This document shows, piece after piece, positions 1-64,000 of a stretch of DNA of 64,000 bases. Origin of the DNA: Chloroflexota bacterium (GTDB taxonomy: Bacteria > Chloroflexota > Anaerolineae > Anaerolineales > VGOW01); contig JACPWC010000126.1 of the NCBI GenBank assembly GCA_016197225.1, positions 1 through 64,000 of the forward strand. Reading direction: 5' to 3'. A model generated the notes under the pieces. That model was given only the letters and a program-made list of their open reading frames with translations. It searched no databases and was not told the origin of the DNA. How positions within the stretch are numbered: position 1 is the first letter of the stretch; each line of letters begins with the position of its first letter. Made by a program: the position numbers and the translations under genes.

Positions 1-18
1 TATGCTATGATGAACATC

Positions 19-72
19 GGAAGCCTCCAGGAATAGGTTTGGACACACCACTACCTTACTCCTGAGGCTTCC
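19..72. repeat. Imperfect hairpin downstream of selA
   Basis: Arms at 19-32 and 60-72 pair over 13 bases with one bulge, enclosing a 27-base loop. It lies just past the selA stop on the minus strand. On the plus strand it is followed by T-rich sequence, so it could end transcription of a plus-strand gene left of the window. No stronger claim is possible. Confidence 0.45.
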
Positions 73-111
73 TTTATTGTAAATTGTTAAGTCGGGCTGG
101 CGCTTGTCGCG

Positions 112-1485
112 CTAACCATTTCTTGGACACGAACTAGTTACAGCTTCGTTCAGCGCCGCTTCTTCGCTCTCGCTCACAGTGCGCGGATCAAACACAACCA
201 GATCACCTTCGACGCGGGCGATGATAGGCGTCGCCAGACCCGCGAGGTCTTTAAGACCTCGCGGGTCTCTGAGGCGAGCCAGAAATTTGTTGGGCGATGA
301 CACAGATACAGCCGCCAGCTTGGTGGGAAGCGTCTCGCCGGGCAAACTGCCGCCGCCGACGGTGGATTGGCCGTCAATCACGGTTCCCCCCCAGGTGGCG
401 GCCCAACGTTCGGCCCGAGTTTCAATCTCACTCAACGGCATCGAAACCATGCGCCAGATCGGAATCTTGCGCGCCGCTTCGTCTTTGAGGTAATGCAGGA
501 GCGTGGCCGAGAGCGCGGCCAGTATCAACTTGTCGGCGCGGACAGCGCGGGCGAGCGGATGCTTTTTGAGTTTTTCGACGAGCGCCTTTCCGCCAACGAT
601 GACGCCCGCCTGCGGCCCGCCCAACAGTTTGTCACCGCTGAAGATAATGATGCCTGCGCCGCCCTTCACACTCTCTTGCACCGTTGGCTCGTGAGCCAGG
701 CCGAAGGTTGCGGTGTCGAGCAATGCGCCCGAACCGAGGTCGTCAATGACGGGCAGATCGTGTTGGCGGGCAATCGCCGTCAGTTCATCCAGCGTTGGCT
801 CGGTGGTGAAGCCGATGATTTTGAAGTTGGAGTGATGGGCGCGCAGGATGGCGGCGGTCTTGGGCGTGATCGCGTCGCTGATGTCGTGAGGATGAGTGCG
901 ATTGGTGGTGCCGACTTCCACGAGTTTGGCCCCGGACTGTTTCATCACCTCCGGCACCCGGAATCCGCCGCCGATTTCGACGAGTTGCCCTCGCGAAACG
1001 ATCACCTCTTTGTTTTTGGCCAGCGCGGTGAGCGCAAGCAAGAGGGCGCAGGCGGCGTTGTTGACGACGAGGGCGGCTTCTGCGCCCGTGAGCCGCGTGA
1101 GCAGAGTTTCGGCATGAACACTGCGACTGCCGCGCGCGCCTTTGGTCAAATCGTATTCGAGGGTCGAATAATGTTGAGCGACGGCGGCGATGGCCGCCGT
1201 CGCTTCATCCGAGAGAAGCGAGCGCCCGAGGTTGGTGTGGAGGATGACGCCGGTGGCGTTAATGACGGGGCGCAGGCTGGGCGCAGCCAGGCTGGCGAGT
1301 TGAATCCGGGCCGTTCCCAGAATCCGATCGGGATCAGGAGTCGGTTGACCGGATCGAACGGCGGCGCGGGCCGAGTCCAATGATTCGCGAAGCGCGTCCA
1401 CCACCAGAGGCCGTCCGTAGTCGTTGATGAGGTCAGTCGAAGATTGAAGCAGGCTCTCGACGCTGGGCAGGTCTCTAAGAGCCAT
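112..1485 (-). CDS. selA: L-seryl-tRNA(Sec) selenium transferase (selenocysteine synthase)
   Basis: Converts Ser-tRNA(Sec) to Sec-tRNA(Sec) with selenophosphate, using PLP. The 457-residue product matches the usual SelA length. It begins MALRDLPSVESLLQ and holds the SelA N-terminal region, the INATGVILHTNLGRSLL segment, and SGDKLLGGPQAG with the PLP lysine. I chose the ATG at 1485; the frame stays open upstream, but that extension is Pro/Ser-rich and overlaps the preceding gene. The start overlaps that gene by 11 bases, so the two are probably co-transcribed. Near the C-terminus the segment DPRGLKDLAGL is encoded by a perfect 33-nt palindrome (236-268), an apparent in-frame insertion before the conserved TPIIARVEGD strand. 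selB and tRNA-Sec are not visible here. Confidence 0.95.
   Translation of the reverse strand: MALRDLPSVESLLQSSTDLINDYGRPLVVDALRESLDSARAAVRSGQPTPDPDRILGTARIQLASLAAPSLRPVINATGVILHTNLGRSLLSDEATAAIAAVAQHYSTLEYDLTKGARGSRSVHAETLLTRLTGAEAALVVNNAACALLLALTALAKNKEVIVSRGQLVEIGGGFRVPEVMKQSGAKLVEVGTTNRTHPHDISDAITPKTAAILRAHHSNFKIIGFTTEPTLDELTAIARQHDLPVIDDLGSGALLDTATFGLAHEPTVQESVKGGAGIIIFSGDKLLGGPQAGVIVGGKALVEKLKKHPLARAVRADKLILAALSATLLHYLKDEAARKIPIWRMVSMPLSEIETRAERWAATWGGTVIDGQSTVGGGSLPGETLPTKLAAVSVSSPNKFLARLRDPRGLKDLAGLATPIIARVEGDLVVFDPRTVSESEEAALNEAVTSSCPRNG
236..268. repeat. 33-nt perfect palindromic element inside selA
   Basis: Two 16-base arms (AGACCCGCGAGGTCTT and its exact complement) surround a single base. 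At 33 nt it adds exactly 11 codons and keeps the selA frame open. Its build and its GGTCTT-n-AAGACC core match the element at 24457-24489. Confidence 0.85.
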
Positions 1486-1873
1486 CGGGCCTCCAGCGGC
1501 TTCGGGCGCGCAAGAGGAGGAAGATTTCGATGGCGACGAGGGCGGCGGCGAGGAGGAGGGCGGTGGCCCAGTTGAGGACGCGGCCCAACTGCAGCCAGGC
1601 GCACGTTGCCCCGAACAACCCGACCCAGATGGACTGGCGCAGAAGCACGCTTTCGGGCGGCAAGGTTTTGCCAAAGCGCAAATTGAGGTAGCGGGCGAAC
1701 GGGATGGCCGTGCCGGTGAGGGCTGTGAACCAGACGGCGAAGAACAGCCAGCGCGGGCCGACGGTTGGGATGGTGAAGTTGGTGAGGTAGATCACGCCCG
1801 CCCAGCCGGCGAGGGCCAGAAACCAGGCGGCGAGGGTGAGGCTGAGGGAGGGTGAAGCCGGGGAGTCTTTCAT
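1475..1873 (-). CDS. Small four-helix membrane protein of unknown function
   Basis: A 132-residue protein starting MKDSPASPSLSL, with four hydrophobic stretches at about residues 10-30, 35-55, 75-95 and 98-120, ending in a basic tail (RARSRWRP). I do not recognise a family. It overlaps selA by 11 bases and is the first gene of that unit. The ATG at 1873 is preferred over an upstream in-frame ATG because a TATAAT hexamer lies 7 bases before it, so the message would begin at or next to the start codon. No Shine-Dalgarno sequence is visible. Confidence 0.75.
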   Translation of the reverse strand: MKDSPASPSLSLTLAAWFLALAGWAGVIYLTNFTIPTVGPRWLFFAVWFTALTGTAIPFARYLNLRFGKTLPPESVLLRQSIWVGLFGATCAWLQLGRVLNWATALLLAAALVAIEIFLLLRARSRWRPDGS

Positions 1874-1880
1874 TGGTGGT

Positions 1881-1886
1881 ATTATA
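1881..1886 (-). promoter_or_regulatory. Probable -10 element for a leaderless transcript
   Basis: TATAAT on the minus strand, 7 bases upstream of the ATG at 1873. A TTGCCA 19 bases further upstream could serve as -35, with spacing slightly long. The predicted transcription start coincides with the start codon. Confidence 0.55.
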
Positions 1887-1904
1887 CTTGCTTGAGAATA
1901 TTGT

Positions 1905-2244
1905 ATGGCAACCACTTCAAAGCTGAATCTTGAAAACATCCGCAGGAAGATCAGGCGTGGCAAGTTTACGGTTTATAAACACGCAGTTGAAGAAGCCATG
2001 AAAGACGGCTTGACAGGAGAATGACCTTTTATATGTAGCGCTCAATGGCGAAGTAATTGAAGATTACTCTGAGCGGCAACGTTGTTTATTGTTCGCCATT
2101 ACGCCCAACGACCTGCCTGTTCACGTTGTGATAGATTACAGGCCCGAAGAGTTGGAGATAGTGACAATTTATATCCCGGACAAGCGTGAATGGATCAGTT
2201 TCAAACGGCGCAAAAAGCCTGTTAGAAAGCGAAGAAAATCATGA
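1905..2244 (+). pseudogene. Frameshifted DUF4258-type toxin
   Basis: The first frame reads MATTSKLNLENIRRKI through KHAVEEAMKDGLTGE and stops at 2022-2024. The next frame continues from about 2015 with DLLYVALNGEVIEDY, then LPVHVVIDYRPEELEIVTIY and a basic tail, stopping at 2242-2244. Joined, the two halves form a protein of about 112 residues with the layout of DUF4258 (RelE-like) toxins: a basic helical start, LNGEVIEDY, and the LPVHVV strand. One base is missing near 2015-2021. The stop overlaps the next ATG (ATGA), the usual arrangement with a zinc-ribbon antitoxin. It is either a decayed toxin or a sequencing error; the reads would decide. Confidence 0.7.
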
Positions 2245-2516
2245 AAACACATACATGCCCTAAATGCGGTTCGGTTACTCGTTTACGAAAGACCACACTT
2301 AATTTTGAGCGCGAGGGCTTTCACGTTCGTATTGAAGGAGTCGCCGCCTATCGCTGTGTGGCCTGCGGCCACGAAACATTGCCCGGCCCGGTGGCGGTGG
2401 CAGTGATGAATCTATTCGACCAGGTCTTCAAAGCAACAAACGCCCTTCGCAAAGCGGGGGCGTTGCCTGCGCCGGACATTCGTTTGCGATTCCCGGCAAA
2501 AAGGGCTACGGCTTGA
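2241..2516 (+). CDS. YgiT/MqsA-type zinc-finger antitoxin
   Basis: A 91-residue protein with two CxxC pairs, CPKCG at residues 6-10 and CVACGHE near 39, typical of the YgiT-type zinc finger found next to DUF4258 toxins. It would bind and neutralise the toxin. A full-length MqsA would also carry a C-terminal HTH; this one ends early, so autoregulation is uncertain. It overlaps the toxin stop by ATGA, and the ABC-F gene follows 8 bases after its stop. Confidence 0.75.
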   Translation: MKTHTCPKCGSVTRLRKTTLNFEREGFHVRIEGVAAYRCVACGHETLPGPVAVAVMNLFDQVFKATNALRKAGALPAPDIRLRFPAKRATA

Positions 2517-2524
2517 AGCTGTAG

Positions 2525-4447
2525 ATGTCTCTCCTCACCTTCTCCTCTCTCTCCAAATCCTACGGCCCGCACGACATCTTCCGCGACCTGAGCGGGGCGG
2601 TGCCGCACGAGTCACGCGTTGGCATTGTCGGGCCGAACGGCATCGGCAAGACGACTCTGCTGAGACTCTTCGCCGGGCTGGAAGACCCGTCGGGCGGAGG
2701 CCTGCACCGGGCGCGCGGCCTGCGGGTGGGCTACTTGCCGCAAGAGGCCGTGACCGGCTTGCTCGAAGACGACAACACCCTCTGGCAGGAAATGCTCACC
2801 GCCTTTGCCAACTTGTTGGCTGATGAGGCCGAACTGCGAACTCTGGAGGCCGATATGGTCGACCCAGCCAAATTCGATTCGGCAATGGAAAAGTACGGCC
2901 ACTTGCAGGAACAGTTCGAGCATGGCGGCGGCTACACTTACGAGACTCGCGTCAAGCAGGCCCTCGACGGCCTCGGTTTCGCCGCCGACGATTATGGGCG
3001 GCCCATTCAACAATTCTCCGGCGGGCAGAAGACGCGGGCGCTGTTGGCCCGCCTCCTGCTCGAAAATCCCGACCTGCTCATCCTCGACGAGCCGACCAAC
3101 CATCTCGACATCGCCGCCGTGGAGTGGCTGGAGAAGTTTCTAAGCGAGTGGCCCGGCTCAGCCCTCATCGTTTCGCACGACCGCTACTTCCTCGACGAAG
3201 CGGTGAACAAAATCTGGGAGATCAGCCCGGCGCGCATTGACGAATACAACGGCAACTACAGCGCCTACATTCAGCAGAGAGCCGAACGGCGCGAGCGGCA
3301 GTTGTTCGAGTACGAAGCCCAACAAGCCTTCATCGCTAAAGAGGAAGATTATATTCGCCGCAACATTGCCGGGCAGAACACGGCCCAGGCCAAAGGCCGA
3401 CGGCGGCGGTTGGAACGGCTGAAAGCCACCGAAGACGCAGTCGTTGACCGCCCGCGCGAACTCGATACACTCAAGCTGAAGCTTGACACCAGTTTGCGCT
3501 CCGGTGACCGGGTGCTGGAAACGCATGGCGTCGTCATCGGCTATCACGACGACGGCAAGCCGCTGTTCGCCGCGCCCGACCTGCTGTTGTGGCGGGGCGA
3601 AGTGGCCGCCCTCATCGGCCCGAACGGAACAGGCAAGACCACGTTCCTCAAAACTCTGCTCAACCCGCTTCGCGTGCCGCCGCTCAAAGGCAAAGTCCGG
3701 CTCGGCTCAAGTTTGAAGATCGGCTACTTCGCCCAGGCCCACGAGGGCCTGCAAATGGAGCGCACACCGATTGAGGAGATTCAGTCCGTGCGCGAGATGC
3801 CGGTCGGCGCGGCCCGCGATTATCTGGCTAAGTTTCTGTTCACCGGCGACGATGTGTTCAAGAAGGTGGCGGTGTTGTCGGGCGGGGAGCGGGGGCGGGT
3901 GGCCCTGGCGAAGCTGGCCCTGGAAGGCGCAAACTTCCTCCTGCTCGACGAGCCGACCAATCATCTCGACATTCCCTCGCAGGAAATTCTCGAGGCGGTG
4001 CTGGCCGACTTTGAAGGCACGATCTTACTCGTCTCGCACGACCGCTTCTTGATTGACGCCCTGGCGACGCAAATCTGGTCGCTGGAGGCCGGGCGGCTGG
4101 AGACGTTCAAGGGGAGTTATCGGGAGTTTGTGGAGTTTAGAAGCCGGAAGTCGGAGGTCGAAAGTCAGGAGACAAAAGACGACCGACGAAAGACGAAGGA
4201 CGACAAAAAGAGAGCGGCGGTCGCCAATCGTCCATCGCCTGAAGAGCGTCGTCGGGCGCAGAAGACTGAGGAGTTGGAGCTAATCATCGAGTCGCTCGAA
4301 AAGCGGCTGGCCGAGCTTTCGGCGGAACTGGAAGCTGCCGGGGCCGATGTGGCTAAAGTGCGAACGCTGGGCGAAGAATACGCGCAGGTGGAAAGCGACC
4401 TGGCGGCCCGGCTGGCAGATTGGGAACGACTCTTGCAAGCAGTGTAA
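2525..4447 (+). CDS. ABC-F family ATPase (translation factor or antibiotic-resistance type)
   Basis: A soluble 640-residue protein with two ABC ATPase domains and no membrane segments, as in the ribosome-acting ABC-F family (Uup, EttA, YfmR types). Domain 1 has Walker A GPNGIGKTT near residue 37, signature FSGGQ near 165 and LILDEPTNHLD. Domain 2 has GPNGTGKTT near 367, LSGGE and LLLDEPTNHLD. The charged linker between them corresponds to the P-site tRNA interaction motif. The C-terminus (about 575-638) is a coiled coil like that of Uup. Residues about 540-563 are encoded by purine-rich near-repeats (4143-4212) and look like an expanded linker. The subtype cannot be fixed by eye. Confidence 0.92.
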   Translation: MSLLTFSSLSKSYGPHDIFRDLSGAVPHESRVGIVGPNGIGKTTLLRLFAGLEDPSGGGLHRARGLRVGYLPQEAVTGLLEDDNTLWQEMLTAFANLLADEAELRTLEADMVDPAKFDSAMEKYGHLQEQFEHGGGYTYETRVKQALDGLGFAADDYGRPIQQFSGGQKTRALLARLLLENPDLLILDEPTNHLDIAAVEWLEKFLSEWPGSALIVSHDRYFLDEAVNKIWEISPARIDEYNGNYSAYIQQRAERRERQLFEYEAQQAFIAKEEDYIRRNIAGQNTAQAKGRRRRLERLKATEDAVVDRPRELDTLKLKLDTSLRSGDRVLETHGVVIGYHDDGKPLFAAPDLLLWRGEVAALIGPNGTGKTTFLKTLLNPLRVPPLKGKVRLGSSLKIGYFAQAHEGLQMERTPIEEIQSVREMPVGAARDYLAKFLFTGDDVFKKVAVLSGGERGRVALAKLALEGANFLLLDEPTNHLDIPSQEILEAVLADFEGTILLVSHDRFLIDALATQIWSLEAGRLETFKGSYREFVEFRSRKSEVESQETKDDRRKTKDDKKRAAVANRPSPEERRRAQKTEELELIIESLEKRLAELSAELEAAGADVAKVRTLGEEYAQVESDLAARLADWERLLQAV

Positions 4448-4451
4448 ATGT

Positions 4452-4457
4452 TATAAT
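4452..4457 (+). promoter_or_regulatory. -10 element for the LytR-CpsA-Psr gene
   Basis: TATAAT lies 13 bases before the ATG at 4471, so the leader would be only about 7 bases. No Shine-Dalgarno sequence fits between them. The hexamer overlaps the end of the ABC-F gene region. Confidence 0.55.
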
Positions 4458-4470
4458 CTTCCCCTGTTCT

Positions 4471-5928
4471 ATGGAAACACGTCGCACCACTTCTAATCGC
4501 GCTCGCGTCGCGCCGCGTAAGCGCAGGCGTCCGACTCTGCCGCGCTGGGCGTTCGCCGCCCTGGCCGCGCTCTTCCTGCTCGCCACCGGCGTCTCAGCCC
4601 TCCTCATTTTCACCACCGTCCGCGACTTCGTCGTCGCTCTCGGCCCGTCCGGGCCGAACCTCAACCTCCCAGCGGGCACAACTGTCGCCAACGTTACCCC
4701 CGGCCCAAATGGGCCGGGTGGCGGCGGCCAGCCAGTGGTCATTCCGCCAATTCAGGCGCAACAATGGAACGGCACGGATCGCGTCACCGTGCTGGTGATG
4801 GGCATTGACCAGCGCGCCGGGGAAACCGACACTGCTTATCGAACCGACTCGATGCTACTCCTCACCCTCGATCCGGTGGGCCGCACCGCCGGCATGTTGT
4901 CCATCCCCCGCGACCTGTACGTGGAAATCCCCGGCTTCCCCGACCGCGACAAGATCACCACCGCCAACTTCAAGGGCGACGCTTATCACCTGCCCGGCGG
5001 CGGGGCGCAGTTGGCGGTAGACACCGTCCAACTCAACCTCGGCATCCGGGTGGACTTTTACGTCCGCGTCAACTTCACCGCCTTTGAATCGCTCGTCAAT
5101 CAAATCGGCGGCATTGACATCAACAACCCGCAAGAGATCAACGACCCGGAATACCCCGACTGTTGTTTCGGGTACGACCCCTTCTACCTGCCCGCCGGGC
5201 AACAGCACCTCAACGGGGCCACCGCCCTCAAGTTTGCCCGCACCCGCCACACCACCGGCGACGACTTTGGCCGGGCCGAACGCCAGCAGATCGTCGTCAT
5301 GGCCGTGCGCGACAAACTGCTCAGCGCCGACAACCTGCCGGCGCTAATCGCCAACGCGCCGCAGTTGCTGGCCACGCTCCAGGGTAGCTACACCACCAAC
5401 CTGTCGCCCGAGCAAATGCTCAGCCTGGCCTTGCTGGCCAAAGACATCCCGCGCGAGAGCATCACCTCAGCCGTGATTGATCAGCAGTACATCGCCGACT
5501 TTTACACCACGGCTGACAACCAGCAAGTGTTGATTCTCAACATCGAAAAGTTCCGCGAATTGCGCGACACGATGTTCTACACACCCCTGCCGCCGCAGTT
5601 GAGCGTGCCGAACGCCTCCGGCTTGCTGGCCAACGAAGCGGCCAGGGTGGAAGTGCAAAACGGCTCGCTCACACCCGGCCTGGCCGCTTCGGCCTCTGAT
5701 TACCTCATCGCTCAAGGGGTGAACGTCGTTCAGGTGGGCAACGCCGATCGTTCGGATTACGCCTCGACGATCATCATTGACTACACCGGCAAGCCCTACA
5801 CGGCCAAGTGGCTGGCCGACACCTTCCACGTCTCGCCCTCCAGCATCCTCTCCGGCAACAACCCCGGCAGCCAGGTGGACGTGCGCCTCATCCTCGGCGC
5901 GGATTTTGTTTTGCCAGGCACTCCCTGA
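4471..5928 (+). CDS. LytR-CpsA-Psr (LCP) family protein
   Basis: LCP enzymes transfer undecaprenyl-linked glycopolymers to the cell envelope. The 485-residue product has a basic N-terminal tail and one membrane helix (about residues 25-48). An LCP domain follows from about residue 105, starting VLVMGIDQRAG, with RTDSMLLLTLDP, SIPRDLYVEIPG and FARTRHTTGDDFGRAERQQ, which carry the conserved Asp and Arg residues. The last 100 residues form a LytR_C domain (VEVQNGSLTPGLAASASDYL). I chose the ATG at 4471 because it follows the -10 element and gives the usual cytoplasmic tail; an upstream ATG at 4420 overlaps the ABC-F gene. Confidence 0.92.
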   Translation: METRRTTSNRARVAPRKRRRPTLPRWAFAALAALFLLATGVSALLIFTTVRDFVVALGPSGPNLNLPAGTTVANVTPGPNGPGGGGQPVVIPPIQAQQWNGTDRVTVLVMGIDQRAGETDTAYRTDSMLLLTLDPVGRTAGMLSIPRDLYVEIPGFPDRDKITTANFKGDAYHLPGGGAQLAVDTVQLNLGIRVDFYVRVNFTAFESLVNQIGGIDINNPQEINDPEYPDCCFGYDPFYLPAGQQHLNGATALKFARTRHTTGDDFGRAERQQIVVMAVRDKLLSADNLPALIANAPQLLATLQGSYTTNLSPEQMLSLALLAKDIPRESITSAVIDQQYIADFYTTADNQQVLILNIEKFRELRDTMFYTPLPPQLSVPNASGLLANEAARVEVQNGSLTPGLAASASDYLIAQGVNVVQVGNADRSDYASTIIIDYTGKPYTAKWLADTFHVSPSSILSGNNPGSQVDVRLILGADFVLPGTP

Positions 5929-5941
5929 CAATATCCAATAC

Positions 5942-6001
5942 GCAATACACAATACCCAAGAGCATTCTGTTGGGTATTTGGTATTTGATATTGTGTATTG
6001 C
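5942..6001. terminator. Nested hairpins between convergent genes
   Basis: The outer arms (5942-5952 and 5991-6001, GCAATACACAA) are exact complements. Inside them AATACCCAA (5951-5959) pairs with TTGGGTATT (5970-5978). It lies between the ends of two convergent genes and probably stops both. Its AATAC-rich near-repeats also suggest a dispersed palindromic element. Confidence 0.55.
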
Positions 6002-6940
6002 TTAGGGTCTCGGCGTGCGCGAGGGCGTGAGGGTAAGTGTCTCCGTCGGCGGCGTGGTGGAGGTGGGCGTGTCGGATGGGGTGGGCGTCTCTGACGGGGT
6101 GAGGGTGATCGTCGGCGTCAGGGTGATCATGCCGGTTGGCACATACTGGCGGCTCACCACTTCGGCAAAGCCGCCCATCAGGCCCAGGTCGCGTTGATTG
6201 AGAATGACGCGCACGCCGGCCCCATTGCCGGTCGTCACTTCCACCACCGACTTGCCCGCAAAGTCCTGCCGGTCATCCGGCAGCAACAATCCCTCGAACG
6301 TCAGCGCCCCATCCACCACCACCCGCACAAACGTCCGCTGCGTGATCTCCAACGTGAGTTGAACGTCCGAGAAGCTCACCACCGGCGGCGGCGGCGTAAG
6401 TGTGGCGGTGATGTTGGCGATGAGGGTGGGCGTGGGGGTGTCGGTGGGGCCGATGAGTTCGGCGGTGGGCGTCGTCTGCGACGGGTTGGTAAAGTTGGCG
6501 ATGAGGCGCGAGCCGCCCCAGGCAAAGAAGCCAACGATGACGACCAGGACGAACAGCCCGATGAGAATATCGGGGGTGAAGAGCCGCCGGGCGCGGCGGG
6601 CGGCGGCGAAGGGCGAGGCCGGTGTGGCTGAGGCGGCTTCCCCGGCTGGTTTTTGAATCTTTCTCCCGCCCGGCAGAATGGCCGGCAATCCCAACCGCCG
6701 GGCCGGTTTCAACGCCTCGTCCAATTGGGTGAGCGTCTGTTCGGGATTGAGGCCCAGGTGCCCGGCATAGTTGCGCAGGAAGCCTCGGGCCTGTAGCGGC
6801 GAGGGCAACGAATTGATGTCACCCGATTCAAGCGCCGCCAAATACCTGGCCCGGATCCGGGTGGCCCGTTCCACTTCTTCGAGCGTCCAGCCGCGAGCTT
6901 CGCGGGCGGCACGCAGGGTTGCGCCCAGTGCTTCAAGCAT
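6002..6940 (-). CDS. RodZ-like HTH transmembrane protein
   Basis: A 312-residue protein. The N-terminus (MLEALGATLRAAREARGWTL) opens an HTH_25/RodZ-type helix-turn-helix that runs to about residue 75 (YLAALESGDINSLPS). One membrane helix follows at about residue 125-150 (ILIGLFVLVVIVGFFAWGG). The C-terminal DUF4115 domain is marked by VVVDGALTFEGLLLPDDRQ. The last 40 residues are a Thr/Pro/Ser-rich tail, common on envelope proteins of this group. RodZ anchors MreB and helps set cell shape; whether this one does so is inferred. The ATG at 6940 is preferred because the HTH starts there; the longer frame adds 22 unrelated residues. Confidence 0.85.
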   Translation of the reverse strand: MLEALGATLRAAREARGWTLEEVERATRIRARYLAALESGDINSLPSPLQARGFLRNYAGHLGLNPEQTLTQLDEALKPARRLGLPAILPGGRKIQKPAGEAASATPASPFAAARRARRLFTPDILIGLFVLVVIVGFFAWGGSRLIANFTNPSQTTPTAELIGPTDTPTPTLIANITATLTPPPPVVSFSDVQLTLEITQRTFVRVVVDGALTFEGLLLPDDRQDFAGKSVVEVTTGNGAGVRVILNQRDLGLMGGFAEVVSRQYVPTGMITLTPTITLTPSETPTPSDTPTSTTPPTETLTLTPSRTPRP

Positions 6941-6985
6941 GGCAAGAGGGTAGACGAATTTTGCCCAACCCGCAAATCTGGTTAA

Positions 6986-7053
6986 CCACAGAGACACAGA
7001 AAGCACAGAGAGAAAAAAGCAATGTTATCTCTGTGAACTCTGTGTCTCTGTGG
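6986..7053. repeat. Palindromic element with CCACAGAGACACAG arms
   Basis: The 14-base arms at 6986-6999 and 7040-7053 are exact complements, and inner ACAGAGAG-type segments extend the pairing. It fills the spacer between rplI and the rodZ-like gene. Beside it, 7058-7078 holds a second hairpin (GGGCAATTT pairing with AAATTGCCC). Confidence 0.7.
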
Positions 7054-7085
7054 CGCAGGGCAATTTGGTAAATTGCCCAACGGGC

Positions 7086-7637
7086 TTACTCGGCGGTAGG
7101 CGCTTCTTCTTCTGCCGGGGCAGGGGGTTCCGCTTCAAGCGCGGCTTCGACAACTGGGGCCGGGGCCGGAGCGGCGGGCGCTTCGGGAGCCTGGCCTTCG
7201 CGGTGGATGATCACGGTGACGTTGGGAACCAGGTCGGCGGTGAGGCGCACCGGCACTTTGAACGTGCCCAGTTCGCGCAGAGGCTGGTGGCCGACGTTGC
7301 GGCGGTCAACCTTCTCGCCGCTCTCTTTTTCAATGGCTTCGGCGATCATCTGGGTGGTGATGGAGCCGTAGAGTTTGCCGGTCTCGCCGGCTTTGGCCGG
7401 GAAGCGCAGGCTGAGGCCGTTGAGCTTTTCGGCCAGCCCGCCCAGTTCGGTGTTCAATGCTTCGCGGCGCTTGGCGGCGGCGGCCCGCAGAGTCTCAGAC
7501 TTAGTCAGCGCCCCGGCGGTGGCCAGCGCCGCCAGGCCGCGCGGAATTAAGTAGTTGCGGCCATAGCCGTCGGCTACTTTTTTCACGTCCCCGGCGTGGC
7601 CGAGTTTATATACGTCTTTGAGAAGTAAGACCTTCAT
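7086..7637 (-). CDS. rplI: Ribosomal protein L9 with acidic Ala/Pro tail
   Basis: A large-subunit protein that binds 23S rRNA. It begins MKVLLLKDVYKLGHAGDVKK with GRNYLIPRGLA, the diagnostic L9 N-terminal motif. The central helix and the C-terminal domain (about residues 75-148) are present. Its 183 residues exceed the usual 148 by an extra tail of about 35 residues rich in Ala, Pro and Glu. The ATG at 7637 is preceded by AAGGG at normal spacing; upstream in-frame codons do not look like L9. The gene stands alone here, without rpsF, rpsR or dnaB. Confidence 0.95.
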   Translation of the reverse strand: MKVLLLKDVYKLGHAGDVKKVADGYGRNYLIPRGLAALATAGALTKSETLRAAAAKRREALNTELGGLAEKLNGLSLRFPAKAGETGKLYGSITTQMIAEAIEKESGEKVDRRNVGHQPLRELGTFKVPVRLTADLVPNVTVIIHREGQAPEAPAAPAPAPVVEAALEAEPPAPAEEEAPTAE

Positions 7638-7743
7638 GGAGTCAAGCCCTTTCATTGCTTGGAGAGAATTTTCGGGCGAAGGGTACAACGCCCTGATTGG
7701 CAGGCCGGAATTCTACCACATTTTTGATTCGGTCGGCTAATTA

Positions 7744-10700
7744 TTAATTATTAGGCGGCAATTCAAAGATGGCGGTGAAGTGGAAAGCGCTGCCCAGCCC
7801 TGGCTCGCTTTCCACCCACAAGTGACCGCCAAACTTTTTCACCAGTTTCTCCGAGATGGCCAATCCCAGCCCGGTGCCGCCGTACTTGCGGGTGGTGTGG
7901 CCATCGGCCTGAACGAATGGCGCAAAGATGAGGGCCTGCTTGTCTTTAGGGACGCCAATGCCGGTGTCTTTCACCACAAAATGGAGAACGATCTTGGCGG
8001 CAGATTCCCGTTCTACTTGAGCCTGCAGAGTCACTTCGCCCCGTTCGGTGAACTTGATGGCGTTATCCAGCAGGTTGAGCAGAACCTGCCGCAGGCGCGT
8101 CGGGTCGCCTACGAGGATCGGAGGCGTGTTGGCGTTTAGCGAATGTGAGAAGCGCAGGTTCCTGGCCGCGGCCCGCGAGGCCAGGGTGCTCATCACCTGC
8201 TCAAGCAGGGCGGGCAATTCAAATTTTGTATGCGCCAGCGTCAGCCGGTCGGCCTCGATACTGGACAGATCGAGAATGTTGTTGAGAAGCTCGAGGAGGG
8301 TTTCGCCGGAGGCATGAACTTGTTGCAGGCTCTCGCGCTGTTCAGGGTTCAGGTCGGTGTCGAGGATCAGTTCGGTGAGGCCAAGCACAGCCGTGAGCGG
8401 GGTGCGAATTTCGTGGCTGGTGTTGGCCAGAAATTCGCTCTTGGCGCGGTTGGCGGCCTGGGCGGCCACGGCCAGTTCGTTGGCGTTGAGCAGAGCACGC
8501 TCGAGGTCGGCGTTGGCGATGGCCAGCGCGGCCTCAGTTTGTTTGCGTTCGGTGATGTCCTCTTGCACCGCCAGAAAGTGAGTGATCGCGCCAGAAGCGT
8601 CCAGGATGGAGGAAATGGAGGCCAGTTCCCAATACAGTTCGCCGTTCTTCTTCTTGTTGTGAATCTCCCCCCGCCACTCGCCCCCGGCGGCGATCGTGTC
8701 CCATAGCTGTTTGTAAACTTCTGGCGGGGTCCGGCCCGACTTCAGAATGCGTGGATTCAAGCCCTGAACCTCCTCGAAGGTGTAGCCCGTCACGTGGGCG
8801 AATCGGGGGTTGACGTACTCAATGTTCCCAGCCGTGTCGGTGATTATCACCGAGGCCGGGCTTTGTTCGACGGCCCTGGATAATTTGCGAAGCTGTTCCT
8901 CGGCCTGCTTGCGCTCGGTGACGTCGCGATAGTTAAGGACGACACCGGCCACGCGCGGGTTGTCGGCAAGGTTGTGGCCGATCACTTCAAGATTTCGCCA
9001 TTGCCCATTCTTGTGCTGAATGCGAATTTCCACCGTTTCAATTACGCCTGAAACCTGAAGGTTTTGGGCAAAGACAAGGGCAACCGGAAGGTCGTCGGGA
9101 TGGATGAGGCTGGGCGCAAGCACATGTTGGCCCACATAGTCGGCAGGTGAGTATCCAAGTATCCGCTCAAAAGACGGACTCTGGTAGCGGATAACGCCTT
9201 CCTTGTCCACAATGGTGATGCCCTCGGCCGCATTTTCAATAAGCGCCCGGAAGTATTCCTCGCGGTGTTCCAGAGATTCAAACAGCCGGGCATTGACAAT
9301 GGCGACTGCCGCCTGATCAGCAAACAAACTCACTAATTCCAGATCGGCCAGGCCGAATCGATTTGGGCGATTGTCATTGGTGGTGATCACCCCCAACACT
9401 TTCCCCTGCCACTTGATCGGCAGGGCCAGCACGGCCCGGAAAGGCGCTTGCTCATAAACGGCGGCCCGGCCTTCCCACTCATGATAGTCGCCGATGATCA
9501 TCGGCTCGCCGGTTTGGGCCACCTTGCCGGAGAGTCCTTCGCCCAGACGCAGGCGATAGCCGGTGTAGTCACGATCGTTGTTATAGCTCACCACCAGTTC
9601 CAGGGTTTGCTCGTCGGGTAAAAGGAGATAGAAGCCGCCCATGGGCGCTTCCAACAGCCGCGCGGCGCGTTCGGTAATCGTCCGTAGCAAGGCCGGCAGG
9701 TCAAGTTGCGCGCTCAGGGCCAGACTGGTTTCGTGCAGGGCCGTAAGCGCCGCGACGCGCTGGCGGTTGGCCTCGAACAGCCGGACGTTCTCAATAGCCA
9801 CTGCCGCTTGATCGGCAAACAGGCTGACCAGTTCCACATCCGCCGGGCTGAAACGATCCGGGCGATGATCCATGATGTTGATCACGCCCAACACCTTCCC
9901 CTGCCACTTGATGGGCACGCCGACCGCCGCCCGAATTGGCCCCGCCGCATAAGCGCCTACCCGGCCGGGCCACATCTGATAATCGCCCACTACCAGCGGG
10001 TTGCCGCTCTGAGCCACCTGGCCCGAAAGCCCCTCGCCCAGCCGCAGGGGGGTTGGCGCAATGTCAGGCTGAGGGTTATAACCGACGATTGGCGCCAATG
10101 TCTGCCCGTCGGGCTGAAGCATTTTTAGCTCTCCCATCGGCGCTTCCAACATCATCGCGGCGCGCTCGATAATCGTCCGCAATAAAGCCGGCAAGTCGAG
10201 TTGCGCGCTCAGGGCCAGGCTGGTTTCGTGCAGGGCTGTAAGCGCCGCGACGCGCTGGCGGTTGGCCTCGAACAAGCGCGCATTCTGAATCGCCACGCCC
10301 GCCTGCCGCCCGACCAGCTGGGCCATGGCCAGATCGCGCCGAATGAAACGCCGGTCCGGGTTCAGGTAAAACAGCCCCAACACGCCCAGGCAGGCCTCGC
10401 CGACGACGACGGGAACGCCGATGAAGGCGCGTATCCCGGCTGTCACCCAGTCTGGCAAGGCTTGCGGGTGCGCTCTGTAGTCGTCGAGCAACACCGGCTC
10501 ACCGCTCAGGACAATTTGCCAGGCGATGCCTTTGCCCCTGGCCAGCGGTTGCAGGGTAAGCGATTCACGGAGGTTGAAGATAAAAGGAAAGGTGATCGTT
10601 TGGCCGTCGCCTGTGACCAGGGCCATCGCCCCGGCCTCGGCCCCAATCAGTTCGGCGGCCAGGCGCACGACGGTTGAAAGGACGGTCGAAAGCTCCAGCG

Positions 10701-11700
10701 CGCCGCTGATCAGGCGCGCTACTTCGTTGAGGCGTTGCTCCCGGGCCAGAATCTCGGCCACCTCGGCGTTGTAGTGAGCCAGCGATTCCTCCATTTGGCG
10801 GCGCGCAGTAATATCGAACACGTAACCGTCGTAGTGCGTGCCCGTCTCATCTCGAGTCACAAGCGTGAAATCGCCAACCCACCTGACTTCTCCATCAGCG
10901 CGGATGATGCGGTAGACCTGGCTGAACGATGGCGCGTCGGAAGCGTTATTAGCTCTCACCTCCAGCGCAATCCGATCCAAGTCGTCAGGATGGATCAGTC
11001 TGGCATAGGGAAGCCGGCCACTGGTGAAGTCTTCTGCCTGGTAGCCCCACTGCTCGGCCACATTCGGCGAGATGTATTTCACCGGCCAGTTTTCGTTAGC
11101 CGACCAACTTACCACGACAACCGGCCCATGCTCAAACAGCTTTTGTTCCCGTTTCAGCGCCGCCTCCGTCTGCCGGCGTTCGGCAACGTCTGCCTGCAAC
11201 ACGGCGTTGACGCGGGCCAACTCGGCCGTCCGCTCCCTTACCCGGCTCTCCAACTCGTCGCCCGCGCGGCGCAATGCCTCCTCGGCGCGCTGGCGTTCGG
11301 CGATCTGTTCTTTGAGAGCTTCGCGTTCGGAAATCAACTCGCGGGATTGCTGTCTCACCAGGCGGAGCAGGTCGCTCAGCCAACCGGTGACGACTCCGAT
11401 CATCAATCCGGCCAGGATGCCGGGCCAGAGCCGGATCATTATTTCCGGGCCGGATTGCCCGGCCAGGTTGAATAACAGGCTGGTCAATGGAATGTTTAGC
11501 AATGCGGCCCAAAGTCCGCCACGCAGGCCAAAGAGCCAGGCCGTCACCACCACCGGCACTGTCACCAGCGTGGAGGCCGCATCGCCCGCAACAGAAAACG
11601 CTGGCGCAAATGCCAGCGTATATAAAACCCAGGCGCTCACCGCAAGTATCAGACGCATACGGAATAACAGAACTCTGGAGGGTGGAGAGCCGGGTTTCAT
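7744..11700 (-). CDS. Membrane-anchored multi-GAF/PAS histidine kinase
   Basis: A 1318-residue sensor kinase. Four or five membrane helices occupy about residues 12-110, followed by a coiled coil and a PAS domain near 185-300. Three GAF domains follow, the second and third nearly identical. Two more PAS domains (about 815-1060) precede a HisKA box [13 protein letters not shown] near 1095 and an HATPase_c with [10 protein letters not shown] near 1277. No receiver is attached, so it must signal to a separate regulator. The ATG at 11700 has AAAGGA upstream; an in-frame codon at 11787 would add 29 residues. The last 380 residues closely match the next upstream kinase, which points to duplication. 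Confidence 0.9.
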
Positions 11701-11764
11701 ACGTGCGTCATCCTTTGGACAAAACGGCTCTACCAGATTTAACGTGAAAAATTTTTTAGAGCAT

Positions 11765-11823
11765 GGACGCTTTGCGTCCGCGCCCATTTCCCGCTAAAAA
11801 CGGGAGAACTGATTTTAATTTTA
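11765..11823 (-). promoter_or_regulatory. Candidate promoter and folded leader of the multi-GAF kinase gene
   Basis: An extended -10 (TGC then TAAAAT, 11818-11826) would start transcription near 11811. The leader of about 110 bases then contains two hairpins: CCCG/CGGG at 11790-11804 and GGACGC-AAA-GCGTCC at 11765-11779. No convincing -35 is visible, and I recognise no riboswitch class. Confidence 0.35.
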
Positions 11824-11906
11824 GCACACCGGGAAGCGCCACAGCCGTCACGATTCTTGCGCGTGTGCAGGCAAAGGTTGATGCTGTCGGTTATTCTGAC
11901 AGGCAC

Positions 11907-14900
11907 TTAGCCTGTCAGCCGCTCGACCACATGATATAACTCTGAGGCTTTCACCGGCTTGGCGAGATAATCGTCCATGCCAGCCTGCAAGCACCGTTCG
12001 CGGTCACCGCTCATGGCAAAGGCGGTGAGGGCCAGAATGGGCACGTGCCCGCCGACGACCTGCTCGTGGGCGCGGATGGCGGCAGTGGCGGCCAAACCGT
12101 CCATGTCGGGCATTTGCAAGTCCATCAGAATCAGGTGAAAGGTTTCTTCAGCCGCTCGTTCCAGGGCCTCCCGGCCGGTGCCGACCAGCGTCACCTGCCA
12201 GCCGCGTTTTTTTAGTATGCTACTAAGAACGATCTGATTGGCCGGGTTGTCTTCCACCAATAAAATATTGAGGGGATATTCTTTGATTGGGCCGGCTTCC
12301 TCGACAGGCGCTTTTTCAACAGCCTCCGGTTGGCCGGGCCAGGCCGGCAACGCGAACAGGGCCGTGAAGTGGAATGTGCTACCTTCGCCGGCCCGGCTTT
12401 CCACCCACAGCAGGCCGCCAAATTCTTCTACCAGCCGTTGCGAGATCGTCAACCCCAGCCCGGTGCCGCCGAACTGGCGAGCAATGTGGCCGTCGGCTTG
12501 AGTGAACGGCTCAAAGATGATGGCTTGCTTGTCCTCCGGAATGCCAATGCCGGTATCACGAACGGTAAAGCGCAATGTAACTTCGTCGGCGGTCCGGGCT
12601 TCCACCCGCGTGCGTAAGGAGACTTCGCCGCGTTCGGTGAACTTGATGGCGTTATCCAGCAGGTTGAGCAGAACCTGCCGCAGGCGAACCGGGTCTCCCA
12701 CCAGAACCCGAGGGGTGTCTACACCCAACGAGTAATTGAAATCCAATTGCTTGGCGGCGGCGCGGGCGGCCAGGGTGGTCGTCGCCTGTTGAATGAGGGC
12801 CGGCAATTCAAATTCCACCTTATCCAATTCCAACCGGTCGGCTTCGATCTTGGACAGATCGAGGATGTTGTTGATCAATTCCAACAGCGCCCGGCCCGAA
12901 GTGTAGACTTGCCCCAGCCAGGCTCGCTGTTCAGCCGTCAATTCGCTGGCCAGCGCCAGCTCGGTGAGGCCCAGCACGGCGGTGAGCGGGGTGCGAATCT
13001 CGTGGCTCATGTTGGCCAAAAACTCGCTCTTGGCCCGGTTGGCGGACTGAGCGGCCACGGCCAGTTCGTTGGCGTTGAGCAAAGCCCGCTCCAGGTCGGC
13101 GTTGACGATGGCCAGCGCCGCTTCGGTCTTTTTGCGTTCGGTAATATTTTCTTTCACGGCCAGATAATGGGTGATCCGGCCCTGCTCATTCTTGATCGGC
13201 GAAACGGAGGCTAATTCCCAGAACAGTTCGCCCCCCTTCTTCTTGTTGCAAAACTCGCCCCGCCACTCGCCGCCGGCAGTGATCGTGTCCCACAACTGCT
13301 TGTAGTCCGCCTCAGGCGCATGGTCCGCTTTGAGAATACGCGGGTTCTGGCCGATGGCCTCTTCGCTGGTGTAGCCGGTGACTTCGGTGAAACGGGAATT
13401 GACATATTCGATATTGCCCTCTTTGTCGGTGATGACAATGGAGACCGGGCTTTGCTCCACGGCGCGCGACAACTGGCGCAGTTGGACTTCGGCCTGCTTC
13501 CGCTCGGTGATATCTTGCGCCAGAGCGATCAGGACCTCCTGGCCGAAATAGGAGCCTTTGTACAAACGGACTTCTTTGGGGAAGGCCTCGCCGTTGCGAC
13601 GCCGGCCCCAGAATTCAAAAAGCTGTGGTTCGCCGGCAAAAGCGCGCTTAAACAACTCAATTATTCTTTCCGGGTCATTCTTGCCGGGAGCCGACAAGAA
13701 TTCGGGCGTCTTGCCGATGAAAAATTCTCTGGGATAGCCATACATTTCAACCGCGCCCTGATTCACGTCCAGGAAGCGCCCGTTCCAGTCTTGGATGTAA
13801 ACGGCTTCGGCGACGCTGTCGAAGAGGCCGCGATAGCTGGCTTCGCTCTCGCGCAAGGCCTCTTCCACTTTCTTGCGTCCGGTAATGTCTTGCATGACAC
13901 CAATGGAGCTTTTGGGCTTTCCGGCCTCGCCTAAAGCCAGCGAGGCCCGGTTGCGGATCCAAACCGCGCGGCCATCGCGGGTGAACACCCGGTACTCCAA
14001 GTCCAGCGAACGTTGTTCAGCATCATTTTGCCTGACGTTTGCCAGAACATGGTCCCGATCGTCCGGGTGAATCTGTTTGAGCCACAACTTCTGGTCGGTC
14101 AGCCACTCCTCGGGCGTGAACCCGAGAATCTTTTCTACTTGAGGACTGATGTAAGTGGTGCGGTTGACCTCGCCAAACTCGACGATATAAATGATGGCCG
14201 GCATTTGCTCGACCAGGGTTCGGTATTTCAGTTCTGCCTCGCGCAGGGCTTCCTCGGCGCGCTTGCGTTGTGTAATGTCTCGGACAATGGTCAAAACCAG
14301 GCCCGACTCGCCGAGAGGCGCGGCGGCAATTTCCACCGGGATTCGCCTGCCGTCGCGATGCGCATCCAGGCCTTCAAAGGGTTGCCCGGCTCTGGATCGC
14401 GCCACCTGCTCTGGAACTACAGTGGCGAGTGGCCGCCTGGCTTCCGGCGCCTGCAGGTCTGGCACCTTCAAGGCCAGCAGTTCCTCCCGGCTGTAGCCGT
14501 GCATATCGCAGGCGCGTTGATTCACGTCAATAATATCGCCCTGCAGGTTCTCCAGATAAATGGCGTCGCCGGCTTGCTCAAACAACTGCCGATAGCGAAT
14601 TTCGCTATCCTTCAAGGCCGCCTCAGCCTTTTTGCGCCCGGTGATGTCCTCGATTGAGACGAGCACCTTAGACAGGTTTTGTTCGTGGCCCGGCATCACC
14701 GACCAGCGCAGGTTGATGTCAATTCGATTGCCCGCCAGATCAAGATTGACGCCCTCACCGGCAAATTCCGTCCGGCCCTCAGCCAGGGCCATTAGCTCTT
14801 CGACAAATATAGATTGGGTCTCGGCGACAAAAACGCGGCCAGCCTGGGCCAGGAGAGTCTCCTTCGTGTCGGCCTGATACAGTTTCACCGCAGTTCGATT

Positions 14901-16463
14901 CACGTCCACAACCCGAATGCAAGACATGGCCTGGGCAACCTCTGCCGGGTGTTCGCTCAAATAGGCCTTGAGATCAACGCCGCTTTGCGCCCGGAAAACA
15001 TCCAGGTATTGATTGACGGCAGAGAAATCCTCTTCCCACAGAGCCACCGGCGAATCTTCAAAAAGGCCGCGATAGCGTTCTTCATGATTGCGCAACGTTT
15101 CTTCGGCCCGCTTGCGCGCAATCGTAAATGCGATCTGACCGGCAATGGTCTCAGCCAACTGCAAATCTGCTTCGGTGAACTGGCGCGGGTTGTTGTAGTA
15201 CAACATGAACTTGCCCAGCAACTGTCCCTGGTGCGCCAGCGGGAAGAAGCCCAGGGCGCGCACACCTTCGGCCAGGATGACGTTGCGAAGGCGGCCCAGG
15301 CTGGCGTCTGCTTCAACATCGGGAACGAGAATGGGGCGGGCGTTCTGCTCGTCAACCTTCCAGGGCGAGTGGCCATCCACCGCCTGCCGATAAGCGTCCG
15401 ACAAACCGGCCCAGGCTCGGAAGCGCGCCACCCCTTCCGAATCAAACAACAAAATTGAGGCGCGATCCACATTGAGGACTCTCTGCAAAGCGCACAATGC
15501 TTCTTGATAAATCTCCTCTTCGGATTCAGCCTGGCTGACGAGGGTGGTCATCGTGTGAACAGCGCCCAGTTGATCGAGGCGCTTCTGCAGAGTTTCTTCT
15601 ACTCGTTTGCGTTCGGCCAGTTCGGTTCGCAGTTGGTCGCTGATGTTCGCCAGTTCGGCGGCGCGCCGGCGCTCGGCGGCGTATAGCCGCGCGTTTTCAA
15701 TGGCAGTGGCGGCCTGGCCGGCGAAAACAGAAAAGGCCGGCACACTGTCTTCTGTTAAATAAGCTCCCCACACTGCCAGCAGGCCTATCACTTCTTCGTT
15801 GACGATCATGGGCAGATAAATGGAAGGGGACTGGGGCGCAACGTTGAACAGGCGAATGCTTTGCTCCAGGGCCGGGCGCGGAAGGTGGCTGAGCGCGGCG
15901 GCGACAAACGACACCGTGTCTGGCATGAACAAAGGCCGCCTGTGGGCCGGCGTCTCCTCTGCCGGCCAGTTCTCGCGCGGCACTCGATAGCCATAAATTT
16001 TGAACCCCAACAGTTTTTCAGCCGCTTCGACCCTCTCCGGTTGAATGGATGTGTAACGCACGATCAAGGTGTCAGCATCCGGCTCCGCCAACGCAATCGC
16101 GCAGAACACATCCAGTCGCTTGAGTTCGTCGCCCAGCGCAACCATTGCCTGATCCGGATCCGAGGTGGCGGCGATTCGGGCTGTAGCCTGGCTGAGGGCG
16201 GCGATGAAGTGGTTGGCTTTTTCCAGTTCGCGAGTCCGTTCCTGCACCCGGGTTTCGAGGTTGGCGTTCATTTCAGTCAGGGCCAAAGTGGTCGCCGACA
16301 GTTCTTCCCCCAGCATATTCAGCCCGGCAATGATGCCGTCCAGTTCGTCGTTTTGGTTAGAGGGCGCGCCCCGGGCCTGTAACCGACCGGCGGCAAGTTG
16401 CATGATCTGTTCAAAGATGGATTCGATGCGGGGATCCGGCGCGGGCAAGGCGGTTAATTTCAT
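11907..16463 (-). CDS. Soluble hybrid histidine kinase with GAF, multiple PAS and a receiver
   Basis: A 1518-residue kinase without membrane helices. A coiled coil (about 40-95) leads to two GAF domains (about 100-265 and 300-445), then a chain of five or more PAS/PAC domains (about 455-1110, recurrent ITGRKKAE and ITERKQAE junctions). The HisKA box [14 protein letters not shown] is near 1154, with HATPase_c [10 protein letters not shown] after it. The C-terminal receiver (about 1395-1515) has [11 protein letters not shown] and lysine in YLAKPVK. The ATG overlaps the stop of the STAS-like gene (ATGA), and AAGGAG precedes it, so the two are translationally coupled. Confidence 0.92.
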
Positions 16464-16840
16464 GGCAAAAACTCCTTGAGCCACGCCAGGGCCTCTTCTT
16501 CAGAGGCGAACAGGGCAATCGGAATTGATGGCCGATTGAGGCCGATAAAAAAGTTGCCAATGATCCGGCTGACTGGCGAACCCACCAGCAAGGCGCTGGC
16601 TTGCCTGAAGTCTTGAAATTCCGGATAAGAAGATTGCAATCGCGCTTCGCGATCCACGGCCCTAACCAGGCGGATGTCGGCCAGCACCGGGGGTTGGCCG
16701 TCATAGCTTTGAACAGCCAGCACCATCTCTTTGGCGTCTTTCAAAGTGATGTGCGCGTTGGGAAGTATCTCCAGCCGGACGATACTGTCTTCTTCCTGCC
16801 AGACACGGGCTTTGGAAGTATGAATGACCTTGCTTTCCAT
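16460..16840 (-). CDS. STAS/SpoIIAA-like regulatory protein
   Basis: A 126-residue protein beginning MESKVIHTSKARVWQEED. It continues IVRLEILPNAHITLKDAKEM and LADIRLVRAVDREAR, and ends in a helix (EEEALAWLKEFL). The pattern resembles DUF7793/STAS-like proteins, which act in partner-switching or scaffold roles. GGGAG lies just before the ATG at 16840. Its stop overlaps the start of the hybrid kinase, so it probably works with that kinase. The family name is moderately sure; the function is an inference from position. Confidence 0.7.
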   Translation of the reverse strand: MESKVIHTSKARVWQEEDSIVRLEILPNAHITLKDAKEMVLAVQSYDGQPPVLADIRLVRAVDREARLQSSYPEFQDFRQASALLVGSPVSRIIGNFFIGLNRPSIPIALFASEEEALAWLKEFLP

Positions 16841-17106
16841 AAACGCTCCCTCTGATGCTTCAAATGGCAGAGCATCTGTCAGCCATTTGGGAGAATTGCG
16901 ATAGGCCACTGGCAACAAGAGCGAAACTGTTCCGTTTTATAATGCTCGATTCTCGCTCACTGACTAAGACTTTACCAGTAATAAAGGTCAGATTTCAATG
17001 CGTACTATGTCACTGGGCTTATCCGAATTCTAGCACCTGACAGGCCCGGCAAGTTTTATGTTCTCCTTCGTGGCAAAGAATCCCGTTCAGGCCGGAAGGC
17101 CCAAAA

Positions 17107-17940
17107 TTATTCCGGGCGCGGCGGCCCCTGTTTAATTCGCTTGAGAATAACCTTCAGCCCTTTTGCGCTTCGCGGCGCGCCCCACATCGCCTCAATCCAC
17201 CACGTCGCCCCGGCCTTCGCCCACTCGCGGACGATGACTGTCGCCTTCCCGGGATCGTCGCCCGGCGTTTCGCCCTCCATCACAATTTCAAATCGCCCTT
17301 TCGCTTTGCGATTGGCCTTCACGTAAGCCTTCATCTCACGAATGTCGTCGAGCGCGGGCGGGCGGTGCTTGCCCTCGTCGGTCATCACGTTTGGCAATAA
17401 GCCATCATAGCGCAAAACACGTTGCATTGACTTCAAGCGCGGCCATGCGCCCACGACCCAAATTGGAATGCGCGGCTTTTGCCTGGGATGCGGCGGCACG
17501 GCAAATGTAGCCGGCTTGATTTTGTAATGCTTGCCTTCGTAGCTAAATGGCTGGCCACGCCACAGGCCGGTGATGATGTCCAGCCCTTCGTCGAGCAGTT
17601 CGGCCCGAGTCTTGCGGTCAGTCACTTCGCCGAATGACTCGAAGCCGGTATCGGTCGCGCCCAGCCCGACGGCCAGAATGACGCGGCCTTTCGAGAGATT
17701 ATCGAGCGTGGCCGTCTTGCTGGCCAACTCCCAGGGCCGCATTCGCGACACGGGTGTGATCATCGTGCCTAGCCGGATGCGCTCGGTGCGCATGGCCGCC
17801 GCCGTGAGCGACACCCAGGCCTCAATGCCCCACACCGGCTCCCACACAAAGAAGCCGTCCCAACCTGCTTGCTCGGCCTCGTAAGCAAAGTCTGCCGCGG
17901 TGCGGGCGTCGCCGTAAGGAAGAACAAAGCCGAATTTCAT
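17107..17940 (-). CDS. LLM-class (luciferase-like) flavin-dependent oxidoreductase
   Basis: A 277-residue TIM-barrel protein. It begins MKFGFVLPYGDARTAADFAY and has RIRLGTMITPVSRMRPWELA, LDNLSKGRVILAVGLGATDT and IWVVGAWPRLKSMQRVLRYDG, all typical of coenzyme F420- or FMN-dependent luciferase-like enzymes. The substrate cannot be told. The start has GAAGGAGG at ideal spacing. A hairpin (CAATCGCCCC pairing with GGGGCGATTG) lies in the leader just upstream of the ribosome binding site. Confidence 0.88.
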   Translation of the reverse strand: MKFGFVLPYGDARTAADFAYEAEQAGWDGFFVWEPVWGIEAWVSLTAAAMRTERIRLGTMITPVSRMRPWELASKTATLDNLSKGRVILAVGLGATDTGFESFGEVTDRKTRAELLDEGLDIITGLWRGQPFSYEGKHYKIKPATFAVPPHPRQKPRIPIWVVGAWPRLKSMQRVLRYDGLLPNVMTDEGKHRPPALDDIREMKAYVKANRKAKGRFEIVMEGETPGDDPGKATVIVREWAKAGATWWIEAMWGAPRSAKGLKVILKRIKQGPPRPE

Positions 17941-17961
17941 GCGAAGCCTCCTTCAAAGACT

Positions 17962-17992
17962 CAATCGCCCCGACTCAGCGCCGGGGCGATTG
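17962..17992. terminator. Strong hairpin in the leader of the luciferase-like gene
   Basis: Ten-base arms CAATCGCCCC (17962-17971) and GGGGCGATTG (17983-17992) flank an 11-base loop. The T-rich flank (TTTTGATT) is on the plus strand, yet both neighbouring genes are on the minus strand, so its direction does not fit a simple terminator. Confidence 0.4.
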
Positions 17993-18049
17993 TTTTGATT
18001 CTAACATCTGAAGGACGAGTTGCAAGGGAATTGTGGCGGCCATTACACC

Positions 18050-18487
18050 TCAGGCGTCGTCAGAAGCCAGGCCCAGGAGAAAATCGCGCAGGGTTTCATG
18101 GCGGTCGAGGGCGGCCTGCAACAAGGCGCGGTTGCCCATATTGAGTGAGCGGGCATATTCCAGGTGCGCCTTAATGCCGTCGCGAAGCGTGCTCAGTTCG
18201 CGGGCGGTTTGACGATCCATGTGGCGCAAAATCTCATCGAAAGAGATATGGTCAGAGGCCAGGTTATGCTCAGCCGCCCAGGCCGAGGCCGCCTCGTCGC
18301 GCGCGTTCTCCAGCGCGGCCAGGTCGGCCAACTGTTCCTCTTTCTCACGAATTACGTCAGCCAGCGCGGCCAGGTCGTCGTCTTGCAAGGCGCTCCGTTC
18401 GCGGTCGGCCAGGGCGGCGATCACTTGCGTGGCGCGCAGTTCGGCAGTGAGAGCTTCTTCGAGGGCGGCAAAGGTTGGGTCGGTCAT
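18050..18487 (-). CDS. FlgN-like alpha-helical protein
   Basis: A 145-residue, almost wholly helical protein. The pattern LEEALTAELRATQVIAALA, ERSALQDDDLAALADVIREK and LADLAALENARDEA matches the FlgN family, chaperones for flagellar hook-associated proteins. No flagellar gene is in the window, so the role is uncertain; it may be another helical-bundle protein. The ATG at 18487 overlaps the stop of a possible 15-codon frame (18485-18532, MTVALLTG start), so it may be translated by coupling. Confidence 0.55.
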   Translation of the reverse strand: MTDPTFAALEEALTAELRATQVIAALADRERSALQDDDLAALADVIREKEEQLADLAALENARDEAASAWAAEHNLASDHISFDEILRHMDRQTARELSTLRDGIKAHLEYARSLNMGNRALLQAALDRHETLRDFLLGLASDDA

Positions 18488-18550
18488 GCGTCGAGAATGA
18501 GAGCCAGGCCGGTGAGGAGGGCGACCGTCATGCCGCCAATTTGCGCCCAC

Positions 18551-18877
18551 TCAGGCTTCCCGCGACTGGGAGCCGGAGGCCGGTGTCTCTTCTTTCTCTT
18601 TCGGTTTCAACGTGTTGAGCAACCACAAAAATAAATTGGCGAGCAGGTAGATGGCAACCCAGCCCAGCAGGCCAATGGCAAACAGCGCCGTCGCGGCTCG
18701 CGTCCCGGCAGCGAACGGCTTCAGGCCGTTAAGCAGGCTGATGACAAAAATAATGAGGGCGAACAAGATGGCCCCCAGCTCGACCAGATAGCGCACGGCG
18801 TCGAGCAACCACGGCACAGGCAGGTAAAGCTCTTTGGTCGGCACCGTGTTCTTTTCCGGTTCGGATTGTTTAGCCAT
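18551..18877 (-). CDS. Small membrane protein of unknown function
   Basis: A 108-residue protein with two hydrophobic helices (about residues 33-53, LGAILFALIIFVISLLNG, and 62-87) and a charged C-terminal tail (LKPKEKEETPAS). AGGTGAT precedes the ATG at 18877. It lies 63 bases upstream of the FlgN-like gene in the same direction. I do not recognise the family. Confidence 0.65.
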   Translation of the reverse strand: MAKQSEPEKNTVPTKELYLPVPWLLDAVRYLVELGAILFALIIFVISLLNGLKPFAAGTRAATALFAIGLLGWVAIYLLANLFLWLLNTLKPKEKEETPASGSQSREA

Positions 18878-19189
18878 AACATCACCTCAACAGTCATTCG
18901 CCCCGCTTCCCGGCAGAGGCCGGTTTTATATTCCAAAGCACACGCGGCCCGGAGCGAAATCTGAGTTGGTGAGCCGCGTTCCACCAGTAAGGCGTCCATG
19001 GCTCGTAGCGTGAGTTGCCAACTCGCGCTACATTCGGAAGCGATCAGGAGCGATGGAAACCGGCATGTTGCCAGTCTACAACGCGGGCGCAGTTTAATCA
19101 GTAAATTGGCCGTGAAGGAGAGGTAAAGAAAAAATGAAGAGTTGGGGCAAACGCCGGGGGAACCGGAGGTGGCGGCGGCCCGGTTGACT
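18878..19189. other. 312-base intergenic stretch with a palindrome
   Basis: No gene is supported here. It separates the end of a kinase gene from a small membrane protein gene. The one clear structure is the palindrome at 19005-19031. Confidence 0.6.
19005..19031. repeat. 27-nt palindrome with GTAGCG-GAGTTG arms
   Basis: GTAGCGTGAGTTG and CAACTCGCGCTAC pair over 13 positions with one mismatch around a single base. The compact arm-1-arm build resembles the 33-nt elements elsewhere in the window, but the sequence is different. Confidence 0.65.
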
Positions 19190-21856
19190 CTACATCTTGC
19201 GCGCTAACGGCAGGCGGATGTGAAACGTCGTGCCCTGCCCGGCCCGGCTCTCGAACGAAATCTCGCCCTGATGGTTCTGCACGATGGACTGGCAAACCGA
19301 CAGGCCCAGGCCGTTGCCGCGTTCGCGGCCTTTGGTAGTGAAGAACGGGGTGAAGATGTTCATCCGATCGGCTTCGGGGATGCCGCGCCCGTTATCGCTG
19401 ATTTCGACTTCGACAGCGCCGCCGTTCTGGCCGACGCGCGAGGTCAGGGTAATGATGCCGGGCCGGTCATCAATCAGCGCGTCGCGGGCGTTCATCAGCA
19501 GGTTGATCCATATCTCTTCCAGTTGGTGGCTGTTGGCCGGCGTCTGGGGCAGGTCGGGCGCAAGGGTCACCTGCAAATCCACACCGCCGCGTGTGAGGTG
19601 CGCGCCCACCAGGTCGAGAGCCTCGACGATGCTGGCGTTGATATCAGCCGGAGCATACTGGTCATCGTCGGGGCGCGAGAAGTTGAGGAGACGTTGCACA
19701 ACGCGCTGGGCGCGCCACCCGGCCTGAAAGATGGCCGCCGCCGAGGCATACGCCGGCGAATCGGGGCTGACGAATTTAAGAAGCAGTTGGGCGTCGGCGA
19801 TGACGGTGGTGAGCGGGTTGTTGATCTGGTGGGCCACGCCGGCGGCCAGTTCGCCGACGGCGGTGAGACGGGCGGCCCGCACCAGGTGCATTTGCGCGTC
19901 GCGCAGGGCGTTGATCGAGCGTTGCAAACTATCGAACAGAGTGGCGTTGTCAATGGCAATGGCCGCCTGCGCCGCCAGCGCCTGCAAAAAGGAATCCATC
20001 ATCTTGCCCTCGAGGTCGAGCGGCGTGCGATGGAAGATTTCGAGCACGCCCTCCAACTGGCCTTTGGCAATGAGGGGCACGCTGTAATAAGTGACGAAGC
20101 CTTCTTCAGCCAGCAAGGGCGCGCGCTCCAGGTCGCCGACGGCTTCGAGCAGATTGGGGATGTTGACCACGCTCTGCTGCAGGGCCGCGCGCCCGGCGTA
20201 GCCTTCGCCGAGTTGCAGGCGCGTGTGCTGAAGGGCGGCGGTACGAAAGCCGCGCGCGGCGGCATATTCCAGCGTTTGCGTTTGCGAGTTGAGCAGGAGA
20301 ATGTCGGCGGCGTCTACGGTGAAATGGGTCGCCACCTGATCGAGAATGGCGTCGAGGGTCGTTCGCAGATCGAGGCTGGCCGTGATCGTCATGTCTATCT
20401 TGCGCAACGATTGAAGTTGCTTGAGGTGCCGGTCGGCCTCCTGAAACAGCCGGGCATTGTCGAGCACAATCGAGGCCAGTTGAGCGAACCGCTCCAGAAT
20501 TTCAATCTCGCTGTTGGAGAAGTTGCGCCCTTCTTCCAGATGCGACACGCCCAGCACCCCCACCACCTGGGCGCCGGATTTCAAGGGCCAGCCGACGATA
20601 GAATGGAGGCCGTTTTCAACAAACTCACTTGGATGCTCCGGCCAGGCGGCGTAATCGTCCAGGATCAACGGCTGGCCGGATTGCCAGACCTTGCCCGCCA
20701 GTCCTTCGCCCAGTTTCATGCGGCGGCCAATGTGGCCGGCGTGGACGCCGATGGCAAACTTGACTTCGATCTCGTCCTTGTTGCCGCTACTCAAATAGAT
20801 AAAGCCGTTTTCGGTGTTCATCAACTGCGCCGCGCGCGCCAAAATGGCCTCCAGCAGGTCCCACATCTCCAGCCGGTTCATCAGCCCCAGCGTTGTCTCG
20901 TAAAGCGCGGTCTGATATTCATTTTGCCGGCGGAGCGCCTCTTCAATCCGGCGGCGCTCGCCAAGCTCGCGTTGAACGGAGGTGTAAAGCTGGGCGTTGC
21001 GCAAGGCCAGCGCCGCCGACCCGGCAAAAGCCGCCATCACTCGCCGGGCGCGCTCGTCGAAGGCCTCAAGTTCGGGACTCTCAAGATTGAGGACGCCAAT
21101 GACTTTTTCGCCGATGCACAATGGTATTGCCAGTTCAGAACGGATCGCCGGGTCACCCGGCAAATAGTGGGGGGCCGCCGTCACGTCCGGGGCGTAGATC
21201 ATTTCGCCGGCGCGGGCGGCGGCGGCGACGAGGCCCGGGCCGTTCAACGGCAGTGTTGTTGGCGCGCTACCCGGCGCGCCAATCGAGGCCAATACTTCAA
21301 GGGCCGTCTTGTCGCTGTTGAAAAGTAAAATGCCGCAATAGTCGAAAGAAAACTCTTTGTGGACGGCGTGGACAATCTGCCGGGCCAGGTTGGGCACATC
21401 GCCGCCCAGCGCAATCAACTGAGTCGAGGCGCGGTAGAGCGAAGCCAACTCATCAATGTTCCGGTCCATCTCGGCCTCTGTCTTCTTCAGAGTCGAGCGC
21501 ACAGCCCGGGCAAGGCGGGGCGCTGGCCGGGCCGATTTGACGACGTAGTCGTCCAGGCCGGCCTTCATCGCCTCGACGGCGAACTCTTCACTGCCCGCGC
21601 CGGTGAACACAATGACGGAACACTGAGGCCAGCGGGCTTTGGCCGCTTGCAGAACTTGCAAGCCGTCGAGCTGGCCGGCGCCGTGATCGGTGATGACCAG
21701 ATCAAAGCCCCCGTTCATCAACGCCCGGTTCAACCCTTCCTGCCCGGCAATCTGTTCCAGGTGCAGGCCCGGAAATTCCCGGCCCAGGGCATCGGCCACC
21801 AGAGACCGATCTTGTGCGTTGCCGTCAACGTGGAGGATACGCAGGGGAGACGACAT
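19190..21856 (-). CDS. Receiver-GAF histidine kinase (REC-GAF-GAF-GAF-HK)
   Basis: An 888-residue soluble kinase. The N-terminal receiver (about 6-125) keeps the phospho-Asp in LVITDHGAGQLDG and lysine in YVVKSA, but the usual acidic pair is VDGN. Three GAF domains follow (about 150-290, 320-465, 490-640). The HisKA box is of the GELAAGVAHQINNPLTTV type near residue 678, and HATPase_c ends with FTTKGRERGNGLGLSV. The kinase core is nearly the same as in the gene ending at 22574. It is the third gene of a kinase-regulator-kinase unit, 11 bases after the regulator. Confidence 0.92.
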   Translation of the reverse strand: MSSPLRILHVDGNAQDRSLVADALGREFPGLHLEQIAGQEGLNRALMNGGFDLVITDHGAGQLDGLQVLQAAKARWPQCSVIVFTGAGSEEFAVEAMKAGLDDYVVKSARPAPRLARAVRSTLKKTEAEMDRNIDELASLYRASTQLIALGGDVPNLARQIVHAVHKEFSFDYCGILLFNSDKTALEVLASIGAPGSAPTTLPLNGPGLVAAAARAGEMIYAPDVTAAPHYLPGDPAIRSELAIPLCIGEKVIGVLNLESPELEAFDERARRVMAAFAGSAALALRNAQLYTSVQRELGERRRIEEALRRQNEYQTALYETTLGLMNRLEMWDLLEAILARAAQLMNTENGFIYLSSGNKDEIEVKFAIGVHAGHIGRRMKLGEGLAGKVWQSGQPLILDDYAAWPEHPSEFVENGLHSIVGWPLKSGAQVVGVLGVSHLEEGRNFSNSEIEILERFAQLASIVLDNARLFQEADRHLKQLQSLRKIDMTITASLDLRTTLDAILDQVATHFTVDAADILLLNSQTQTLEYAAARGFRTAALQHTRLQLGEGYAGRAALQQSVVNIPNLLEAVGDLERAPLLAEEGFVTYYSVPLIAKGQLEGVLEIFHRTPLDLEGKMMDSFLQALAAQAAIAIDNATLFDSLQRSINALRDAQMHLVRAARLTAVGELAAGVAHQINNPLTTVIADAQLLLKFVSPDSPAYASAAAIFQAGWRAQRVVQRLLNFSRPDDDQYAPADINASIVEALDLVGAHLTRGGVDLQVTLAPDLPQTPANSHQLEEIWINLLMNARDALIDDRPGIITLTSRVGQNGGAVEVEISDNGRGIPEADRMNIFTPFFTTKGRERGNGLGLSVCQSIVQNHQGEISFESRAGQGTTFHIRLPLARKM

Positions 21857-21867
21857 GATTCGAAACG

Positions 21868-22584
21868 TCAGGCGGAGATGGTGTAACCATGCCCCGGCAC
21901 GGTGACGATGTAAGCCGGGTTGCCGGGATCGGCCTCGATCTTTTCACGGACGTTCTTGACGTGGACGCGCACCAGATCCGGTGAGCCGGCGTCGAAGGGA
22001 TAATCCCACACGTCGTGCAAAAGCTTGGCCGGCGAGAACACTTCACCGGTGTGCGTCATCAGGAAGTACAGCAAGTCGAACTGCACCGGCGTGAGGGCGG
22101 CTGAACCACGCGGCGAGGTGGCCGTGAACGATTTGCAATCCAGGGCCAGTTCGCGCACCACGATCCGGCTGGGCGGCGCGTCGGTGGCCTGTTTGGAGAG
22201 GCCGCGCCGCAGGATGGCGCGAATGCGGAGAATCAGCTCGTCCACATTGAAGGGCTTGGTCAGGTAGTCGTCGGCCCCGGTCCGCAAGCCCATCACTTTG
22301 TCTTCGATTTTGCTTCGCGCAGTGAGGAACAGCACCGGCAGGTCGGCCAGGATCGGGTCGGCGCGCAGTTGACGGCAAACCTCCAGGCCATCCATGCCCG
22401 GCATGAGCACGTCCAGCACCACCAGGTCGGGCCGGTGGCGGCGGGCCGCGCCCAACCCTTCAACCCCGGAGGTGGCCACAGTGACGCTGAAGTCGTGGGC
22501 GCGCAAGGTGCGCTCAATAGAGCCGGCCACAATCTCCTCATCATCCACAACCAGAATATGCGATTTGCCAGGATCACTGTTCAT
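21868..22584 (-). CDS. OmpR/PhoB-family response regulator
   Basis: A 238-residue transcription factor. The receiver (about 9-122) has HILVVDDEE, VVLDVLMPGMDG, FLTARS and DDYLTKPF. A winged-helix effector (about 142-237) has TPVQFDLLYFLMTHTGEVFS and YIVTVPGHGY. It overlaps the upstream kinase by 11 bases and precedes the second kinase. Tandem 11-bp direct repeats upstream of the unit (24211-24228) are a plausible autoregulatory site, since members of this family bind such repeats. Confidence 0.95.
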   Translation of the reverse strand: MNSDPGKSHILVVDDEEIVAGSIERTLRAHDFSVTVATSGVEGLGAARRHRPDLVVLDVLMPGMDGLEVCRQLRADPILADLPVLFLTARSKIEDKVMGLRTGADDYLTKPFNVDELILRIRAILRRGLSKQATDAPPSRIVVRELALDCKSFTATSPRGSAALTPVQFDLLYFLMTHTGEVFSPAKLLHDVWDYPFDAGSPDLVRVHVKNVREKIEADPGNPAYIVTVPGHGYTISA

Positions 22585-24121
22585 AAGTTCCTCCGTTCTC
22601 TGATTTGCGAACCAGCGGCAACTTCACCAAGAACGTTGTGCCCCGGCCCGGTTTTGAATTAAAGGCGATGTGTCCGCCATGATTTTGAACCACCGACTGG
22701 CAAACCGACAGTCCCAGCCCATTGCCTCGCTCCTCGCCTTTGGTGGTGAAGAACGGGGTAAATATTTGATCGAGGTTGGCTTCGCTGATCCCGCGCCCGT
22801 TGTCGGCCACTTGCACTTCAACGGTTTCCCGGTCGTCACCCAGCCGAGACATCAGCGTAATGAGGCCCGGACGATTTTCGGCCAGCGCGTCACGCGCATT
22901 CATCAGCAAGTTAATCCAAACCTCTTCAAGCTGGTGGCTACTGGCCGGAACGTAAGGCAGGTCGGGCGCAAGGTTGATCTGCAATTCAATGCCGCCGCGC
23001 TGAATGTGAGCGCCGATCAAGTCCAGGGAGTCGATGATGGTTTCGTTGACGCTGGTCGGGATAAACTGGCCTTCGTCGGGGCGGGAGAAATTGAGCAGGC
23101 GCTGAATCACGCGTTGGGCGCGCCACCCGGCCTGGTAGATGGCCGAGGCCGAAGCATGGCCGGGATGAGCGGGGCTAATGGATTTGAGGAGAAGTTGCGC
23201 GTCAGCGATGATGGTGGTGAGGGGGTTGTTGATCTGGTGAGCAATGCCGGCGGCCAGCTCGCCCACCGCCGTCAGGCGGGCCACCCGCACCAGTTGCGCC
23301 TGCGCCGTTTGCAAGGCCTCCAGCGACCGTTGCAAATCTTGAAAGAGCCGCGCATTCTCCGCCCCCATTTCCTTGCGACGGGTGATGTTGCGAACAAAGA
23401 ATTGCGTGAAGGCGGGATGATTCGGGCCGCGCGCGGCCACCAGGCGGGCGCTCACTTCCACCGGCAGGGTGGAGCCGTCGCGGCGACGATAGACGGCTTC
23501 GTAAAAGAGCGATCCTTCGGCGGCCAGGTTTTCGCACAACGCCCGGACATCTTCCGTCTGTTCGGAGGCCAACAACCGGGCCATGGATTGACCGGCAAGC
23601 TCTTTGAGCGAAAAATCGAGCCAGCGGCAAAGCGCCGGGTTCGCATCCAGGATCGCGCCCTGGCCGTCGCACACCAAGATGCCGTCGCTGGCCTGCTCGA
23701 ACAGATCGCGATGACGGCGTTCGGCCTCGGCCAGCGCCCGCTTTAACCTGGCTCGTTCGATCACCCGGGTGAGGACTTCGGGCAAGGTGTCGAGGTAGTT
23801 GCCGGTTTTGATAACATAGTCGGCGGCCCCGGCCTGCACGGTTTTAGCCGCCACCCGTTCGTCGCCTCGCCCGGTGATCATGATCGCCGGAGTCTTGATT
23901 CCCTGATCGGTCAGCTTTTCGAGAATTTCCAAGCCGTTGCCGTCAGGCAGATTGTAATCGAGAAGGAGCGCGTCATAGTCCTCAGCCGCCACTTGACTCC
24001 AAAAATCGGAGACGTGGGCCACGGTGTCAACTTTGTAGCCGCCCTTCATCTCCAGGTATTCCTGGGTAAGCTGGGCGACATCGGGGCTGTCTTCGACAAG
24101 CAACAGACGGGTAGGTTGCAT
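22574..24121 (-). CDS. Receiver-PAS histidine kinase
   Basis: A 515-residue soluble protein and the first gene of the unit. The receiver (about 5-122) has LLVEDSPD, LLDYNLPDGNG and YVIKTG. A PAS domain spans about 137-255, with HisKA GELAAGIAHQINNPLTTI near 293 and HATPase_c ending FTTKGEERGNGLGLSV. With the receiver in front it is built as an internal relay element. It has a clear promoter region upstream and overlaps the regulator gene by 11 bases. Confidence 0.93.
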   Translation of the reverse strand: MQPTRLLLVEDSPDVAQLTQEYLEMKGGYKVDTVAHVSDFWSQVAAEDYDALLLDYNLPDGNGLEILEKLTDQGIKTPAIMITGRGDERVAAKTVQAGAADYVIKTGNYLDTLPEVLTRVIERARLKRALAEAERRHRDLFEQASDGILVCDGQGAILDANPALCRWLDFSLKELAGQSMARLLASEQTEDVRALCENLAAEGSLFYEAVYRRRDGSTLPVEVSARLVAARGPNHPAFTQFFVRNITRRKEMGAENARLFQDLQRSLEALQTAQAQLVRVARLTAVGELAAGIAHQINNPLTTIIADAQLLLKSISPAHPGHASASAIYQAGWRAQRVIQRLLNFSRPDEGQFIPTSVNETIIDSLDLIGAHIQRGGIELQINLAPDLPYVPASSHQLEEVWINLLMNARDALAENRPGLITLMSRLGDDRETVEVQVADNGRGISEANLDQIFTPFFTTKGEERGNGLGLSVCQSVVQNHGGHIAFNSKPGRGTTFLVKLPLVRKSENGGTYEQ

Positions 24122-24182
24122 AGAGTTTATGGTTGGCCTAAGTTCTGCTGATATTCTTCTGAATTTCCAAATCTGTGCGGCG

Positions 24183-24228
24183 ATTGTAGCACGCCTGATT
24201 TTTCAAAGCCGTAAAGAAAACGTAAAGA
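24183..24228 (-). promoter_or_regulatory. Promoter with tandem TCTTTAC repeats (PhoB-like box)
   Basis: On the minus strand TCTTTAC occurs twice with an 11-base period (24222-24228 and 24211-24217). Both lie upstream of an extended -10 (TG-C-TACAAT, 24183-24191). Seven-base repeats with four-base spacers are the usual target of OmpR/PhoB regulators, and no good -35 is present, as expected of an activated promoter. The expected start near 24176 gives a leader of about 55 bases to the kinase ATG. Confidence 0.5.
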
Positions 24229-24333
24229 AGCCGTATAGCGGGAATAAAGAATAAAGGGTGCATAAAAGATACCTCACCCTGGCAGTTTGAAATATAGGGG
24301 AAAAGTAACTGGCGGCACGGGCGACAGACAAAC

Positions 24334-24355
24334 AAAAAAGCCTTCATCAGAAGGC
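24334..24355 (-). terminator. Intrinsic terminator of tRNA-Val
   Basis: On the minus strand GCCTTC-TGAT-GAAGGC is followed by TTTTTT. It starts almost directly after the encoded CCA of the tRNA. Confidence 0.8.
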
Positions 24356-24358
24356 TTC

Positions 24359-24435
<77 letters not shown>

Positions 24436-24456
24436 GGAGTGGCGGCATTATAGCCG

Positions 24457-24489
24457 AAACCTGAAGGGTCTTCAAGACCCTTCAGGTTT
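24457..24489. repeat. 33-nt perfect palindromic element between tRNA-Val and uvrC
   Basis: Arms AAACCTGAAGGGTCTT and AAGACCCTTCAGGTTT flank one base. The length (33), build (16-1-16) and core (GGTCTT-n-AAGACC) equal those of the element inside selA, while the outer arm bases differ. Confidence 0.85.
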
Positions 24490-24504
24490 GCCTTTTGTAC
24501 ATGA

Positions 24505-24510
24505 TAGAAT
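24505..24510 (+). promoter_or_regulatory. Extended -10 for uvrC
   Basis: TG-A-TAGAAT ends 8 bases before the uvrC ATG, so the message would begin about at the start codon. No -35 is convincing, and the spacer upstream is the 33-nt palindrome. Confidence 0.4.
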
Positions 24511-24517
24511 TTTGACC

Positions 24518-26380
24518 ATGACGGCAACCCCTGTTTCCGATCACCTCCAAAGCATCCTCGACACCCTGCCTAACAAGCCCGGCTGTTATCTGATGAAGGA
24601 CAGCGCCGGCGAGATCATTTATGTGGGCAAGGCGGTGAACCTGCGCAACCGCGTCCGGTCGTACTTTCACGGCCAGGTGGATTCGGCCAAGACGGCCCAA
24701 CTCGTCCGCCGCATCGCCGACATCGAAACCATCGTCGTCAACTCCGAACTCGAGGCCCTCATCCTCGAGATGACCCTCATCAAAAAGCACCGGCCCAAAT
24801 ACAACGTCCGGCTGAAAGACGACAAACGCTACCCTTACGTCAAAGTTCACTGGGCCGACCCCTTCCCCAAAGTGACGGTGACTCGCCGCATGGATCAGGA
24901 CGGCTCGCGTTACTTCGGGCCGTATACCTCGGTGTGGGCCGTCCATCAGACCCTGGGCCTTCTGCGAAAAATTTTCCCTTACCTCACCTGCGACCGGGTC
25001 ATCACCGGCAAAGACCCGCGCGCCTGTTTGTACTACGACATCAAACTGTGTTGCGCGCCCTGCATCGGCGTCGCCTCTCAGGACGAATACCGGGCGATGA
25101 TTGACGACCTGTGCAAGTTCCTGCAGGGCCGCACCGAGCCGGTGGTCAAACGTCTGAAGGCCGAAATGATGCAGGCCTCCGACAACCTGGAGTTCGAGAA
25201 GGCGGCGGCCATCCGCGACCAGCTGCTGGCAATCGAGCGCGTGGTCGAAAAGCAAAAAGTGATCTCCAGCGAGCAAGTCGACTCGGACGTGATCGCTTTC
25301 GCCCGCGACAAGGGCGACACCTGCGGCCAGATTTTCTTCATCCGCTCCGGCAAGCTGATCGGGCGCGAAACATTCATGCTGGAAGGCGCGGAGGACGAAG
25401 ACCCGCAAAACATCGTCGCCCAGTTCATCACCCAGTTCTACGAAGAAGCCGCCTTTGTGCCCCAGGAAGTGCTCCTGCCCAACGACATCGCCGAAGTCGA
25501 GATCGTCTCCCAGTGGTTGCGGAACAAGCGCGGCGAAAAAGTAACGCTGGCCGTGCCGAGGCGCGGCGCGAAACATGATCTGGTGGAACTGGCCGCCGAG
25601 AACGCCGCCGAGGCCCTCAAGCAGTTCCAGACCCAGCGCGAGAGCGACGTGTCTAAACTGGTCGAAGGCATAGCCGAACTGCAAGCCGCCCTCGGCCTGC
25701 CCCGGCCTCCGGCCCGCATCGAGTGTTTCGACATTTCGCACACCCAGGGCGTGCAAACCGTGGCCAGCATGGTCGTCTTCACCCAGGGCGCGCCTGATAA
25801 AAAGCACTACCGCTCGTTCAACATCCGCTCGGTGAGCGGCCCCGACGATTTTATGAGCATGACTGAAGCCCTCACCCGCCGCTTCCAGCGTTGGAAGGAC
25901 ATGCAGGAATTAAAACTCGCGCCGGGCAAAAAGCCGGACGAGTCTTTCACCTTGTTGCCCGACTTGTTGTTAATTGACGGCGGCAAGGGGCAGTTGGGAA
26001 TGGCGATTGACGTGTTGAAGGAATTCGGCCTGACCGACCGGGTTCCGGTGGCCTCGTTGGCCAAACAACGAGAAGAAATCTTCCTTCCCGGCCAGTCCAA
26101 CTCCATCATGCTGCCGCGCAGTTCGCAGGGCCTGTTTCTGGTTCAGCGGGTGCGCGACGAAGCCCACCGTTTCGCCATCACCCATCACCGCCAGCGGCGC
26201 GACAAGGCCGGCGTGGCCTCGCGGCTGGACTCGATTCCGGGCATTGGGCCGGGCCGCCGCAAGGCCCTGTTGAAAAAGTTTGGCGACGTTGAGGGCATTC
26301 GCGAGGCCAGCGTTGAAGCCCTGCGAAGCGTGCCAGGGATCAGTGAAGAAATAGCACGGGCGCTCAAAAACAATCTGTAA
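24518..26380 (+). CDS. uvrC: Excinuclease ABC subunit C
   Basis: The nuclease subunit of nucleotide excision repair, making both incisions around the lesion. Its 620 residues match the family length. The GIY-YIG domain is at the N-terminus (PNKPGCYLMKDSAGEIIYVG with KAVNLRNRVRSYF). A UVR motif (NLEFEKAAAIRDQL) lies near residue 230 and binds UvrB. The RNase H-like domain starts IECFDISHTQGVQTV, and tandem helix-hairpin-helix motifs end the protein (DSIPGIGPGRRKALLKKFG). The ATG at 24518 was chosen because the GIY-YIG fold starts right after it. It is the only long plus-strand gene between 6 and 64 kb. Confidence 0.97.
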   Translation: MTATPVSDHLQSILDTLPNKPGCYLMKDSAGEIIYVGKAVNLRNRVRSYFHGQVDSAKTAQLVRRIADIETIVVNSELEALILEMTLIKKHRPKYNVRLKDDKRYPYVKVHWADPFPKVTVTRRMDQDGSRYFGPYTSVWAVHQTLGLLRKIFPYLTCDRVITGKDPRACLYYDIKLCCAPCIGVASQDEYRAMIDDLCKFLQGRTEPVVKRLKAEMMQASDNLEFEKAAAIRDQLLAIERVVEKQKVISSEQVDSDVIAFARDKGDTCGQIFFIRSGKLIGRETFMLEGAEDEDPQNIVAQFITQFYEEAAFVPQEVLLPNDIAEVEIVSQWLRNKRGEKVTLAVPRRGAKHDLVELAAENAAEALKQFQTQRESDVSKLVEGIAELQAALGLPRPPARIECFDISHTQGVQTVASMVVFTQGAPDKKHYRSFNIRSVSGPDDFMSMTEALTRRFQRWKDMQELKLAPGKKPDESFTLLPDLLLIDGGKGQLGMAIDVLKEFGLTDRVPVASLAKQREEIFLPGQSNSIMLPRSSQGLFLVQRVRDEAHRFAITHHRQRRDKAGVASRLDSIPGIGPGRRKALLKKFGDVEGIREASVEALRSVPGISEEIARALKNNL

Positions 26381-26403
26381 TTCGAGAGTCTTTAAGATGA
26401 CAC

Positions 26404-26439
26404 AGCGCGAGGCTCAATGAGCCTCGCGCTGTTGTTTTT
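26404..26439 (+). terminator. Intrinsic terminator of uvrC
   Basis: Arms AGCGCGAGGCT (26404-26414) and AGCCTCGCGCT (26420-26430) flank a five-base loop, followed by GTTGTTTTT. It starts 24 bases after the uvrC stop. The remainder up to 26613 shows no gene. Confidence 0.85.
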
Positions 26440-26613
26440 GTCCACACCGCGCCCGGTTTGGGGGGGGCCTGACACGGTATGAAGGAGAGGAGGGAAATGC
26501 AATTGTTATTTTAGCCAACCGCCTGAGCCTGGCATGAAAACCAGATAAGCAGTCGGTGAGCAGAGCCGAGTCAACGGCTTGAACGTATTCAACGAATTTT
26601 TGTAGCCGACAAA

Positions 26614-28719
26614 TTACGAAAGCCCTTGAAGTTCCTGTTGCCACAGAAGCTCAATCACGCGCTCGACGCCCGATTTGAGGTGACGGCGAAAGGTGCTGAA
26701 GGGCAAGTCAAGCAGTTCGGCGGCCTGCTCCTGGGTCGGCGCGGGTTGCAGATAAGTGTGATGAAGAGCGCGATAAAACTTTGATTCGCGGGGCGAATTT
26801 TGCAGTGTCTCGGCAGTCTTTTTGAGAAGGCCCTGCAGGATCGCCGCCCGCTCTTTGCGGCCCGTGCTGACCCCGGCGCGCTCGATGACCAGCCGCGACT
26901 GCAAGAGCGGGTTGCTCTGCAAAACATCGGAGCGGGTGTAATCTCGCAGAGCATCCTGCACGGCGGCGGCAAATCCCGGTTCGCTCAGCACCACGACCGA
27001 GTCGGAGGCCGGGGTGGCCGGGGCCGATTGGGGGGCCAGGCCGATTTCACGTTCGGCCATGAGAGCCAGCCACGAGGAGGACGGCATAGCCCGCCAGTTG
27101 TGGCCATACACCCCGTAACGGCGGCCACCCACTTCAAAATCAACTTCGAGGATGCGATTGACGTCGGCGTAGCTGAACATCGGTTGCCAAAAATCCGGAT
27201 CGGCATTGGGGAAGAAGGTGAAGACCAGGCCGGGCGTAGTCAGATAATAACGAACGGCGGTGACAAAGATCAGGCTTTGCACCGGCGAGACGGCCTGATA
27301 GGTCTCACGCGCCATCCAGAAGCGGAAGTAGAGCGCGGCCTCGCCGGGCCGGAGCGGCGCATGTTTTTGCAAGTGCCGCCAGGCGGCGTCGGTGGCCGGG
27401 TCGGCGGCCAACTCGTCGGGGCCGGCCTGGTGCAAGGCCACCATGCCCAGCAAGCCGTCGGGCCGGCCATTCGAGTCGCGAAAGACCAGCACGTTGCGGG
27501 GCTGGCTCTTGAACCAGCGCTCAGCCAGTCTGGCCGACTCAGCGCCTTCATGTTGCGCCACTATCTCAACCAAAGATGAAATCTCTCCCTCGCCGGCGCT
27601 GGTGGGGGCGCTGCCGCTGGCCTGCCATTCCAGGAACGGTCGCACCATTGAATTATCGCGATGCAGAAAGATCAGATCAAAAAGGTGGCGTTGCTGATCG
27701 TAGCCGGTGGATTGTTGAATGCGCCGGTTATAGTAGTTGCGGGCGCGGCGGTGCTGTTCGGCGTACCAATCCGGGTTGCGCCAGCGCACGTCGGCCACCA
27801 GCGCCTCGCGGGCCAGGTCGTGCGGAAAGAGTCCGAGCGGCGCAAACTCCACAAACGACAAACCGCGCAACCACTCGAAGAGTTCGTTGGCGTCGGGCAC
27901 GCCCAGCATCTCGGCCAGCAAAGACTCGGTGGTGAGCCGCACCAGGGCGCAAGCCTCGAGCGCGGCGCGGTGCGCCGGGCCGGGCAATTTTTGCACCAGC
28001 CGTTCCAGGAGAGTCTTGACGATATCGGGCGCGGACTCGGGCTGGAAGCTGGGCAGGGCTTCGGGCCGCTGGGCAAAAACGTCGGCCACCAGCGACAGGG
28101 CCAGCGGGTGGCCGTGGGTGAAGTTGAGGACGGCCTGATGTTGTTCGGGCGGGATGTTTTGTTTGGCGAGATAGGCCCGGCTTTCGTCGGGCGACAAATT
28201 GCGAAGCGGGATGATGCGAACCAGGGACTGCCAACCAGGGTCGGCCCGCCACGCCGGGGATGGCGGCTCGCGGCCCGCCATCACCATCAATACATTCTCC
28301 GGCAGTTGCGGCAGAAACGTTTCGCGCAACCAGTTGTCGAGCGGGGCCAGAATTTCGTAAGTGTCAATCAGAATGACATGAGGCGTTGCCCGTTCGGCGA
28401 TGAGCGAGAGCGGCGACCCGGAGGGCGGAGAGCCAAGCGCCAACCCGAGCGCCTCCAGGAACGAGTCGGCGGCGGGTTCGATGTTGCGCGCGTCAATGAA
28501 AATGGCCGGGATGCGGGCTTCTTCGCAAACGCCTGTGAACTCGTTGAGCAGGGTGGTTTTACCCACACCGCCCGGGCCAAAGACGTAGACGATCTGAACC
28601 GATTGCTCGGCTTTGCCAAGCGCGGCCAGCGCCGACTCAAAAAGAGTCTGCTCGGCGGTCCGGCCCACAAAACGGCGGCGGCGCGACGCGCTTAGTCTAT
28701 CCGATAACTTTGCTGGCAT
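26614..28719 (-). CDS. STAND-type ATPase with C-terminal sigma-4-like HTH
   Basis: A 701-residue protein. A STAND/AAA NTPase domain occupies about residues 15-330, with FVGRTAEQTLFESALAAL, Walker A FGPGGVGKTTLL near 45, Walker B-like HVILIDTYEIL, and MVMAGREPPS. A middle region (about 340-600) has no recognised family. The C-terminal 70 residues (PTQEQAAELLDLPFSTFRRH) look like sigma-70 region 4 or a LuxR-like HTH. This suggests an ATP-dependent signal-responsive regulator, as in MalT-type proteins, though no TPR repeats are seen. It lies alone between uvrC and the eutQ unit. Confidence 0.75.
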   Translation of the reverse strand: MPAKLSDRLSASRRRRFVGRTAEQTLFESALAALGKAEQSVQIVYVFGPGGVGKTTLLNEFTGVCEEARIPAIFIDARNIEPAADSFLEALGLALGSPPSGSPLSLIAERATPHVILIDTYEILAPLDNWLRETFLPQLPENVLMVMAGREPPSPAWRADPGWQSLVRIIPLRNLSPDESRAYLAKQNIPPEQHQAVLNFTHGHPLALSLVADVFAQRPEALPSFQPESAPDIVKTLLERLVQKLPGPAHRAALEACALVRLTTESLLAEMLGVPDANELFEWLRGLSFVEFAPLGLFPHDLAREALVADVRWRNPDWYAEQHRRARNYYNRRIQQSTGYDQQRHLFDLIFLHRDNSMVRPFLEWQASGSAPTSAGEGEISSLVEIVAQHEGAESARLAERWFKSQPRNVLVFRDSNGRPDGLLGMVALHQAGPDELAADPATDAAWRHLQKHAPLRPGEAALYFRFWMARETYQAVSPVQSLIFVTAVRYYLTTPGLVFTFFPNADPDFWQPMFSYADVNRILEVDFEVGGRRYGVYGHNWRAMPSSSWLALMAEREIGLAPQSAPATPASDSVVVLSEPGFAAAVQDALRDYTRSDVLQSNPLLQSRLVIERAGVSTGRKERAAILQGLLKKTAETLQNSPRESKFYRALHHTYLQPAPTQEQAAELLDLPFSTFRRHLKSGVERVIELLWQQELQGLS

Positions 28720-28739
28720 GTGTGCTTAACGGTCCATCA

Positions 28740-28782
28740 AGTGGCTGTCCCTGGGCCGCAAGCGGCCCAGTGACAGTCACCT
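28740..28782. repeat. GTGACTGTCACTGG-type palindrome, copy 1
   Basis: Arms at 28741-28759 and 28762-28780 pair with two mismatches. The sequence CAGTGACAGTCACCT is shared with the element at 63140-63203. It fills the gap between the eutQ-like stop and the STAND gene start. Confidence 0.7.
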
Positions 28783-29303
28783 CAAGCCCAATCTGCTGGG
28801 AAGGTGACGTAGAAGAAGCGGACTCCGCCGGGCGTGCCGAAGGTGATAGTGGAGCCTTTGGGAATGAAGATGCAGTCGCCCGGCCCGCCGCGCACGCGCT
28901 CGCCCCCGCGGGTGATCACCAGCTCACCTTCCAGCACAACGTCAACTTCATCATAGTTCAATGTCCACGGAAACTCGCCGCGCTCCAGCGACATGTAGCC
29001 GGCTCCCATCGGCGAGCCGTTGCCTGAGGTGATCACGTCTCGGAGACGGGTGTTGGCCGAGGCGCCCGGCTCGAACGCCTCCAGCACCACGTTCGCGCCG
29101 CGAACAACTTTGAGCGGCGGCAGGGTTGCGGGCGCGGGAGCATTGCTCGCGGCCTCTTCGCGCCGAATTTGCACGCCAAGCTCGCGGGCCACGTCCTGCG
29201 CCTCAGGCGTGATCAGATCGTCGGGGGCCACGATCAGCAAATTGGATTTTTGATCGTTGGCGAGGCGGCGGATGTCGGAGGCAGTGAAGAGTTGACGAGT
29301 CAT
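28782..29303 (-). CDS. eutQ: EutQ-like cupin (ethanolamine utilisation)
   Basis: A 173-residue protein. The start MTRQLFTASDIRRLA and the cupin half (LRDVITSGNGSPMGAGYMSL, then VDVVLEGELVITRGGE and PGDCIFIPKGSTITFGTPG) match EutQ. Published work on Salmonella assigns EutQ an acetate kinase activity in ethanolamine breakdown. The ATG at 29303 follows the stop of the receiver-cyclase by two bases, so they form one transcript. It lies about 21 kb from the main eut cluster and outside its operon, which is unusual. Confidence 0.85.
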   Translation of the reverse strand: MTRQLFTASDIRRLANDQKSNLLIVAPDDLITPEAQDVARELGVQIRREEAASNAPAPATLPPLKVVRGANVVLEAFEPGASANTRLRDVITSGNGSPMGAGYMSLERGEFPWTLNYDEVDVVLEGELVITRGGERVRGGPGDCIFIPKGSTITFGTPGGVRFFYVTFPADWA

Positions 29304-29305
29304 AG

Positions 29306-30352
29306 TCAGTTGATCAACCCATCCACTCGATACATCTCCATCTCGCCTTTGCCCTTCACCTGCACCCGGCCAATGCCCTGGGTGTGGCAAAGGTGAGCGA
29401 TGCGCTCCCAGGCCGCCTGGCTGACGTTGACGGCGTTGGGCAGGCCCAGGGCTTCCACGCGGGCGGCGGTGTTCACCGTGTCGCCCCAAACGTCAAATAG
29501 ATATTGCCGCTTGCCCACCACGCCGGCGATCACCGGGCCAATGTTCACGCCCACCCGCAGTTGCCACCTCGGCGGCACGGTGGGGGTGATGGCTACCATC
29601 TCCAGGCCGCACTTCACACAGTTGAGCACCGGGTTTTCCACCGGCTCCAGCAATCCGGCGGTAGCCATAAAGGCGTCGCCGAGAGTTTTGATCTTTTCCA
29701 GTTGATAGCGTTCGGCGATTTCCTCGAAGATGCCGACCAGGTTTTGCAGGTAGTCCAGCACTTCTTCCGGCTCGCGGCGGTCACAATAGTTGGTGAACTC
29801 GACGATGTCGCAGAACATGACGGCCACGTTTTCGTAGCGGCGCGGCCTGACGGCGTTGGTGGCCTTTAGCTCTTCGACAATCGTGTCGGGCAGGATCACT
29901 CGCAGAAGGTCGTCGGCCCGCTTTTTCTCGGCGGCGATGGCCTGCATGTGGGCCTGCTCCTGATCGCGCAGGCGCTTCTTTTCCAGGCAGGCGCTGACTC
30001 TGGCCTTGAGAAGAACAGGATTGAACGGTTTGGGCAAGTAGTCGTCTGCGCCCAGCTCGATGCACCGCACCACGCTGTCCACTTCGTCCACCGCCGAGAC
30101 CATGATCACCGGAATGTGGCGCAGGTCGCCGTCGGCCTTCATGTGCTCCAGCACCTCGTAGCCGTTCATTTCCGGCATCATGATGTCGAGCAGAACCAGG
30201 TCGAACGATTCGGCCTTGAGTTTGTCCAGCGCCTCACGCCCATTCTCGGCCAGGGCAAAGTTATGCCCCAACTGTTTGAGTCGGCGCGAAAGCATGTCGC
30301 GGTTCATTTGGTTGTCGTCAACTACCAGCATGTAGCCGGGCGTCGAATTCAT
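29306..30352 (-). CDS. Response regulator with class III adenylate cyclase output
   Basis: A 348-residue protein. The receiver (about 6-122) has MLVVDDNQMN, VLLDIMMPEMNG and DDYLPKPF. After a helical linker a CYCc cyclase domain begins near 165. FCDIVEFT and GDAFMATAG supply the metal aspartates, KIKTLG the substrate lysine, and FDVWGDTVNTAARVE the specificity Asp plus catalytic Asn and Arg. The Lys/Asp pair indicates ATP rather than GTP. It should make cAMP when phosphorylated (inference). A -10 (TAAAAT, 30360-30365) sits 7 bases before the ATG. It is followed immediately by eutQ. Confidence 0.93.
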   Translation of the reverse strand: MNSTPGYMLVVDDNQMNRDMLSRRLKQLGHNFALAENGREALDKLKAESFDLVLLDIMMPEMNGYEVLEHMKADGDLRHIPVIMVSAVDEVDSVVRCIELGADDYLPKPFNPVLLKARVSACLEKKRLRDQEQAHMQAIAAEKKRADDLLRVILPDTIVEELKATNAVRPRRYENVAVMFCDIVEFTNYCDRREPEEVLDYLQNLVGIFEEIAERYQLEKIKTLGDAFMATAGLLEPVENPVLNCVKCGLEMVAITPTVPPRWQLRVGVNIGPVIAGVVGKRQYLFDVWGDTVNTAARVEALGLPNAVNVSQAAWERIAHLCHTQGIGRVQVKGKGEMEMYRVDGLIN

Positions 30353-30375
30353 GCCGCCTATTTTACAGTGATTTA

Positions 30376-30418
30376 CAAAAAAACCGGCTCCCGTTCAAAC
30401 ATCACGGGAGCCGGTTTT
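30376..30418 (-). terminator. Strong intrinsic terminator
   Basis: Fifteen-base exact arms (30380-30394 and 30404-30418, AAAACCGGCTCCCGT) are followed on the minus strand by a T run. It ends the transcript of the stand-alone receiver and separates it from the cyclase-eutQ unit. Confidence 0.85.
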
Positions 30419-30439
30419 CAAACCTGTTTTTGAGAGCCT

Positions 30440-30808
30440 TCAAGCTGGCAACATCCCCGTCACCCGCGCCCAAAGCTCGCGCAGGTTGATCGGCTTGGGC
30501 AGGTAAATGTCACAACCGGCGGCCAGGGCTTTGTCGGCGTCGCCCTTGAGGGCGTTGGCAGTGAGGGCGATGATGGGAACGTAACGAAGCGTCTCGTCCG
30601 ACCGTAATCGGCGCGCCACTTCGTAGCCGTCAATGTCGGGCAGGTTGATGTCCAGCAGAATCAGGTCGGGCTTCTGGCTTCGCGCCATTTCAACGCCGGT
30701 CAACCCGTTCGCCGCCCAGACGATCTTGTAGCCACGCGCCTCCAGCGCCCGTTGAACCAACAGCAAATTATCAGCGTTGTCTTCAATGTAAAGAACGGTG
30801 CCGCTCAT
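30440..30808 (-). CDS. Stand-alone receiver (CheY/DivK-like)
   Basis: A 122-residue single receiver domain: VLYIEDNADN, LILLDINLPDIDG, IIALTANALKGD and CDIYLPKPIN carry all conserved positions. The TANALKGD segment resembles DivK and phosphorelay receivers. There is no output domain, so it acts by protein contact. Its ATG overlaps the stop of the threonine synthase-receiver gene (ATGA), so the two are translated together. Confidence 0.92.
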   Translation of the reverse strand: MSGTVLYIEDNADNLLLVQRALEARGYKIVWAANGLTGVEMARSQKPDLILLDINLPDIDGYEVARRLRSDETLRYVPIIALTANALKGDADKALAAGCDIYLPKPINLRELWARVTGMLPA

Positions 30809-32484
30809 CCTGGCCTCCCTTCGCGAGGCGGCTTCTCACCCAGAACCTGCACCACCTGCTCCACAAAAGCTCGCGGCGAGAGCGAGCCTTTCTGATAAAG
30901 CGCCTCAATATGTCCCCGCAACCGGCGGCGCTCCTCGTTTGTAATATCTTTGGCGCTGACGACGACAACCGGAATGTGCGACGTGCGTTTGTCCTGGCGT
31001 AATTCCTGCAGAAGCGAGAATCCATCCAGGCCCGGCATCATCAAGTCGGTGATGATCAGGTCTGGCCGACTCTGCCGGGCCAGCGCCAGCCCGTCAACCC
31101 CGTCGGCGGCCCGGAATACCCGGTACGACTTTTTGGCTTCCAGCAAACGTTGAATGAGCAGAGCATCGTCGGGGTTGTCGTCCACGATCAACACCGTCGT
31201 CGCCCGCTCGTCCAAATTATCCAGCGCGGCCAGCAGGCCCTCGCGCGGCGCGGGCGTTTGATCGTTGCTGAGATGAACGTCCACACCCCACTGATCGCCC
31301 AGCACGTGCTTCTCTACCGGAAAAGTATGGCCGGTGCAATTGACGACTACTAACGCCTCGCCGCCGATCTGCCCCTGCCGGATCAATTTTTCCAGCCCGG
31401 CAAAGGCCACCGCCGTCGCCGGCTCCACCGCCAGGCCTTCGGCTTTGGCCAGCGCCCGCATCGAAGCAAACGCGTCAGCATCCGACACGCTTTCCATCGC
31501 CCCGCCATATTTTTGTAATACGCGCCAGAGATAAGTGTAGGTCTGGCCCGGGTCGCCGGTGGACAGGATCGCAATCCGGGTTTCGGGGACGACGGGCGTA
31601 GCCGTCTCGCGCCCGGCCTTGAAGGCTTGCGCCATCGGCGAACAACCTGCGGCCTGGATCACGGCGATCTTCGGAATGCGATCAATCAGGCCCATGTCCA
31701 GCATTTCCCGGAAGCCCTGATAAACGCCCAGCGGCCCGAGGCCGCCGCTCACGGCTTGAATATACCAATCGGGCGCGCGCCAGCCGAGTTGCTCCACAAT
31801 CTCGTAAGCAATCGTCTTCATAGACTCTCGCGCAGCCAGACTCTTCGCCCCGCGATCCAACAGCAGGCCGCGTCGTTTGGCGAAGTCGGCGGCGATCTGC
31901 TTGGTCTGATCGTAATTGCCGCTCACCTTCACCACTTCCGCGCCGAATAGGGCCGCCTCACGCAGTTTCTCCTGCGGCACCAGGCTGGTCATAAACACCC
32001 ACAGTTTGATTCCGGCGCGGGCGCAGGCGGCGGCGTAAGCCACCGCCGCGTTGCCGGTCGAGGCAATCACGCACTCGCGGATCCCGGCTTCCAGCATCGC
32101 CGCCACCGACACGGCGGCCTGGCGATCTTTGAAAGAGCGGGTCGGCCCATAACGCTCATCTTTGATATACAACTGGTTGTGTTCCACCGACTCGGCGTAG
32201 CGCCGCGAGAGTTGCAGGGGCGTGCCGCCGGCGCTAATGACATTGCGGCTGTCCGGCTCGTCCACTGGCAGAACATCGCGATAGCGCCACAGGTTGAGAG
32301 GGCGTTCCGACAGGCCGCCCAAAATTTCGCGCTTGAACGAGGCGTAATCGTAATGCGCCTGCATCCAGTCCGAGCCGCAAACGTCGCACGTCGGCCCAAA
32401 CAGCGTCCGGCAGGGTTGCTGATGGCCGCACTCCATGCATGACAGGAAAAGTGGTTTGGTCATTGTTGGAATTTGCTCAGACAC
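30805..32484 (-). CDS. Threonine synthase-family PLP enzyme fused to a receiver domain
   Basis: A 559-residue fusion. The N-terminus has a zinc-ribbon (CMECGHQQPC and CDVCG, residues 16-40), as in archaeal-type threonine synthases. The fold-type II PLP domain (about 60-420) has SAGGTPLQLSRRYA, the PLP lysine in RSFKDRQAAVS near 119, and ASTGNAAVAYAAACARAGI. After a short linker a complete receiver (about 430-545) has TVLIVDDNPDD, LIITDLMMPGLDG and VVVSAKD. Threonine synthase makes threonine from O-phosphohomoserine; here the activity is unproven. The start is either GTG at 32484 or ATG at 32463. It sits between a kinase and a receiver gene, with ATGA overlap to the latter. Confidence 0.88.
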   Translation of the reverse strand: MSEQIPTMTKPLFLSCMECGHQQPCRTLFGPTCDVCGSDWMQAHYDYASFKREILGGLSERPLNLWRYRDVLPVDEPDSRNVISAGGTPLQLSRRYAESVEHNQLYIKDERYGPTRSFKDRQAAVSVAAMLEAGIRECVIASTGNAAVAYAAACARAGIKLWVFMTSLVPQEKLREAALFGAEVVKVSGNYDQTKQIAADFAKRRGLLLDRGAKSLAARESMKTIAYEIVEQLGWRAPDWYIQAVSGGLGPLGVYQGFREMLDMGLIDRIPKIAVIQAAGCSPMAQAFKAGRETATPVVPETRIAILSTGDPGQTYTYLWRVLQKYGGAMESVSDADAFASMRALAKAEGLAVEPATAVAFAGLEKLIRQGQIGGEALVVVNCTGHTFPVEKHVLGDQWGVDVHLSNDQTPAPREGLLAALDNLDERATTVLIVDDNPDDALLIQRLLEAKKSYRVFRAADGVDGLALARQSRPDLIITDLMMPGLDGFSLLQELRQDKRTSHIPVVVVSAKDITNEERRRLRGHIEALYQKGSLSPRAFVEQVVQVLGEKPPREGRPG

Positions 32485-32508
32485 TTAAATGCCTGGTTGC
32501 AGGCCGTT

Positions 32509-35500
32509 CTACTTCCGCTTTGCGCTCTTTGCATCCGGGTGATATTCCGAACGGATCGGCAGTTCGACGTAGAAGATTGAGCCGCCGTCCGGGCCGGAGA
32601 GGCCGCCGCTCTCGGCCCACAACCGGCCATTGTGCAGTTCGATCAGGTGGCGGCTGATGGGCAAGCCCAGGCCGGTTCCGCTCGCCTTGCGCGTGGTGGA
32701 ACTATCCACCTGGTGGAACTCCTGGAAGATCGACTCCAAGTGGTTGACAGGGATGCCGACGCCCGTGTCGCGGATCGCCACCAGAATGCGCGACTTCGAT
32801 TTGACGGCGTTGATAGACACCGACCCGGCCTCGGTGAACTTGATGCCGTTGTTCACCAGGTTGATCATCACCTGGCGCACACGGATGCGGTCGGCTTCCA
32901 GATCAAATTGATCAGTTGCCTGGGTCTCCAAACGAATCTCAAGCGACTTGTTCTGGGCTAGCGGGCGGGCGAGTTCGACGACCTCTTCCAGCACTTCCTG
33001 AAGGTTGAACGGCTCAATCGTCAACGCCATCTTCCCGGCCTCGATCTTGGCCATGTCGAGAACGTCATTGATCAGGCTCAACAGGTGCTGGCCGTTCTTG
33101 TGGATCACCCGCAAATCGTTGTCCATGCGGTCGGTCAGGTCGCCGTCAATGCCTTCGAGCAGAACTTCGGCGAAGCCCAGGATGGAATTGAGGGGCGTGC
33201 GAAGCTCATGGCTCATGTTGGCCAGGAACGACGACTTGAGCTGGTCGAGTTCGCGCAGGCGGGCCACCGTCGCCGACTGTTCGGCATAGAGCCGGGCATT
33301 TTGCAGGGCCACGGCCACCTGCCCGGCCAGCGTCAGTTGAATACGGAGGTCGTCGTCGGTGAAGCGGTTGAGGGCATCGGACTGCACGTCGAACACGCCC
33401 AACAGTTTGTCGCCGACCACCATCGGGATCGCCATTTCCGAGCGCGTGTTGAGCAGAAGGGGGTTGGGCAGAAAGTCCGGGGCCAGAGTCACATCGTTGA
33501 CGACCACACCTTGCCGGGTGCGGGCGGCGCGGGCCACCAGCGAGCCTTCATGGCCGAGCAAGATGCGCCGCCCGCCGGCGGTCATCTTCCGGCCCGCATC
33601 ACCTGCGCCCGCCGCCAACACCAACGTGTCGCCGGTTTCGTTGAGCAGGTAAATGTGGGCGTGATACAAATTGAAGCTGGACTTGGTGAGATCCACCACT
33701 TCCTGCAGCAGAGCTTCCGCCTGCAACACCGACGAGGCCGCCGTGCTCACCCGGGCCACTGTCTCCAGTTCAACCGCGCGTTTGGCCAATATATTTTCGG
33801 CGCGCTTGCGCTCGGTAATATCGCGGGCGATCCAGAAGACCTTGTCCTCGCCCAGCGGCGACACAGTGGCAAAGAACCACAAATCGTTTCCGTCAATTTG
33901 GAGTTGATATTCGGCGTTGACCGGTTGATGAGTCTCCAGCGCCTCGCGAATCAGGGCATGCAACTCGTCTGCCTTTGGTTTTGGCATCACTTCGTAAAGA
34001 GTCTTGCCAAGCATGTCTTCCGGCAATTTGTACAGAAGCGACGGGTTGGTCGGCGCGATCTTCACGTAACGGCCATCTTTGTCGTAGACCAGCACCACGT
34101 CGGTCATGGCGGCGAACAGCGCGCTCAACTCAGTCGCGTTGTGCTCAACCTCCTCAAACAAGTGGACGTTCTCAATCACCCCGGCCAACTGACCGGCAAT
34201 CGTTTCGACCAGCGCCGTCTCATCGGGCCTGAAGGCGCGGGCCGGGTCGGTGGTGTCAACGCCAATGGTGCCGATCACTTCGCCGCGCGCCAGCAAAGGC
34301 ACAATCATCAAACATTCTGTCTGGCGCTGGCGCAGAAGATCATGGATGGGTTCGGTGAGCGGGTCGGTTTGGGCGTGGGCAATGACGAGTGAGCGCCGGG
34401 TTTCGATCACATGGACTGAAGACGGGTTGTTGTCAAGCGGAATAGATACGCCGACCGAACTTGGCTCGTCGGGCGAAGTGTTATGATCGGCGACGACGTT
34501 GAGGTATCTTCGTGTCTCGTCCAGCAGGGCAATGCCGCTGTTGCGGGCTTTGAGCACCTCGACAATTTCCTTCGCCGTGGCCTGCAAAATGGATGGCAGG
34601 TTAAATGACGAGGCCGCCACTTCAACCACGCGGTTGAGGGTCGCCAGCTCTTCGTTGCGGCGGCTGGTTTCGGCCAGCGCCTTCTGGGTCTGGTTGAACA
34701 GGCGGGCGCTGACGATGGCGTTCATGATCGAGATGCTGATCGTTTGCAGGAGATTGACTTCGTAAGCGCCCCAGGCCCGTTCGCGGGCGCAGTCGTCGAA
34801 GCCGATGAAGCCGTAAAACTCCTTCCCGGCAAACATGGGAATGACCAGGATGGCGCGAGCGCCTTGCGGTTCCAAAACCCTGCGCTCGGTGGCCGGGAAG
34901 TCGTGCACCAGGCCGTGAATGATCTCGCCCCGGCCCAGCGCGGTTTGCCAGCGCGGCAAGGTGGTGGCGTAAGGCAGGTGTTGCAACTCAGGGTTATTAA
35001 TCTGCGGGGCAATTCCTTCGGCGGCCCATTCGTGAGTCTGGCGAATGCAGAACAGGCCATCAGCGTCAATAAAGTTTTCAAAGATGTAGGCGCGGCTCAC
35101 ATCGCTAATGTTACCCACGCGAGCCAGAACTTCCGGGATGGCGGCGGGGCCGTGCTGGAGCAATTCAACTGCGGTGTCGGCCACCGCCGACACGGCGCGC
35201 TCGCGCCGGGTGAGGTCGGCCAGGGCCTGGCGGGTCTGGTCGGCGAGCCGCAGGTTTTCAATGTGGGCGCTCAACTGCTCGGCCACGGCGGTCACCAGGT
35301 CAGCCGTTTCAACATCTTTCTCGCACAGGCCGGCAATGGCCAGCTCGCCGATCGTCTCCCCGCGCACCGACAGGGCCTGGGTGAAAACCAGTTCATCAAC
35401 AGAGGCGGCATCCACTTTGTTCAACGGCCTGACTTTGTCGTGATCGTAAGTGTAGCCATCGTCGGCATCTTCGATCTTCTCCAAATAGTCCTGCCAGCCC

Positions 35501-37014
35501 TCGCGAGTGAGCTGGCGCGCCGCCTTCTCGGCTTCGAGGCGATAGTTTTCAGCCTGAGCCAGCAGGCGCAGATTCTCAACTTGCAGGGCCACGCGGCGGG
35601 CAATGGCATTGACCACTTCGATTTCATCATCCGTCCAGGATTGATCGCGGCTACCTTCGAGTCGAATGGCGCCGATCGGTTCGCCAGAGATAGTAATGGG
35701 AATGGCCAACGAGGGCTGATCGGGTGACGGGACGCCCGCCTCTTGAATGGGCAACAGGCCGCCCGCGTCAAAGGTGTAACCGATTCGTTCACTACGCTCG
35801 ACGGCATTGAGGAAATCGGCCCAGCCGGCCTGGCTGAGGCGGCGAGCCTGAGCTTCAACCTCGGCGCGGGCTTGTTCGGCCTGGGTGAAGAGAGCGGCGT
35901 TGCGAATGGCAATAGCCAACTGCCCGGCCACTGCTTCAAAGGCCGGCAGGGTTTCGGCGGTGAACGCGTCGGGCTGGCTGTGCTGTAAGTCCAGCACGCC
36001 CACCACCCGGTCGCCCACCACCAGCGGCATCGCCATTTCGGAGCGGGTGAGAGGCAAAAGAGAATTGGGGCGGAAAGAAACGCTTGTGGCAGTATCAGAC
36101 ACAATGACGGCCTGTTTTTCGGCGGCGGCCCGGCCATTCAGAGAACCAGGGCCAACCGGCAGGCGGTGGCTGCGCCGGAACAGTTCGGCGCCGGTAGAGC
36201 CAGTGCCAGCCCGCAAGGCCAAAATGCGGCCGGTAGAGTCGGTCAAATACACCTGAGCGTAGTACAAATCAAAACGCGAGCGGATCATCTCGACGGCTTC
36301 AGACAGCAGGCCGTCCAGGTCGCGCACTTGCGAAATGCTATGGCTGATTTCGGCGGCCAGGGCCAGGCCGTGCGCGCGGGCGGCGACGTTTTCTTCCAGC
36401 GAAAGGCGGACCGCCTGCAATTCCTGATTACTTTCGCGAAGGCGCTTGACCATTTCATTGAGGTTGCGGACAAACAGGCGCAGGAGCACCGCCGTGATCA
36501 GAAAACCAACGGAGAGTCCAACCAGATAACTCGCCGGATCAGAAGTTGCCGGCGGCGGCAAATACCCTTGCCGTTCCAGGTAAAAAGCGGCACTGCCGGC
36601 GACAAGGCTCAACCCGGCGATGCCCAGCGCCGGGCGGCTTCCGAGCAACAAGCCGGCGGCGACGACGACAACGGTGTAATTGGCAAACGCAGGAGCCTGA
36701 ACGCCGCCAGAGGCAAAGACGATCAGAGTCAGGCTGGCCCAGGCGGCTAGAAGATAGAAGATGCTGGCCAGGCGGACTCGCTTCAGGCGCAGAAGAATTT
36801 GAGCCAGTACCGGCACTGCCATCGGCAGCATAAATCTCAGGATGGCGGTTCGGGCATCAATGGCTTGCCTTGCCAGCGCAAGCCCGACGGGCACGGCTAA
36901 AGCAATAATGCCCAACGAGGCCAGGGTAATGATGTTGAGCAGGCGAGCGGTTCGTGTTTCATCTTCGTTTTTGAAAACCGGCGGCGCGAGAAATTGGTGG
37001 AGTGATTGAAACAT
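32509..37014 (-). CDS. Large membrane histidine kinase with multiple GAF domains
   Basis: A 1501-residue kinase. Six hydrophobic helices (about 25-185) form an unnamed membrane sensor. A coiled coil and about five GAF or GAF-like domains follow (about 235-960), then a PAS (about 965-1085) ending ITERKRAE and one more GAF (1095-1260). HisKA MSHELRTPLNSILGF is near 1268 and HATPase_c has SGTGLGLPISRHL near 1455. No receiver is attached. The threonine synthase-receiver gene follows 25 bases later, which makes that fusion a likely phosphoryl target (inference). Confidence 0.9.
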   Translation of the reverse strand: MFQSLHQFLAPPVFKNEDETRTARLLNIITLASLGIIALAVPVGLALARQAIDARTAILRFMLPMAVPVLAQILLRLKRVRLASIFYLLAAWASLTLIVFASGGVQAPAFANYTVVVVAAGLLLGSRPALGIAGLSLVAGSAAFYLERQGYLPPPATSDPASYLVGLSVGFLITAVLLRLFVRNLNEMVKRLRESNQELQAVRLSLEENVAARAHGLALAAEISHSISQVRDLDGLLSEAVEMIRSRFDLYYAQVYLTDSTGRILALRAGTGSTGAELFRRSHRLPVGPGSLNGRAAAEKQAVIVSDTATSVSFRPNSLLPLTRSEMAMPLVVGDRVVGVLDLQHSQPDAFTAETLPAFEAVAGQLAIAIRNAALFTQAEQARAEVEAQARRLSQAGWADFLNAVERSERIGYTFDAGGLLPIQEAGVPSPDQPSLAIPITISGEPIGAIRLEGSRDQSWTDDEIEVVNAIARRVALQVENLRLLAQAENYRLEAEKAARQLTREGWQDYLEKIEDADDGYTYDHDKVRPLNKVDAASVDELVFTQALSVRGETIGELAIAGLCEKDVETADLVTAVAEQLSAHIENLRLADQTRQALADLTRRERAVSAVADTAVELLQHGPAAIPEVLARVGNISDVSRAYIFENFIDADGLFCIRQTHEWAAEGIAPQINNPELQHLPYATTLPRWQTALGRGEIIHGLVHDFPATERRVLEPQGARAILVIPMFAGKEFYGFIGFDDCARERAWGAYEVNLLQTISISIMNAIVSARLFNQTQKALAETSRRNEELATLNRVVEVAASSFNLPSILQATAKEIVEVLKARNSGIALLDETRRYLNVVADHNTSPDEPSSVGVSIPLDNNPSSVHVIETRRSLVIAHAQTDPLTEPIHDLLRQRQTECLMIVPLLARGEVIGTIGVDTTDPARAFRPDETALVETIAGQLAGVIENVHLFEEVEHNATELSALFAAMTDVVLVYDKDGRYVKIAPTNPSLLYKLPEDMLGKTLYEVMPKPKADELHALIREALETHQPVNAEYQLQIDGNDLWFFATVSPLGEDKVFWIARDITERKRAENILAKRAVELETVARVSTAASSVLQAEALLQEVVDLTKSSFNLYHAHIYLLNETGDTLVLAAGAGDAGRKMTAGGRRILLGHEGSLVARAARTRQGVVVNDVTLAPDFLPNPLLLNTRSEMAIPMVVGDKLLGVFDVQSDALNRFTDDDLRIQLTLAGQVAVALQNARLYAEQSATVARLRELDQLKSSFLANMSHELRTPLNSILGFAEVLLEGIDGDLTDRMDNDLRVIHKNGQHLLSLINDVLDMAKIEAGKMALTIEPFNLQEVLEEVVELARPLAQNKSLEIRLETQATDQFDLEADRIRVRQVMINLVNNGIKFTEAGSVSINAVKSKSRILVAIRDTGVGIPVNHLESIFQEFHQVDSSTTRKASGTGLGLPISRHLIELHNGRLWAESGGLSGPDGGSIFYVELPIRSEYHPDAKSAKRK

Positions 37015-37031
37015 ATTCGGCGACTCTCAAG

Positions 37032-38972
37032 CTACTTGGTTTTGAGCGCGGGCTTCTCTGCCCGGCTCAACAGGACGCTGGCGCGTTGCGCGCCCAACAC
37101 CTGCCCCAGTTCGCGGGCGGCAATTTGCAGAACGCTTTCAACGCTGGTCGCGCTTTGAATCTTCTGGCCGATGAGGTTGATGAGCGTTTCGCGATCGGCC
37201 TGGCTTTGCAGAGCGCGATACAAACGCGCGTTTTGCAGGGCCACCGCCACCTGGCGGGCAATGGATTGCAACAACTCAACGTCATCCTGCTTAAGGCCGC
37301 CGACGTGGTTGTGTTGAACGTCCAGCACGCCCAGCACCCGGTCGGCCAGGGCAATCGGCGCCGCAATTTCAGATTTCGTGTCGGGCAGGAGCGGGTTGGG
37401 CAACCAGGCCGGGTTCTGGGATACGTCCGGCGCCAGAACGGCGGCGTTGGTCGCGGCGGCGCGCCCCACCAAACCATGCCCTTTTGGAATGTGATGGCCG
37501 CGAGCCAGCATGGCCGCGCCGGCTTCACCTGTGCCGCCCACCATCAGCAAATTTTCGCGCTTCTCGTCGAACAGATAAATCTGGACGTGATAGTAGTCAA
37601 AAACAGAACGCACTTGCTCCACCACTTCCGACACCAGTTCCTTTTGATTGACGATGGTGGACAACTGGCGGCTGACTTCGGCGCTGGCGGTCAGGGCTTT
37701 GGTGCGCTCGGCCACGCGCTCTTCCAGCCCGCCCACCAATTGCCGCAGTTGGGCCGTCATACTGTTGAACGTCGTCGCCAGGATGCCAATCTCGTCGGCG
37801 ACCACGGCTGGGGCCTGGGCGGTCAAGTCGCCGGCGGCCACCCGCTCGGCGGCGGCGGTAAGGCGAGTGATGGGGCCGGTGAGCAGACGGGCCACGATCA
37901 GAGACACGGTGGCCGCCAGCGAAGCAATCGCCAGCGTCACCAGCAACGTGGTTCGCGTCTGTTGCTCAACGGGCGCAAGGCTTTCCTGCCGGTCTTGATG
38001 CACAATCAGAGTCCAGCCTAGATCAACATCACTGCCCGGGCTTTCCGTTTGGCTCACGCCGTGCACCTCAATCTGCGCCGAGGTGATCAGGCTGGGCCTG
38101 CCTTCGTAGATGAAATCGCCAAAAGATTCGCCTTTCAGGCTGCGCGCACTGGTCAGGGTTTCAGCGTCGAGGGAGGTCAGGCCTTCGCTAAATTCCGGGG
38201 CCAGCAACTGGCCGTCGGGCAACAACACTTCGCTGTCGCCGGTCTTGCCCAGCGTGGCCGAGGCCAGAATATGGGTGATGGCAGCCAGCCGGAATGTGGT
38301 GCGAAGCACGCCGACCACTTCGCGAGTGCCGTGCGCGAAGAGCGGCACGGCGATGTTGCTGGCAAAGGTGTCGCTACTTTCGTCGAACTCCGGCTGGCCG
38401 ATGAAGATTGCGCCCTGGCCGCCGTTGTAAGCCGTTTGCCACCATGTTTCATCGGCCTGGAAATAGTCTGAGGTGCGGTTGGTGGCGGCGATGTTGGCCC
38501 CGTAACGATCGGTGACGAACACTTCGACGTTGTCGGGGAAGGTGTCTTTGTACTCGCGCAACTCGCTCGCCACTTCATTGTCCAGCCGCGATTGAACGAG
38601 CGGGTCGTCGTTATTGTCCGCCGCGTCGGCGGCCCGCCATTGTTGATCCAGTTTATCAATCTCGATCTGGATGGAGGCCGGGTCGCCGGTGTAGCCGCCG
38701 TTGGCGGCTTCCACCGTGTCTTGAACTATCTTGCTTAAGCCGAACGCCTGAAGCGAGTTCACTTGATTATCGAGCAAACTGCCAATGGCCAGCGCCTGTG
38801 ACCGGGCGATGCTGTTCAGGCTTGCGCCTGCGTTGGCTGTCAAAATCGAGCGATTGGCGCGGTCGTTGAGGTAAGCGACGGCGCCCACCGAAAGCACTGT
38901 CAGGCTCACGAACGTTACAATCATCTTGGTCTGCAGAGAGAAAAAAGGAAACCGACGAACTTTAACAGTCAT
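37032..38972 (-). CDS. Membrane sensor with Cache-like, HAMP and GAF domains, no output
   Basis: A 646-residue protein. The first membrane helix is at about 15-37 ([19 protein letters not shown]). A large extracellular region to about 325 resembles dCache ([31 protein letters not shown]). The second helix is at about 335-357, then HAMP ([20 protein letters not shown]), a coiled coil and a GAF (about 440-590). It has no kinase, cyclase, GGDEF or MCP signalling domain, so it must act on a partner. The GAF is a close paralogue of that in the next upstream gene. The ATG at 38972 is preferred over an in-frame TTG at 38981. Confidence 0.85.
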
Positions 38973-38992
38973 GAGTCGCAACCTCTCCTCGA

Positions 38993-40417
38993 TCAGGCTT
39001 TATGGCCGTTCAAGTCGTGGCCGTTTGCAGGCGCAACCGCCTTTAGTTTCACTCGCGTTTGTTTTGCGCCGAGCGCCCGCCCCAGTTCGCGCACTGCCAC
39101 TTGCATGGCGGCTTCCACCGTGTCTGAATTCTGAATGCGCTGGTTGATGGCGATCATCAAAGCTTCGCGAGCCACCTGCTGTTGCGTTTGGGCGAAGGAG
39201 CGGGCGTTGCGTAAGGCCACCGCAACCTGGTTGGCAATGGCTTGCAGGAGTTCGGCGTCTTCCGGGGTGAGGCCGCCAACGGTGTTTTGTTGAACATCCA
39301 ACACCCCCAGCACCTGCTCGCCGAGGGCAATCGGCACGGCCACTTCCGATTTGGTGTCGGGCAGGAGCGGGTTGGGCAACCAGCCGGGGTCGCTGGCAGT
39401 GTCGGCGGCCAGCACGGCGGTGTTCGAGTCGGCGGCGCGCCCCACCAGCCCGCGCCCCCTGGGAATTTTGTGCCCGCGCGCCAGCAAAGCCTTTCCGGCT
39501 TCTCCGGTTCCGCTGGTCATGACCAGCTTCTCGTGTTGCGCGTCGAACAGATAAATATGGGCGTGGTAGTAGTTGAAGGCCAACTGCACCTGCTCTACCA
39601 CTTCGGCCACGAGTTGCCCTTCGTTGAGGATGGTGGACAGGCGGCGGCTGACTTCGGCGCTGGCGGCCAGGGCTTTGGTGCGGTCGGCCACGCGTTGCTC
39701 CGCTTCCTCATTCGCATTATGCAGAGCCGCTTGCATCTTAACGGCGACCTGGATGGAATTGCGGTGATTCTCGCAAAGCGCAGTGGTGAAGATAGCCGTC
39801 CCCAAGACCGGGAGGGCATGGGCGAGCACGGAAACAGCGTTTTCGCCGTAGAAGTATACCCACTGAGGTTCAACATAATTCAGGACGCCATGATGGAGCG
39901 CCGTTAAGACGAGCACGATCCAATTCAGTCGCCAATCGGCGTAGACCACTAACAGGGCCATGAGCATGAAAAAGTGAAAGTGCATCTCAATGGAGCCGCC
40001 GCTAATAAACACAAACAGGTAAGAAAACATCGTCAGATTGAGGGTGACGAAGATGCGCCAAACGTAGTGGCGGTTGTCCACTTTGCCTCGCAGGAAAGTG
40101 GGGCCTAAAGTGATAACCAGGGCAACGAGCATGGCCCCCAGCGCCTCCGGCCCGCTGATCACCCGGTAGGAAAACGGGGAAGAAAAATAGCGCGCCGGTT
40201 GAAAGATGAAGATGATAATCGTCAAGAGGGCGAATGCCGCAAAATTTCCCCATAGCGCCCAAACGATAAGCCGGTCTATACGCGGGTAGTTCATCGCGGC
40301 CAGGTAGGCCTTATTGATGTCGGAAGTGAAATCTATCTTCCTCAGCAGTTCGTGGAAGGTTTGCCGCCGCGCCTGAGGCGCCTGTCTGGCGAGTGAAGGA
40401 TTGGTTAACGTCGTCAT
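38993..40417 (-). CDS. Multi-helix membrane sensor with GAF, no output
   Basis: A 474-residue protein with about six membrane helices (50-225) and a C-terminal GAF (about 255-420). The membrane part has [39 protein letters not shown] and a Pro nearby, a His-rich pattern seen at the N-terminus of some chemoreceptors and kinases. The histidines could bind a ligand or metal (inference). Like its downstream neighbour it lacks any output domain, and the GAF is a near copy. The stop lies 20 bases before the neighbour's start, so the pair is co-transcribed. Confidence 0.85.
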
Positions 40418-40435
40418 ATCAAAACCCTTGGGAGA

Positions 40436-43273
40436 TTATCGCTTTATAGCTTCGGCGGAAACGAGCGGCAAGCTGAAGCTGAAGCAACTGCCCTGCCTCT
40501 CTTCGCTCTTGACACTAATCGCGCCGCCATGCTGTTCGACGATGGACTTGACAATGGCCAGGCCCAGGCCGTTGCCCTCGATCTCTTTTAAATCGCCGTG
40601 TTGCGCCCGGTAGAATTTCTCGAAGATGTAAGGCAGGTCGTGTTCGGAGATGCCGGGGCCGGAATCTTGAATCTTGATTTGCACTGCGCCCTCGCCAATT
40701 TCCGCGCTGATGGTGATCTGGCCGCCGTCGGGCGTGTATTTGAGGGCATTGCCCACGAGGTTGCGCGCAACCTGCCGCAAGCGTGGGGCGTCGCCCAGCA
40801 CTTGCGCCTGGCTCGCAAATGGCATGAGGGTGAGCGTTTGCTGTTTGTTGGCGGCCTGTGTTGTAAATTCGTCGGCTACGCCCGTAAACAAGTCGAGCAC
40901 GTTGCAGGGTTCCAGCTTGAGGCCTACGCCCATGTCAATGCGAGCCATCTCCAGCAGGTTCTGCACCAGTTCGTTCATTTGCTTGGTGGCCTTGTCAATG
41001 CGGTCCAGGTATTCGTGTTGTTGCAATGTGAGCGGCCCAAGCTTGGTGACCAGATAGCTGTAGCCCATGACGGCGGTGATGGGGTTTTTGAGGTCGTGAG
41101 AGGCGGTGGCAATAAACTCGTTCTTCACCCGATCCAGGTCTTTGAAATGGCTCACGTCGTGCAAAACTGCCACCTGCCCGCCTTCCTCGATGGGCGTGAT
41201 GACGGTGGCAAAGGTTCGTTTGTCGGGCCAGACGATCTCGCCCTGCTCCGGCTGGCCGGAGAGGCGGGCGCGCTCAAGCATGTTGACCAGCGCATCGTAG
41301 CCTTTGCCGAGCGGGAGCGAAGCGCCGAGCCGGGTTTCAACATCGGCGAACAGTTTTTCGCCCGCCGGATTCATTAACTGCAAACAGCCTTCGGCGTCAA
41401 TCACCAGAATAGCGTCGGCGGCGCTGCGCAAAATTGCCGAGAGCCGCCGCTCTTCCTGTTCCACCGATTCAAACAACCGGATGCGGTCGAAGGCGGTGGC
41501 AATTTGCGAGGCCAGGTTTTCCAACACTACCCGGTCGCTTTCCTGAAAGGCGTGCGGCCTCATGCTGTGAATGGCTAGCACGCCGCTCACTTTAGAGTCC
41601 CAGATCAAAGGCACGGCAACCGCCGACAGGGTGGGCGGTGCGCCGGGTCTTTCACGCGGCCTGGCGCGTTCTTCCACCGCGCCGGAGAAGTGGGCGGGTT
41701 GGCCGGTGGCGGCAACCTGTTGTGGGGCCAGGGCTAGTAGTGAAGGGCGCAGGCCGGTTTCAGCGCCGGCGACATTGCACAATTGAGGCGATTCGCCGTC
41801 GGTGAGCCAGAGCGACACGACAGGGTAGTCGAGTGTCTGGTGAATTAAGTCGGCGGTTCGCTCAAAGAGTTCCGTCGAGCGGGTGAAGAGGCTGATCTCG
41901 CGAGTCAAGCGGTTGAGGGCCACCAGTTCGGTGACGCGCTTGCGCTCAATGGCGTAGAACTGGGCGTTCTCGATGGCAATGGCGGCCTGACCGGCAATGG
42001 CTTGCAGGAGGGTAAGATGATCCTGCGTGAAGTAAGCCCGCTGGGAGTGATGCAGAGTCAGCACGCCGATGACGCCGCGCCGGCTGAGAAGCGGCACGGC
42101 GATGGCCGAGCGCGTGGGATCGTTAGTCAGTTTGAGCCAGCGAGGATCGGTGAGGGTGTTTTCGATGATCATGCCTTTGCGGGCCGAGACCACGTATGGC
42201 GCTACGCCTTCGCTGACCAGTTTCTCTTTGGCAACCTGCCAGCTCCAGGGCGAGAAGTCGGCAGTGGTGTGTATTTGGTGAAGCACACTGCCGTCGGGCT
42301 GGAAGATGACGATATAACCGTTGATGGCTTCCAGGGCCGGCACGCTCCGGCGCAGGGTGACAGTCGCCAGTTCTTCAATGTCCATTCGAGCGCTAAGGTC
42401 CTGGCCGATCTCAGGCAGGAGGCCAAGCTCGCGGTTGCGGCGGCGCAGGGCGTCTTCGGCAAGCTTGACGCGCAGTTTGGAGCGGACGCGGGCGGTCAGT
42501 TCACGCCAGTCGAAAGGTTTGGTGACGTAGTCGTCAGCGCCCAGGCTGAGGCCCTGGCGCACGTCGCGCGGCTCGATGCGGGCGGCGGTGATGATGATGA
42601 CGGGGATGTGGGCGATGCGCGGGTCGGCCCGCATCTCGGCCAACACCTCAAACCCGTCCTTCTTGGGCATATTGATGTCCAACAGCACCAGGTCGGGCAG
42701 TTCGGCGTAGATCTGAGCCAGGGTTTCTTCGCCGTCGGCGGCGGTGATGAAGTTGTAGCCTTCACTGCTCAGGCGGGTGGAAAGAAGCTGGACGTTATCC
42801 GAGCGGTCGTCGGCGATGAGGATTTTGAACTGGGTGCGGTTGAATGTCTGGGCCGCCGCCGCCACCTGGGCCGGGTGGAGTCCTTCCAAAGCCTGGCTGA
42901 CGATGGTTTGAATTTTTTCCGGTTGGACAGGTTTGACCAGGTAGTCCTTGATCCTCAGCCGACGGGCAGTGGCGGCTAAACCGGGGGTGTCGTAGGCAGT
43001 GATGAGAATGGTGTGGGCCGGTTCGTGTCCGCCCTGAAGTTTTTCGATCAGTTCCAGCCCGTTCATGCCGGGCATCATAAAATCGGTGATGAGCACGTCA
43101 ATGGCGTTGTTGCCAATCGTGTCGAGCGCCTCCTGCCCGCTACGGGCGGTGAGGACTTCGACGGGTGTTTTAAATTGACCGAGGGCCCGGGCCAGCATGG
43201 AAGCTGTGTTGGGGTGGTCGTCAACGATGAGGATGCGTGCTTGATGGGAAGTGGAAGCAATCGAATCGGCCAT
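40436..43273 (-). CDS. Double-receiver GAF/PAS histidine kinase
   Basis: A 945-residue soluble kinase. Receiver 1 (about 13-130) has ILIVDDHPN, ITDFMMPGMNG and DYLVKPVQ. Receiver 2 (about 148-270) has ILIADDRSD, VLLDINMPKKDG and DDYVTKPFD. Two GAF domains (about 300-460, 465-610) and a PAS (about 615-715) follow. HisKA ATASHDLKNPITAVMGY is near 724 and HATPase_c GNGLGLAIVKSI near 925. Two front receivers suggest it takes phosphoryl groups from other kinases. GATAAT lies 6 bases before the ATG at 43273, so the mRNA may be leaderless. Confidence 0.92.
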   Translation of the reverse strand: MADSIASTSHQARILIVDDHPNTASMLARALGQFKTPVEVLTARSGQEALDTIGNNAIDVLITDFMMPGMNGLELIEKLQGGHEPAHTILITAYDTPGLAATARRLRIKDYLVKPVQPEKIQTIVSQALEGLHPAQVAAAAQTFNRTQFKILIADDRSDNVQLLSTRLSSEGYNFITAADGEETLAQIYAELPDLVLLDINMPKKDGFEVLAEMRADPRIAHIPVIIITAARIEPRDVRQGLSLGADDYVTKPFDWRELTARVRSKLRVKLAEDALRRRNRELGLLPEIGQDLSARMDIEELATVTLRRSVPALEAINGYIVIFQPDGSVLHQIHTTADFSPWSWQVAKEKLVSEGVAPYVVSARKGMIIENTLTDPRWLKLTNDPTRSAIAVPLLSRRGVIGVLTLHHSQRAYFTQDHLTLLQAIAGQAAIAIENAQFYAIERKRVTELVALNRLTREISLFTRSTELFERTADLIHQTLDYPVVSLWLTDGESPQLCNVAGAETGLRPSLLALAPQQVAATGQPAHFSGAVEERARPRERPGAPPTLSAVAVPLIWDSKVSGVLAIHSMRPHAFQESDRVVLENLASQIATAFDRIRLFESVEQEERRLSAILRSAADAILVIDAEGCLQLMNPAGEKLFADVETRLGASLPLGKGYDALVNMLERARLSGQPEQGEIVWPDKRTFATVITPIEEGGQVAVLHDVSHFKDLDRVKNEFIATASHDLKNPITAVMGYSYLVTKLGPLTLQQHEYLDRIDKATKQMNELVQNLLEMARIDMGVGLKLEPCNVLDLFTGVADEFTTQAANKQQTLTLMPFASQAQVLGDAPRLRQVARNLVGNALKYTPDGGQITISAEIGEGAVQIKIQDSGPGISEHDLPYIFEKFYRAQHGDLKEIEGNGLGLAIVKSIVEQHGGAISVKSEERQGSCFSFSLPLVSAEAIKR

Positions 43274-43348
43274 GCTCCCATTATCGGCGCAAAGTGTCCA
43301 GAAGAACTGTTTGAGACTGGGCGGGTTGGTTGGGGTAAGTTGGCGGCC

Positions 43349-44155
43349 TTAGTCCAAAATTAACCGGTACCCGGTTCCCCTGATGTTGAGAACGTGGCGA
43401 GGGTGTTTGGGGTCTGGTTCAATAGAGTCGCGCAATTCGTGAATGTGCCATTTGGCAAGTTCCTGCGCCTGCTGGCGGTCGGTCTGGTAGCCTTGAGCCT
43501 CGGCGACGAGGGTCTGGTAGCTGACGGTGTCGGGCGAGTGGCGGGCCAGGACGAGGAGGTAATCGAAGGCGGCGGGCGGCAGGGAGAGCACTTTGTCGCC
43601 AAAGGTGGCCCGGCGGGCTTGCAGGTCGAGGATGAGCGTGCCGCGTTTGAGGAAGCGGTCGCCGGTGGGTGAGGTGAGCGTGGGTGGCAGGGGCGCGGCC
43701 AGCGTGTTGACGTTGTCCAGGCTTTGCAGTTCGGTTTGCAGGGCTGTAATCTGCTCCTGGATTTCGCGCCGCCGACGCTCGATGGCCTGCTCGCCCAGCA
43801 CAACGCGGGTTCGGGCGATGAGGGTTTCGGGGTCAATCGGCTTGATGAGGTAATCAATTGCGCCGAGGCGCATGGCCTGCAGGGCCGACTGCAACGAGGC
43901 GTGGGCGGTGAAGAGAATGACCGGCGGGTGTAACGGTTGGCGGTGAATTTCCTGCAGGACTTGCAAGCCATCCATGCCCGGCAGGTGGATGTCGAGATAG
44001 ACAAGATCGTACGAGGTGGAGCCAAGCAGGCGCAGGGCTTCGAGGCCGTCGGCGGCGGCGGTCACTTCGCATCCGGCCTGTTTCAACACCCGAACCAGCG
44101 TTTGCCGCAAGTTGGCTTCGTCGTCAATGATGAGGATGCTGCCTGAAAGAGTCAT
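43349..44155 (-). CDS. Receiver-winged helix response regulator
   Basis: A 268-residue regulator. The receiver (about 6-122) has ILIIDDEAN, VYLDIHLPGMDG and IDYLIKPIDP. A coiled linker (about 125-155) joins it to an OmpR-type winged helix (about 180-268) with SLPPAAFDYLLVLARHSPD and RHVLNIRGTGYRL. The long linker and weak helix signature differ from the other OmpR-type regulator in the window. The ATG at 44155 is preferred over an in-frame TTG at 44161. It follows the kinase ending at 44167 by 11 bases and is probably its partner. Confidence 0.9.
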   Translation of the reverse strand: MTLSGSILIIDDEANLRQTLVRVLKQAGCEVTAAADGLEALRLLGSTSYDLVYLDIHLPGMDGLQVLQEIHRQPLHPPVILFTAHASLQSALQAMRLGAIDYLIKPIDPETLIARTRVVLGEQAIERRRREIQEQITALQTELQSLDNVNTLAAPLPPTLTSPTGDRFLKRGTLILDLQARRATFGDKVLSLPPAAFDYLLVLARHSPDTVSYQTLVAEAQGYQTDRQQAQELAKWHIHELRDSIEPDPKHPRHVLNIRGTGYRLILD

Positions 44156-44166
44156 AAGCAAAAGTG

Positions 44167-46824
44167 TTATCGCCCAGCCGGCAGTTTCAATGGGCCGGTT
44201 TCGGGTTTTTCGTCGGCGGGGAGCCAGATTTTGAACGTGGTTCCCCCGCCAATCTTGCTGTCCACTTCGATGTGGCCGTTGTGGCGCTGGACTATATCAT
44301 AAGTGATCGCCAGCCCCAGCCCGGTGCCGCCCTGCTTGGTGGTGAAGAACGGGTCGAAGATATTATCCTTGTTTGCCGGATCAATGCCAATGCCGGTATC
44401 GGCAATGGTGAGCAAAACTTTGCCGTCGGGCCGGACGTGGCTGGCGTTGAGGGCAAGTTGCCCGCCGTCGGGCATGGCCTCAACGGCGTTGAGGCACAGG
44501 TTGAGGACAACCTGCTTGAGTTGATCGCGAACGGCAGGCACGTAAGGCAGAGACGGGTTGGGGTTGAAGATGAATTCGATGTTGTTGTGGCGCAGGTGAG
44601 TGTTGATCAACCGTTGCACCTCGACGATCAACGAGTTGACGGACTCCAACCGGAACTCTTCACTGATGGTGGGGCGGTAGGTTTCGCGCAGGCGGCCAAT
44701 CAGATCGGCCATGCGGTCGGCTTCGGTGAGGGCCACGCGCAGGTCGTCGTGGGCCTGGGCGCTCAAAGCCGGTTCCTGCCGCACGAGGAAGAGCGCATTC
44801 TGAATGGCTTGCAGGGGGTTGTTGAGTTCGTGGGCCACCGAGGCCACCAGGCGGCCCATAGCGGCCAGCTTTTCGGTTTGCACCATTTGGGCGCGGGCGG
44901 CCTGTTCCTGTTTGAGAGCCTTTTCCAGATCGGTGACCAGGCGCGCGTTTTCAATGGCCACGCTCAATTGCTGGCCGATGCTGATCAACCAGTTAAAGTC
45001 ACTGCGATCCAGAAGCCGCTCGACGCCAGATTCGACGATGAGCACGCCCAGCGTTTGCTCGGCCCGGATCAAGGGGACGCCGACGAGTGATTGCACCCCG
45101 CCGATGACTTCCACGTAGTCCGGGTCTTTCGTCACGTCTGGCGCAAACACCGGCTGGCCGGTGCGAGCCACCCGGCCACGAATGCCTTGATCGATCCGAA
45201 CGATTTGAAGCGGCGCCTGATAGCCTTGTTGCACTTGCAACACCAGCATATCTTTGCTGAGGAGGTAAACGCTCACGCCTTTGTAATTGGCGATGGAGGC
45301 GATGGTGGCTACTACCGCTTCCAGCATTGCCGACAGGTTGAGGCGGCTGATGAGGGTCTGAGTCACCTTTTGCAGGGCTTCGGCTTCTTCGGCCCGGCGG
45401 CGTTCCACTTCAAACAGGCGGGCGTTTTCGATGGCTAACGCGGCCTGCACCCCAAGCGTGGTGAAGAGTTGCTCGTCATCGGTGGAGAAGGTGCGGGGCG
45501 CGGCGCTACTGGCGCTCAGCGTGCCCAGGCGGCGGGTGCCGCTTTGCACCGGGGCCACCAGCAGGGAGCGCAAATGAATCGCCACGCCGAGTCGCAGGTA
45601 GCGCGGGTCGGTGTGTGTGTCACGGACGTTGATGACCACCCCTTCTTCGATGACGCGCCCGGCAATGCCTTCGCCGGGGCGCATTGAAAAATCGGGGCGG
45701 CCCAACACATCCACCAGGCCGGCGACCGCCGCCGGGCGCAGGGCCTGACTCTCTTCGTCCAGCAAATGGATCACCGCCCGCTCCACTTTAGGGATGATCT
45801 GGTGAACCGAATCGACGATCAGTTGAAGAATCTGATCAAGGTCGAGGGTGCTACTCAGGGCGCGGCTGATGGCGCCAATGGCTTCGCTTTCCTGCAGGCG
45901 GCGGCGGGTGCGTTCGTGCCGCCGGGCGTTGCCAATGGCAATGGCCGCCCAGCTTGAGGCGGCTTCCAACAAACGCTGGTCGTCGTTGGAAAAAGTTTCG
46001 GGCTTGAGGTTGATGGCTTCCATCACGCCGATGATTTCGTCGCCCAGCTTGAGCGGGACAGCCAGGAAGGACTGGGAACTGTGGCCGTTGCCATCGTCAA
46101 TTCCGGGGTCGGGCGTTTTCTGTTCCGGCCCGTCCGTCATCCAAACCGGGTGGCCCGTTTGCACCACTTCGCCGGCGATGCCAATGTTGGCCGGGATGCG
46201 TTGGCCGCGCAGGCGCTCGGCGCGCGCGCCGCTCACTCCGGCAAACACCAGCTCATCCTCTTCCAAAAGCAAAATGGAAATCTCTGTGCCCAGCAGGGGA
46301 ACCAGCTTATCAATAAGCTGGCGAAGCACGGTTTCCAGTTCCAGGCTGGCGGCTACTTCCTGGCCCACCTGGCTGAGAACGGCGAGGTGGCGGGTGACAC
46401 GGTCGAACAGGGTTTCGCTCTGTCGCAAAGCGTGTTCAGCCTGTTGTTTGGCGTCGCGCGAGGCGCGGGCGCGCCAGGCCCGGCCCGCCGCCGCGCCCAG
46501 CCGGGCGGTATCGTCTTTCGAGGCCACGTCATCTGCGCCGCGCCGCAAACATTCGGCGATGGTTTGGTCGTCGGCATTCTCGGCGATGACGAGGACGGGC
46601 AGGTCAATGTTGTGCTCGCGCAAGAGGTCGAGCGCGCGCAAAGAACCGGGTTGAGAAGTTGAAAGGGGGGAGAGGATTAAGTCGGGGGCCTGGGCCAGCC
46701 CGGCCAGGTAGCCGGCTTCATCGGTCGCCGAAAAGCAAGCGGTGTCGAATCCGGCCTGGCGGAGGAGTGATGCGCCGTCGGCAATTTGATCGCCTAGAAT
46801 AAGAACTCGAAGAGGGTCGGCCAT
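44167..46824 (-). CDS. Pseudo-receiver multi-GAF histidine kinase
   Basis: An 885-residue soluble kinase. The first 120 residues have the shape of a receiver (LRVLILGDQIADG, DLPVLVIAENADDQT, DDVASKDD), but the phospho-Asp position reads DLILSPLS, so it cannot be phosphorylated in the usual way. GAF domains occupy about 145-300, 315-480 and 500-650. HisKA SVAHELNNPLQAI is near 665 and HATPase_c [12 protein letters not shown] near 850. TACAAT hexamers lie 9-19 bases before the ATG at 46824. The ATG was chosen because the receiver-like fold starts there. Confidence 0.9.
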   Translation of the reverse strand: MADPLRVLILGDQIADGASLLRQAGFDTACFSATDEAGYLAGLAQAPDLILSPLSTSQPGSLRALDLLREHNIDLPVLVIAENADDQTIAECLRRGADDVASKDDTARLGAAAGRAWRARASRDAKQQAEHALRQSETLFDRVTRHLAVLSQVGQEVAASLELETVLRQLIDKLVPLLGTEISILLLEEDELVFAGVSGARAERLRGQRIPANIGIAGEVVQTGHPVWMTDGPEQKTPDPGIDDGNGHSSQSFLAVPLKLGDEIIGVMEAINLKPETFSNDDQRLLEAASSWAAIAIGNARRHERTRRRLQESEAIGAISRALSSTLDLDQILQLIVDSVHQIIPKVERAVIHLLDEESQALRPAAVAGLVDVLGRPDFSMRPGEGIAGRVIEEGVVINVRDTHTDPRYLRLGVAIHLRSLLVAPVQSGTRRLGTLSASSAAPRTFSTDDEQLFTTLGVQAALAIENARLFEVERRRAEEAEALQKVTQTLISRLNLSAMLEAVVATIASIANYKGVSVYLLSKDMLVLQVQQGYQAPLQIVRIDQGIRGRVARTGQPVFAPDVTKDPDYVEVIGGVQSLVGVPLIRAEQTLGVLIVESGVERLLDRSDFNWLISIGQQLSVAIENARLVTDLEKALKQEQAARAQMVQTEKLAAMGRLVASVAHELNNPLQAIQNALFLVRQEPALSAQAHDDLRVALTEADRMADLIGRLRETYRPTISEEFRLESVNSLIVEVQRLINTHLRHNNIEFIFNPNPSLPYVPAVRDQLKQVVLNLCLNAVEAMPDGGQLALNASHVRPDGKVLLTIADTGIGIDPANKDNIFDPFFTTKQGGTGLGLAITYDIVQRHNGHIEVDSKIGGGTTFKIWLPADEKPETGPLKLPAGR

Positions 46825-46879
46825 GTCGGGTGATTGTATTGTAGATCGCCAATTTTTGCGCCGGGGTTTTAAAATCGTT

Positions 46880-47326
46880 TCAGCTTCCTTGCGGCGGGTG
46901 GTTGAGCGACAGCCAATATTGGCCCACCTGCCGCACAGTTTCGGTGAAACTTTCGAAATCCACTGGTTTGACGATGTAGCTGTTCGCGCCCAGTTCGTAA
47001 CTTTGAGCAATGTCGCGCGCTTCGCGAGAGGTGGAAAGCATGATGACCGGAAGCTGGCGGGTGCGGGTATCCGACTTGAGGCGCTGTAGAACTTCCAGCC
47101 CGTCTACTTTAGGCAGTTTGAGATCCAGCAAAATCAGTTTTGGAAGGCGGCCTGGCGGGCGAGGGTCTTGAGGGTCAGAGCCGAAAATAAAATCAAGGGC
47201 TTCGGCTCCGTCCCGCGCAACTTCGATGCGTTTGACCAGTTGAGTCCGTTTCAGGGCGCGCAGGGTCAACTCCAGGTCGTTCGGGTTATCTTCTATCAAC
47301 AGAATTTCCACTTCATCATGCCGCAT
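46880..47326 (-). CDS. Rcp1-like stand-alone receiver
   Basis: A 148-residue receiver with the extended beta4-alpha4 region typical of phytochrome-partner regulators (Rcp1): ILLIEDNPND, LILLDLKLPKVDGLEVL, MLSTSREARDIAQSYELGA and YIVKPVDFE. No output domain. It lies 14 bases downstream of a kinase with a phytochrome-type SVSHDLRAPL box, the usual partner class. The ATG at 47326 is preferred over an in-frame TTG two codons upstream. Confidence 0.93.
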   Translation of the reverse strand: MRHDEVEILLIEDNPNDLELTLRALKRTQLVKRIEVARDGAEALDFIFGSDPQDPRPPGRLPKLILLDLKLPKVDGLEVLQRLKSDTRTRQLPVIMLSTSREARDIAQSYELGANSYIVKPVDFESFTETVRQVGQYWLSLNHPPQGS

Positions 47327-47340
47327 AAGCAACTCTCGCT

Positions 47341-50136
47341 TCAGATTGTGAAGTAAAAGGTTGCGCCCTCATCCAGCCCGGCTTCGGCCCAAACCCGTCC
47401 GCCGTGCCGCTGGATGATGCGTTGAACGATGGCCAGGCCGACGCCCGTGCCTTCGTAATCTTCGGCGCGGTGCAGGCGCTGGAATACACCGAAGAGTTTG
47501 TGCGCGTACTTCATGTCGAAGCCCACGCCGTTGTCTTTGACGAAGTATACGGTTTCGCCGTCTTCCCGGCAGGAGCCGATTTCGATGCGGGCCGCTTCAC
47601 GCTGGCGCGTAAATTTGATGGCGTTGGATAATAGATTGACGACGACTTGTTTAAGCAGAGGCGGGTCGCCCTGGGCGGGGGGCAGGTCGCCGACCACAAA
47701 TTCCACCTGGCGGCCCTGATAGTCCAGCCGCAGATCGTCAATCGTCTGTTGCGCCAATTCATTCAGGGCGACGGTTTGCTTTTGCACCGGCTGGCGGCTC
47801 AGGCGCGAGAAAGCCAGCAAGTCGTCAATGAGTCGGCCCATGCGCCGCGCATTGTCCGTCACCAGGCGGGCGTAGCGTTGCGCTTCCGGGCTGAGTTGAG
47901 GCGCGAAGTCTTCGAGGAGGATGCGCGAGAATCCGTCAATGGCCCGCAGTGGGGCGCGCAAGTCGTGAGACACCGAATAGCTGAACGCTTCCAGTTCTTT
48001 ATTGGCCGCCTCCAGTTGGGCGGTGCGCTCCTCAACCCGCCGCTCCAGTTCTTCGTTGAGTTTGCGAATCTCTTCCTCGGCCAGCTTGCGTTCAGTGATG
48101 TCCACCGCCTGGCCAATAATGTATTTGGGCTGGCCGCCGGAATCGCGCAGGAGCGTGGCTTGAATAAGAATGTGGGCGATGTCGCCGCTTTTGCGGATGT
48201 AGCGTTTCTCAAGCTGATAGAGCGGAATTTCATTTTGAGCCAGCCGCTTGAACAGAGAGACGTCCGCTTCCACATCGTCCGGGTGGGTGATCTCGACAAA
48301 TGTCCGGCGCTTAAGCTCTTCCAGAGAATAGCCCACCAGATCGCAGTAGGCCCGGTTGGCGTGGATATAGCGCCCGTCTAAGGTGGTGACAGCCTTGCCG
48401 GTGGGCGCCAGATCGAAGAACTGGCGCAGTTGCTCTTCGCTCTCGCGCAAAGCGTCTTCTGTTCGTTTGCGGTCGGTGAGGTCGGTGACGACGGCGATGG
48501 CGCCGACAACTTTGCCTTCCTGCCAGCGCGGCGCGCTGGTGGTAAGGGCGTGAATCAGGTTCCCGTCCGTTCGCCTCAGCCTGGCCTCGTAAGAACTGGT
48601 TTCGCCGGCTTTGCGCCGGGTATAAGCGTCGAACAGAATCGGATAATCTTCGGGCAGGGTGATGTCTTGCGGCGTCAGGCCGAGCAGGTCTTCGGGCGCG
48701 TAGCCGAGCATGTGAGCAAAGGCCGGGTTCACGTAGTCGAAATGTCCGCCGGGGCCGGTGACGGTGACCCCTTGCCCCAGGTTGTTCATCACCGTGAGGG
48801 CAAAGTCGCGCTCTCGTTGTAATGCTTCTTCGGCCTGCTGTCGTTCGGCCACCAGCGCCCGGAGAGTCTGGGCCGTTTGCTCAAGTTGCCGGGTGCGTTC
48901 GGCCAGCCGCCGCCGTATTTCTTCCACGCGGCGGCGCTCGCTCACTTCTTCGATGACCTGCTGATAGAGCGTTTGTTGGCGGCGCAAGGCCAGGTAAGCG
49001 CCGAAAGTTACGGCGAAACCGGTGAAGAGGGTGGTGAGCGCATAAGATTGCCAGGGGGACAAATTCGGTTTCACCAACTCTGTTATCAGTTCAAAGATAA
49101 ACATGATGATGACGGTGATCACCGTCACTGTCAGCAGGGTGGCTCTCAGCCGGATTTGGGGCGCGACTTGTTCGGGGAGGTCGTCGTGTTCCAGCGGCGA
49201 GGGCGCAGTTTGTTCCAGCGATTTGAGGCGCTCGATCAACAACTGCTGAGCATCAACGGCGTGTTTGCGTTCGCGGGTGGCGGCGGCTAAAAGCATGGAC
49301 ACTACGGAGACGGCGTTGACATAGGCCCAAAGGAAGATCAGGTTGGGCTGAGGCGTTTCGCCGGCAAAAGCGCCGTGGCTGTGTGTTGTTCCAAAAATGG
49401 CGAGGCCCGATACAATGAAGCTGACGGTGGCCGTTCCACGCGGGCCGAACCGGAGTGCCACCCATATCAAAAACACAAACAGGGCGTAGGCGGCCAGTTG
49501 GAGAAAAGCCACAGGAAACAATTCTGAGTCAAAGGCGATTTGACTCAAAACGATCAGTAGGGTCACGAGCGCGCCGGCTTCGATGATTTGCCGGGGCCGC
49601 CAGCGAGGCGCGGGCGAAGCGCCCCAGGTGAGCAAGACCGGGGCCATGACCAGAGCGCCCAGTGCGCCTCCCAGCCACCACACCAGCCAGGTGGAGCCAA
49701 AAGCAGCCCAGGGCGCCATGCCGGTCAGGCCAATGCTGAGCGCGCCAATAGTGGCGCTGAGAGTGGTGCTAACGACGGCTGAGAAAAAGATGAAATAGAG
49801 AACGTCCTGGATTCGATCCAGGGTGTTGTGGAAACGGACGCGGCGAAGCAGGGCCGCGCCGGCCAGAGCTTCGAGGGTGTTGCCGAGGGCGACGCCTATC
49901 ACAAACCCGGCTGGCGCGCCGGTTGAGGCGTTAGCGAGAAGAGAACCGAGCGCAATGCCCGGCCACAGGCGGTTGCCGTTCAACAGCAGGGCGGCCAGGG
50001 CAATGCCGGTTGGCGGCCAGATGAGGGTGACGTTGCCGGAGGCAGTCGCAAACTGCAATCCGAGTTTGGCTGAGACGTAATAGATGACGGCCAGAAGCCC
50101 TACACCTCCAACATAGCGCCACGTCGAAAACTTCAT
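47341..50136 (-). CDS. MASE1-PAS-PAS histidine kinase
   Basis: A 931-residue membrane kinase. The N-terminal region (about 1-290) is a MASE1 sensor with VSAKLGLQFATASGNVTLIW and PPTGIALAALLL and about eight helices. Another helix pair is at about 330-385. A coiled coil, PAS (about 445-560) and PAS/PAC (about 570-690) follow. HisKA SVSHDLRAPLRAIDGFS is near 724, and HATPase_c with GTGVGLAIVQRI ends the protein. The HisKA type matches bacteriophytochrome-like kinases, but there is no chromophore domain. The Rcp1-like receiver follows directly. Confidence 0.93.
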   Translation of the reverse strand: MKFSTWRYVGGVGLLAVIYYVSAKLGLQFATASGNVTLIWPPTGIALAALLLNGNRLWPGIALGSLLANASTGAPAGFVIGVALGNTLEALAGAALLRRVRFHNTLDRIQDVLYFIFFSAVVSTTLSATIGALSIGLTGMAPWAAFGSTWLVWWLGGALGALVMAPVLLTWGASPAPRWRPRQIIEAGALVTLLIVLSQIAFDSELFPVAFLQLAAYALFVFLIWVALRFGPRGTATVSFIVSGLAIFGTTHSHGAFAGETPQPNLIFLWAYVNAVSVVSMLLAAATRERKHAVDAQQLLIERLKSLEQTAPSPLEHDDLPEQVAPQIRLRATLLTVTVITVIIMFIFELITELVKPNLSPWQSYALTTLFTGFAVTFGAYLALRRQQTLYQQVIEEVSERRRVEEIRRRLAERTRQLEQTAQTLRALVAERQQAEEALQRERDFALTVMNNLGQGVTVTGPGGHFDYVNPAFAHMLGYAPEDLLGLTPQDITLPEDYPILFDAYTRRKAGETSSYEARLRRTDGNLIHALTTSAPRWQEGKVVGAIAVVTDLTDRKRTEDALRESEEQLRQFFDLAPTGKAVTTLDGRYIHANRAYCDLVGYSLEELKRRTFVEITHPDDVEADVSLFKRLAQNEIPLYQLEKRYIRKSGDIAHILIQATLLRDSGGQPKYIIGQAVDITERKLAEEEIRKLNEELERRVEERTAQLEAANKELEAFSYSVSHDLRAPLRAIDGFSRILLEDFAPQLSPEAQRYARLVTDNARRMGRLIDDLLAFSRLSRQPVQKQTVALNELAQQTIDDLRLDYQGRQVEFVVGDLPPAQGDPPLLKQVVVNLLSNAIKFTRQREAARIEIGSCREDGETVYFVKDNGVGFDMKYAHKLFGVFQRLHRAEDYEGTGVGLAIVQRIIQRHGGRVWAEAGLDEGATFYFTI

Positions 50137-50269
50137 CGTCGTTCTCCGAATAAGGCCGGCCTGCGATACAAAATCAGCAGAGGACGAGGCAATTGTGGGT
50201 GGAGGAACTGTGGGCTACAGAGTCGAAGGCAAAGTCCGTGGGTAGAGGCCGCTCGTGAACGTCGGCCTG

Positions 50270-50304
50270 AAGTGCGGCATCCGAGAGCCATGCCGCACTT
50301 TTTG
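50270..50304. terminator. Hairpin downstream of eutM
   Basis: Arms AAGTGCGGCAT (50270-50280) and ATGCCGCACTT (50290-50300) are exact complements around nine bases. The T run (TTTTT) is on the plus strand side, so termination of the eut transcript, which runs the other way, is less sure. The remainder of 50137-50330 holds no gene. Confidence 0.55.
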
Positions 50305-50330
50305 ATCGCAAGAGCCTTGTTGGAAGTTTT

Positions 50331-50648
50331 TTATTTGCCCTTGCCGCCAAAACTGCCTTTGGTGTTTTGGGGCAGGATCATTTCCACGTCGGAGTGGGGG
50401 CGGGGGATGACGTGGACGGAGACGAGTTCGCCGACGCGCTTGGCGGCGGCGGCCCCGGCGTCGGTGGCGGCTTTGACCGCGCCCACGTCGCCGCGCACCA
50501 TCACCGTCACGAATCCGCCGCCTACGTATTCACTGCCAATGAGGGTGACGTTGGCGGCTTTGACCATCGCATCCGCGGCTTCCACTGCGCCGATCAGGCC
50601 TTTGGTCTCGACCATTCCTAAAGCAATCATTGCGACATCTACGGGCAT
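50331..50648 (-). CDS. eutM: Bacterial microcompartment shell protein, single BMC domain (EutM type)
   Basis: A 105-residue hexamer-forming shell protein. It reads [60 protein letters not shown] and [18 protein letters not shown], the classic BMC fold of EutM/PduA. A short Gly/Lys tail follows. It is the last gene of the eut run, 86 bases after eutL, with a perfect 18-bp hairpin between them. Confidence 0.95.
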
Positions 50649-50691
50649 TTTGGTGTCTCCTTGCGTGTTGGTTAGAAGTTAGAGATTAGAG

Positions 50692-50731
50692 ATTAGAGGA
50701 TTGGAGATTAACCAATCTCCAATCCTCTAAT
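50692..50731. repeat. ATTGGAG/ATTAGAG hairpin, copy 1 (eutL-eutM)
   Basis: Perfect 18-base arms (50692-50709 and 50714-50731) enclose AACC. The upstream flank carries further ATTAGAG units from 50678. The eutL TAG stop lies in the flanking CTCTAATA. Confidence 0.85.
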
Positions 50732-50734
50732 TCT

Positions 50735-51391
50735 CTAATACTTGATCGGGTCTCTCGCCACTTCCAGCACCGTTTCGCGGAAGGCGACGGTGGCGGCTTT
50801 GCAGGCCGGTTGATCGCCGGTGAGCATGACGCCCATGTAGTTCGTCTCGGAGGGCGGCATGGTAAGGGCGACGATGCGCACGGCGGCGGCCTTGAGGGCG
50901 GCGTCGAGGGCGTACACACCCTCGAGCGGCGGCGCGATGAGGTAAGCGATCGGGTCGCCGAGCGGGATGTTGCACACTTTAGAAAGATAAGTGCCGGTGC
51001 GCGAGATGAGATGCGGGAAGAAGGCAATTGAAGCATCTTCGTTGGCCGAATACCAGATGGCCTCATTCTTCATGTAGCTCAGGGCGGCGCTCAGTCCGGC
51101 GCGGACTTCGGCGGGGTTGGGGCCGGCAATGACGGCCAGAATCTCGCCCGACAGCAAACCCGACGCATGTTTGGCTCCGGCGTAGAACGAGCGGGCGTAC
51201 ACCACTTCCACATCGGCCATTTTGGTAGCTTCGTCAACCGAGACGTAAGTGGCGTCGTCGTTGTCGGCCGTGATCAAGCCGATGGATTTTTGCTCCGGCC
51301 TGAGCTTCAACTGCTCGGCGAAGTTCGGGTCAACGTTCGGGATCATGCGAACGGCGAGAGGGGTGGCGTAGATGGGATCGAGAACGGCCAT
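50735..51391 (-). CDS. eutL: Microcompartment shell protein EutL (tandem BMC)
   Basis: A 218-residue trimer-forming shell protein. Its start (AVLDPIYATPLAVRMIPNVD), KSIGLITADNDDATYVSVDE, VEVVYARSFYAGAKHASGLLS and YLIAPPLEGVYALDAALKAA match EutL, whose circularly permuted BMC repeats form a gated pore. The TAG stop is created by sequence of the adjoining palindromic element. The next upstream gene is eutC, 268 bases away with a gene remnant between. Confidence 0.95.
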   Translation of the reverse strand: MAVLDPIYATPLAVRMIPNVDPNFAEQLKLRPEQKSIGLITADNDDATYVSVDEATKMADVEVVYARSFYAGAKHASGLLSGEILAVIAGPNPAEVRAGLSAALSYMKNEAIWYSANEDASIAFFPHLISRTGTYLSKVCNIPLGDPIAYLIAPPLEGVYALDAALKAAAVRIVALTMPPSETNYMGVMLTGDQPACKAATVAFRETVLEVARDPIKY

Positions 51392-51453
51392 AGAATCTCC
51401 AGAGAATAGAAGTCAGAGGTCAGATTGTTGGATGGTTTGGCTGGAATAGTCCG

Positions 51454-51627
51454 CCAGTTTTCAATGAGACGATAGAGCATTTTGCAAATGACAACGTAGT
51501 CTTCAGTTAGAATGTTGCAGGTCTCTACTTTGGCATATTCGAGTTCACAAGCAATTTCAATATGCACAACCATTTCGTTCGCTGAACCAAGCGCCACGGA
51601 GAGGAAATGCTTGAAATCTTTAGCCGA
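51454..51627 (-). pseudogene. Remnant of a four-helix bundle (S23/IVP-like) protein
   Basis: The minus frame reads SAKDFKHFLSVALGSANEMV, then HIEIACELEYAKVE and YVVICKMLYRLIENWR. This is the C-terminal half of the four-helix bundle family first known from 23S rRNA intervening sequences. The N-terminal half (about 60 residues) and a start codon are missing. Eleven-base inverted repeats (51409-51419 and 51636-51646, GAAGTCAGAGG) flank it. Confidence 0.65.
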
Positions 51628-51659
51628 TTTACGCCCCTCTGACTTCCGGCCTCCAACCT

Positions 51660-52583
51660 CTATTTCGCCGCCAGCTTCAACTTCACCCCGCTGGCCTGAT
51701 GCTTGATCATCTTTTGCGCGATCTGGATGGTGAAGGCCGCGCCTTCGAGCGGATTGGTGCCGCCGTTGTTGAAGATGTTGCACACCACGTCGCGGTCGGC
51801 GTCGGTGTCGCCGCCTTTTGGACGATAAGCCATGTAGGCGCTCAACGACTCGGCCCGGCCCAGGCCGGGGCGCTCGCCGATGAGCAGAATGACCACATCC
51901 GGCTTGAGCAGGTCGCCGATGTCGTTCAGCACGCCCACCCGGCAATATTTGATGAAGAACGGCGTGCCGACCGTCAGCCCGGCAGACTTCGCGCCCTGCA
52001 TGATGACCGGGAACATTTCACGGGCGTTGGCTTCCACCGCCGCCGCGCTCAACCCGTCGCCGACGACGAGTTGAATGTTGGGCGACTTGGCGCACTTTTC
52101 ACTGATTGCTTTTTTCGCCTCATCACTCAACTGTCGCCCTAAGTCTGGTCTCAGCAAATACTCCTGCTTGCCGCCCGTGATGTTGGTTTGCACGGTGAAC
52201 AGGCCCAGGTCGTCGAGCAGTTTCTGATCGACGTCGCGCATTAGGGCATCCTGGGTGATGGCATGGTCGCCCTGAAAGAGCAGGAGCGAGAAGGTGTTGT
52301 AGTGCGGTCCGGCGCGGCCCACGCCAATTCGAGACGTCGTCGAAGCGATGAGAGCCTTGACAGCGTCGGCGTCTTTTGGATTCTTGACTCGCGGCTTGTA
52401 GCGATGTTCGGGCAGGGTGGGATCGGGAAGATCGATGTTGAGACTTGCCGCCGAGGGCTGTCGAGAAGGGGACGCCGCCACTGGAGGGGCGGTTTCCGCT
52501 GAGGCGGGCGGCGTTGCAACTTTGGCCGCCGCCAGTTCTTTGACAACGGCTTCGATGATGGCGTTCAGTTGGGCTTCATCCAT
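51660..52583 (-). CDS. eutC: Ethanolamine ammonia-lyase small subunit
   Basis: The light chain of the B12-dependent lyase that splits ethanolamine into acetaldehyde and ammonia. It has 307 residues. The first 20 (MDEAQLNAIIEAVVKELAAA) form an amphipathic helix followed by an Ala/Pro linker, which fits a microcompartment encapsulation peptide (inference). The catalytic part has RIGVGRAGPHYNT, LVVGDGLSAAAVEANA, VILLIGERPGLGRAESLSAY and NIFNNGGTNPLEGA. The ATG at 52583 overlaps the end of the coiled-coil gene by 8 bases. Confidence 0.96.
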   Translation of the reverse strand: MDEAQLNAIIEAVVKELAAAKVATPPASAETAPPVAASPSRQPSAASLNIDLPDPTLPEHRYKPRVKNPKDADAVKALIASTTSRIGVGRAGPHYNTFSLLLFQGDHAITQDALMRDVDQKLLDDLGLFTVQTNITGGKQEYLLRPDLGRQLSDEAKKAISEKCAKSPNIQLVVGDGLSAAAVEANAREMFPVIMQGAKSAGLTVGTPFFIKYCRVGVLNDIGDLLKPDVVILLIGERPGLGRAESLSAYMAYRPKGGDTDADRDVVCNIFNNGGTNPLEGAAFTIQIAQKMIKHQASGVKLKLAAK

Positions 52584-52971
52584 GGCGGGCGGCCTCCAGT
52601 TGCGCAACGCGGGCTTCAAGTTCTTCTATTCGTTCTTGCAGAGTTATTTGATCGACACGATGTCTTTTGGTGGTAACGGTCAGTTCGGCAATGTTATCGC
52701 TAGTCTTTTCCAGGCGGCTAAAAGCGTTTCCCACATCGTTTTTCAGAAGTCTCGTCGCTTCTTCCAGTTTGGCGACACGGGCTTCCAAAGCAGTGATGCG
52801 TTGGTTGATCTGGCGGAATTCTTGTTGAATGAGCGCGGCCTGATGGTCGAAAGCGGCATCAAGCTTTTCGTCAGTAACAGTCTTTGCCAGACGGGCCTCA
52901 ACAGGCGCGAGCGCTTCCTGAATTACTTCGCGCACAACCTTTCTAATTTCATTCTGGTTTTGTGTTTCCAT
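52576..52971 (-). CDS. Coiled-coil protein encoded between eutB and eutC
   Basis: A 131-residue, wholly helical protein. The first helix (NEIRKVVREVIQEALAPVEA) is amphipathic and resembles microcompartment-targeting helices. Heptad-rich segments follow: QQEFRQINQRITALEARVAK near 50-70 and LQERIEELEARVAQLEAA near the end, with a middle part (SRLEKTSDNIAEL). I do not recognise a family. It starts in the eutB stop (TGATG) and overlaps eutC by 8 bases, so all three are translationally coupled. eutB and eutC are normally adjacent. A lumen scaffold or lyase-clustering role is possible but unproven. Confidence 0.8.
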   Translation of the reverse strand: METQNQNEIRKVVREVIQEALAPVEARLAKTVTDEKLDAAFDHQAALIQQEFRQINQRITALEARVAKLEEATRLLKNDVGNAFSRLEKTSDNIAELTVTTKRHRVDQITLQERIEELEARVAQLEAARHG

Positions 52972-54341
52972 CACTGCCTCTTCAAAAAGAACGTCGGGTC
53001 TCCCGCCTTCTCAGTCAGCACCCCGTTCTTCATCAGGCCGATGTCTACCATCCAGGCTTCGAACTCGGGCGCGGGGCGCAGGCCGAAGAGTTGACGCAAA
53101 GTCGGGGCGTCGTGGTAGCTAGTGCATTGGTAGGAGAGCATCGAGTCGTCGCCCATCGGCACGCCCATGAAGTAGTTGCAACCGGCGGCGGTGAGCATCA
53201 CCGCCAGGTTCTCGATGGCGTTCTGGTCGGCGCGGGCGTGGTTGGTGTAGCAGGCGTCAACGCCCATCGGGATGCCGGTCAGCTTGCCCATGAAGTGATC
53301 TTCGAGACCGGCGCGCTGAATCTGGCGGGCGTCGTAGAGATATTCGGGGCCGATGAAGCCGACGACGGTGTTGACCTGATAAGGATGCCAACGTTTGGCG
53401 AGGCCGTAATTGCGGGCCTCGAGGGTGAGTTGATCCCAGCCGTTGTGCGCTTCAGCCGAGAGGGCCGAGCCTTGCCCGGTTTCAAAATACATGAAGTTGG
53501 GGCCGGCGGGGAAGCAATATTTTTTGGCGAGAGCGTAAGCTTCATCCAACATGCCGACGGAGATGCCGAAGGAGTCGTTGCCCTTCTGCGACCCGGCGAT
53601 GGATTGAAAGACCAGGCCGACCGGCGAGCCGGATTGCAGGCATTTCATCTGGGTGGTGACGTGAGAGAGGACACAGTTCTGGGTCGGAATGTTCCACGTC
53701 TTGATCACGTCGTAAGTCATGTCGAGCAGGCGGGCGACGGAGCCGTACGAGTCGTCCACGGGGTTGATGCCGATGACCGAGTCGCCGGAGCCGTAAGACA
53801 GGCCCTCGTAAATTTCGGCGCGGATACCTTCGGGCGAGTCGGTGGGGTGGTTGGGCTGGTTGCGGCTGGAGAGCGTGCCGGGCGCGCCGATGGTGTTGGC
53901 GCAGTGGGCGGTGCGCGGAATCTTTTTGGCGCAATACATCAAGTCCAGGTTGGACATGAGTTTGGTGACGGCAGAGATCATTTCGGCGGTGAGGCCGGTG
54001 GAGAGGCGCTGGATCATGCCGCTGGTGGTGGTGTCGGCCAGAAGCCATTCGCGCAGTTGCCCCACCGTCCAATCCTTGATCTCGTTGTAGGATGTTTCGT
54101 TCACGGCGTCCTGAATCACCCGCGTGACTTCATCTTGATCGTAAGGGACAGCCGGGTTTTCGCGCAAGACCTGCAGTGGCACTTCGGCCAGAACGAAACG
54201 AGCGGCCACCCGCTCGGCGGTCGTCTCGGCGGCCACCCCGGCCAGCCGGTCACCGCTCTTTTCCTCGTTGGCCTTGCCCATGAGGAGACGGATGTCGGGG
54301 AATTCGTAAGTCTTGCCGTGAAGTTTGGTGCGAAGGAGCAT
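52971..54341 (-). CDS. eutB: Ethanolamine ammonia-lyase large subunit
   Basis: The catalytic chain of the adenosylcobalamin-dependent lyase. Its 456 residues match the E. coli length of about 453. It shows the TIM-barrel pattern of EutB: LSTGLTAEMISAVTKLMSN, YEGLSYGSGDSVIGINPVDD, ETGQGSALSAEAHNGWDQ, and a C-terminal AAGCNYFMGVPMGDDSMLSY. It is coupled to the coiled-coil gene through TGATG. No B12 riboswitch is apparent upstream. Confidence 0.97.
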   Translation of the reverse strand: MLLRTKLHGKTYEFPDIRLLMGKANEEKSGDRLAGVAAETTAERVAARFVLAEVPLQVLRENPAVPYDQDEVTRVIQDAVNETSYNEIKDWTVGQLREWLLADTTTSGMIQRLSTGLTAEMISAVTKLMSNLDLMYCAKKIPRTAHCANTIGAPGTLSSRNQPNHPTDSPEGIRAEIYEGLSYGSGDSVIGINPVDDSYGSVARLLDMTYDVIKTWNIPTQNCVLSHVTTQMKCLQSGSPVGLVFQSIAGSQKGNDSFGISVGMLDEAYALAKKYCFPAGPNFMYFETGQGSALSAEAHNGWDQLTLEARNYGLAKRWHPYQVNTVVGFIGPEYLYDARQIQRAGLEDHFMGKLTGIPMGVDACYTNHARADQNAIENLAVMLTAAGCNYFMGVPMGDDSMLSYQCTSYHDAPTLRQLFGLRPAPEFEAWMVDIGLMKNGVLTEKAGDPTFFLKRQ

Positions 54342-54481
54342 GAGACCTCAATTCAATAAAGGACTACTCTTCACAGTCGGCACAGTTGGGTATGCTTGCT
54401 CAAGCCGGTGGCCGGTTGGGAGGCACAAAGTATAGCCGAGAGATTGATCTCCCTCAAGCACAAATTTTGAACCATTTGCAT

Positions 54482-55735
54482 CTACAAGTTTACGCGCAAA
54501 CTCAAGGCCTCGCCGCCTGGCTGGGCGTCTTTCACCCACTCGCCGGAAAAGCGCATGGACTCGTTGACGATCAGGTGGCGGAACGTTTGAGTGTGCAAGA
54601 GACGTTCGCCCTGATAGACTTGCACCTGAGCCTCACGGCGAAATTCGCGGGCGCGGAAAAGGAAACTGCTTGAAGGCGAATCGGCGGCCACGATGTTGGG
54701 GGACACCCACGCAAGAGGCGGCTCCACCTGAAGCGACAGGCCGTGTTCCGGCCACTGTCCGCCGCGCAGGAATTGGGCGATATGATGCGCGGCGCGTCTG
54801 CCCTCCAACGCGGCCCAGTCCGCTGTCTCCGCGCCGCGCAGGAGGTTGCCCGCCGCAAACACGCCGCGCTTGGACGTATGAAATGCGCCGTCAATCTGTG
54901 GCCCGCGCGTCCCCGGATCCATTTCCAGGCCGCCGAGGCGGGCGGTTTCGTGTTCCGGAATCCAGTCCCCGGTAAAAACGACGGTGTCACAGTCAATCCT
55001 TTCGATGCGGCCCGAGTCGAGATGGGTGAGTTCGATGCCCTCGACGCGCTTGTAGCCGATGATGTTGCTCACCTTCGCGCGCGGCACAACCGGCGTGCGC
55101 GTGAGCAGGTCGGCCAACAACCACTTCATGGGCCGATACGGAAAATAGAGTTGAGGCTCAGGCAGTTCCGTGACCATCATGGCAACCGGAATCTTTATGC
55201 TCGTCAGAGTCATCAAAGCTGAAAGACTGACCAACTCCGCGCCGACGATGACCGCCCGCCGCCCGACTCCGGCGCTGCCGAGATGATGCTCGTGGGCAAA
55301 GCGCTGCAACGAGCCGGTGGTGAACACGCCCGCTGGCCGACTGCCCGGAACCAGCCGCGCCGAGCGCGGGCGCTCGCGACAGCCTGTGGCGAGCAACACG
55401 GCGCGGGCTTCAATCTCGCCCAGGCCCTGTGGGCTGGTGAACGACAGCCTGTTTGGCCCCTGCCAGCCAGTGAGGGTAGTGTTAGTGTAAACAGGGACGC
55501 CCGCCTCTTGCACCAGACGATGATAGCGTCTTGCATAATCGGGACCGGAGAGGAGGAGGCGCAGATCGCGCAGGCCAAAGCCGATGTGATGACACAATCG
55601 CGGGATGCCGCCAGCTTCCGGCTCACGGTCGGCCACGACAACATCGCCCACGCCGAGTCGCTTCAACTCAATAGCCGCCGCCAGCCCGGCCGGGCCGGCG
55701 CCGACAATGAGGACTTCGGCGTGCTCAGGCAACAT
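54482..55735 (-). CDS. FAD-dependent oxidoreductase, partner of the GlpA-like dehydrogenase
   Basis: A 417-residue two-dinucleotide-fold flavoprotein: VLIVGAGPAGLAAAIELKRL for FAD near the start, AVLLATGCRERP, RAVIVGAELVSLSALM near 165, and TSKRGVFAAGNLLRGAETAD. This type recurs beside glpK and glpA-like genes in other bacteria, often with a third DUF1667 gene that is absent here. It probably passes electrons from glycerol-3-phosphate oxidation to NAD or another carrier (inference). Its start overlaps the previous gene by 11 bases. Confidence 0.88.
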   Translation of the reverse strand: MLPEHAEVLIVGAGPAGLAAAIELKRLGVGDVVVADREPEAGGIPRLCHHIGFGLRDLRLLLSGPDYARRYHRLVQEAGVPVYTNTTLTGWQGPNRLSFTSPQGLGEIEARAVLLATGCRERPRSARLVPGSRPAGVFTTGSLQRFAHEHHLGSAGVGRRAVIVGAELVSLSALMTLTSIKIPVAMMVTELPEPQLYFPYRPMKWLLADLLTRTPVVPRAKVSNIIGYKRVEGIELTHLDSGRIERIDCDTVVFTGDWIPEHETARLGGLEMDPGTRGPQIDGAFHTSKRGVFAAGNLLRGAETADWAALEGRRAAHHIAQFLRGGQWPEHGLSLQVEPPLAWVSPNIVAADSPSSSFLFRAREFRREAQVQVYQGERLLHTQTFRHLIVNESMRFSGEWVKDAQPGGEALSLRVNL

Positions 55736-57137
55736 GATCCTGCTCCAGCATCATCAGTTGGCTCGGATTTTGATTCGTTTCACGCGCCAACAATGACACG
55801 ACTGCGCCGTGACAGTTGAAACCCTGACAACGCCCTTGCAGAACACGGGTGCGCCGCCTCAAGCCGTCCACCGTTCGCGCTGGAATAACCGTTCGAGTCG
55901 CGGCCAGAATTTCGCCAAGCGTCACACGCTCGCAATGGCAAACAATCTGACCATAGGTTGGGTTGGCCGCGATCATCTCGGCTGATTGATACGGGCGCGT
56001 GGCTGCTTCGCCAATGTTCGGCATGCGAATTGATTTGAATTGCAGCTTGGGCTTCAATGTAAGCCCTGCCTCTTGCAGAAGTCCGGCCACATATTCCGCG
56101 ATGCCGAGTGAGGCCGACACGCCCGTGGAGCGGATGCCGCCCACGCACACGTAGCGTTGTCCGGCGTGCAACCGAATTTGATAGTCGCTATGCTCGGTGG
56201 CGGCGCGCAGTCCGGCGTAAGTAGCCGTCACTTCTTCGTTCAGCAACTCAGGTAGAATGGCCCGGCCTTTCTCCAACAACGTCTGCAAGCCGCTGGCGCT
56301 TGTGCTTGTGGCGGTCTTGTCGGGCAGGTCTTCGGCAGTAGGGCCGAGCAGAACGTTGCCGTACACGGTTGGGCTGATGAGGACGCCTTTGGTTTTGGCA
56401 GTAGGGACAGGCAACAAAATGTGATTGATCAGCGAGCGGGCGAATTTGTCGAAGACGATCAGCTCGCCCCGGCGCGGAGTGACGATGAAATCATGATGAC
56501 CCAGCAGGCGATCAATCTCATCTGAATAGAGTCCGGCGGCGTTGATGATCCAGCGGCACTCGACACTGCCGCCCGGCCCGCCGAGGACGTGGAAGCCGTC
56601 TCGTGACTGGATGGCCTTCACCGAATGATTCAGTTTGAGTGTTATGCCGTTGACAACGGCTTGGGTGGCGCAAGCCAGCGGAACGGTGTAGGTGCAAAGC
56701 ACGTGCTCACCAGGGACAAGCATGCCGCCCAGCGCGCCGGGGCCGAGGCGAGGTTCAAGGCGGTAGACTTCGTCGGCGGCAATTAAATATACGTCGGCGA
56801 CCCCGTTTTGTTTGGCTTTATCGAGCAGGGCGGGCAGAGTCGCAAGTTGCTCTTCGCTCCAGGCGATCAGCAATCCGCCCGTGCGCTCAATGGGAATGCC
56901 GGCCTCGGGCGCAAACTGCTCCATGAGGGCGTAACTGCGGCGCATGAGCCGCGCTTCGAGCGAGCCGGGCTTGGCGTCAAAGCCGGTGTGCCAGATGGCA
57001 GTGCTGGCTTTGGACGTGCCCATGCCCACGTCGGGCGCGGCTTCGAGGAGGGCAATGTTTAGTTCGTAACGGGAAAGTTCGCGGGCAATCGCCGAGCCAA
57101 CTGCGCCCCCGCCGATGACGGCGACATCGTAGATCAT
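55725..57137 (-). CDS. GlpA-like glycerol-3-phosphate dehydrogenase with [2Fe-2S] domain
   Basis: A 470-residue FAD protein of the DAO fold. It begins MIYDVAVIGGGAVGSAIARE and has IINAAGLYSDEIDRLLG, RRGELIVFDKFARSLINHIL, YAGLRAATEHSDYQIR and CVGGIRSTGVSASLGIAEYV. A C-terminal BFD-like domain carries four cysteines in IVCHCERVTLGEI and GRCQGFNCHGAV for an iron-sulphur cluster, as in anaerobic GlpA. The ATG at 57137 overlaps the stop of the kinase gene (ATGA). With its neighbours it would oxidise glycerol-3-phosphate to dihydroxyacetone phosphate. Confidence 0.88.
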   Translation of the reverse strand: MIYDVAVIGGGAVGSAIARELSRYELNIALLEAAPDVGMGTSKASTAIWHTGFDAKPGSLEARLMRRSYALMEQFAPEAGIPIERTGGLLIAWSEEQLATLPALLDKAKQNGVADVYLIAADEVYRLEPRLGPGALGGMLVPGEHVLCTYTVPLACATQAVVNGITLKLNHSVKAIQSRDGFHVLGGPGGSVECRWIINAAGLYSDEIDRLLGHHDFIVTPRRGELIVFDKFARSLINHILLPVPTAKTKGVLISPTVYGNVLLGPTAEDLPDKTATSTSASGLQTLLEKGRAILPELLNEEVTATYAGLRAATEHSDYQIRLHAGQRYVCVGGIRSTGVSASLGIAEYVAGLLQEAGLTLKPKLQFKSIRMPNIGEAATRPYQSAEMIAANPTYGQIVCHCERVTLGEILAATRTVIPARTVDGLRRRTRVLQGRCQGFNCHGAVVSLLARETNQNPSQLMMLEQDHVA

Positions 57138-58606
57138 GCCCAACCGTGATAGCGCCCGAGGGCCGCCAGCGCCTTTCCCCATCGTTCCAGCCGTCGCTGA
57201 CGTTCACCGTCGTCTATTTTTGGGCGATACACCGCCTCGGCCTGCCAGCGGGCGGCCAGCTCTTCGAGTGAGAGGCCGAGGGCCGAATGCCCGGCCAGGT
57301 TGGCAATGCCAATGGCCGTCGCTTCACGGGCGGCAGACACGCGGACTTCGAGGTTCAACAAGTCGGCGATGGCCTGCATGAGATACGGATTGCCCGACGG
57401 GCCGCCATCTACTTTAAGATGTGCCGGCGACTGACCCGCGTCCTGGGCCATGGCCGTCACCACTTCGTAAACGCGGCAGGCGATGCCATCGAGGGTGGCG
57501 CGGGCGATGTCGGCGGGCGCCGTTCCACGGCTGAGACCGAAGATCGCGCCGCGAGCATCGGCCCGCCAGTGCGGGGCGGCTAAACCCTGCAAGGACGGCA
57601 CAAAGACAACGTCAGAGTCTGTGGATTGAGAGGCGGCCTCGGCGCTGGCGGCTACGTTCGGCAGGAGGCGCAGGCTTTCGGCGATCCACTGCACCGCCGA
57701 GCCGGTGACAAAGATGCCGCCGTCGAAGGCGTAGGCCGTCTGGTCGCCGAAGCGCCAGGCGACGGTGGTGAGCAGGCCGTTGTTCGAGAGGCGCATCTCG
57801 CCGCCGATGTTCATGAGCAGGAAACTGCCGGTGCCAAAGGTGCATTTCATCTCGCCGGGCTTGAAGCATGCTTGGCCGAACAACGCCGCCTGCTGGTCAA
57901 CAAGCAGAGCGTGCAATGGCAAAGGTTTGCCGACGCCAAAATCAAGATCGCCTGCGTGCCCCGCCGAGGGGACTACTTTGGGCAAGATGGATCGGTTAGC
58001 GCCGAAGAGCGAAAGCAGATCGTCATCCCAGTCAAAACGATTGGCGTCGAACAACAGGGTGCGTGAGGCGGTGGAGGGATCGGTGAGGTGCAATTTGCCG
58101 CCGCTGAGATTCCAAATCACCCAGGTCTCGGTGGTGCCAAAGCGGGCGCGGCCACTTTGCACAGCGTCGCGCAAGGCCGGGTCTTGTTCCAGGGCATAAC
58201 GCAATTTGGGCGCAGAAAAATAACTGTCGAGGAGCAGGCCGGTCTTGCGGCGCAGGGCGTTGTGATCAACCTGACTGGCGATGGCTTCGCATACCGAGAC
58301 GCCGCGCTTGTCCTGCCAGACGATGGCCGGGGTGAGGGGCTGGCCGGTGTCGGCGTCCCAGACGACGAATGTTTCGCCCTGGTTGTCAAAGCCGACGGCG
58401 GCAATTTCGTATTTTTCAATCAGTGGCGCGACGGCTTCGCGCACCGTCCTCACAATATCGTCCGGCTCTTGTTCCACCCAGCCCGGTTGCGGGAAGCGGG
58501 CGGGCAATTGCACCGAGTTCTTGGCGACGAGGCGGCCAGTGTCAGAAGCGACGAGGACGGCGGTGGTTTGGGTGGTGCCCTGGTCAATGCCGAGAAGGTG
58601 GGGCAT
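57134..58606 (-). CDS. glpK: FGGY-family glycerol kinase
   Basis: A 490-residue sugar kinase-fold protein. It has LGIDQGTTQTTAVLVASDTG, GWVEQEPDDIVRTVREAV, VGFDNQGETFVVWDADTGQP, FGTGSFLLMNIG and KVDGGPSGNPYLMQAIADLL, which fit glycerol kinase. Glycerol kinases usually read NQRET; here it is NQGET, so substrate preference may differ. The GlpA-like neighbour supports glycerol. The ATG at 58606 lacks a clear ribosome binding site and is preceded by a palindromic element. Confidence 0.85.
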   Translation of the reverse strand: MPHLLGIDQGTTQTTAVLVASDTGRLVAKNSVQLPARFPQPGWVEQEPDDIVRTVREAVAPLIEKYEIAAVGFDNQGETFVVWDADTGQPLTPAIVWQDKRGVSVCEAIASQVDHNALRRKTGLLLDSYFSAPKLRYALEQDPALRDAVQSGRARFGTTETWVIWNLSGGKLHLTDPSTASRTLLFDANRFDWDDDLLSLFGANRSILPKVVPSAGHAGDLDFGVGKPLPLHALLVDQQAALFGQACFKPGEMKCTFGTGSFLLMNIGGEMRLSNNGLLTTVAWRFGDQTAYAFDGGIFVTGSAVQWIAESLRLLPNVAASAEAASQSTDSDVVFVPSLQGLAAPHWRADARGAIFGLSRGTAPADIARATLDGIACRVYEVVTAMAQDAGQSPAHLKVDGGPSGNPYLMQAIADLLNLEVRVSAAREATAIGIANLAGHSALGLSLEELAARWQAEAVYRPKIDDGERQRRLERWGKALAALGRYHGWA

Positions 58607-58615
58607 GGAATAAAA

Positions 58616-58672
58616 AGAGGATTGGAGAATCAGAGAATTGGTTGACGCCAATCCTCAATTCTCCAATCCTCT
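58616..58672. repeat. ATTGGAG/ATTAGAG hairpin, copy 2 (permease-glpK)
   Basis: Fifteen-base outer arms (58616-58630 and 58658-58672) are exact complements. An inner ATTGG-TTGACG-CCAAT hairpin sits in the loop. It fills most of the gap before glpK. Confidence 0.8.
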
Positions 58673-58707
58673 AATTGCTCACAAAGCGCGCGACAGACGG
58701 AGGGCAA

Positions 58708-60282
58708 TCAGTCAGCCGCGCTATCTTTATACTTGGCTTCAATATCCGAGATCATCTTCTGGCGTTGCTCGATCTTATCGCCCATCGGCACACCCTCAAA
58801 GCGGTTGCGTTCAAGGGCATACCACAAAATGACCATGACTACGATCATGCCAACTGTGAGATAGAACACCTTCTCGTTAGGCGGGAAGAAACCGGTAATG
58901 GCCAGCACAATGCCGCCCAACACGGCAATCACCGCATTGGGTTTAGACCATGCTCCAAGGTTGAAAGGCCCTTTCTCTTTCCAGGTTTTGCCTTCGGCAA
59001 GGAAGCCGGCCGCGATTGGCATCACGTATGATAGATAGAGGAACACGGCGCAACCTGTAGCCAATACAAAGAAGGCGTTGCCGTAGAGTGTGGAAACCCA
59101 AGCTAATACGATGCTGGTCCAAATCGCATAGGTGGGTGTGCGATATTGCGTGCTCACATGTGAGAGGACATTTGAGAAGGGCAGGCCGCCGTCGCGGGCA
59201 AAGGCAAACATCATGCGGGAGCAAGAGGTCAGGCCGGCCAAAGCACACAGGTAGTTGGAAACCGTCAAGCCAATGCTAAGGATAATCCGTAGCCAACCCG
59301 GCATTTTAGAGGCGTCATACAAGTAGAACCATGAATTGCCGCCTGTGGCCGCGCCCTCAGCTATGTTAGGCATCACCAGCACGAATGTGGAAACCATTAC
59401 AAATCCAAAGATCCATGACCACAAAACAGCTGACCACATACCCTTTGGCACGTTGACCTGCGCGTCGCGCGTCTCCTCTGAGGTATGCGCCGACGCATCA
59501 AAGCCGGTGATGGTATATAACACAAACAGCAAGCCGAGCAGGAAGGCAAAGACACTTGCTTCTGTGCGCACCGGGAAATAAGAGCCGCCGGCTGGGCCTG
59601 TGTAGTTTGTGAATGCGAAGAGGCGTGAGAAATCCAACGACACAGGTGAGTAAATCAGCAGGGTGCCCGTCAACAGGATGGCGACCACAAAGATCAGGTA
59701 ACCGCTGAAATCCGTCAATATGGTAGTGAGTTTGATGCCATAGTGATTTAACAGCGCCTGTGAAATCAGTATGCCGGCGATAAAAATCGTCTGCCACATG
59801 TCAATGACAAAGCCGGGAGTGATAGTAAGCACCCAACTCGAAAAATCCAGGTTGGGAAACATCGGCGTCAAAATCAACGGTTTAAGGAACAGAGCATAGA
59901 CGCCCCAGTCAACCGACGAAACCACAAAGATTAAGCCTAACAGGTTGAACCACGCCGTTGCCCATCCCCATGCTTTTCCGCCCAGAATGGACCCCCAATG
60001 ATATAGGCCGCCGGCGGTTGGGTAAGCGGAGGCAATTTGCCCCATCCCGAAGGCGACAATCATGGCAACGGCGCCTCCGAAGAGCCAGCCTATAGAAACG
60101 GAAAAACCGCCGCCGGCGCTCAAGGCAGCAGGAAAGGCTGTGATGCCGCCCGCCAGAATACAGATGATCGAGAAGGAAATCGCGAAATTCGAGAACAGGC
60201 TCATCCGGCGAGCCAGTTCCTGGGCATAGCCCATCTTATGCAAATGTTTCTTATCGTCCTCAAGGTGTGTTTGACCCGACAT
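58708..60282 (-). CDS. APC-family amino acid/amine permease
   Basis: A 524-residue transporter with about 12 membrane helices. The N-terminal signature ISFSIICILAGGITAFPAAL, QIASAYPTAGGLYHWGSILG, the motif GFDASAHTSEETRDAQ near 265, and NYLCALAGLTSCSRMMFAFA place it in the ACT branch of the APC superfamily. This branch carries amino acids, GABA, choline or ethanolamine. Its place between eutA and glpK suggests ethanolamine uptake (inference). AGGAG precedes the ATG at 60282. The leader holds hairpins and a terminator. Confidence 0.9.
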   Translation of the reverse strand: MSGQTHLEDDKKHLHKMGYAQELARRMSLFSNFAISFSIICILAGGITAFPAALSAGGGFSVSIGWLFGGAVAMIVAFGMGQIASAYPTAGGLYHWGSILGGKAWGWATAWFNLLGLIFVVSSVDWGVYALFLKPLILTPMFPNLDFSSWVLTITPGFVIDMWQTIFIAGILISQALLNHYGIKLTTILTDFSGYLIFVVAILLTGTLLIYSPVSLDFSRLFAFTNYTGPAGGSYFPVRTEASVFAFLLGLLFVLYTITGFDASAHTSEETRDAQVNVPKGMWSAVLWSWIFGFVMVSTFVLVMPNIAEGAATGGNSWFYLYDASKMPGWLRIILSIGLTVSNYLCALAGLTSCSRMMFAFARDGGLPFSNVLSHVSTQYRTPTYAIWTSIVLAWVSTLYGNAFFVLATGCAVFLYLSYVMPIAAGFLAEGKTWKEKGPFNLGAWSKPNAVIAVLGGIVLAITGFFPPNEKVFYLTVGMIVVMVILWYALERNRFEGVPMGDKIEQRQKMISDIEAKYKDSAAD

Positions 60283-60348
60283 GTAACAATTCTCCTCTCA
60301 AGATTAGTAATTTGGTTTACACGCAATCGCGTGAGCTACCCAGCCCCC

Positions 60349-60395
60349 AAAAAAACAGCGCCGTTCGGCCCGCCAAAGAGCGGGGAACAGGCGCT
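60349..60395 (-). terminator. Intrinsic terminator in the permease leader
   Basis: On the minus strand AGCGCC and GGCGCT enclose a second hairpin (CCCGC and GCGGG in plus-strand reading) and are followed by seven T. It lies 67 bases before the permease start and about 160 after eutA, so it either ends the eutA transcript or attenuates the permease. Confidence 0.75.
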
Positions 60396-60475
60396 GTGTC
60401 AGGTGGCGGCCTTTGTCCCGGCGCAAGGCGCCGAAGAGGCCGCAAAACATACCCGGCACCAGAATGGCCGGGAAC
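60396..60475 (-). promoter_or_regulatory. Folded RNA region upstream of the permease terminator
   Basis: In transcript order: CCCGGC paired with GCCGGG (60455-60475), then an outer helix GCGGCC/GGCCGC with an inner GGCGC-CTT-GCGCC (about 60406-60443), then the terminator. Two stable helices ahead of a terminator resemble a riboswitch or attenuator. I cannot match a known class; it lacks an obvious ANTAR-target pair. Confidence 0.4.
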
Positions 60476-60554
60476 CAATAAAAGATAAATGTCCCATTAT
60501 TGCCATTAATAACCCCACGCTTGGGGAATAGTGACGGCAGAAGAAAACAAGGCC

Positions 60555-61994
60555 CTAATGATAGAAAATCAACGTCTTCACGCTCAACGGCACTACCCGC
60601 CCGTCCATCATCGGCGCACCCACGTCAATGTAGTCGCCCTCCTGCAGGCCCACCTGGTCAATCACCAGCAGGGGCCGGTCGGGGGCCATGGCCTTCACCG
60701 TCTGGCCCAGCGCCTGGGCGTAATCGTGCTCAATAATAGCCACCAGCGGGCGGCCTTCAGGCAGAGTCCGGGCGAACTCGGCCAGGCCGGTGGCAAGCTG
60801 GAGAAGCAGGGAATAATTTAGCGATTGATCCAGTTCGAGGGCGACGGCAAAATTGTCCGTAGCCGGATTCACGTCCCAGCGGCGAACGGCGTCGGCAATG
60901 GAGGCCGCCATTTGTAGGGGCGGCATCCCGGTGTTCATCACCGGCCTGATCACCGGCAGGTTCTTCATCGGCAAAATCTCGCGCTCGGCCCAGATCGTCG
61001 AACCGGACAGGGTGACGGTTTGCGAACTTGCGCCCAGCACGGTAGCCCTCAGCGTCTCTGCCGGTTTGACCGTCTCGTACGTTTTGATCACCGGGTGCTC
61101 GCGCAGCGACTCGGCCAACAGCGGCCCCACGTCGTCGTGGAGGGTGGCGTCGTCAACCGAGCGAATCGAAATCGGGCTGTAAAAGTAATGGCCGATGCCG
61201 CCCGACAGCATGAGCACCGTGCCTTTGCCGGAGACGGGCGCGGGCGGGGTGAGATACAGCTTTTGGGCCAGAGGCGACCCCGTTCCTTCGATCAGCTCGA
61301 CAGTGAGATCGGCCATGCGGTCGGTGAAGCGTTTCAAGTCGGCCAGCGACGGCGCACTCCCCGTGACCAATCTCAAACCACAGTCTTCCAGAATGTGCTT
61401 TGCCGGTTCGGCGATGTGCCGCACCCGGCCCGTGCTGTGCTCAACTTCCAGGATGCGCCCGCCGTAGTTCATGGCCGCCGCCGCCACCAGCGCCCCGGCG
61501 TTGAACAGGGCCGAGTTGGCGCTCCCGCCGCCAATATCAATGCTGATTACTTTGCAGAAGTGTCGTTTGGAATAATCGGTTGCGCCCGCGCCGCGCCCGG
61601 CGATAAGCGACTCCAGATGCGGCCCGGCCACTGTCACCACAAACTCGCCGGCCAGCCCGCCCAGCCCGCGCAAAATTTCGTCGGCGTTCTTCTTCTTGGC
61701 CGTCTCGCCGGTGATGATGACGGCGCCGGTTTCGATCTGTTTTGGGTCAACGCCTGCCGCCGCATACTCGCGCTTCACCAGGTCGGTCAGGCGGACTACA
61801 TCAATCGTCTCGCGGTCGGCCAGTGGAGTAAAAGTAATTGGGGATTGGTAGATGACGGATTTGTCGGTGATGCCGATGCGTGGAATCTGGCCGGGGCGCG
61901 AGGTGTCGGCGAGGATGAGGCGCGAGAAGACGAGTTGCGTCGTCGTCGTGCCAACGTCAATGCCAACGCTGAGGACGGAACGGGAGTCGGGCAT
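60555..61994 (-). CDS. eutA: Ethanolamine ammonia-lyase reactivating factor EutA
   Basis: An ATP-dependent factor that swaps damaged cobalamin out of the lyase. Its 479 residues start with an actin-like fold: SVGIDVGTTTTQLVFSRL, VIITGETAKKKNADEILRGL, VISIDIGGGSANSALFNAG and VLMLSGGIGHYFYSPI. The C-terminal half (PLVAIIEHDYAQALGQTVKA, DYIDVGAPMMDGRVVPLSVK) is typical of EutA. It is upstream of the permease, rather than next to eutB as in enterics. Confidence 0.95.
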   Translation of the reverse strand: MPDSRSVLSVGIDVGTTTTQLVFSRLILADTSRPGQIPRIGITDKSVIYQSPITFTPLADRETIDVVRLTDLVKREYAAAGVDPKQIETGAVIITGETAKKKNADEILRGLGGLAGEFVVTVAGPHLESLIAGRGAGATDYSKRHFCKVISIDIGGGSANSALFNAGALVAAAAMNYGGRILEVEHSTGRVRHIAEPAKHILEDCGLRLVTGSAPSLADLKRFTDRMADLTVELIEGTGSPLAQKLYLTPPAPVSGKGTVLMLSGGIGHYFYSPISIRSVDDATLHDDVGPLLAESLREHPVIKTYETVKPAETLRATVLGASSQTVTLSGSTIWAEREILPMKNLPVIRPVMNTGMPPLQMAASIADAVRRWDVNPATDNFAVALELDQSLNYSLLLQLATGLAEFARTLPEGRPLVAIIEHDYAQALGQTVKAMAPDRPLLVIDQVGLQEGDYIDVGAPMMDGRVVPLSVKTLIFYH

Positions 61995-62007
61995 GGTTCA
62001 GAGATTG

Positions 62008-62055
62008 GAGATTAGAGAATTGGAGATTGGAGGCAATCTCCAATTCTCTAATCTC
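62008..62055. repeat. ATTGGAG/ATTAGAG hairpin, copy 3 (before eutA)
   Basis: Perfect 21-base arms (62008-62028 and 62035-62055) flank six bases. The distal arm contains the TAG stop (62048-62050) of the upstream membrane protein gene. Confidence 0.85.
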
Positions 62056-63124
62056 TGTTTTTCAGCGCCTGAAGCGCCGCTTCAACTCCGGCGCGCGAGA
62101 CGACGTAGTAGGCAATGGGCGCTTTCTGGCGCACTTCGGAGATGCCGGGCGCAGGCTCGGCGGCCTGTTGAACCCAGCCCTGGTCGTCGGGTGACTTGAG
62201 CAAGTCCAGCGCCAGTTTTTCCAGTTCAGCCAGCGGCAGTTCCACCAGTTTCTTCACCGCCGTTTCGGTCGGCGAATCGGCAGAGGCGGCTGAGGGGATG
62301 GGCGCGGCGGCTGAAACCGTAGTGGAAGTCTCCTTCCGGGCTTTGGCCCTGGCGATCAAATCCACGTATCCCACCCCGCCCAGTTCAAGCACAAAAAGGC
62401 CCAGGTTAATCCGCGCCACTTCCGGCGGCACCTGCGGATCAATCAACTCTTGCAAGTCTTTGAGGCGCGCCTCTTCCGCTTCCGCAGCCAGGTTGGTGCG
62501 AGTTTTGAGGGTGTAAAGAGCCAACTGATACAGTTCCTGAATCGTCGGATACTGCTCGATCAGCCGGTTGGCGACGACCTGGCGAAAGGTGAAAATCTCC
62601 TTGTCAATCTCCTGCCGGCAAAAGTTTTGAAACTGGTCATACAGCCAGCCGAGGTTCAGGGCAATGTCGGAGCCGCCTTCGCCGCCAAACTGCTTGACCA
62701 GCGTGAACTTGGTGCGAATTAACGCCGGGAAGCCCACGCCGACGCTGATCGCCAGGAGAAACGGATCGGTGTCGGGCATGTAGGCCCGGACGGCGACGTA
62801 GGCCAGCGCCGCCACCGCCGTGTTGAGCAGGATCAAATACATGCCCCAGCGCGCAATAATGGCCTCCCGCCACAAATCCTTGTACGACGCTAACTCGGTC
62901 ACGCCTACGCCCGCGCCCAGAACGGCGGCGCTGGCCAGAGGCCACAAGAGCGCCAACAGCGCCCGGCCCTGCTCCTGAATCAGAAGCACGAGCGCCACCG
63001 GTTGCGGATCCAACCGCTCCAGCGGAAAGGCGAAAAAAATCGCCGCCGTTCCGAGGAGGATTCCCCAGAACGCCGACGCAAAACTGAATCGAAACGGCTG
63101 ACGAAGGTTACGGACTTCCATCAT
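62048..63124 (-). CDS. Membrane protein of unknown function, first in the eut run
   Basis: About 358 residues. Four hydrophobic helices lie in the first 150 residues (FWGILLGTAAIFFAFPL, LALLWPLASAAVLGAGVGV, MYLILLNTAVAALAYVAV, FLLAISVGVGFPALIRT). A soluble helical C-terminal half follows, with an Ala/Ser/Thr-rich linker near 255-275 and a final small domain (APIAYYVVSRAGVEAALQAL). I do not recognise a family. The last codons and TAG stop are supplied by the palindromic element. Start at ATG 63124 or 63121; both lack a strong ribosome binding site. Confidence 0.7.
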   Translation of the reverse strand: MMEVRNLRQPFRFSFASAFWGILLGTAAIFFAFPLERLDPQPVALVLLIQEQGRALLALLWPLASAAVLGAGVGVTELASYKDLWREAIIARWGMYLILLNTAVAALAYVAVRAYMPDTDPFLLAISVGVGFPALIRTKFTLVKQFGGEGGSDIALNLGWLYDQFQNFCRQEIDKEIFTFRQVVANRLIEQYPTIQELYQLALYTLKTRTNLAAEAEEARLKDLQELIDPQVPPEVARINLGLFVLELGGVGYVDLIARAKARKETSTTVSAAAPIPSAASADSPTETAVKKLVELPLAELEKLALDLLKSPDDQGWVQQAAEPAPGISEVRQKAPIAYYVVSRAGVEAALQALKNRD

Positions 63125-63139
63125 CACTCACTCACTTTT

Positions 63140-63203
63140 AGGTGACTGTCACTGGCTCCGAGCGCCCAGAATCTTGCGGTCTTACAGCCAGTGACAGTCA
63201 CCT
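63140..63203. repeat. GTGACTGTCACTGG-type palindrome, copy 2
   Basis: Exact 18-base arms AGGTGACTGTCACTGGCT (63140-63157) and its complement (63186-63203) enclose 28 bases. It is related to the element at 28740-28782. Confidence 0.8.
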
Positions 63204-63211
63204 TATCACTG

Positions 63212-63484
63212 CTACTTGCGCTTAATTTGCTTGAACTGGCTCATCGTCCGTTGGGCATTGGCCAGCACCAGCGCCCCATCCACGCTGTCTGGGTCGTCGC
63301 GGATGACCACGTAACCCCACTCGGCCATCTGGTTGAGCATGCTCCACGTCTCCTTGGGCGAAAGCCCCGTCTCTGCCGAGAGGCGGCTGGGGCTGGCGGC
63401 GCCGGCCTTTTCGATCCAGGCCAGCATCTTCTTTTGGGCATCGTTGAGTTCTTTAGGTTCCATCTGGCTTGCCTCTCCCTTCAT
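63212..63484 (-). CDS. Small winged-helix-like protein
   Basis: A 90-residue protein. ELNDAQKKMLAWIEKAGAAS, PSRLSAETGLSPKETWSMLN and QMAEWGYVVIRDD form a helix-turn-helix followed by a wing, as in MarR or LexA-type small DNA-binding folds. The C-terminal part is basic (FKQIKRK). The ATG at 63484 overlaps the glycosyltransferase stop (ATGA). An inner ATG at 63463 has GGGAGAGG upstream and is an alternative. TATAAT at 63490-63495 could drive a short transcript of this gene alone. Confidence 0.65.
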   Translation of the reverse strand: MKGEASQMEPKELNDAQKKMLAWIEKAGAASPSRLSAETGLSPKETWSMLNQMAEWGYVVIRDDPDSVDGALVLANAQRTMSQFKQIKRK

Positions 63485-64000
63485 TGACGATTATATAGCA
63501 AAACAGCTATCGCAAACTGCGGGAGAGCCAGCATTCTTTTCCAGCGCCAGGGCTGGCGAATGAGGCGGTGCAGCCACTCCAGCCCAAGCTTCTGCATCCA
63601 GCGCGGCGCGCGCTCGGCCACGCCGGCGACGAAGTCGAATGCCCCGCCCACGCCCATCATCACCGGCACGCGCAAGCGGTCGCGGTTGCGGGCGATCCAC
63701 TTGTCTTGCGCCGGAGCGCCGTAAGCCACCAACAACACGTCGGGCCGCGCGGCGCGGATGCGGGCGGTAATGGCTTCCTCTTCTTTTGAATCAGGCGACC
63801 CGGCCCACGTTCCGGCGACGATCAAGTTGGGATGACGTGATTTGAGAATGGATGCAGTTTGATCGGCCACGCCCTCCGCCGCTCCCAACAAAAACAGCCG
63901 CCACCCATGTTTGGCCGCCTCTGTTGCAATGGCCGGAACCAGGTCCGACCCGGCCACCCGCTCGCGCAGAGGCTCGCCCAACACTTTAGACGCCCACAGC
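63481..64000 (-). CDS. WecG/TagA/CpsF-family glycosyltransferase (partial)
   Basis: The C-terminal part (about 172 residues) of a GT26 enzyme that adds ManNAc-type sugars to lipid-linked precursors in cell-surface polymer synthesis. The visible part has LREERVAGSDL-like LRERVAGSDLVP, GWRLFLLGAAEGVADQTASI, LLVAYGAPAQDKWIARN and MMGVGGAFDFVAGVAERAPR, ending in the conserved WLHRLIRQPWRWKRM. The 5' end lies beyond the window; the GTG at 63984 is internal, as the reading frame continues upstream with WASKVLGEP. The stop overlaps the small winged-helix gene. Confidence 0.92.
   Translation of the reverse strand, partial: LWASKVLGEPLRERVAGSDLVPAIATEAAKHGWRLFLLGAAEGVADQTASILKSRHPNLIVAGTWAGSPDSKEEEAITARIRAARPDVLLVAYGAPAQDKWIARNRDRLRVPVMMGVGGAFDFVAGVAERAPRWMQKLGLEWLHRLIRQPWRWKRMLALPQFAIAVLLYNRQ

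Follow-up and report, generated by a model that had tools for sequence, protein, structure and literature searches.

What does a receiver domain do when it is joined to a PLP enzyme, and which enzyme is it? For most response regulators the target is DNA or a second messenger. The 64,000-nucleotide stretch of Chloroflexota DNA analysed here (the window) contains a gene, denoted PALP-REC, through which an outside signal may switch a metabolic reaction directly. The gene is a single uninterrupted open reading frame at 30805-32484 on the minus strand, which, counted from a GTG codon, encodes 559 amino acids in which a zinc ribbon and a fold-type-II PLP domain precede a complete receiver. The N-terminal zinc ribbon (Cys16/19/33/36; 32377-32439, minus strand) is conserved in the family. 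It is followed by the PLP domain (PF00291, residues 86-385; 31330-32229, minus strand), which is detected by Pfam and supported by alignment of a structural model (Z 35-42 with threonine synthases and CapA2), and by an interdomain linker (residues 386-428, HTFPVEKHVLGDQW...APREGLLAALDNLDE; 31201-31329, minus strand) that is conserved in clade A of the family and partly in clade B, and has low pLDDT in the model. The receiver domain (residues 429-551; 30832-31200, minus strand) completes the protein and is recognized both by Pfam and in a residue census. In one frame, Pfam finds PALP (residues 86-385, E 2.7e-70) and Response_reg (residues 431-517, E 3.6e-20), and the motifs SFKDRQA (K119), VDDNPDD (D435/D436), TDLMMPG (D480) and VSAKD (S510) are all present, as is the receiver lysine, K532. 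The codons for PLP Lys119 and for the phospho-acceptor Asp480 are located at 32128-32130 and 31045-31047, respectively. Membership of fold type II is indicated by K119, N145, an SGGLG loop and T384 (threonine or serine across the family), and that of the receiver superfamily by D435/D436, D480, S510 and K532, which are present in all 65 family members. A preliminary description of this DNA had claimed an intact PLP domain and a complete receiver in one frame, and both are confirmed. The frame that it placed at 30805-32484 is indeed open, but its GTG start is probably too early because most clade-A relatives begin at an ATG equivalent to residue 8. The true start is probably this ATG at 32463, seven codons after the GTG, which would give a protein of 552 amino acids.

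The PALP-REC fusion is seen in about 70 distinct Chloroflexota loci, those of cultured Herpetosiphon among them, and it is kept together with its sensor kinase across dozens of species. A GTDB-wide pattern scan, which reaches close relatives only, returned full-length fusions solely from Chloroflexota; these single-ORF proteins, at 45-74% identity, come from Anaerolineae as well as other Chloroflexota, and the cultured species represented are Herpetosiphon giganteus, H. geysericola and H. llansteffanensis. Further fusions came to light when 61 related genomes and 350 Chloroflexota genomes were scanned. In the 350-genome scan, all matches at E<1e-75 either span both domains or correspond to the second half of the clade-B copy in the host genome, and no unfused homologue was found at this threshold. 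Samples covering 146-299 genomes were drawn from the phyla to which the Chlorogloeopsis, Brevundimonas, Myxococcus and Puteibacter loci belong, and at E<1e-68 they gave no fusion, their only matches being unfused cyanobacterial relatives. The fusions form two groups, clade A being 63-75% identical to the window protein (Herpetosiphon lowest) and clade B about 45-54% identical, and the host genome carries one copy of each, the clade-B copy being G000:C24 (L119:9812-11662).

For the residue census we aligned 65 members, of which 40 belong to clade A (the window protein included) and 25 to clade B, with one sequence being truncated. PLP Lys119 and Asn145, together with the receiver acid pair, Asp480, Ser/Thr510 and Lys532, are kept in 64 of the 64 complete members, as are the zinc-ribbon cysteines except for a gap at the first cysteine in one clade-B row. 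The possibility raised in the preliminary description that homologues never keep both the PLP lysine and the receiver aspartate is therefore defeated. In close pairs, moreover, dN is zero or dN/dS is low, at approximately 0.02-0.04 in the PLP domain and 0.04-0.07 in the receiver, and both domains alike are under strong purifying selection.

In the window, PALP-REC is surrounded by signalling genes that are all on the minus strand and whose domains were assigned by Pfam. As the preliminary description had stated, the fusion stop overlaps a stand-alone receiver of 122 amino acids (30440-30808) by the four bases ATGA, and a histidine kinase of 1501 amino acids with GAF, PAS, HisKA and HATPase domains (32509-37014), which is the presumed partner of the fusion, lies close upstream. 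Directly after the single receiver is a gene for a receiver with an adenylate/guanylate cyclase domain (29306-30352), which occupies the same place in the same-genus locus L090/L187. Upstream of the kinase are a dCache-HAMP-GAF sensor (37032-38981), with similar Cache/HAMP/GAF genes being located upstream in other clade-A loci, a GAF-domain protein (38993-40417), and a REC-REC-GAF-GAF-PAS-HisKA-HATPase kinase (40436-43273) for which similar kinases are found in L014, L038 and L043. Spacing and strand suggest that these genes form an operon; a promoter and terminator scan gave a site count no higher than in shuffles. Upstream of the kinase run, and on the same strand, is an ethanolamine-utilisation cluster (50735-61994, minus strand) that contains genes for a BMC shell protein, EutC, EutB, oxidoreductases, an FGGY kinase, an amino-acid permease and EutA. 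In the same-genus locus L188/L092 an EutQ cupin gene is present just after PALP-REC and the single receiver, and no association with ethanolamine utilisation was seen in the other loci scanned.

Two operon types are conserved. Type A, to which the window belongs, has the order sensors, histidine kinase, PLP-REC and single receiver; type B has the order sensors, hybrid kinase, PLP-REC and EamA-family transporter. Fusion genes were called with home-made domain profiles, and the locus counts carry that limit: in clade A, each of the 43 distinct loci has a histidine kinase immediately upstream, a single receiver is next downstream in 40 of these, and an unfused PLP enzyme is present at most 2.5 kb downstream in 19. 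In clade B, a kinase, mostly hybrid with one or two receivers, is upstream in 26 of 28 distinct loci, and an EamA-family transporter (Pfam-confirmed in three cases) is downstream in 23. Other EamA proteins, such as RhtA and YdeD, export amino acids; a homology search of the EamA transporter against solved structures for its substrate gave no match. Variations on these arrangements are also present. Locus L157 (G183) encodes PALP-REC-REC in one ORF (5672-8110, minus strand), after which come a single receiver and a stand-alone PLP enzyme, and in several clade-B loci the hybrid kinase gene shares about 35 bases with an overlapping gene for a ParA/MinD-like ATPase (L165:1913-2701, with equivalents in L160, L169 and L174). 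Genes for Methyltransf_19 S-adenosyl methyltransferases adjoin clade-B systems in L171 (G144), which has three consecutively, and at L036:3059-3874.

On balance, we lean towards the reading that PALP-REC is a response regulator having a PLP enzyme as its output and controlled by the adjacent kinase, and we infer both that the enzyme is active and that its activity is under phosphorylation control. The adjacent kinase would phosphorylate Asp480 in the fusion receiver, and a conformational shift of the phosphorylated receiver would then raise or lower the activity of the PLP domain. Signals perceived by the Cache/GAF/PAS sensors might in this way determine how much of a small amino-acid-like metabolite is present, without transcription. 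In clade B, the adjacent EamA-family transporter probably carries the substrate or the product across the membrane, and in clade A the fusion enzyme and the stand-alone PLP enzyme next to it may belong to one pathway. More tentatively, the whole might constitute a dedicated two-component pathway acting on a PLP enzyme of new specificity that makes an amino-acid-like compound, which in type B would be moved across the membrane by the EamA-family protein; the output would require no transcription and the chemistry would be of an undescribed kind.

Receivers joined to metabolic enzymes are a recognized class of response regulator (PMC5847659), and so the preliminary assessment of PALP-REC as a rare output is fair yet needs this qualification. 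Like the enzymatic-output response regulators in that class, PALP-REC has a receiver that is covalently linked to an enzyme and is encoded beside a histidine kinase, but its output is a fold-type-II PLP enzyme and its receiver is C-terminal and lacks the aromatic residue at K-3. No description of a PALP-receiver fusion was found in the open literature, and no biochemistry was found there for any PALP-REC member; the architecture itself may already be present in domain databases. With a clade-wide, vertically kept fusion of receiver and PLP enzyme that has its own kinase and, in one branch, an EamA-family transporter, direct phospho-control of small-molecule metabolism would become open to testing in a genus that is in culture. 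PALP-REC would also bring to light a separate family of enzymes that is easily labelled as threonine synthase.

The strongest rival to the response-regulator reading, although we regard it as unlikely, assigns different roles to the two domains. The PLP domain would be a sensor or scaffold whose binding of an amino acid adjusts the receiver or the kinase, or the receiver would be a phosphate sink or a localisation tag. A sensor-rich operon with additional receivers is consistent with this idea, as is the placement of the fused receivers, which cluster with hybrid-kinase receivers, including the second C-terminal receiver of type-B kinases (98% SH-aLRT). Receivers of the hybrid-kinase type often relay instead of driving output. 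Moreover, the aromatic residue at K-3 is absent in 65 of 65 members, which have leucine or valine at this position apart from one isoleucine and one histidine, and glycine follows the receiver lysine (KG in place of KP) in 64 of 65, so that canonical coupling of the receiver to an output is not assured. The K-3 aromatic belongs to the Y-T coupling pair kept by 86% of receivers, and it is on this rationale that its absence favours a sensing or phosphate-sink role (PMC12632262). Because the coupling aromatic is missing, the receiver probably signals via another surface or via the conserved linker; most of receiver residues 511-538 have pLDDT <50 in the model. Nevertheless, every catalytic PLP residue tested is conserved, unfused relatives exist that have no receiver, and linkage to the EamA transporter in clade B fits metabolite turnover, all of which argue for an enzyme as the output and against a sensor or scaffold.

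If PALP-REC is a response regulator with an enzyme as its output, the preliminary description would have that enzyme be threonine synthase-like. Membership of the superfamily is upheld, and the closest solved relatives of the PLP domain are threonine synthases. An AlphaFold model built from 36 sequences has a mean pLDDT of 76.5 and a pTM of 0.66 and is weak in the linker and in a portion of the receiver. Its best structural matches are threonine synthase 2c2b of A. thaliana (Z 42.1, 2.3 A, 379 residues) and CapA2 9k3c, which is listed as a cysteate synthase and for which the alignment takes in the N-terminal part (Z 41.2, 2.8 A, 385 residues). The common fold does not reveal the substrate. A true threonine synthase, converting O-phosphohomoserine to threonine under two-component control, is the next rival and an improbable one, even though its best solved relatives and matching fold speak for it, because the window protein falls under all of the curated cut-offs. 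It scores 160 bits against 167.1 for TIGR00260 (thrC), 239 bits against 303 for PRK08197, which is still the best NCBIfam match, and 120 bits against 324.9 for cysteate synthase (TIGR03844); on this last score cysteate synthase is rejected despite the good fold alignment.

Comparison with threonine synthases (TIGR00260; T. thermophilus 1uim and A. thaliana 2c2b) shows that PALP-REC shares their fold and the positions of the PLP lysine, asparagine and threonine but has SFKDRQ instead of SFKDRG and a GGLG rather than a GNAGN loop. Residues T88, N154, S155, R160 and N188 of the T. thermophilus enzyme are, we presume, those that contact the substrate phosphate, although a literature search turned up no paper assigning them this role. 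These positions are occupied by A, R, G, A and G in the window protein and by A/V, R/Q, G, A/S and G in the aligned representatives, whereas the canonical ThrC of the host genome (L003) retains all five residues. A canonical thrC is also present elsewhere in the genome in 23 of 26 fusion-bearing genomes, and a housekeeping threonine synthase role is rejected for this reason. In favour of threonine synthase, the two clade-A downstream stand-alone PLP enzymes that were scanned are PRK08197 members (577 bits), for which the NCBIfam label is threonine synthase. These proteins resemble PALP-REC in having a zinc ribbon and a PALP domain, but the identity is only about 28%, the motifs are SFKARG and GGGTG, and there is no receiver. 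In addition, in vitro conversion of O-phosphohomoserine has been reported for a divergent ThrC of cyanobacterial origin (PMC12172450), so that the argument from pocket residues lowers the likelihood of threonine synthase activity but does not exclude it; L212, a possible relative, likewise has an altered pocket. Taken together, the sequence comparisons do not support the label "threonine synthase" for PALP-REC, and its substrate is probably a compound other than O-phosphohomoserine. The weakest rival, an assembly chimera, a frameshift or a chance joining of two genes, has a negligible probability despite the 126-contig draft assembly from which the window is taken, and is rejected because many independent genomes, some of them single-contig assemblies and some from cultured Herpetosiphon, carry the same single-frame fusion, with strong purifying selection on both domains.

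The PLP-domain tree also sets PALP-REC apart from threonine synthase. A single clade (95/91) holds all 27 fused sequences. Its sisters are four unfused cyanobacterial proteins, and the joint clade is fully supported (100/100), has a long stem, and is separate from canonical ThrC, PRK08197 and the further ThrC-like genes that the host genome carries. With the fused PLP domains forming a single clade that is sister to unfused proteins, the fusion probably arose a single time; in this tree clade A is nested inside clade B. The unfused cyanobacterial KDRQ-type PALP proteins (L204-L211) are 44-50% identical to the fusion across the PLP region and have the motifs KDERQ/FKDRQ, MKT and VSGG(L/M)GP in common with it but, unlike the fusion, they have neither a receiver nor signalling genes nearby. 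Their PRK08197 scores of 260-283 bits are just under the cut-off of 303, some pass TIGR00260, and they are probably a distinct enzyme. Genes neighbouring the unfused cyanobacterial homologues encode cellulase, MFS, GH3, Mg-chelatase-like and citrate transporter proteins, and gave no consistent functional hint. Since these cyanobacterial members have no receiver or nearby kinase, the enzyme module can stand alone, which suggests that a self-sufficient enzyme module gained its receiver in Chloroflexota. In one cyanobacterial homologue, L208, which is at a contig end, the ORF continues into an upstream cellulase domain.

Follow-up and report, generated by a model that had tools for sequence, protein, structure and literature searches.

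The eutB-eutC junction

The window analysed here comprises bases 1-64000 of contig C126 from a genome (G000) of 4.8 Mb in 126 contigs. It carries genes of ethanolamine utilisation and, between the genes for the two subunits of ethanolamine ammonia-lyase, the vitamin B12-dependent enzyme that degrades ethanolamine, a gene for a coiled-coil protein (P0001).

28782..29303, minus strand: EutQ (cupin; PF06249), without the H3/H4 stretch of the E. coli type
50331..50648, minus strand: EutM-like BMC-H shell protein (NF012018, 134.5 bits against a cut-off of 133)
50735..51391, minus strand: EutL, BMC-T shell protein (TIGR04502, 1.2e-95)
51660..52583, minus strand: eutC, small subunit (PF05985, 7e-74; NF003971)
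52576..52971, minus strand: coiled-coil gene, 131 aa, with homologues at the same place in the relatives G003 and G044
52971..54341, minus strand: eutB, ethanolamine ammonia-lyase large subunit (PF06751, 7.6e-207; NF011649)
60555..61994, minus strand: EutA, lyase reactivase (PF06277, 3.3e-161)

The initial annotation described an open reading frame (ORF) of 131 residues that starts in the eutB stop and overlaps eutC, which the coordinates confirm. The ATG of the coil gene at 52971 has one base in common with the eutB stop (TGATG; GGCAGTGATGG), with a Shine-Dalgarno-like AGAGG just 5' of it. Its own stop lies 8 nt inside eutC (ATGGATGA), giving an 8-nt overlap with the eutC start, and the GGAGG of eutC sits within the last codons of the coil gene.

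Further along, between eutB and a permease, two FAD oxidoreductases, one of which carries a BFD [2Fe-2S] domain, and an FGGY kinase are encoded at 54482-58651, a set that resembles glycerol-3-phosphate metabolism. The corresponding loci of G003 and G044 do not have these genes.

The coil ORF as a protein gene

An antisense ORF of 225 aa (52417-53094, plus strand) is also open across the coil gene, so it could be argued that the coil ORF is no gene and arises only from the antisense frame or from base composition. We regard this as barely credible, and the comparison with the G003 copy largely refutes it. The two proteins aligned with a score of 154, against a maximum of 38.5 in 500 shuffles (z = 15) and a score of 71 for the open antisense frame. 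The other two sense frames contain 5 and 9 stops (6 and 9 in G003). Over 131 aligned codons, the two copies differ at 71, 41 and 71 first, second and third codon positions, respectively, and different codons are used at 24 of the 48 identical residues. Judged from these substitutions, which are of the protein type, the coil ORF is a genuine protein gene with constrained second codon positions; the non-protein codon pattern that, according to the initial annotation, would speak against the gene was not seen.

The protein is 30% identical to its G003 homologue, compared with 92% for EutB and 83% for EutC. The codon composition of the coil gene is also unlike that of its neighbours, since its GC3 is 0.47 while that of eutB is 0.81 and that of eutC 0.76.

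Distribution among relatives

EutC was found in 44 of 400 genomes of the order, 40 of which have a readable eutB-eutC junction; the other four (G322, G292, G037 and G049) were unreadable because of contig ends or because the genes were split or far apart. Four readable junctions have a coil ORF, three of them in one genus, g1 (G000, G003 and G044), and one in another family (G069). It is absent from the remaining 36, where the junction measures 79-225 nt in eight and at most about 41 nt in 28. Two of the three other eutBC-bearing congeners therefore have a homologue at the same place, which answers the proposal to look for the gene in related genomes and the concern that it might be missing from every other eutBC locus of the lineage. 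In the fourth eutBC-bearing congener, G017, 3 nt separate eutB and eutC, and the fifth congener, G031, gave no EutC match. Among the 44 named loci, the ORF was found only in the same three relatives (G003, G044 and G069). In a phylum-level sample of 11 more distant EutC loci, the junction was no longer than about 100 nt in ten; in the remaining one (L153) it spans up to 193 nt.

In a FastTree phylogeny of EutB and EutC (43 rows), all g1 genomes in the tree fall into one clade of four (0.98) that consists of G017 with G044 (0.93) and G000 with G003 (0.99), and G069 falls elsewhere. The simplest reading of this tree is that the coil gene was present in the g1 ancestor and was then lost in G017.

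The homologue in G003 (VGOW01000063.1, a Chloroflexi MAG) has 164 aa; its last seven residues, LEAARHG, are those of the G000 protein, and both genomes have GGAGGCCGCCCGCCATGGATGA where eutC begins. The relative in G044 (CAKKQG010000323.1, Anaerolineales) is longer and was read in two parts because a run of N interrupts the sequence. At this locus (L054:4173-5008), 13-residue repeats (LATREELQKAIAP) flank the assembly gap, which suggests that the repeat length of the coil varies.

The coil-type ORF of G069 encodes 78 aa and comes from a genome with a contamination value of 10. In blastp, it matched the G000 protein over 25 residues inside the coil (1.2e-4). Its homology is nevertheless unproven, because a profile of the three congeners' coil proteins, searched against the 400 genomes of the order, did not recover it. 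The same search returned G000, G003 and G044 together with four weak matches (1.4e-6 to 7.1e-5) in ORFs of 328-1099 aa, which were read as generic coils, and a search of the genome contigs with P0001 alone gave 352 pattern matches, none of them confirmed. The coil sequences thus number four in total, the G069 copy being of unproven homology and the close relatives being MAGs.

Other genes were also observed around this junction. Unrelated insertions between eutB and eutC occur at L082, L086, L087 and L089 (HNH-, PIN-, methyltransferase-like and others, named by eye), and in two congeners AbrB-like and PIN-like toxin-antitoxin genes, likewise identified by eye, immediately precede eutB.

L034:14833-15594 and L035:5175-6284: toxin-antitoxin-like genes upstream of eutB in the G003 and G044 loci

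The distribution bears on two alternative explanations. The main rival is that the coil protein is a partner specific to the lyase, an accessory subunit or assembly factor in direct contact with EutB/EutC, in which case its first helix, which resembles an encapsulation peptide (EP), would merely follow the complex into the organelle or mimic the EutC helix. The gene sits exactly between the lyase genes and overlaps both in G000, with small spacers or overlaps on either side in G003, G044 and G069, as a lyase partner would lead one to expect; as the EutA reactivase is already encoded, reactivation is probably not the job of the coil. However, 36 of the 40 readable junctions do without it, that of the congener G017 among them, and the coil evolves much faster than EutB and EutC, unlike a subunit with a fixed interface. 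We hold this explanation to be rather unlikely.

Alternatively, the ORF could have landed at a permissive junction with little functional demand on it. The unrelated HNH-, PIN- and methyltransferase-like genes or the 79-225 nt without a coil ORF in other relatives, the low GC3 and the absence from G017 all speak for such an insertion. It appears improbable nonetheless, since three congeners, from either side of the genus tree, have retained the protein, with constrained second codon positions, an EP-like N-terminus, embedded overlaps and seven identical C-terminal residues in G000 and G003.

Protein anatomy

Three helical stretches are relevant to the comparison of the coil protein with EutC.

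52582..52872, minus strand: long helix, residues 34-130, with canonical heptads at about residues 36-84 and weaker ones beyond
52906..52956, minus strand: EP-like helix, residues 6-22, QNEIRKVVREVIQEALA, scoring 14.0 with the RpiB-EP profile and lying inside the first modelled helix
52527..52577, minus strand: EutC N-terminal EP, residues 3-19, with a motif present in 34 of 34 EutC N-termini read

The helical nature of the protein, put forward in the initial annotation, agrees with its AF2 model (a single chain, from a three-row alignment), which has helices at residues 2-31 and 34-130 with a mean pLDDT of 88.6 and block means of 92-98 for residues 41-130. At about residues 36-84, I/L/M/V/F/Y/W occupy 75-88% of the a/d heptad positions and 5-10% of the others, and the first 35 or so residues contain no heptads. 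P0001 is therefore modelled as an N-terminal helix, a break and a canonical coiled coil. The 78-aa G069 protein, folded without an alignment, gave the same layout (helix 3-20, break, helix 26-65), with five residues between the first helix and the coil compared with two in G000.

Searches of the coil proteins against Pfam and NCBIfam gave generic coil matches below threshold. Membership of DUF7310 (PF23991) was rejected, as the scores of 30.3 bits (G000), 28.6 (G003) and 17.7 (G069) lie under the curated cut-off of 40, and this match is one of generic coil resemblance. Three weak coil matches in a PDB sequence search (E 0.034-0.081) were read as chance.

The first helix as a putative encapsulation peptide

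In Salmonella, the N-terminus of EutC has been proven to act as an EP (PMC12487888). In this lineage, the motif h-x-x-h-h-x-x-h-h-x-x-h is common to the 34 EutC N-termini (29 distinct as 16-mers). In the distant loci of the phylum sample, EutC showed no EP-like stretch at the N-terminus where the start was found.

EP profiles were built class by class, including 16 distinct RpiB EPs from relatives in the same order and 14 distinct DeoC EPs. The RpiB profile was adopted because the EutC-EP profile was weak: it placed the N-terminal windows first in G000, G003 and G069, at scores far below the EutC self-scores, and in G044 an internal window outranked the N-terminus. With the RpiB profile, the coil helix QNEIRKVVREVIQEALA scored 14.0, which none of 18,729 control windows from ORFs of the same 64,000-base stretch reached. 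The EutC EPs scored from -3.1 to 22.9 (median 9.2) and the DeoC EPs from -4.5 to 12.3 (median 2.2), which places the helix of the coil protein among the values seen for genuine EPs of other enzymes. When the scan was widened to 75,640 windows in 241 ORFs, it was the top non-training window, ranking after an RpiB training sequence and ahead of a DeoC EP (12.3) and an internal chance window (11.8); the lineage's own tags scored lower (DeoC 12.3 and 8.6, EutC 9.2 and 8.0).

In all four coil proteins the top RpiB-profile window starts at residue 6. The scores of the relatives were 1.7 (G044), 1.6 (G069) and -1.3 (G003), values reached by 22, 23 and 71 of the 18,729 control windows, respectively. 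With the DeoC or the pooled profile, the N-terminal helix was not the top window in every coil protein, and an internal G044 window scored 8.4. By these profile scores, there is good support for an EP-like first helix in G000 and modest support in G003, G044 and G069. The suggestion that the first helix looks like an encapsulation peptide has thus held up for G000, with a different model, as the helix is closer to the RpiB tag (e.g. DNEIRQIVQNVVRNMTG) than to the EutC tag to which it had been likened.

Genomic setting

The BMC vertex genes of G000 are on other contigs, C58 and C64. On C58, RpiB (PF02502) and DeoC (TIGR00126), both with N-terminal EPs, precede the vertex gene, DeoC directly. 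EUT modules, consisting of EutA/B/C and EutL, are reported to occur as satellites of SPU loci (PMC8217296). G000 has EutA/B/C and a BMC-T of the EutL type at a distance from the main BMC locus, as in an EUT module, and an EP-bearing DeoC-type aldolase and RpiB-type isomerase beside BMC genes, as in an SPU-type BMC. By this analogy, the locus resembles the EUT module satellite of an SPU-type microcompartment described there. In G017, the EUT module and the SPU enzymes occur without the coil gene, which makes the coil gene dispensable.

A protein of 99 aa that resembles the N-terminal part of EutQ, with H3/H4-type helices, is encoded next to the C64 shell genes (BMC-T/vertex) of the main locus.

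L138:8285-8581, L140:5881-6180 and L142:8968-9243: EutQ-N-like small proteins beside main-locus BMC genes

In a single BLASTP comparison it matched E. coli EutQ with E = 0.009; it had no BLASTP match to the EutQ of the window and matched no Pfam family. The sequences suggest that the EutQ of the lineage and this separate protein are perhaps a split adaptor. The idea that the coil protein substitutes for the missing EutQ H3/H4 was rejected as the main reading. Of 17 EutQ ORFs judged by eye, most have a short linker (L121 and perhaps L125 are longer), those of coil-less relatives such as G017 among them, and the 99-aa protein carries such helices. With PF00936 (cut-off 24.5), a nearby BMC-T-like protein of 209 aa (L138:8666-9295) reaches only 19.7 bits, which means that the standard model can overlook shell genes of this lineage.

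A possible role in cargo capture

The reading we favour, tentatively and at slightly less than even confidence, is that P0001 is an EP-tagged, non-enzymatic coiled-coil organiser of cargo for an EUT module feeding an SPU microcompartment, co-translated with the lyase. The coil would oligomerise and display several EP helices together, and these could join an EP-driven co-aggregate of EutC, DeoC and RpiB as well as the EP-binding shell adaptor. The lyase, whose genes are remote from the main organelle locus, might thereby be captured efficiently, and the overlaps with eutB and eutC would hold the three proteins in proportion. The EutC EP has been reported to be needed for EutBC assembly and to bind H3/H4 of EutQ (PMC12487888), and to drive condensation (PMC12339742), while EPs co-aggregate different cargos and self-associate by coiled-coil interaction according to PMC7221423.

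This organiser role is favoured by the high EP score of the G000 helix, the common start of the top window at residue 6, the layout of helix, break and coil in G000 and G069, the homologues between eutB and eutC in G003 and G044, and the EP-bearing DeoC and RpiB of G000 together with the published EUT satellites of SPU loci. It is opposed by the weak EP scores of the three relatives, the disagreement between profiles, the absence of the gene from G017 and the poor sequence conservation (30% to G003). It is very unlikely, in our view, that the protein is instead a decoy or timing factor, which would adjust the moment of lyase packing by capping the EutC tags or by rivalling them for the EP-binding adaptor. 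Such competition is conceivable for a non-enzymatic protein with a free EP, and an adaptor-like protein of the EutQ-N type, with 99 aa, is encoded at the main locus; however, production in proportion to the lyase suits a scaffold equally well.

A further proposal, which we consider unlikely, is that at least two lineages, genus g1 and the family of G069, independently placed an EP-tagged coil gene between eutB and eutC as a dedicated capture device, by which a satellite enzyme could enter an organelle that serves another pathway. If true, such hubs of EP and coil, without enzymatic activity, would add a new class to the assembly factors of microcompartments.

These questions bear on how a microcompartment takes up enzymes whose genes lie away from its main locus. 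The attachment of EUT modules to SPU organelles is a published case of such an extension (PMC8217296). For the capture step, a small EP-bearing coiled-coil protein made alongside the lyase would be a candidate. An EP joined to a coil would also be a natural tag-plus-oligomer part for engineering. Even as a mere lyase partner, P0001 would be a protein of the ethanolamine operon that has apparently not been described before: no report of a coiled-coil or hypothetical gene with eutB and eutC was found in the open-licence literature, the supplements of PMC8217296 aside.

Comparison with known systems

The locus shares with the published EUT satellites of SPU/HO loci the position of EutA/B/C and EutL apart from the main DeoC-type aldolase/RpiB locus (PMC8217296). 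The section of that paper on EUT modules mentions no extra gene between eutB and eutC, and, unlike the satellite it describes, the window also has an EutM-like BMC-H.

The helical N-terminal adaptor region of Salmonella EutQ, which mediates the association of shell and cargo (PMC12487888), is comparable to P0001 in being helical. EutQ differs in that it binds EPs with H3/H4, whereas P0001 seems to carry one, and P0001 was unmatched by PF06249, the EutQ family, among the families shown; in addition to P0001, G000 has both EutQ and the separate protein that resembles the adaptor.

Known EP-tagged cargos (EutC, EutE, PduP and PduD, and here DeoC and RpiB) have, like P0001, a short N-terminal amphipathic helix before a separate domain, with paired hydrophobic residues and two polar residues between the pairs. 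In the named cargos that domain is an enzyme, whereas the rest of P0001 is coiled coil only. EP tags are characteristically terminal helices of 15-20 residues, joined to the cargo domain through a flexible linker of low conservation; the break after the first helix is only two residues long in P0001 and five in the G069 protein. In its layout, P0001 is also like CcmN, the cargo-shell linker of the beta-carboxysome (PMC12339742), a scaffold-side protein with an EP at one end. This likeness is one of layout and not of sequence comparison, and the EP of CcmN is C-terminal, whereas the EP-like helix of P0001 is N-terminal.
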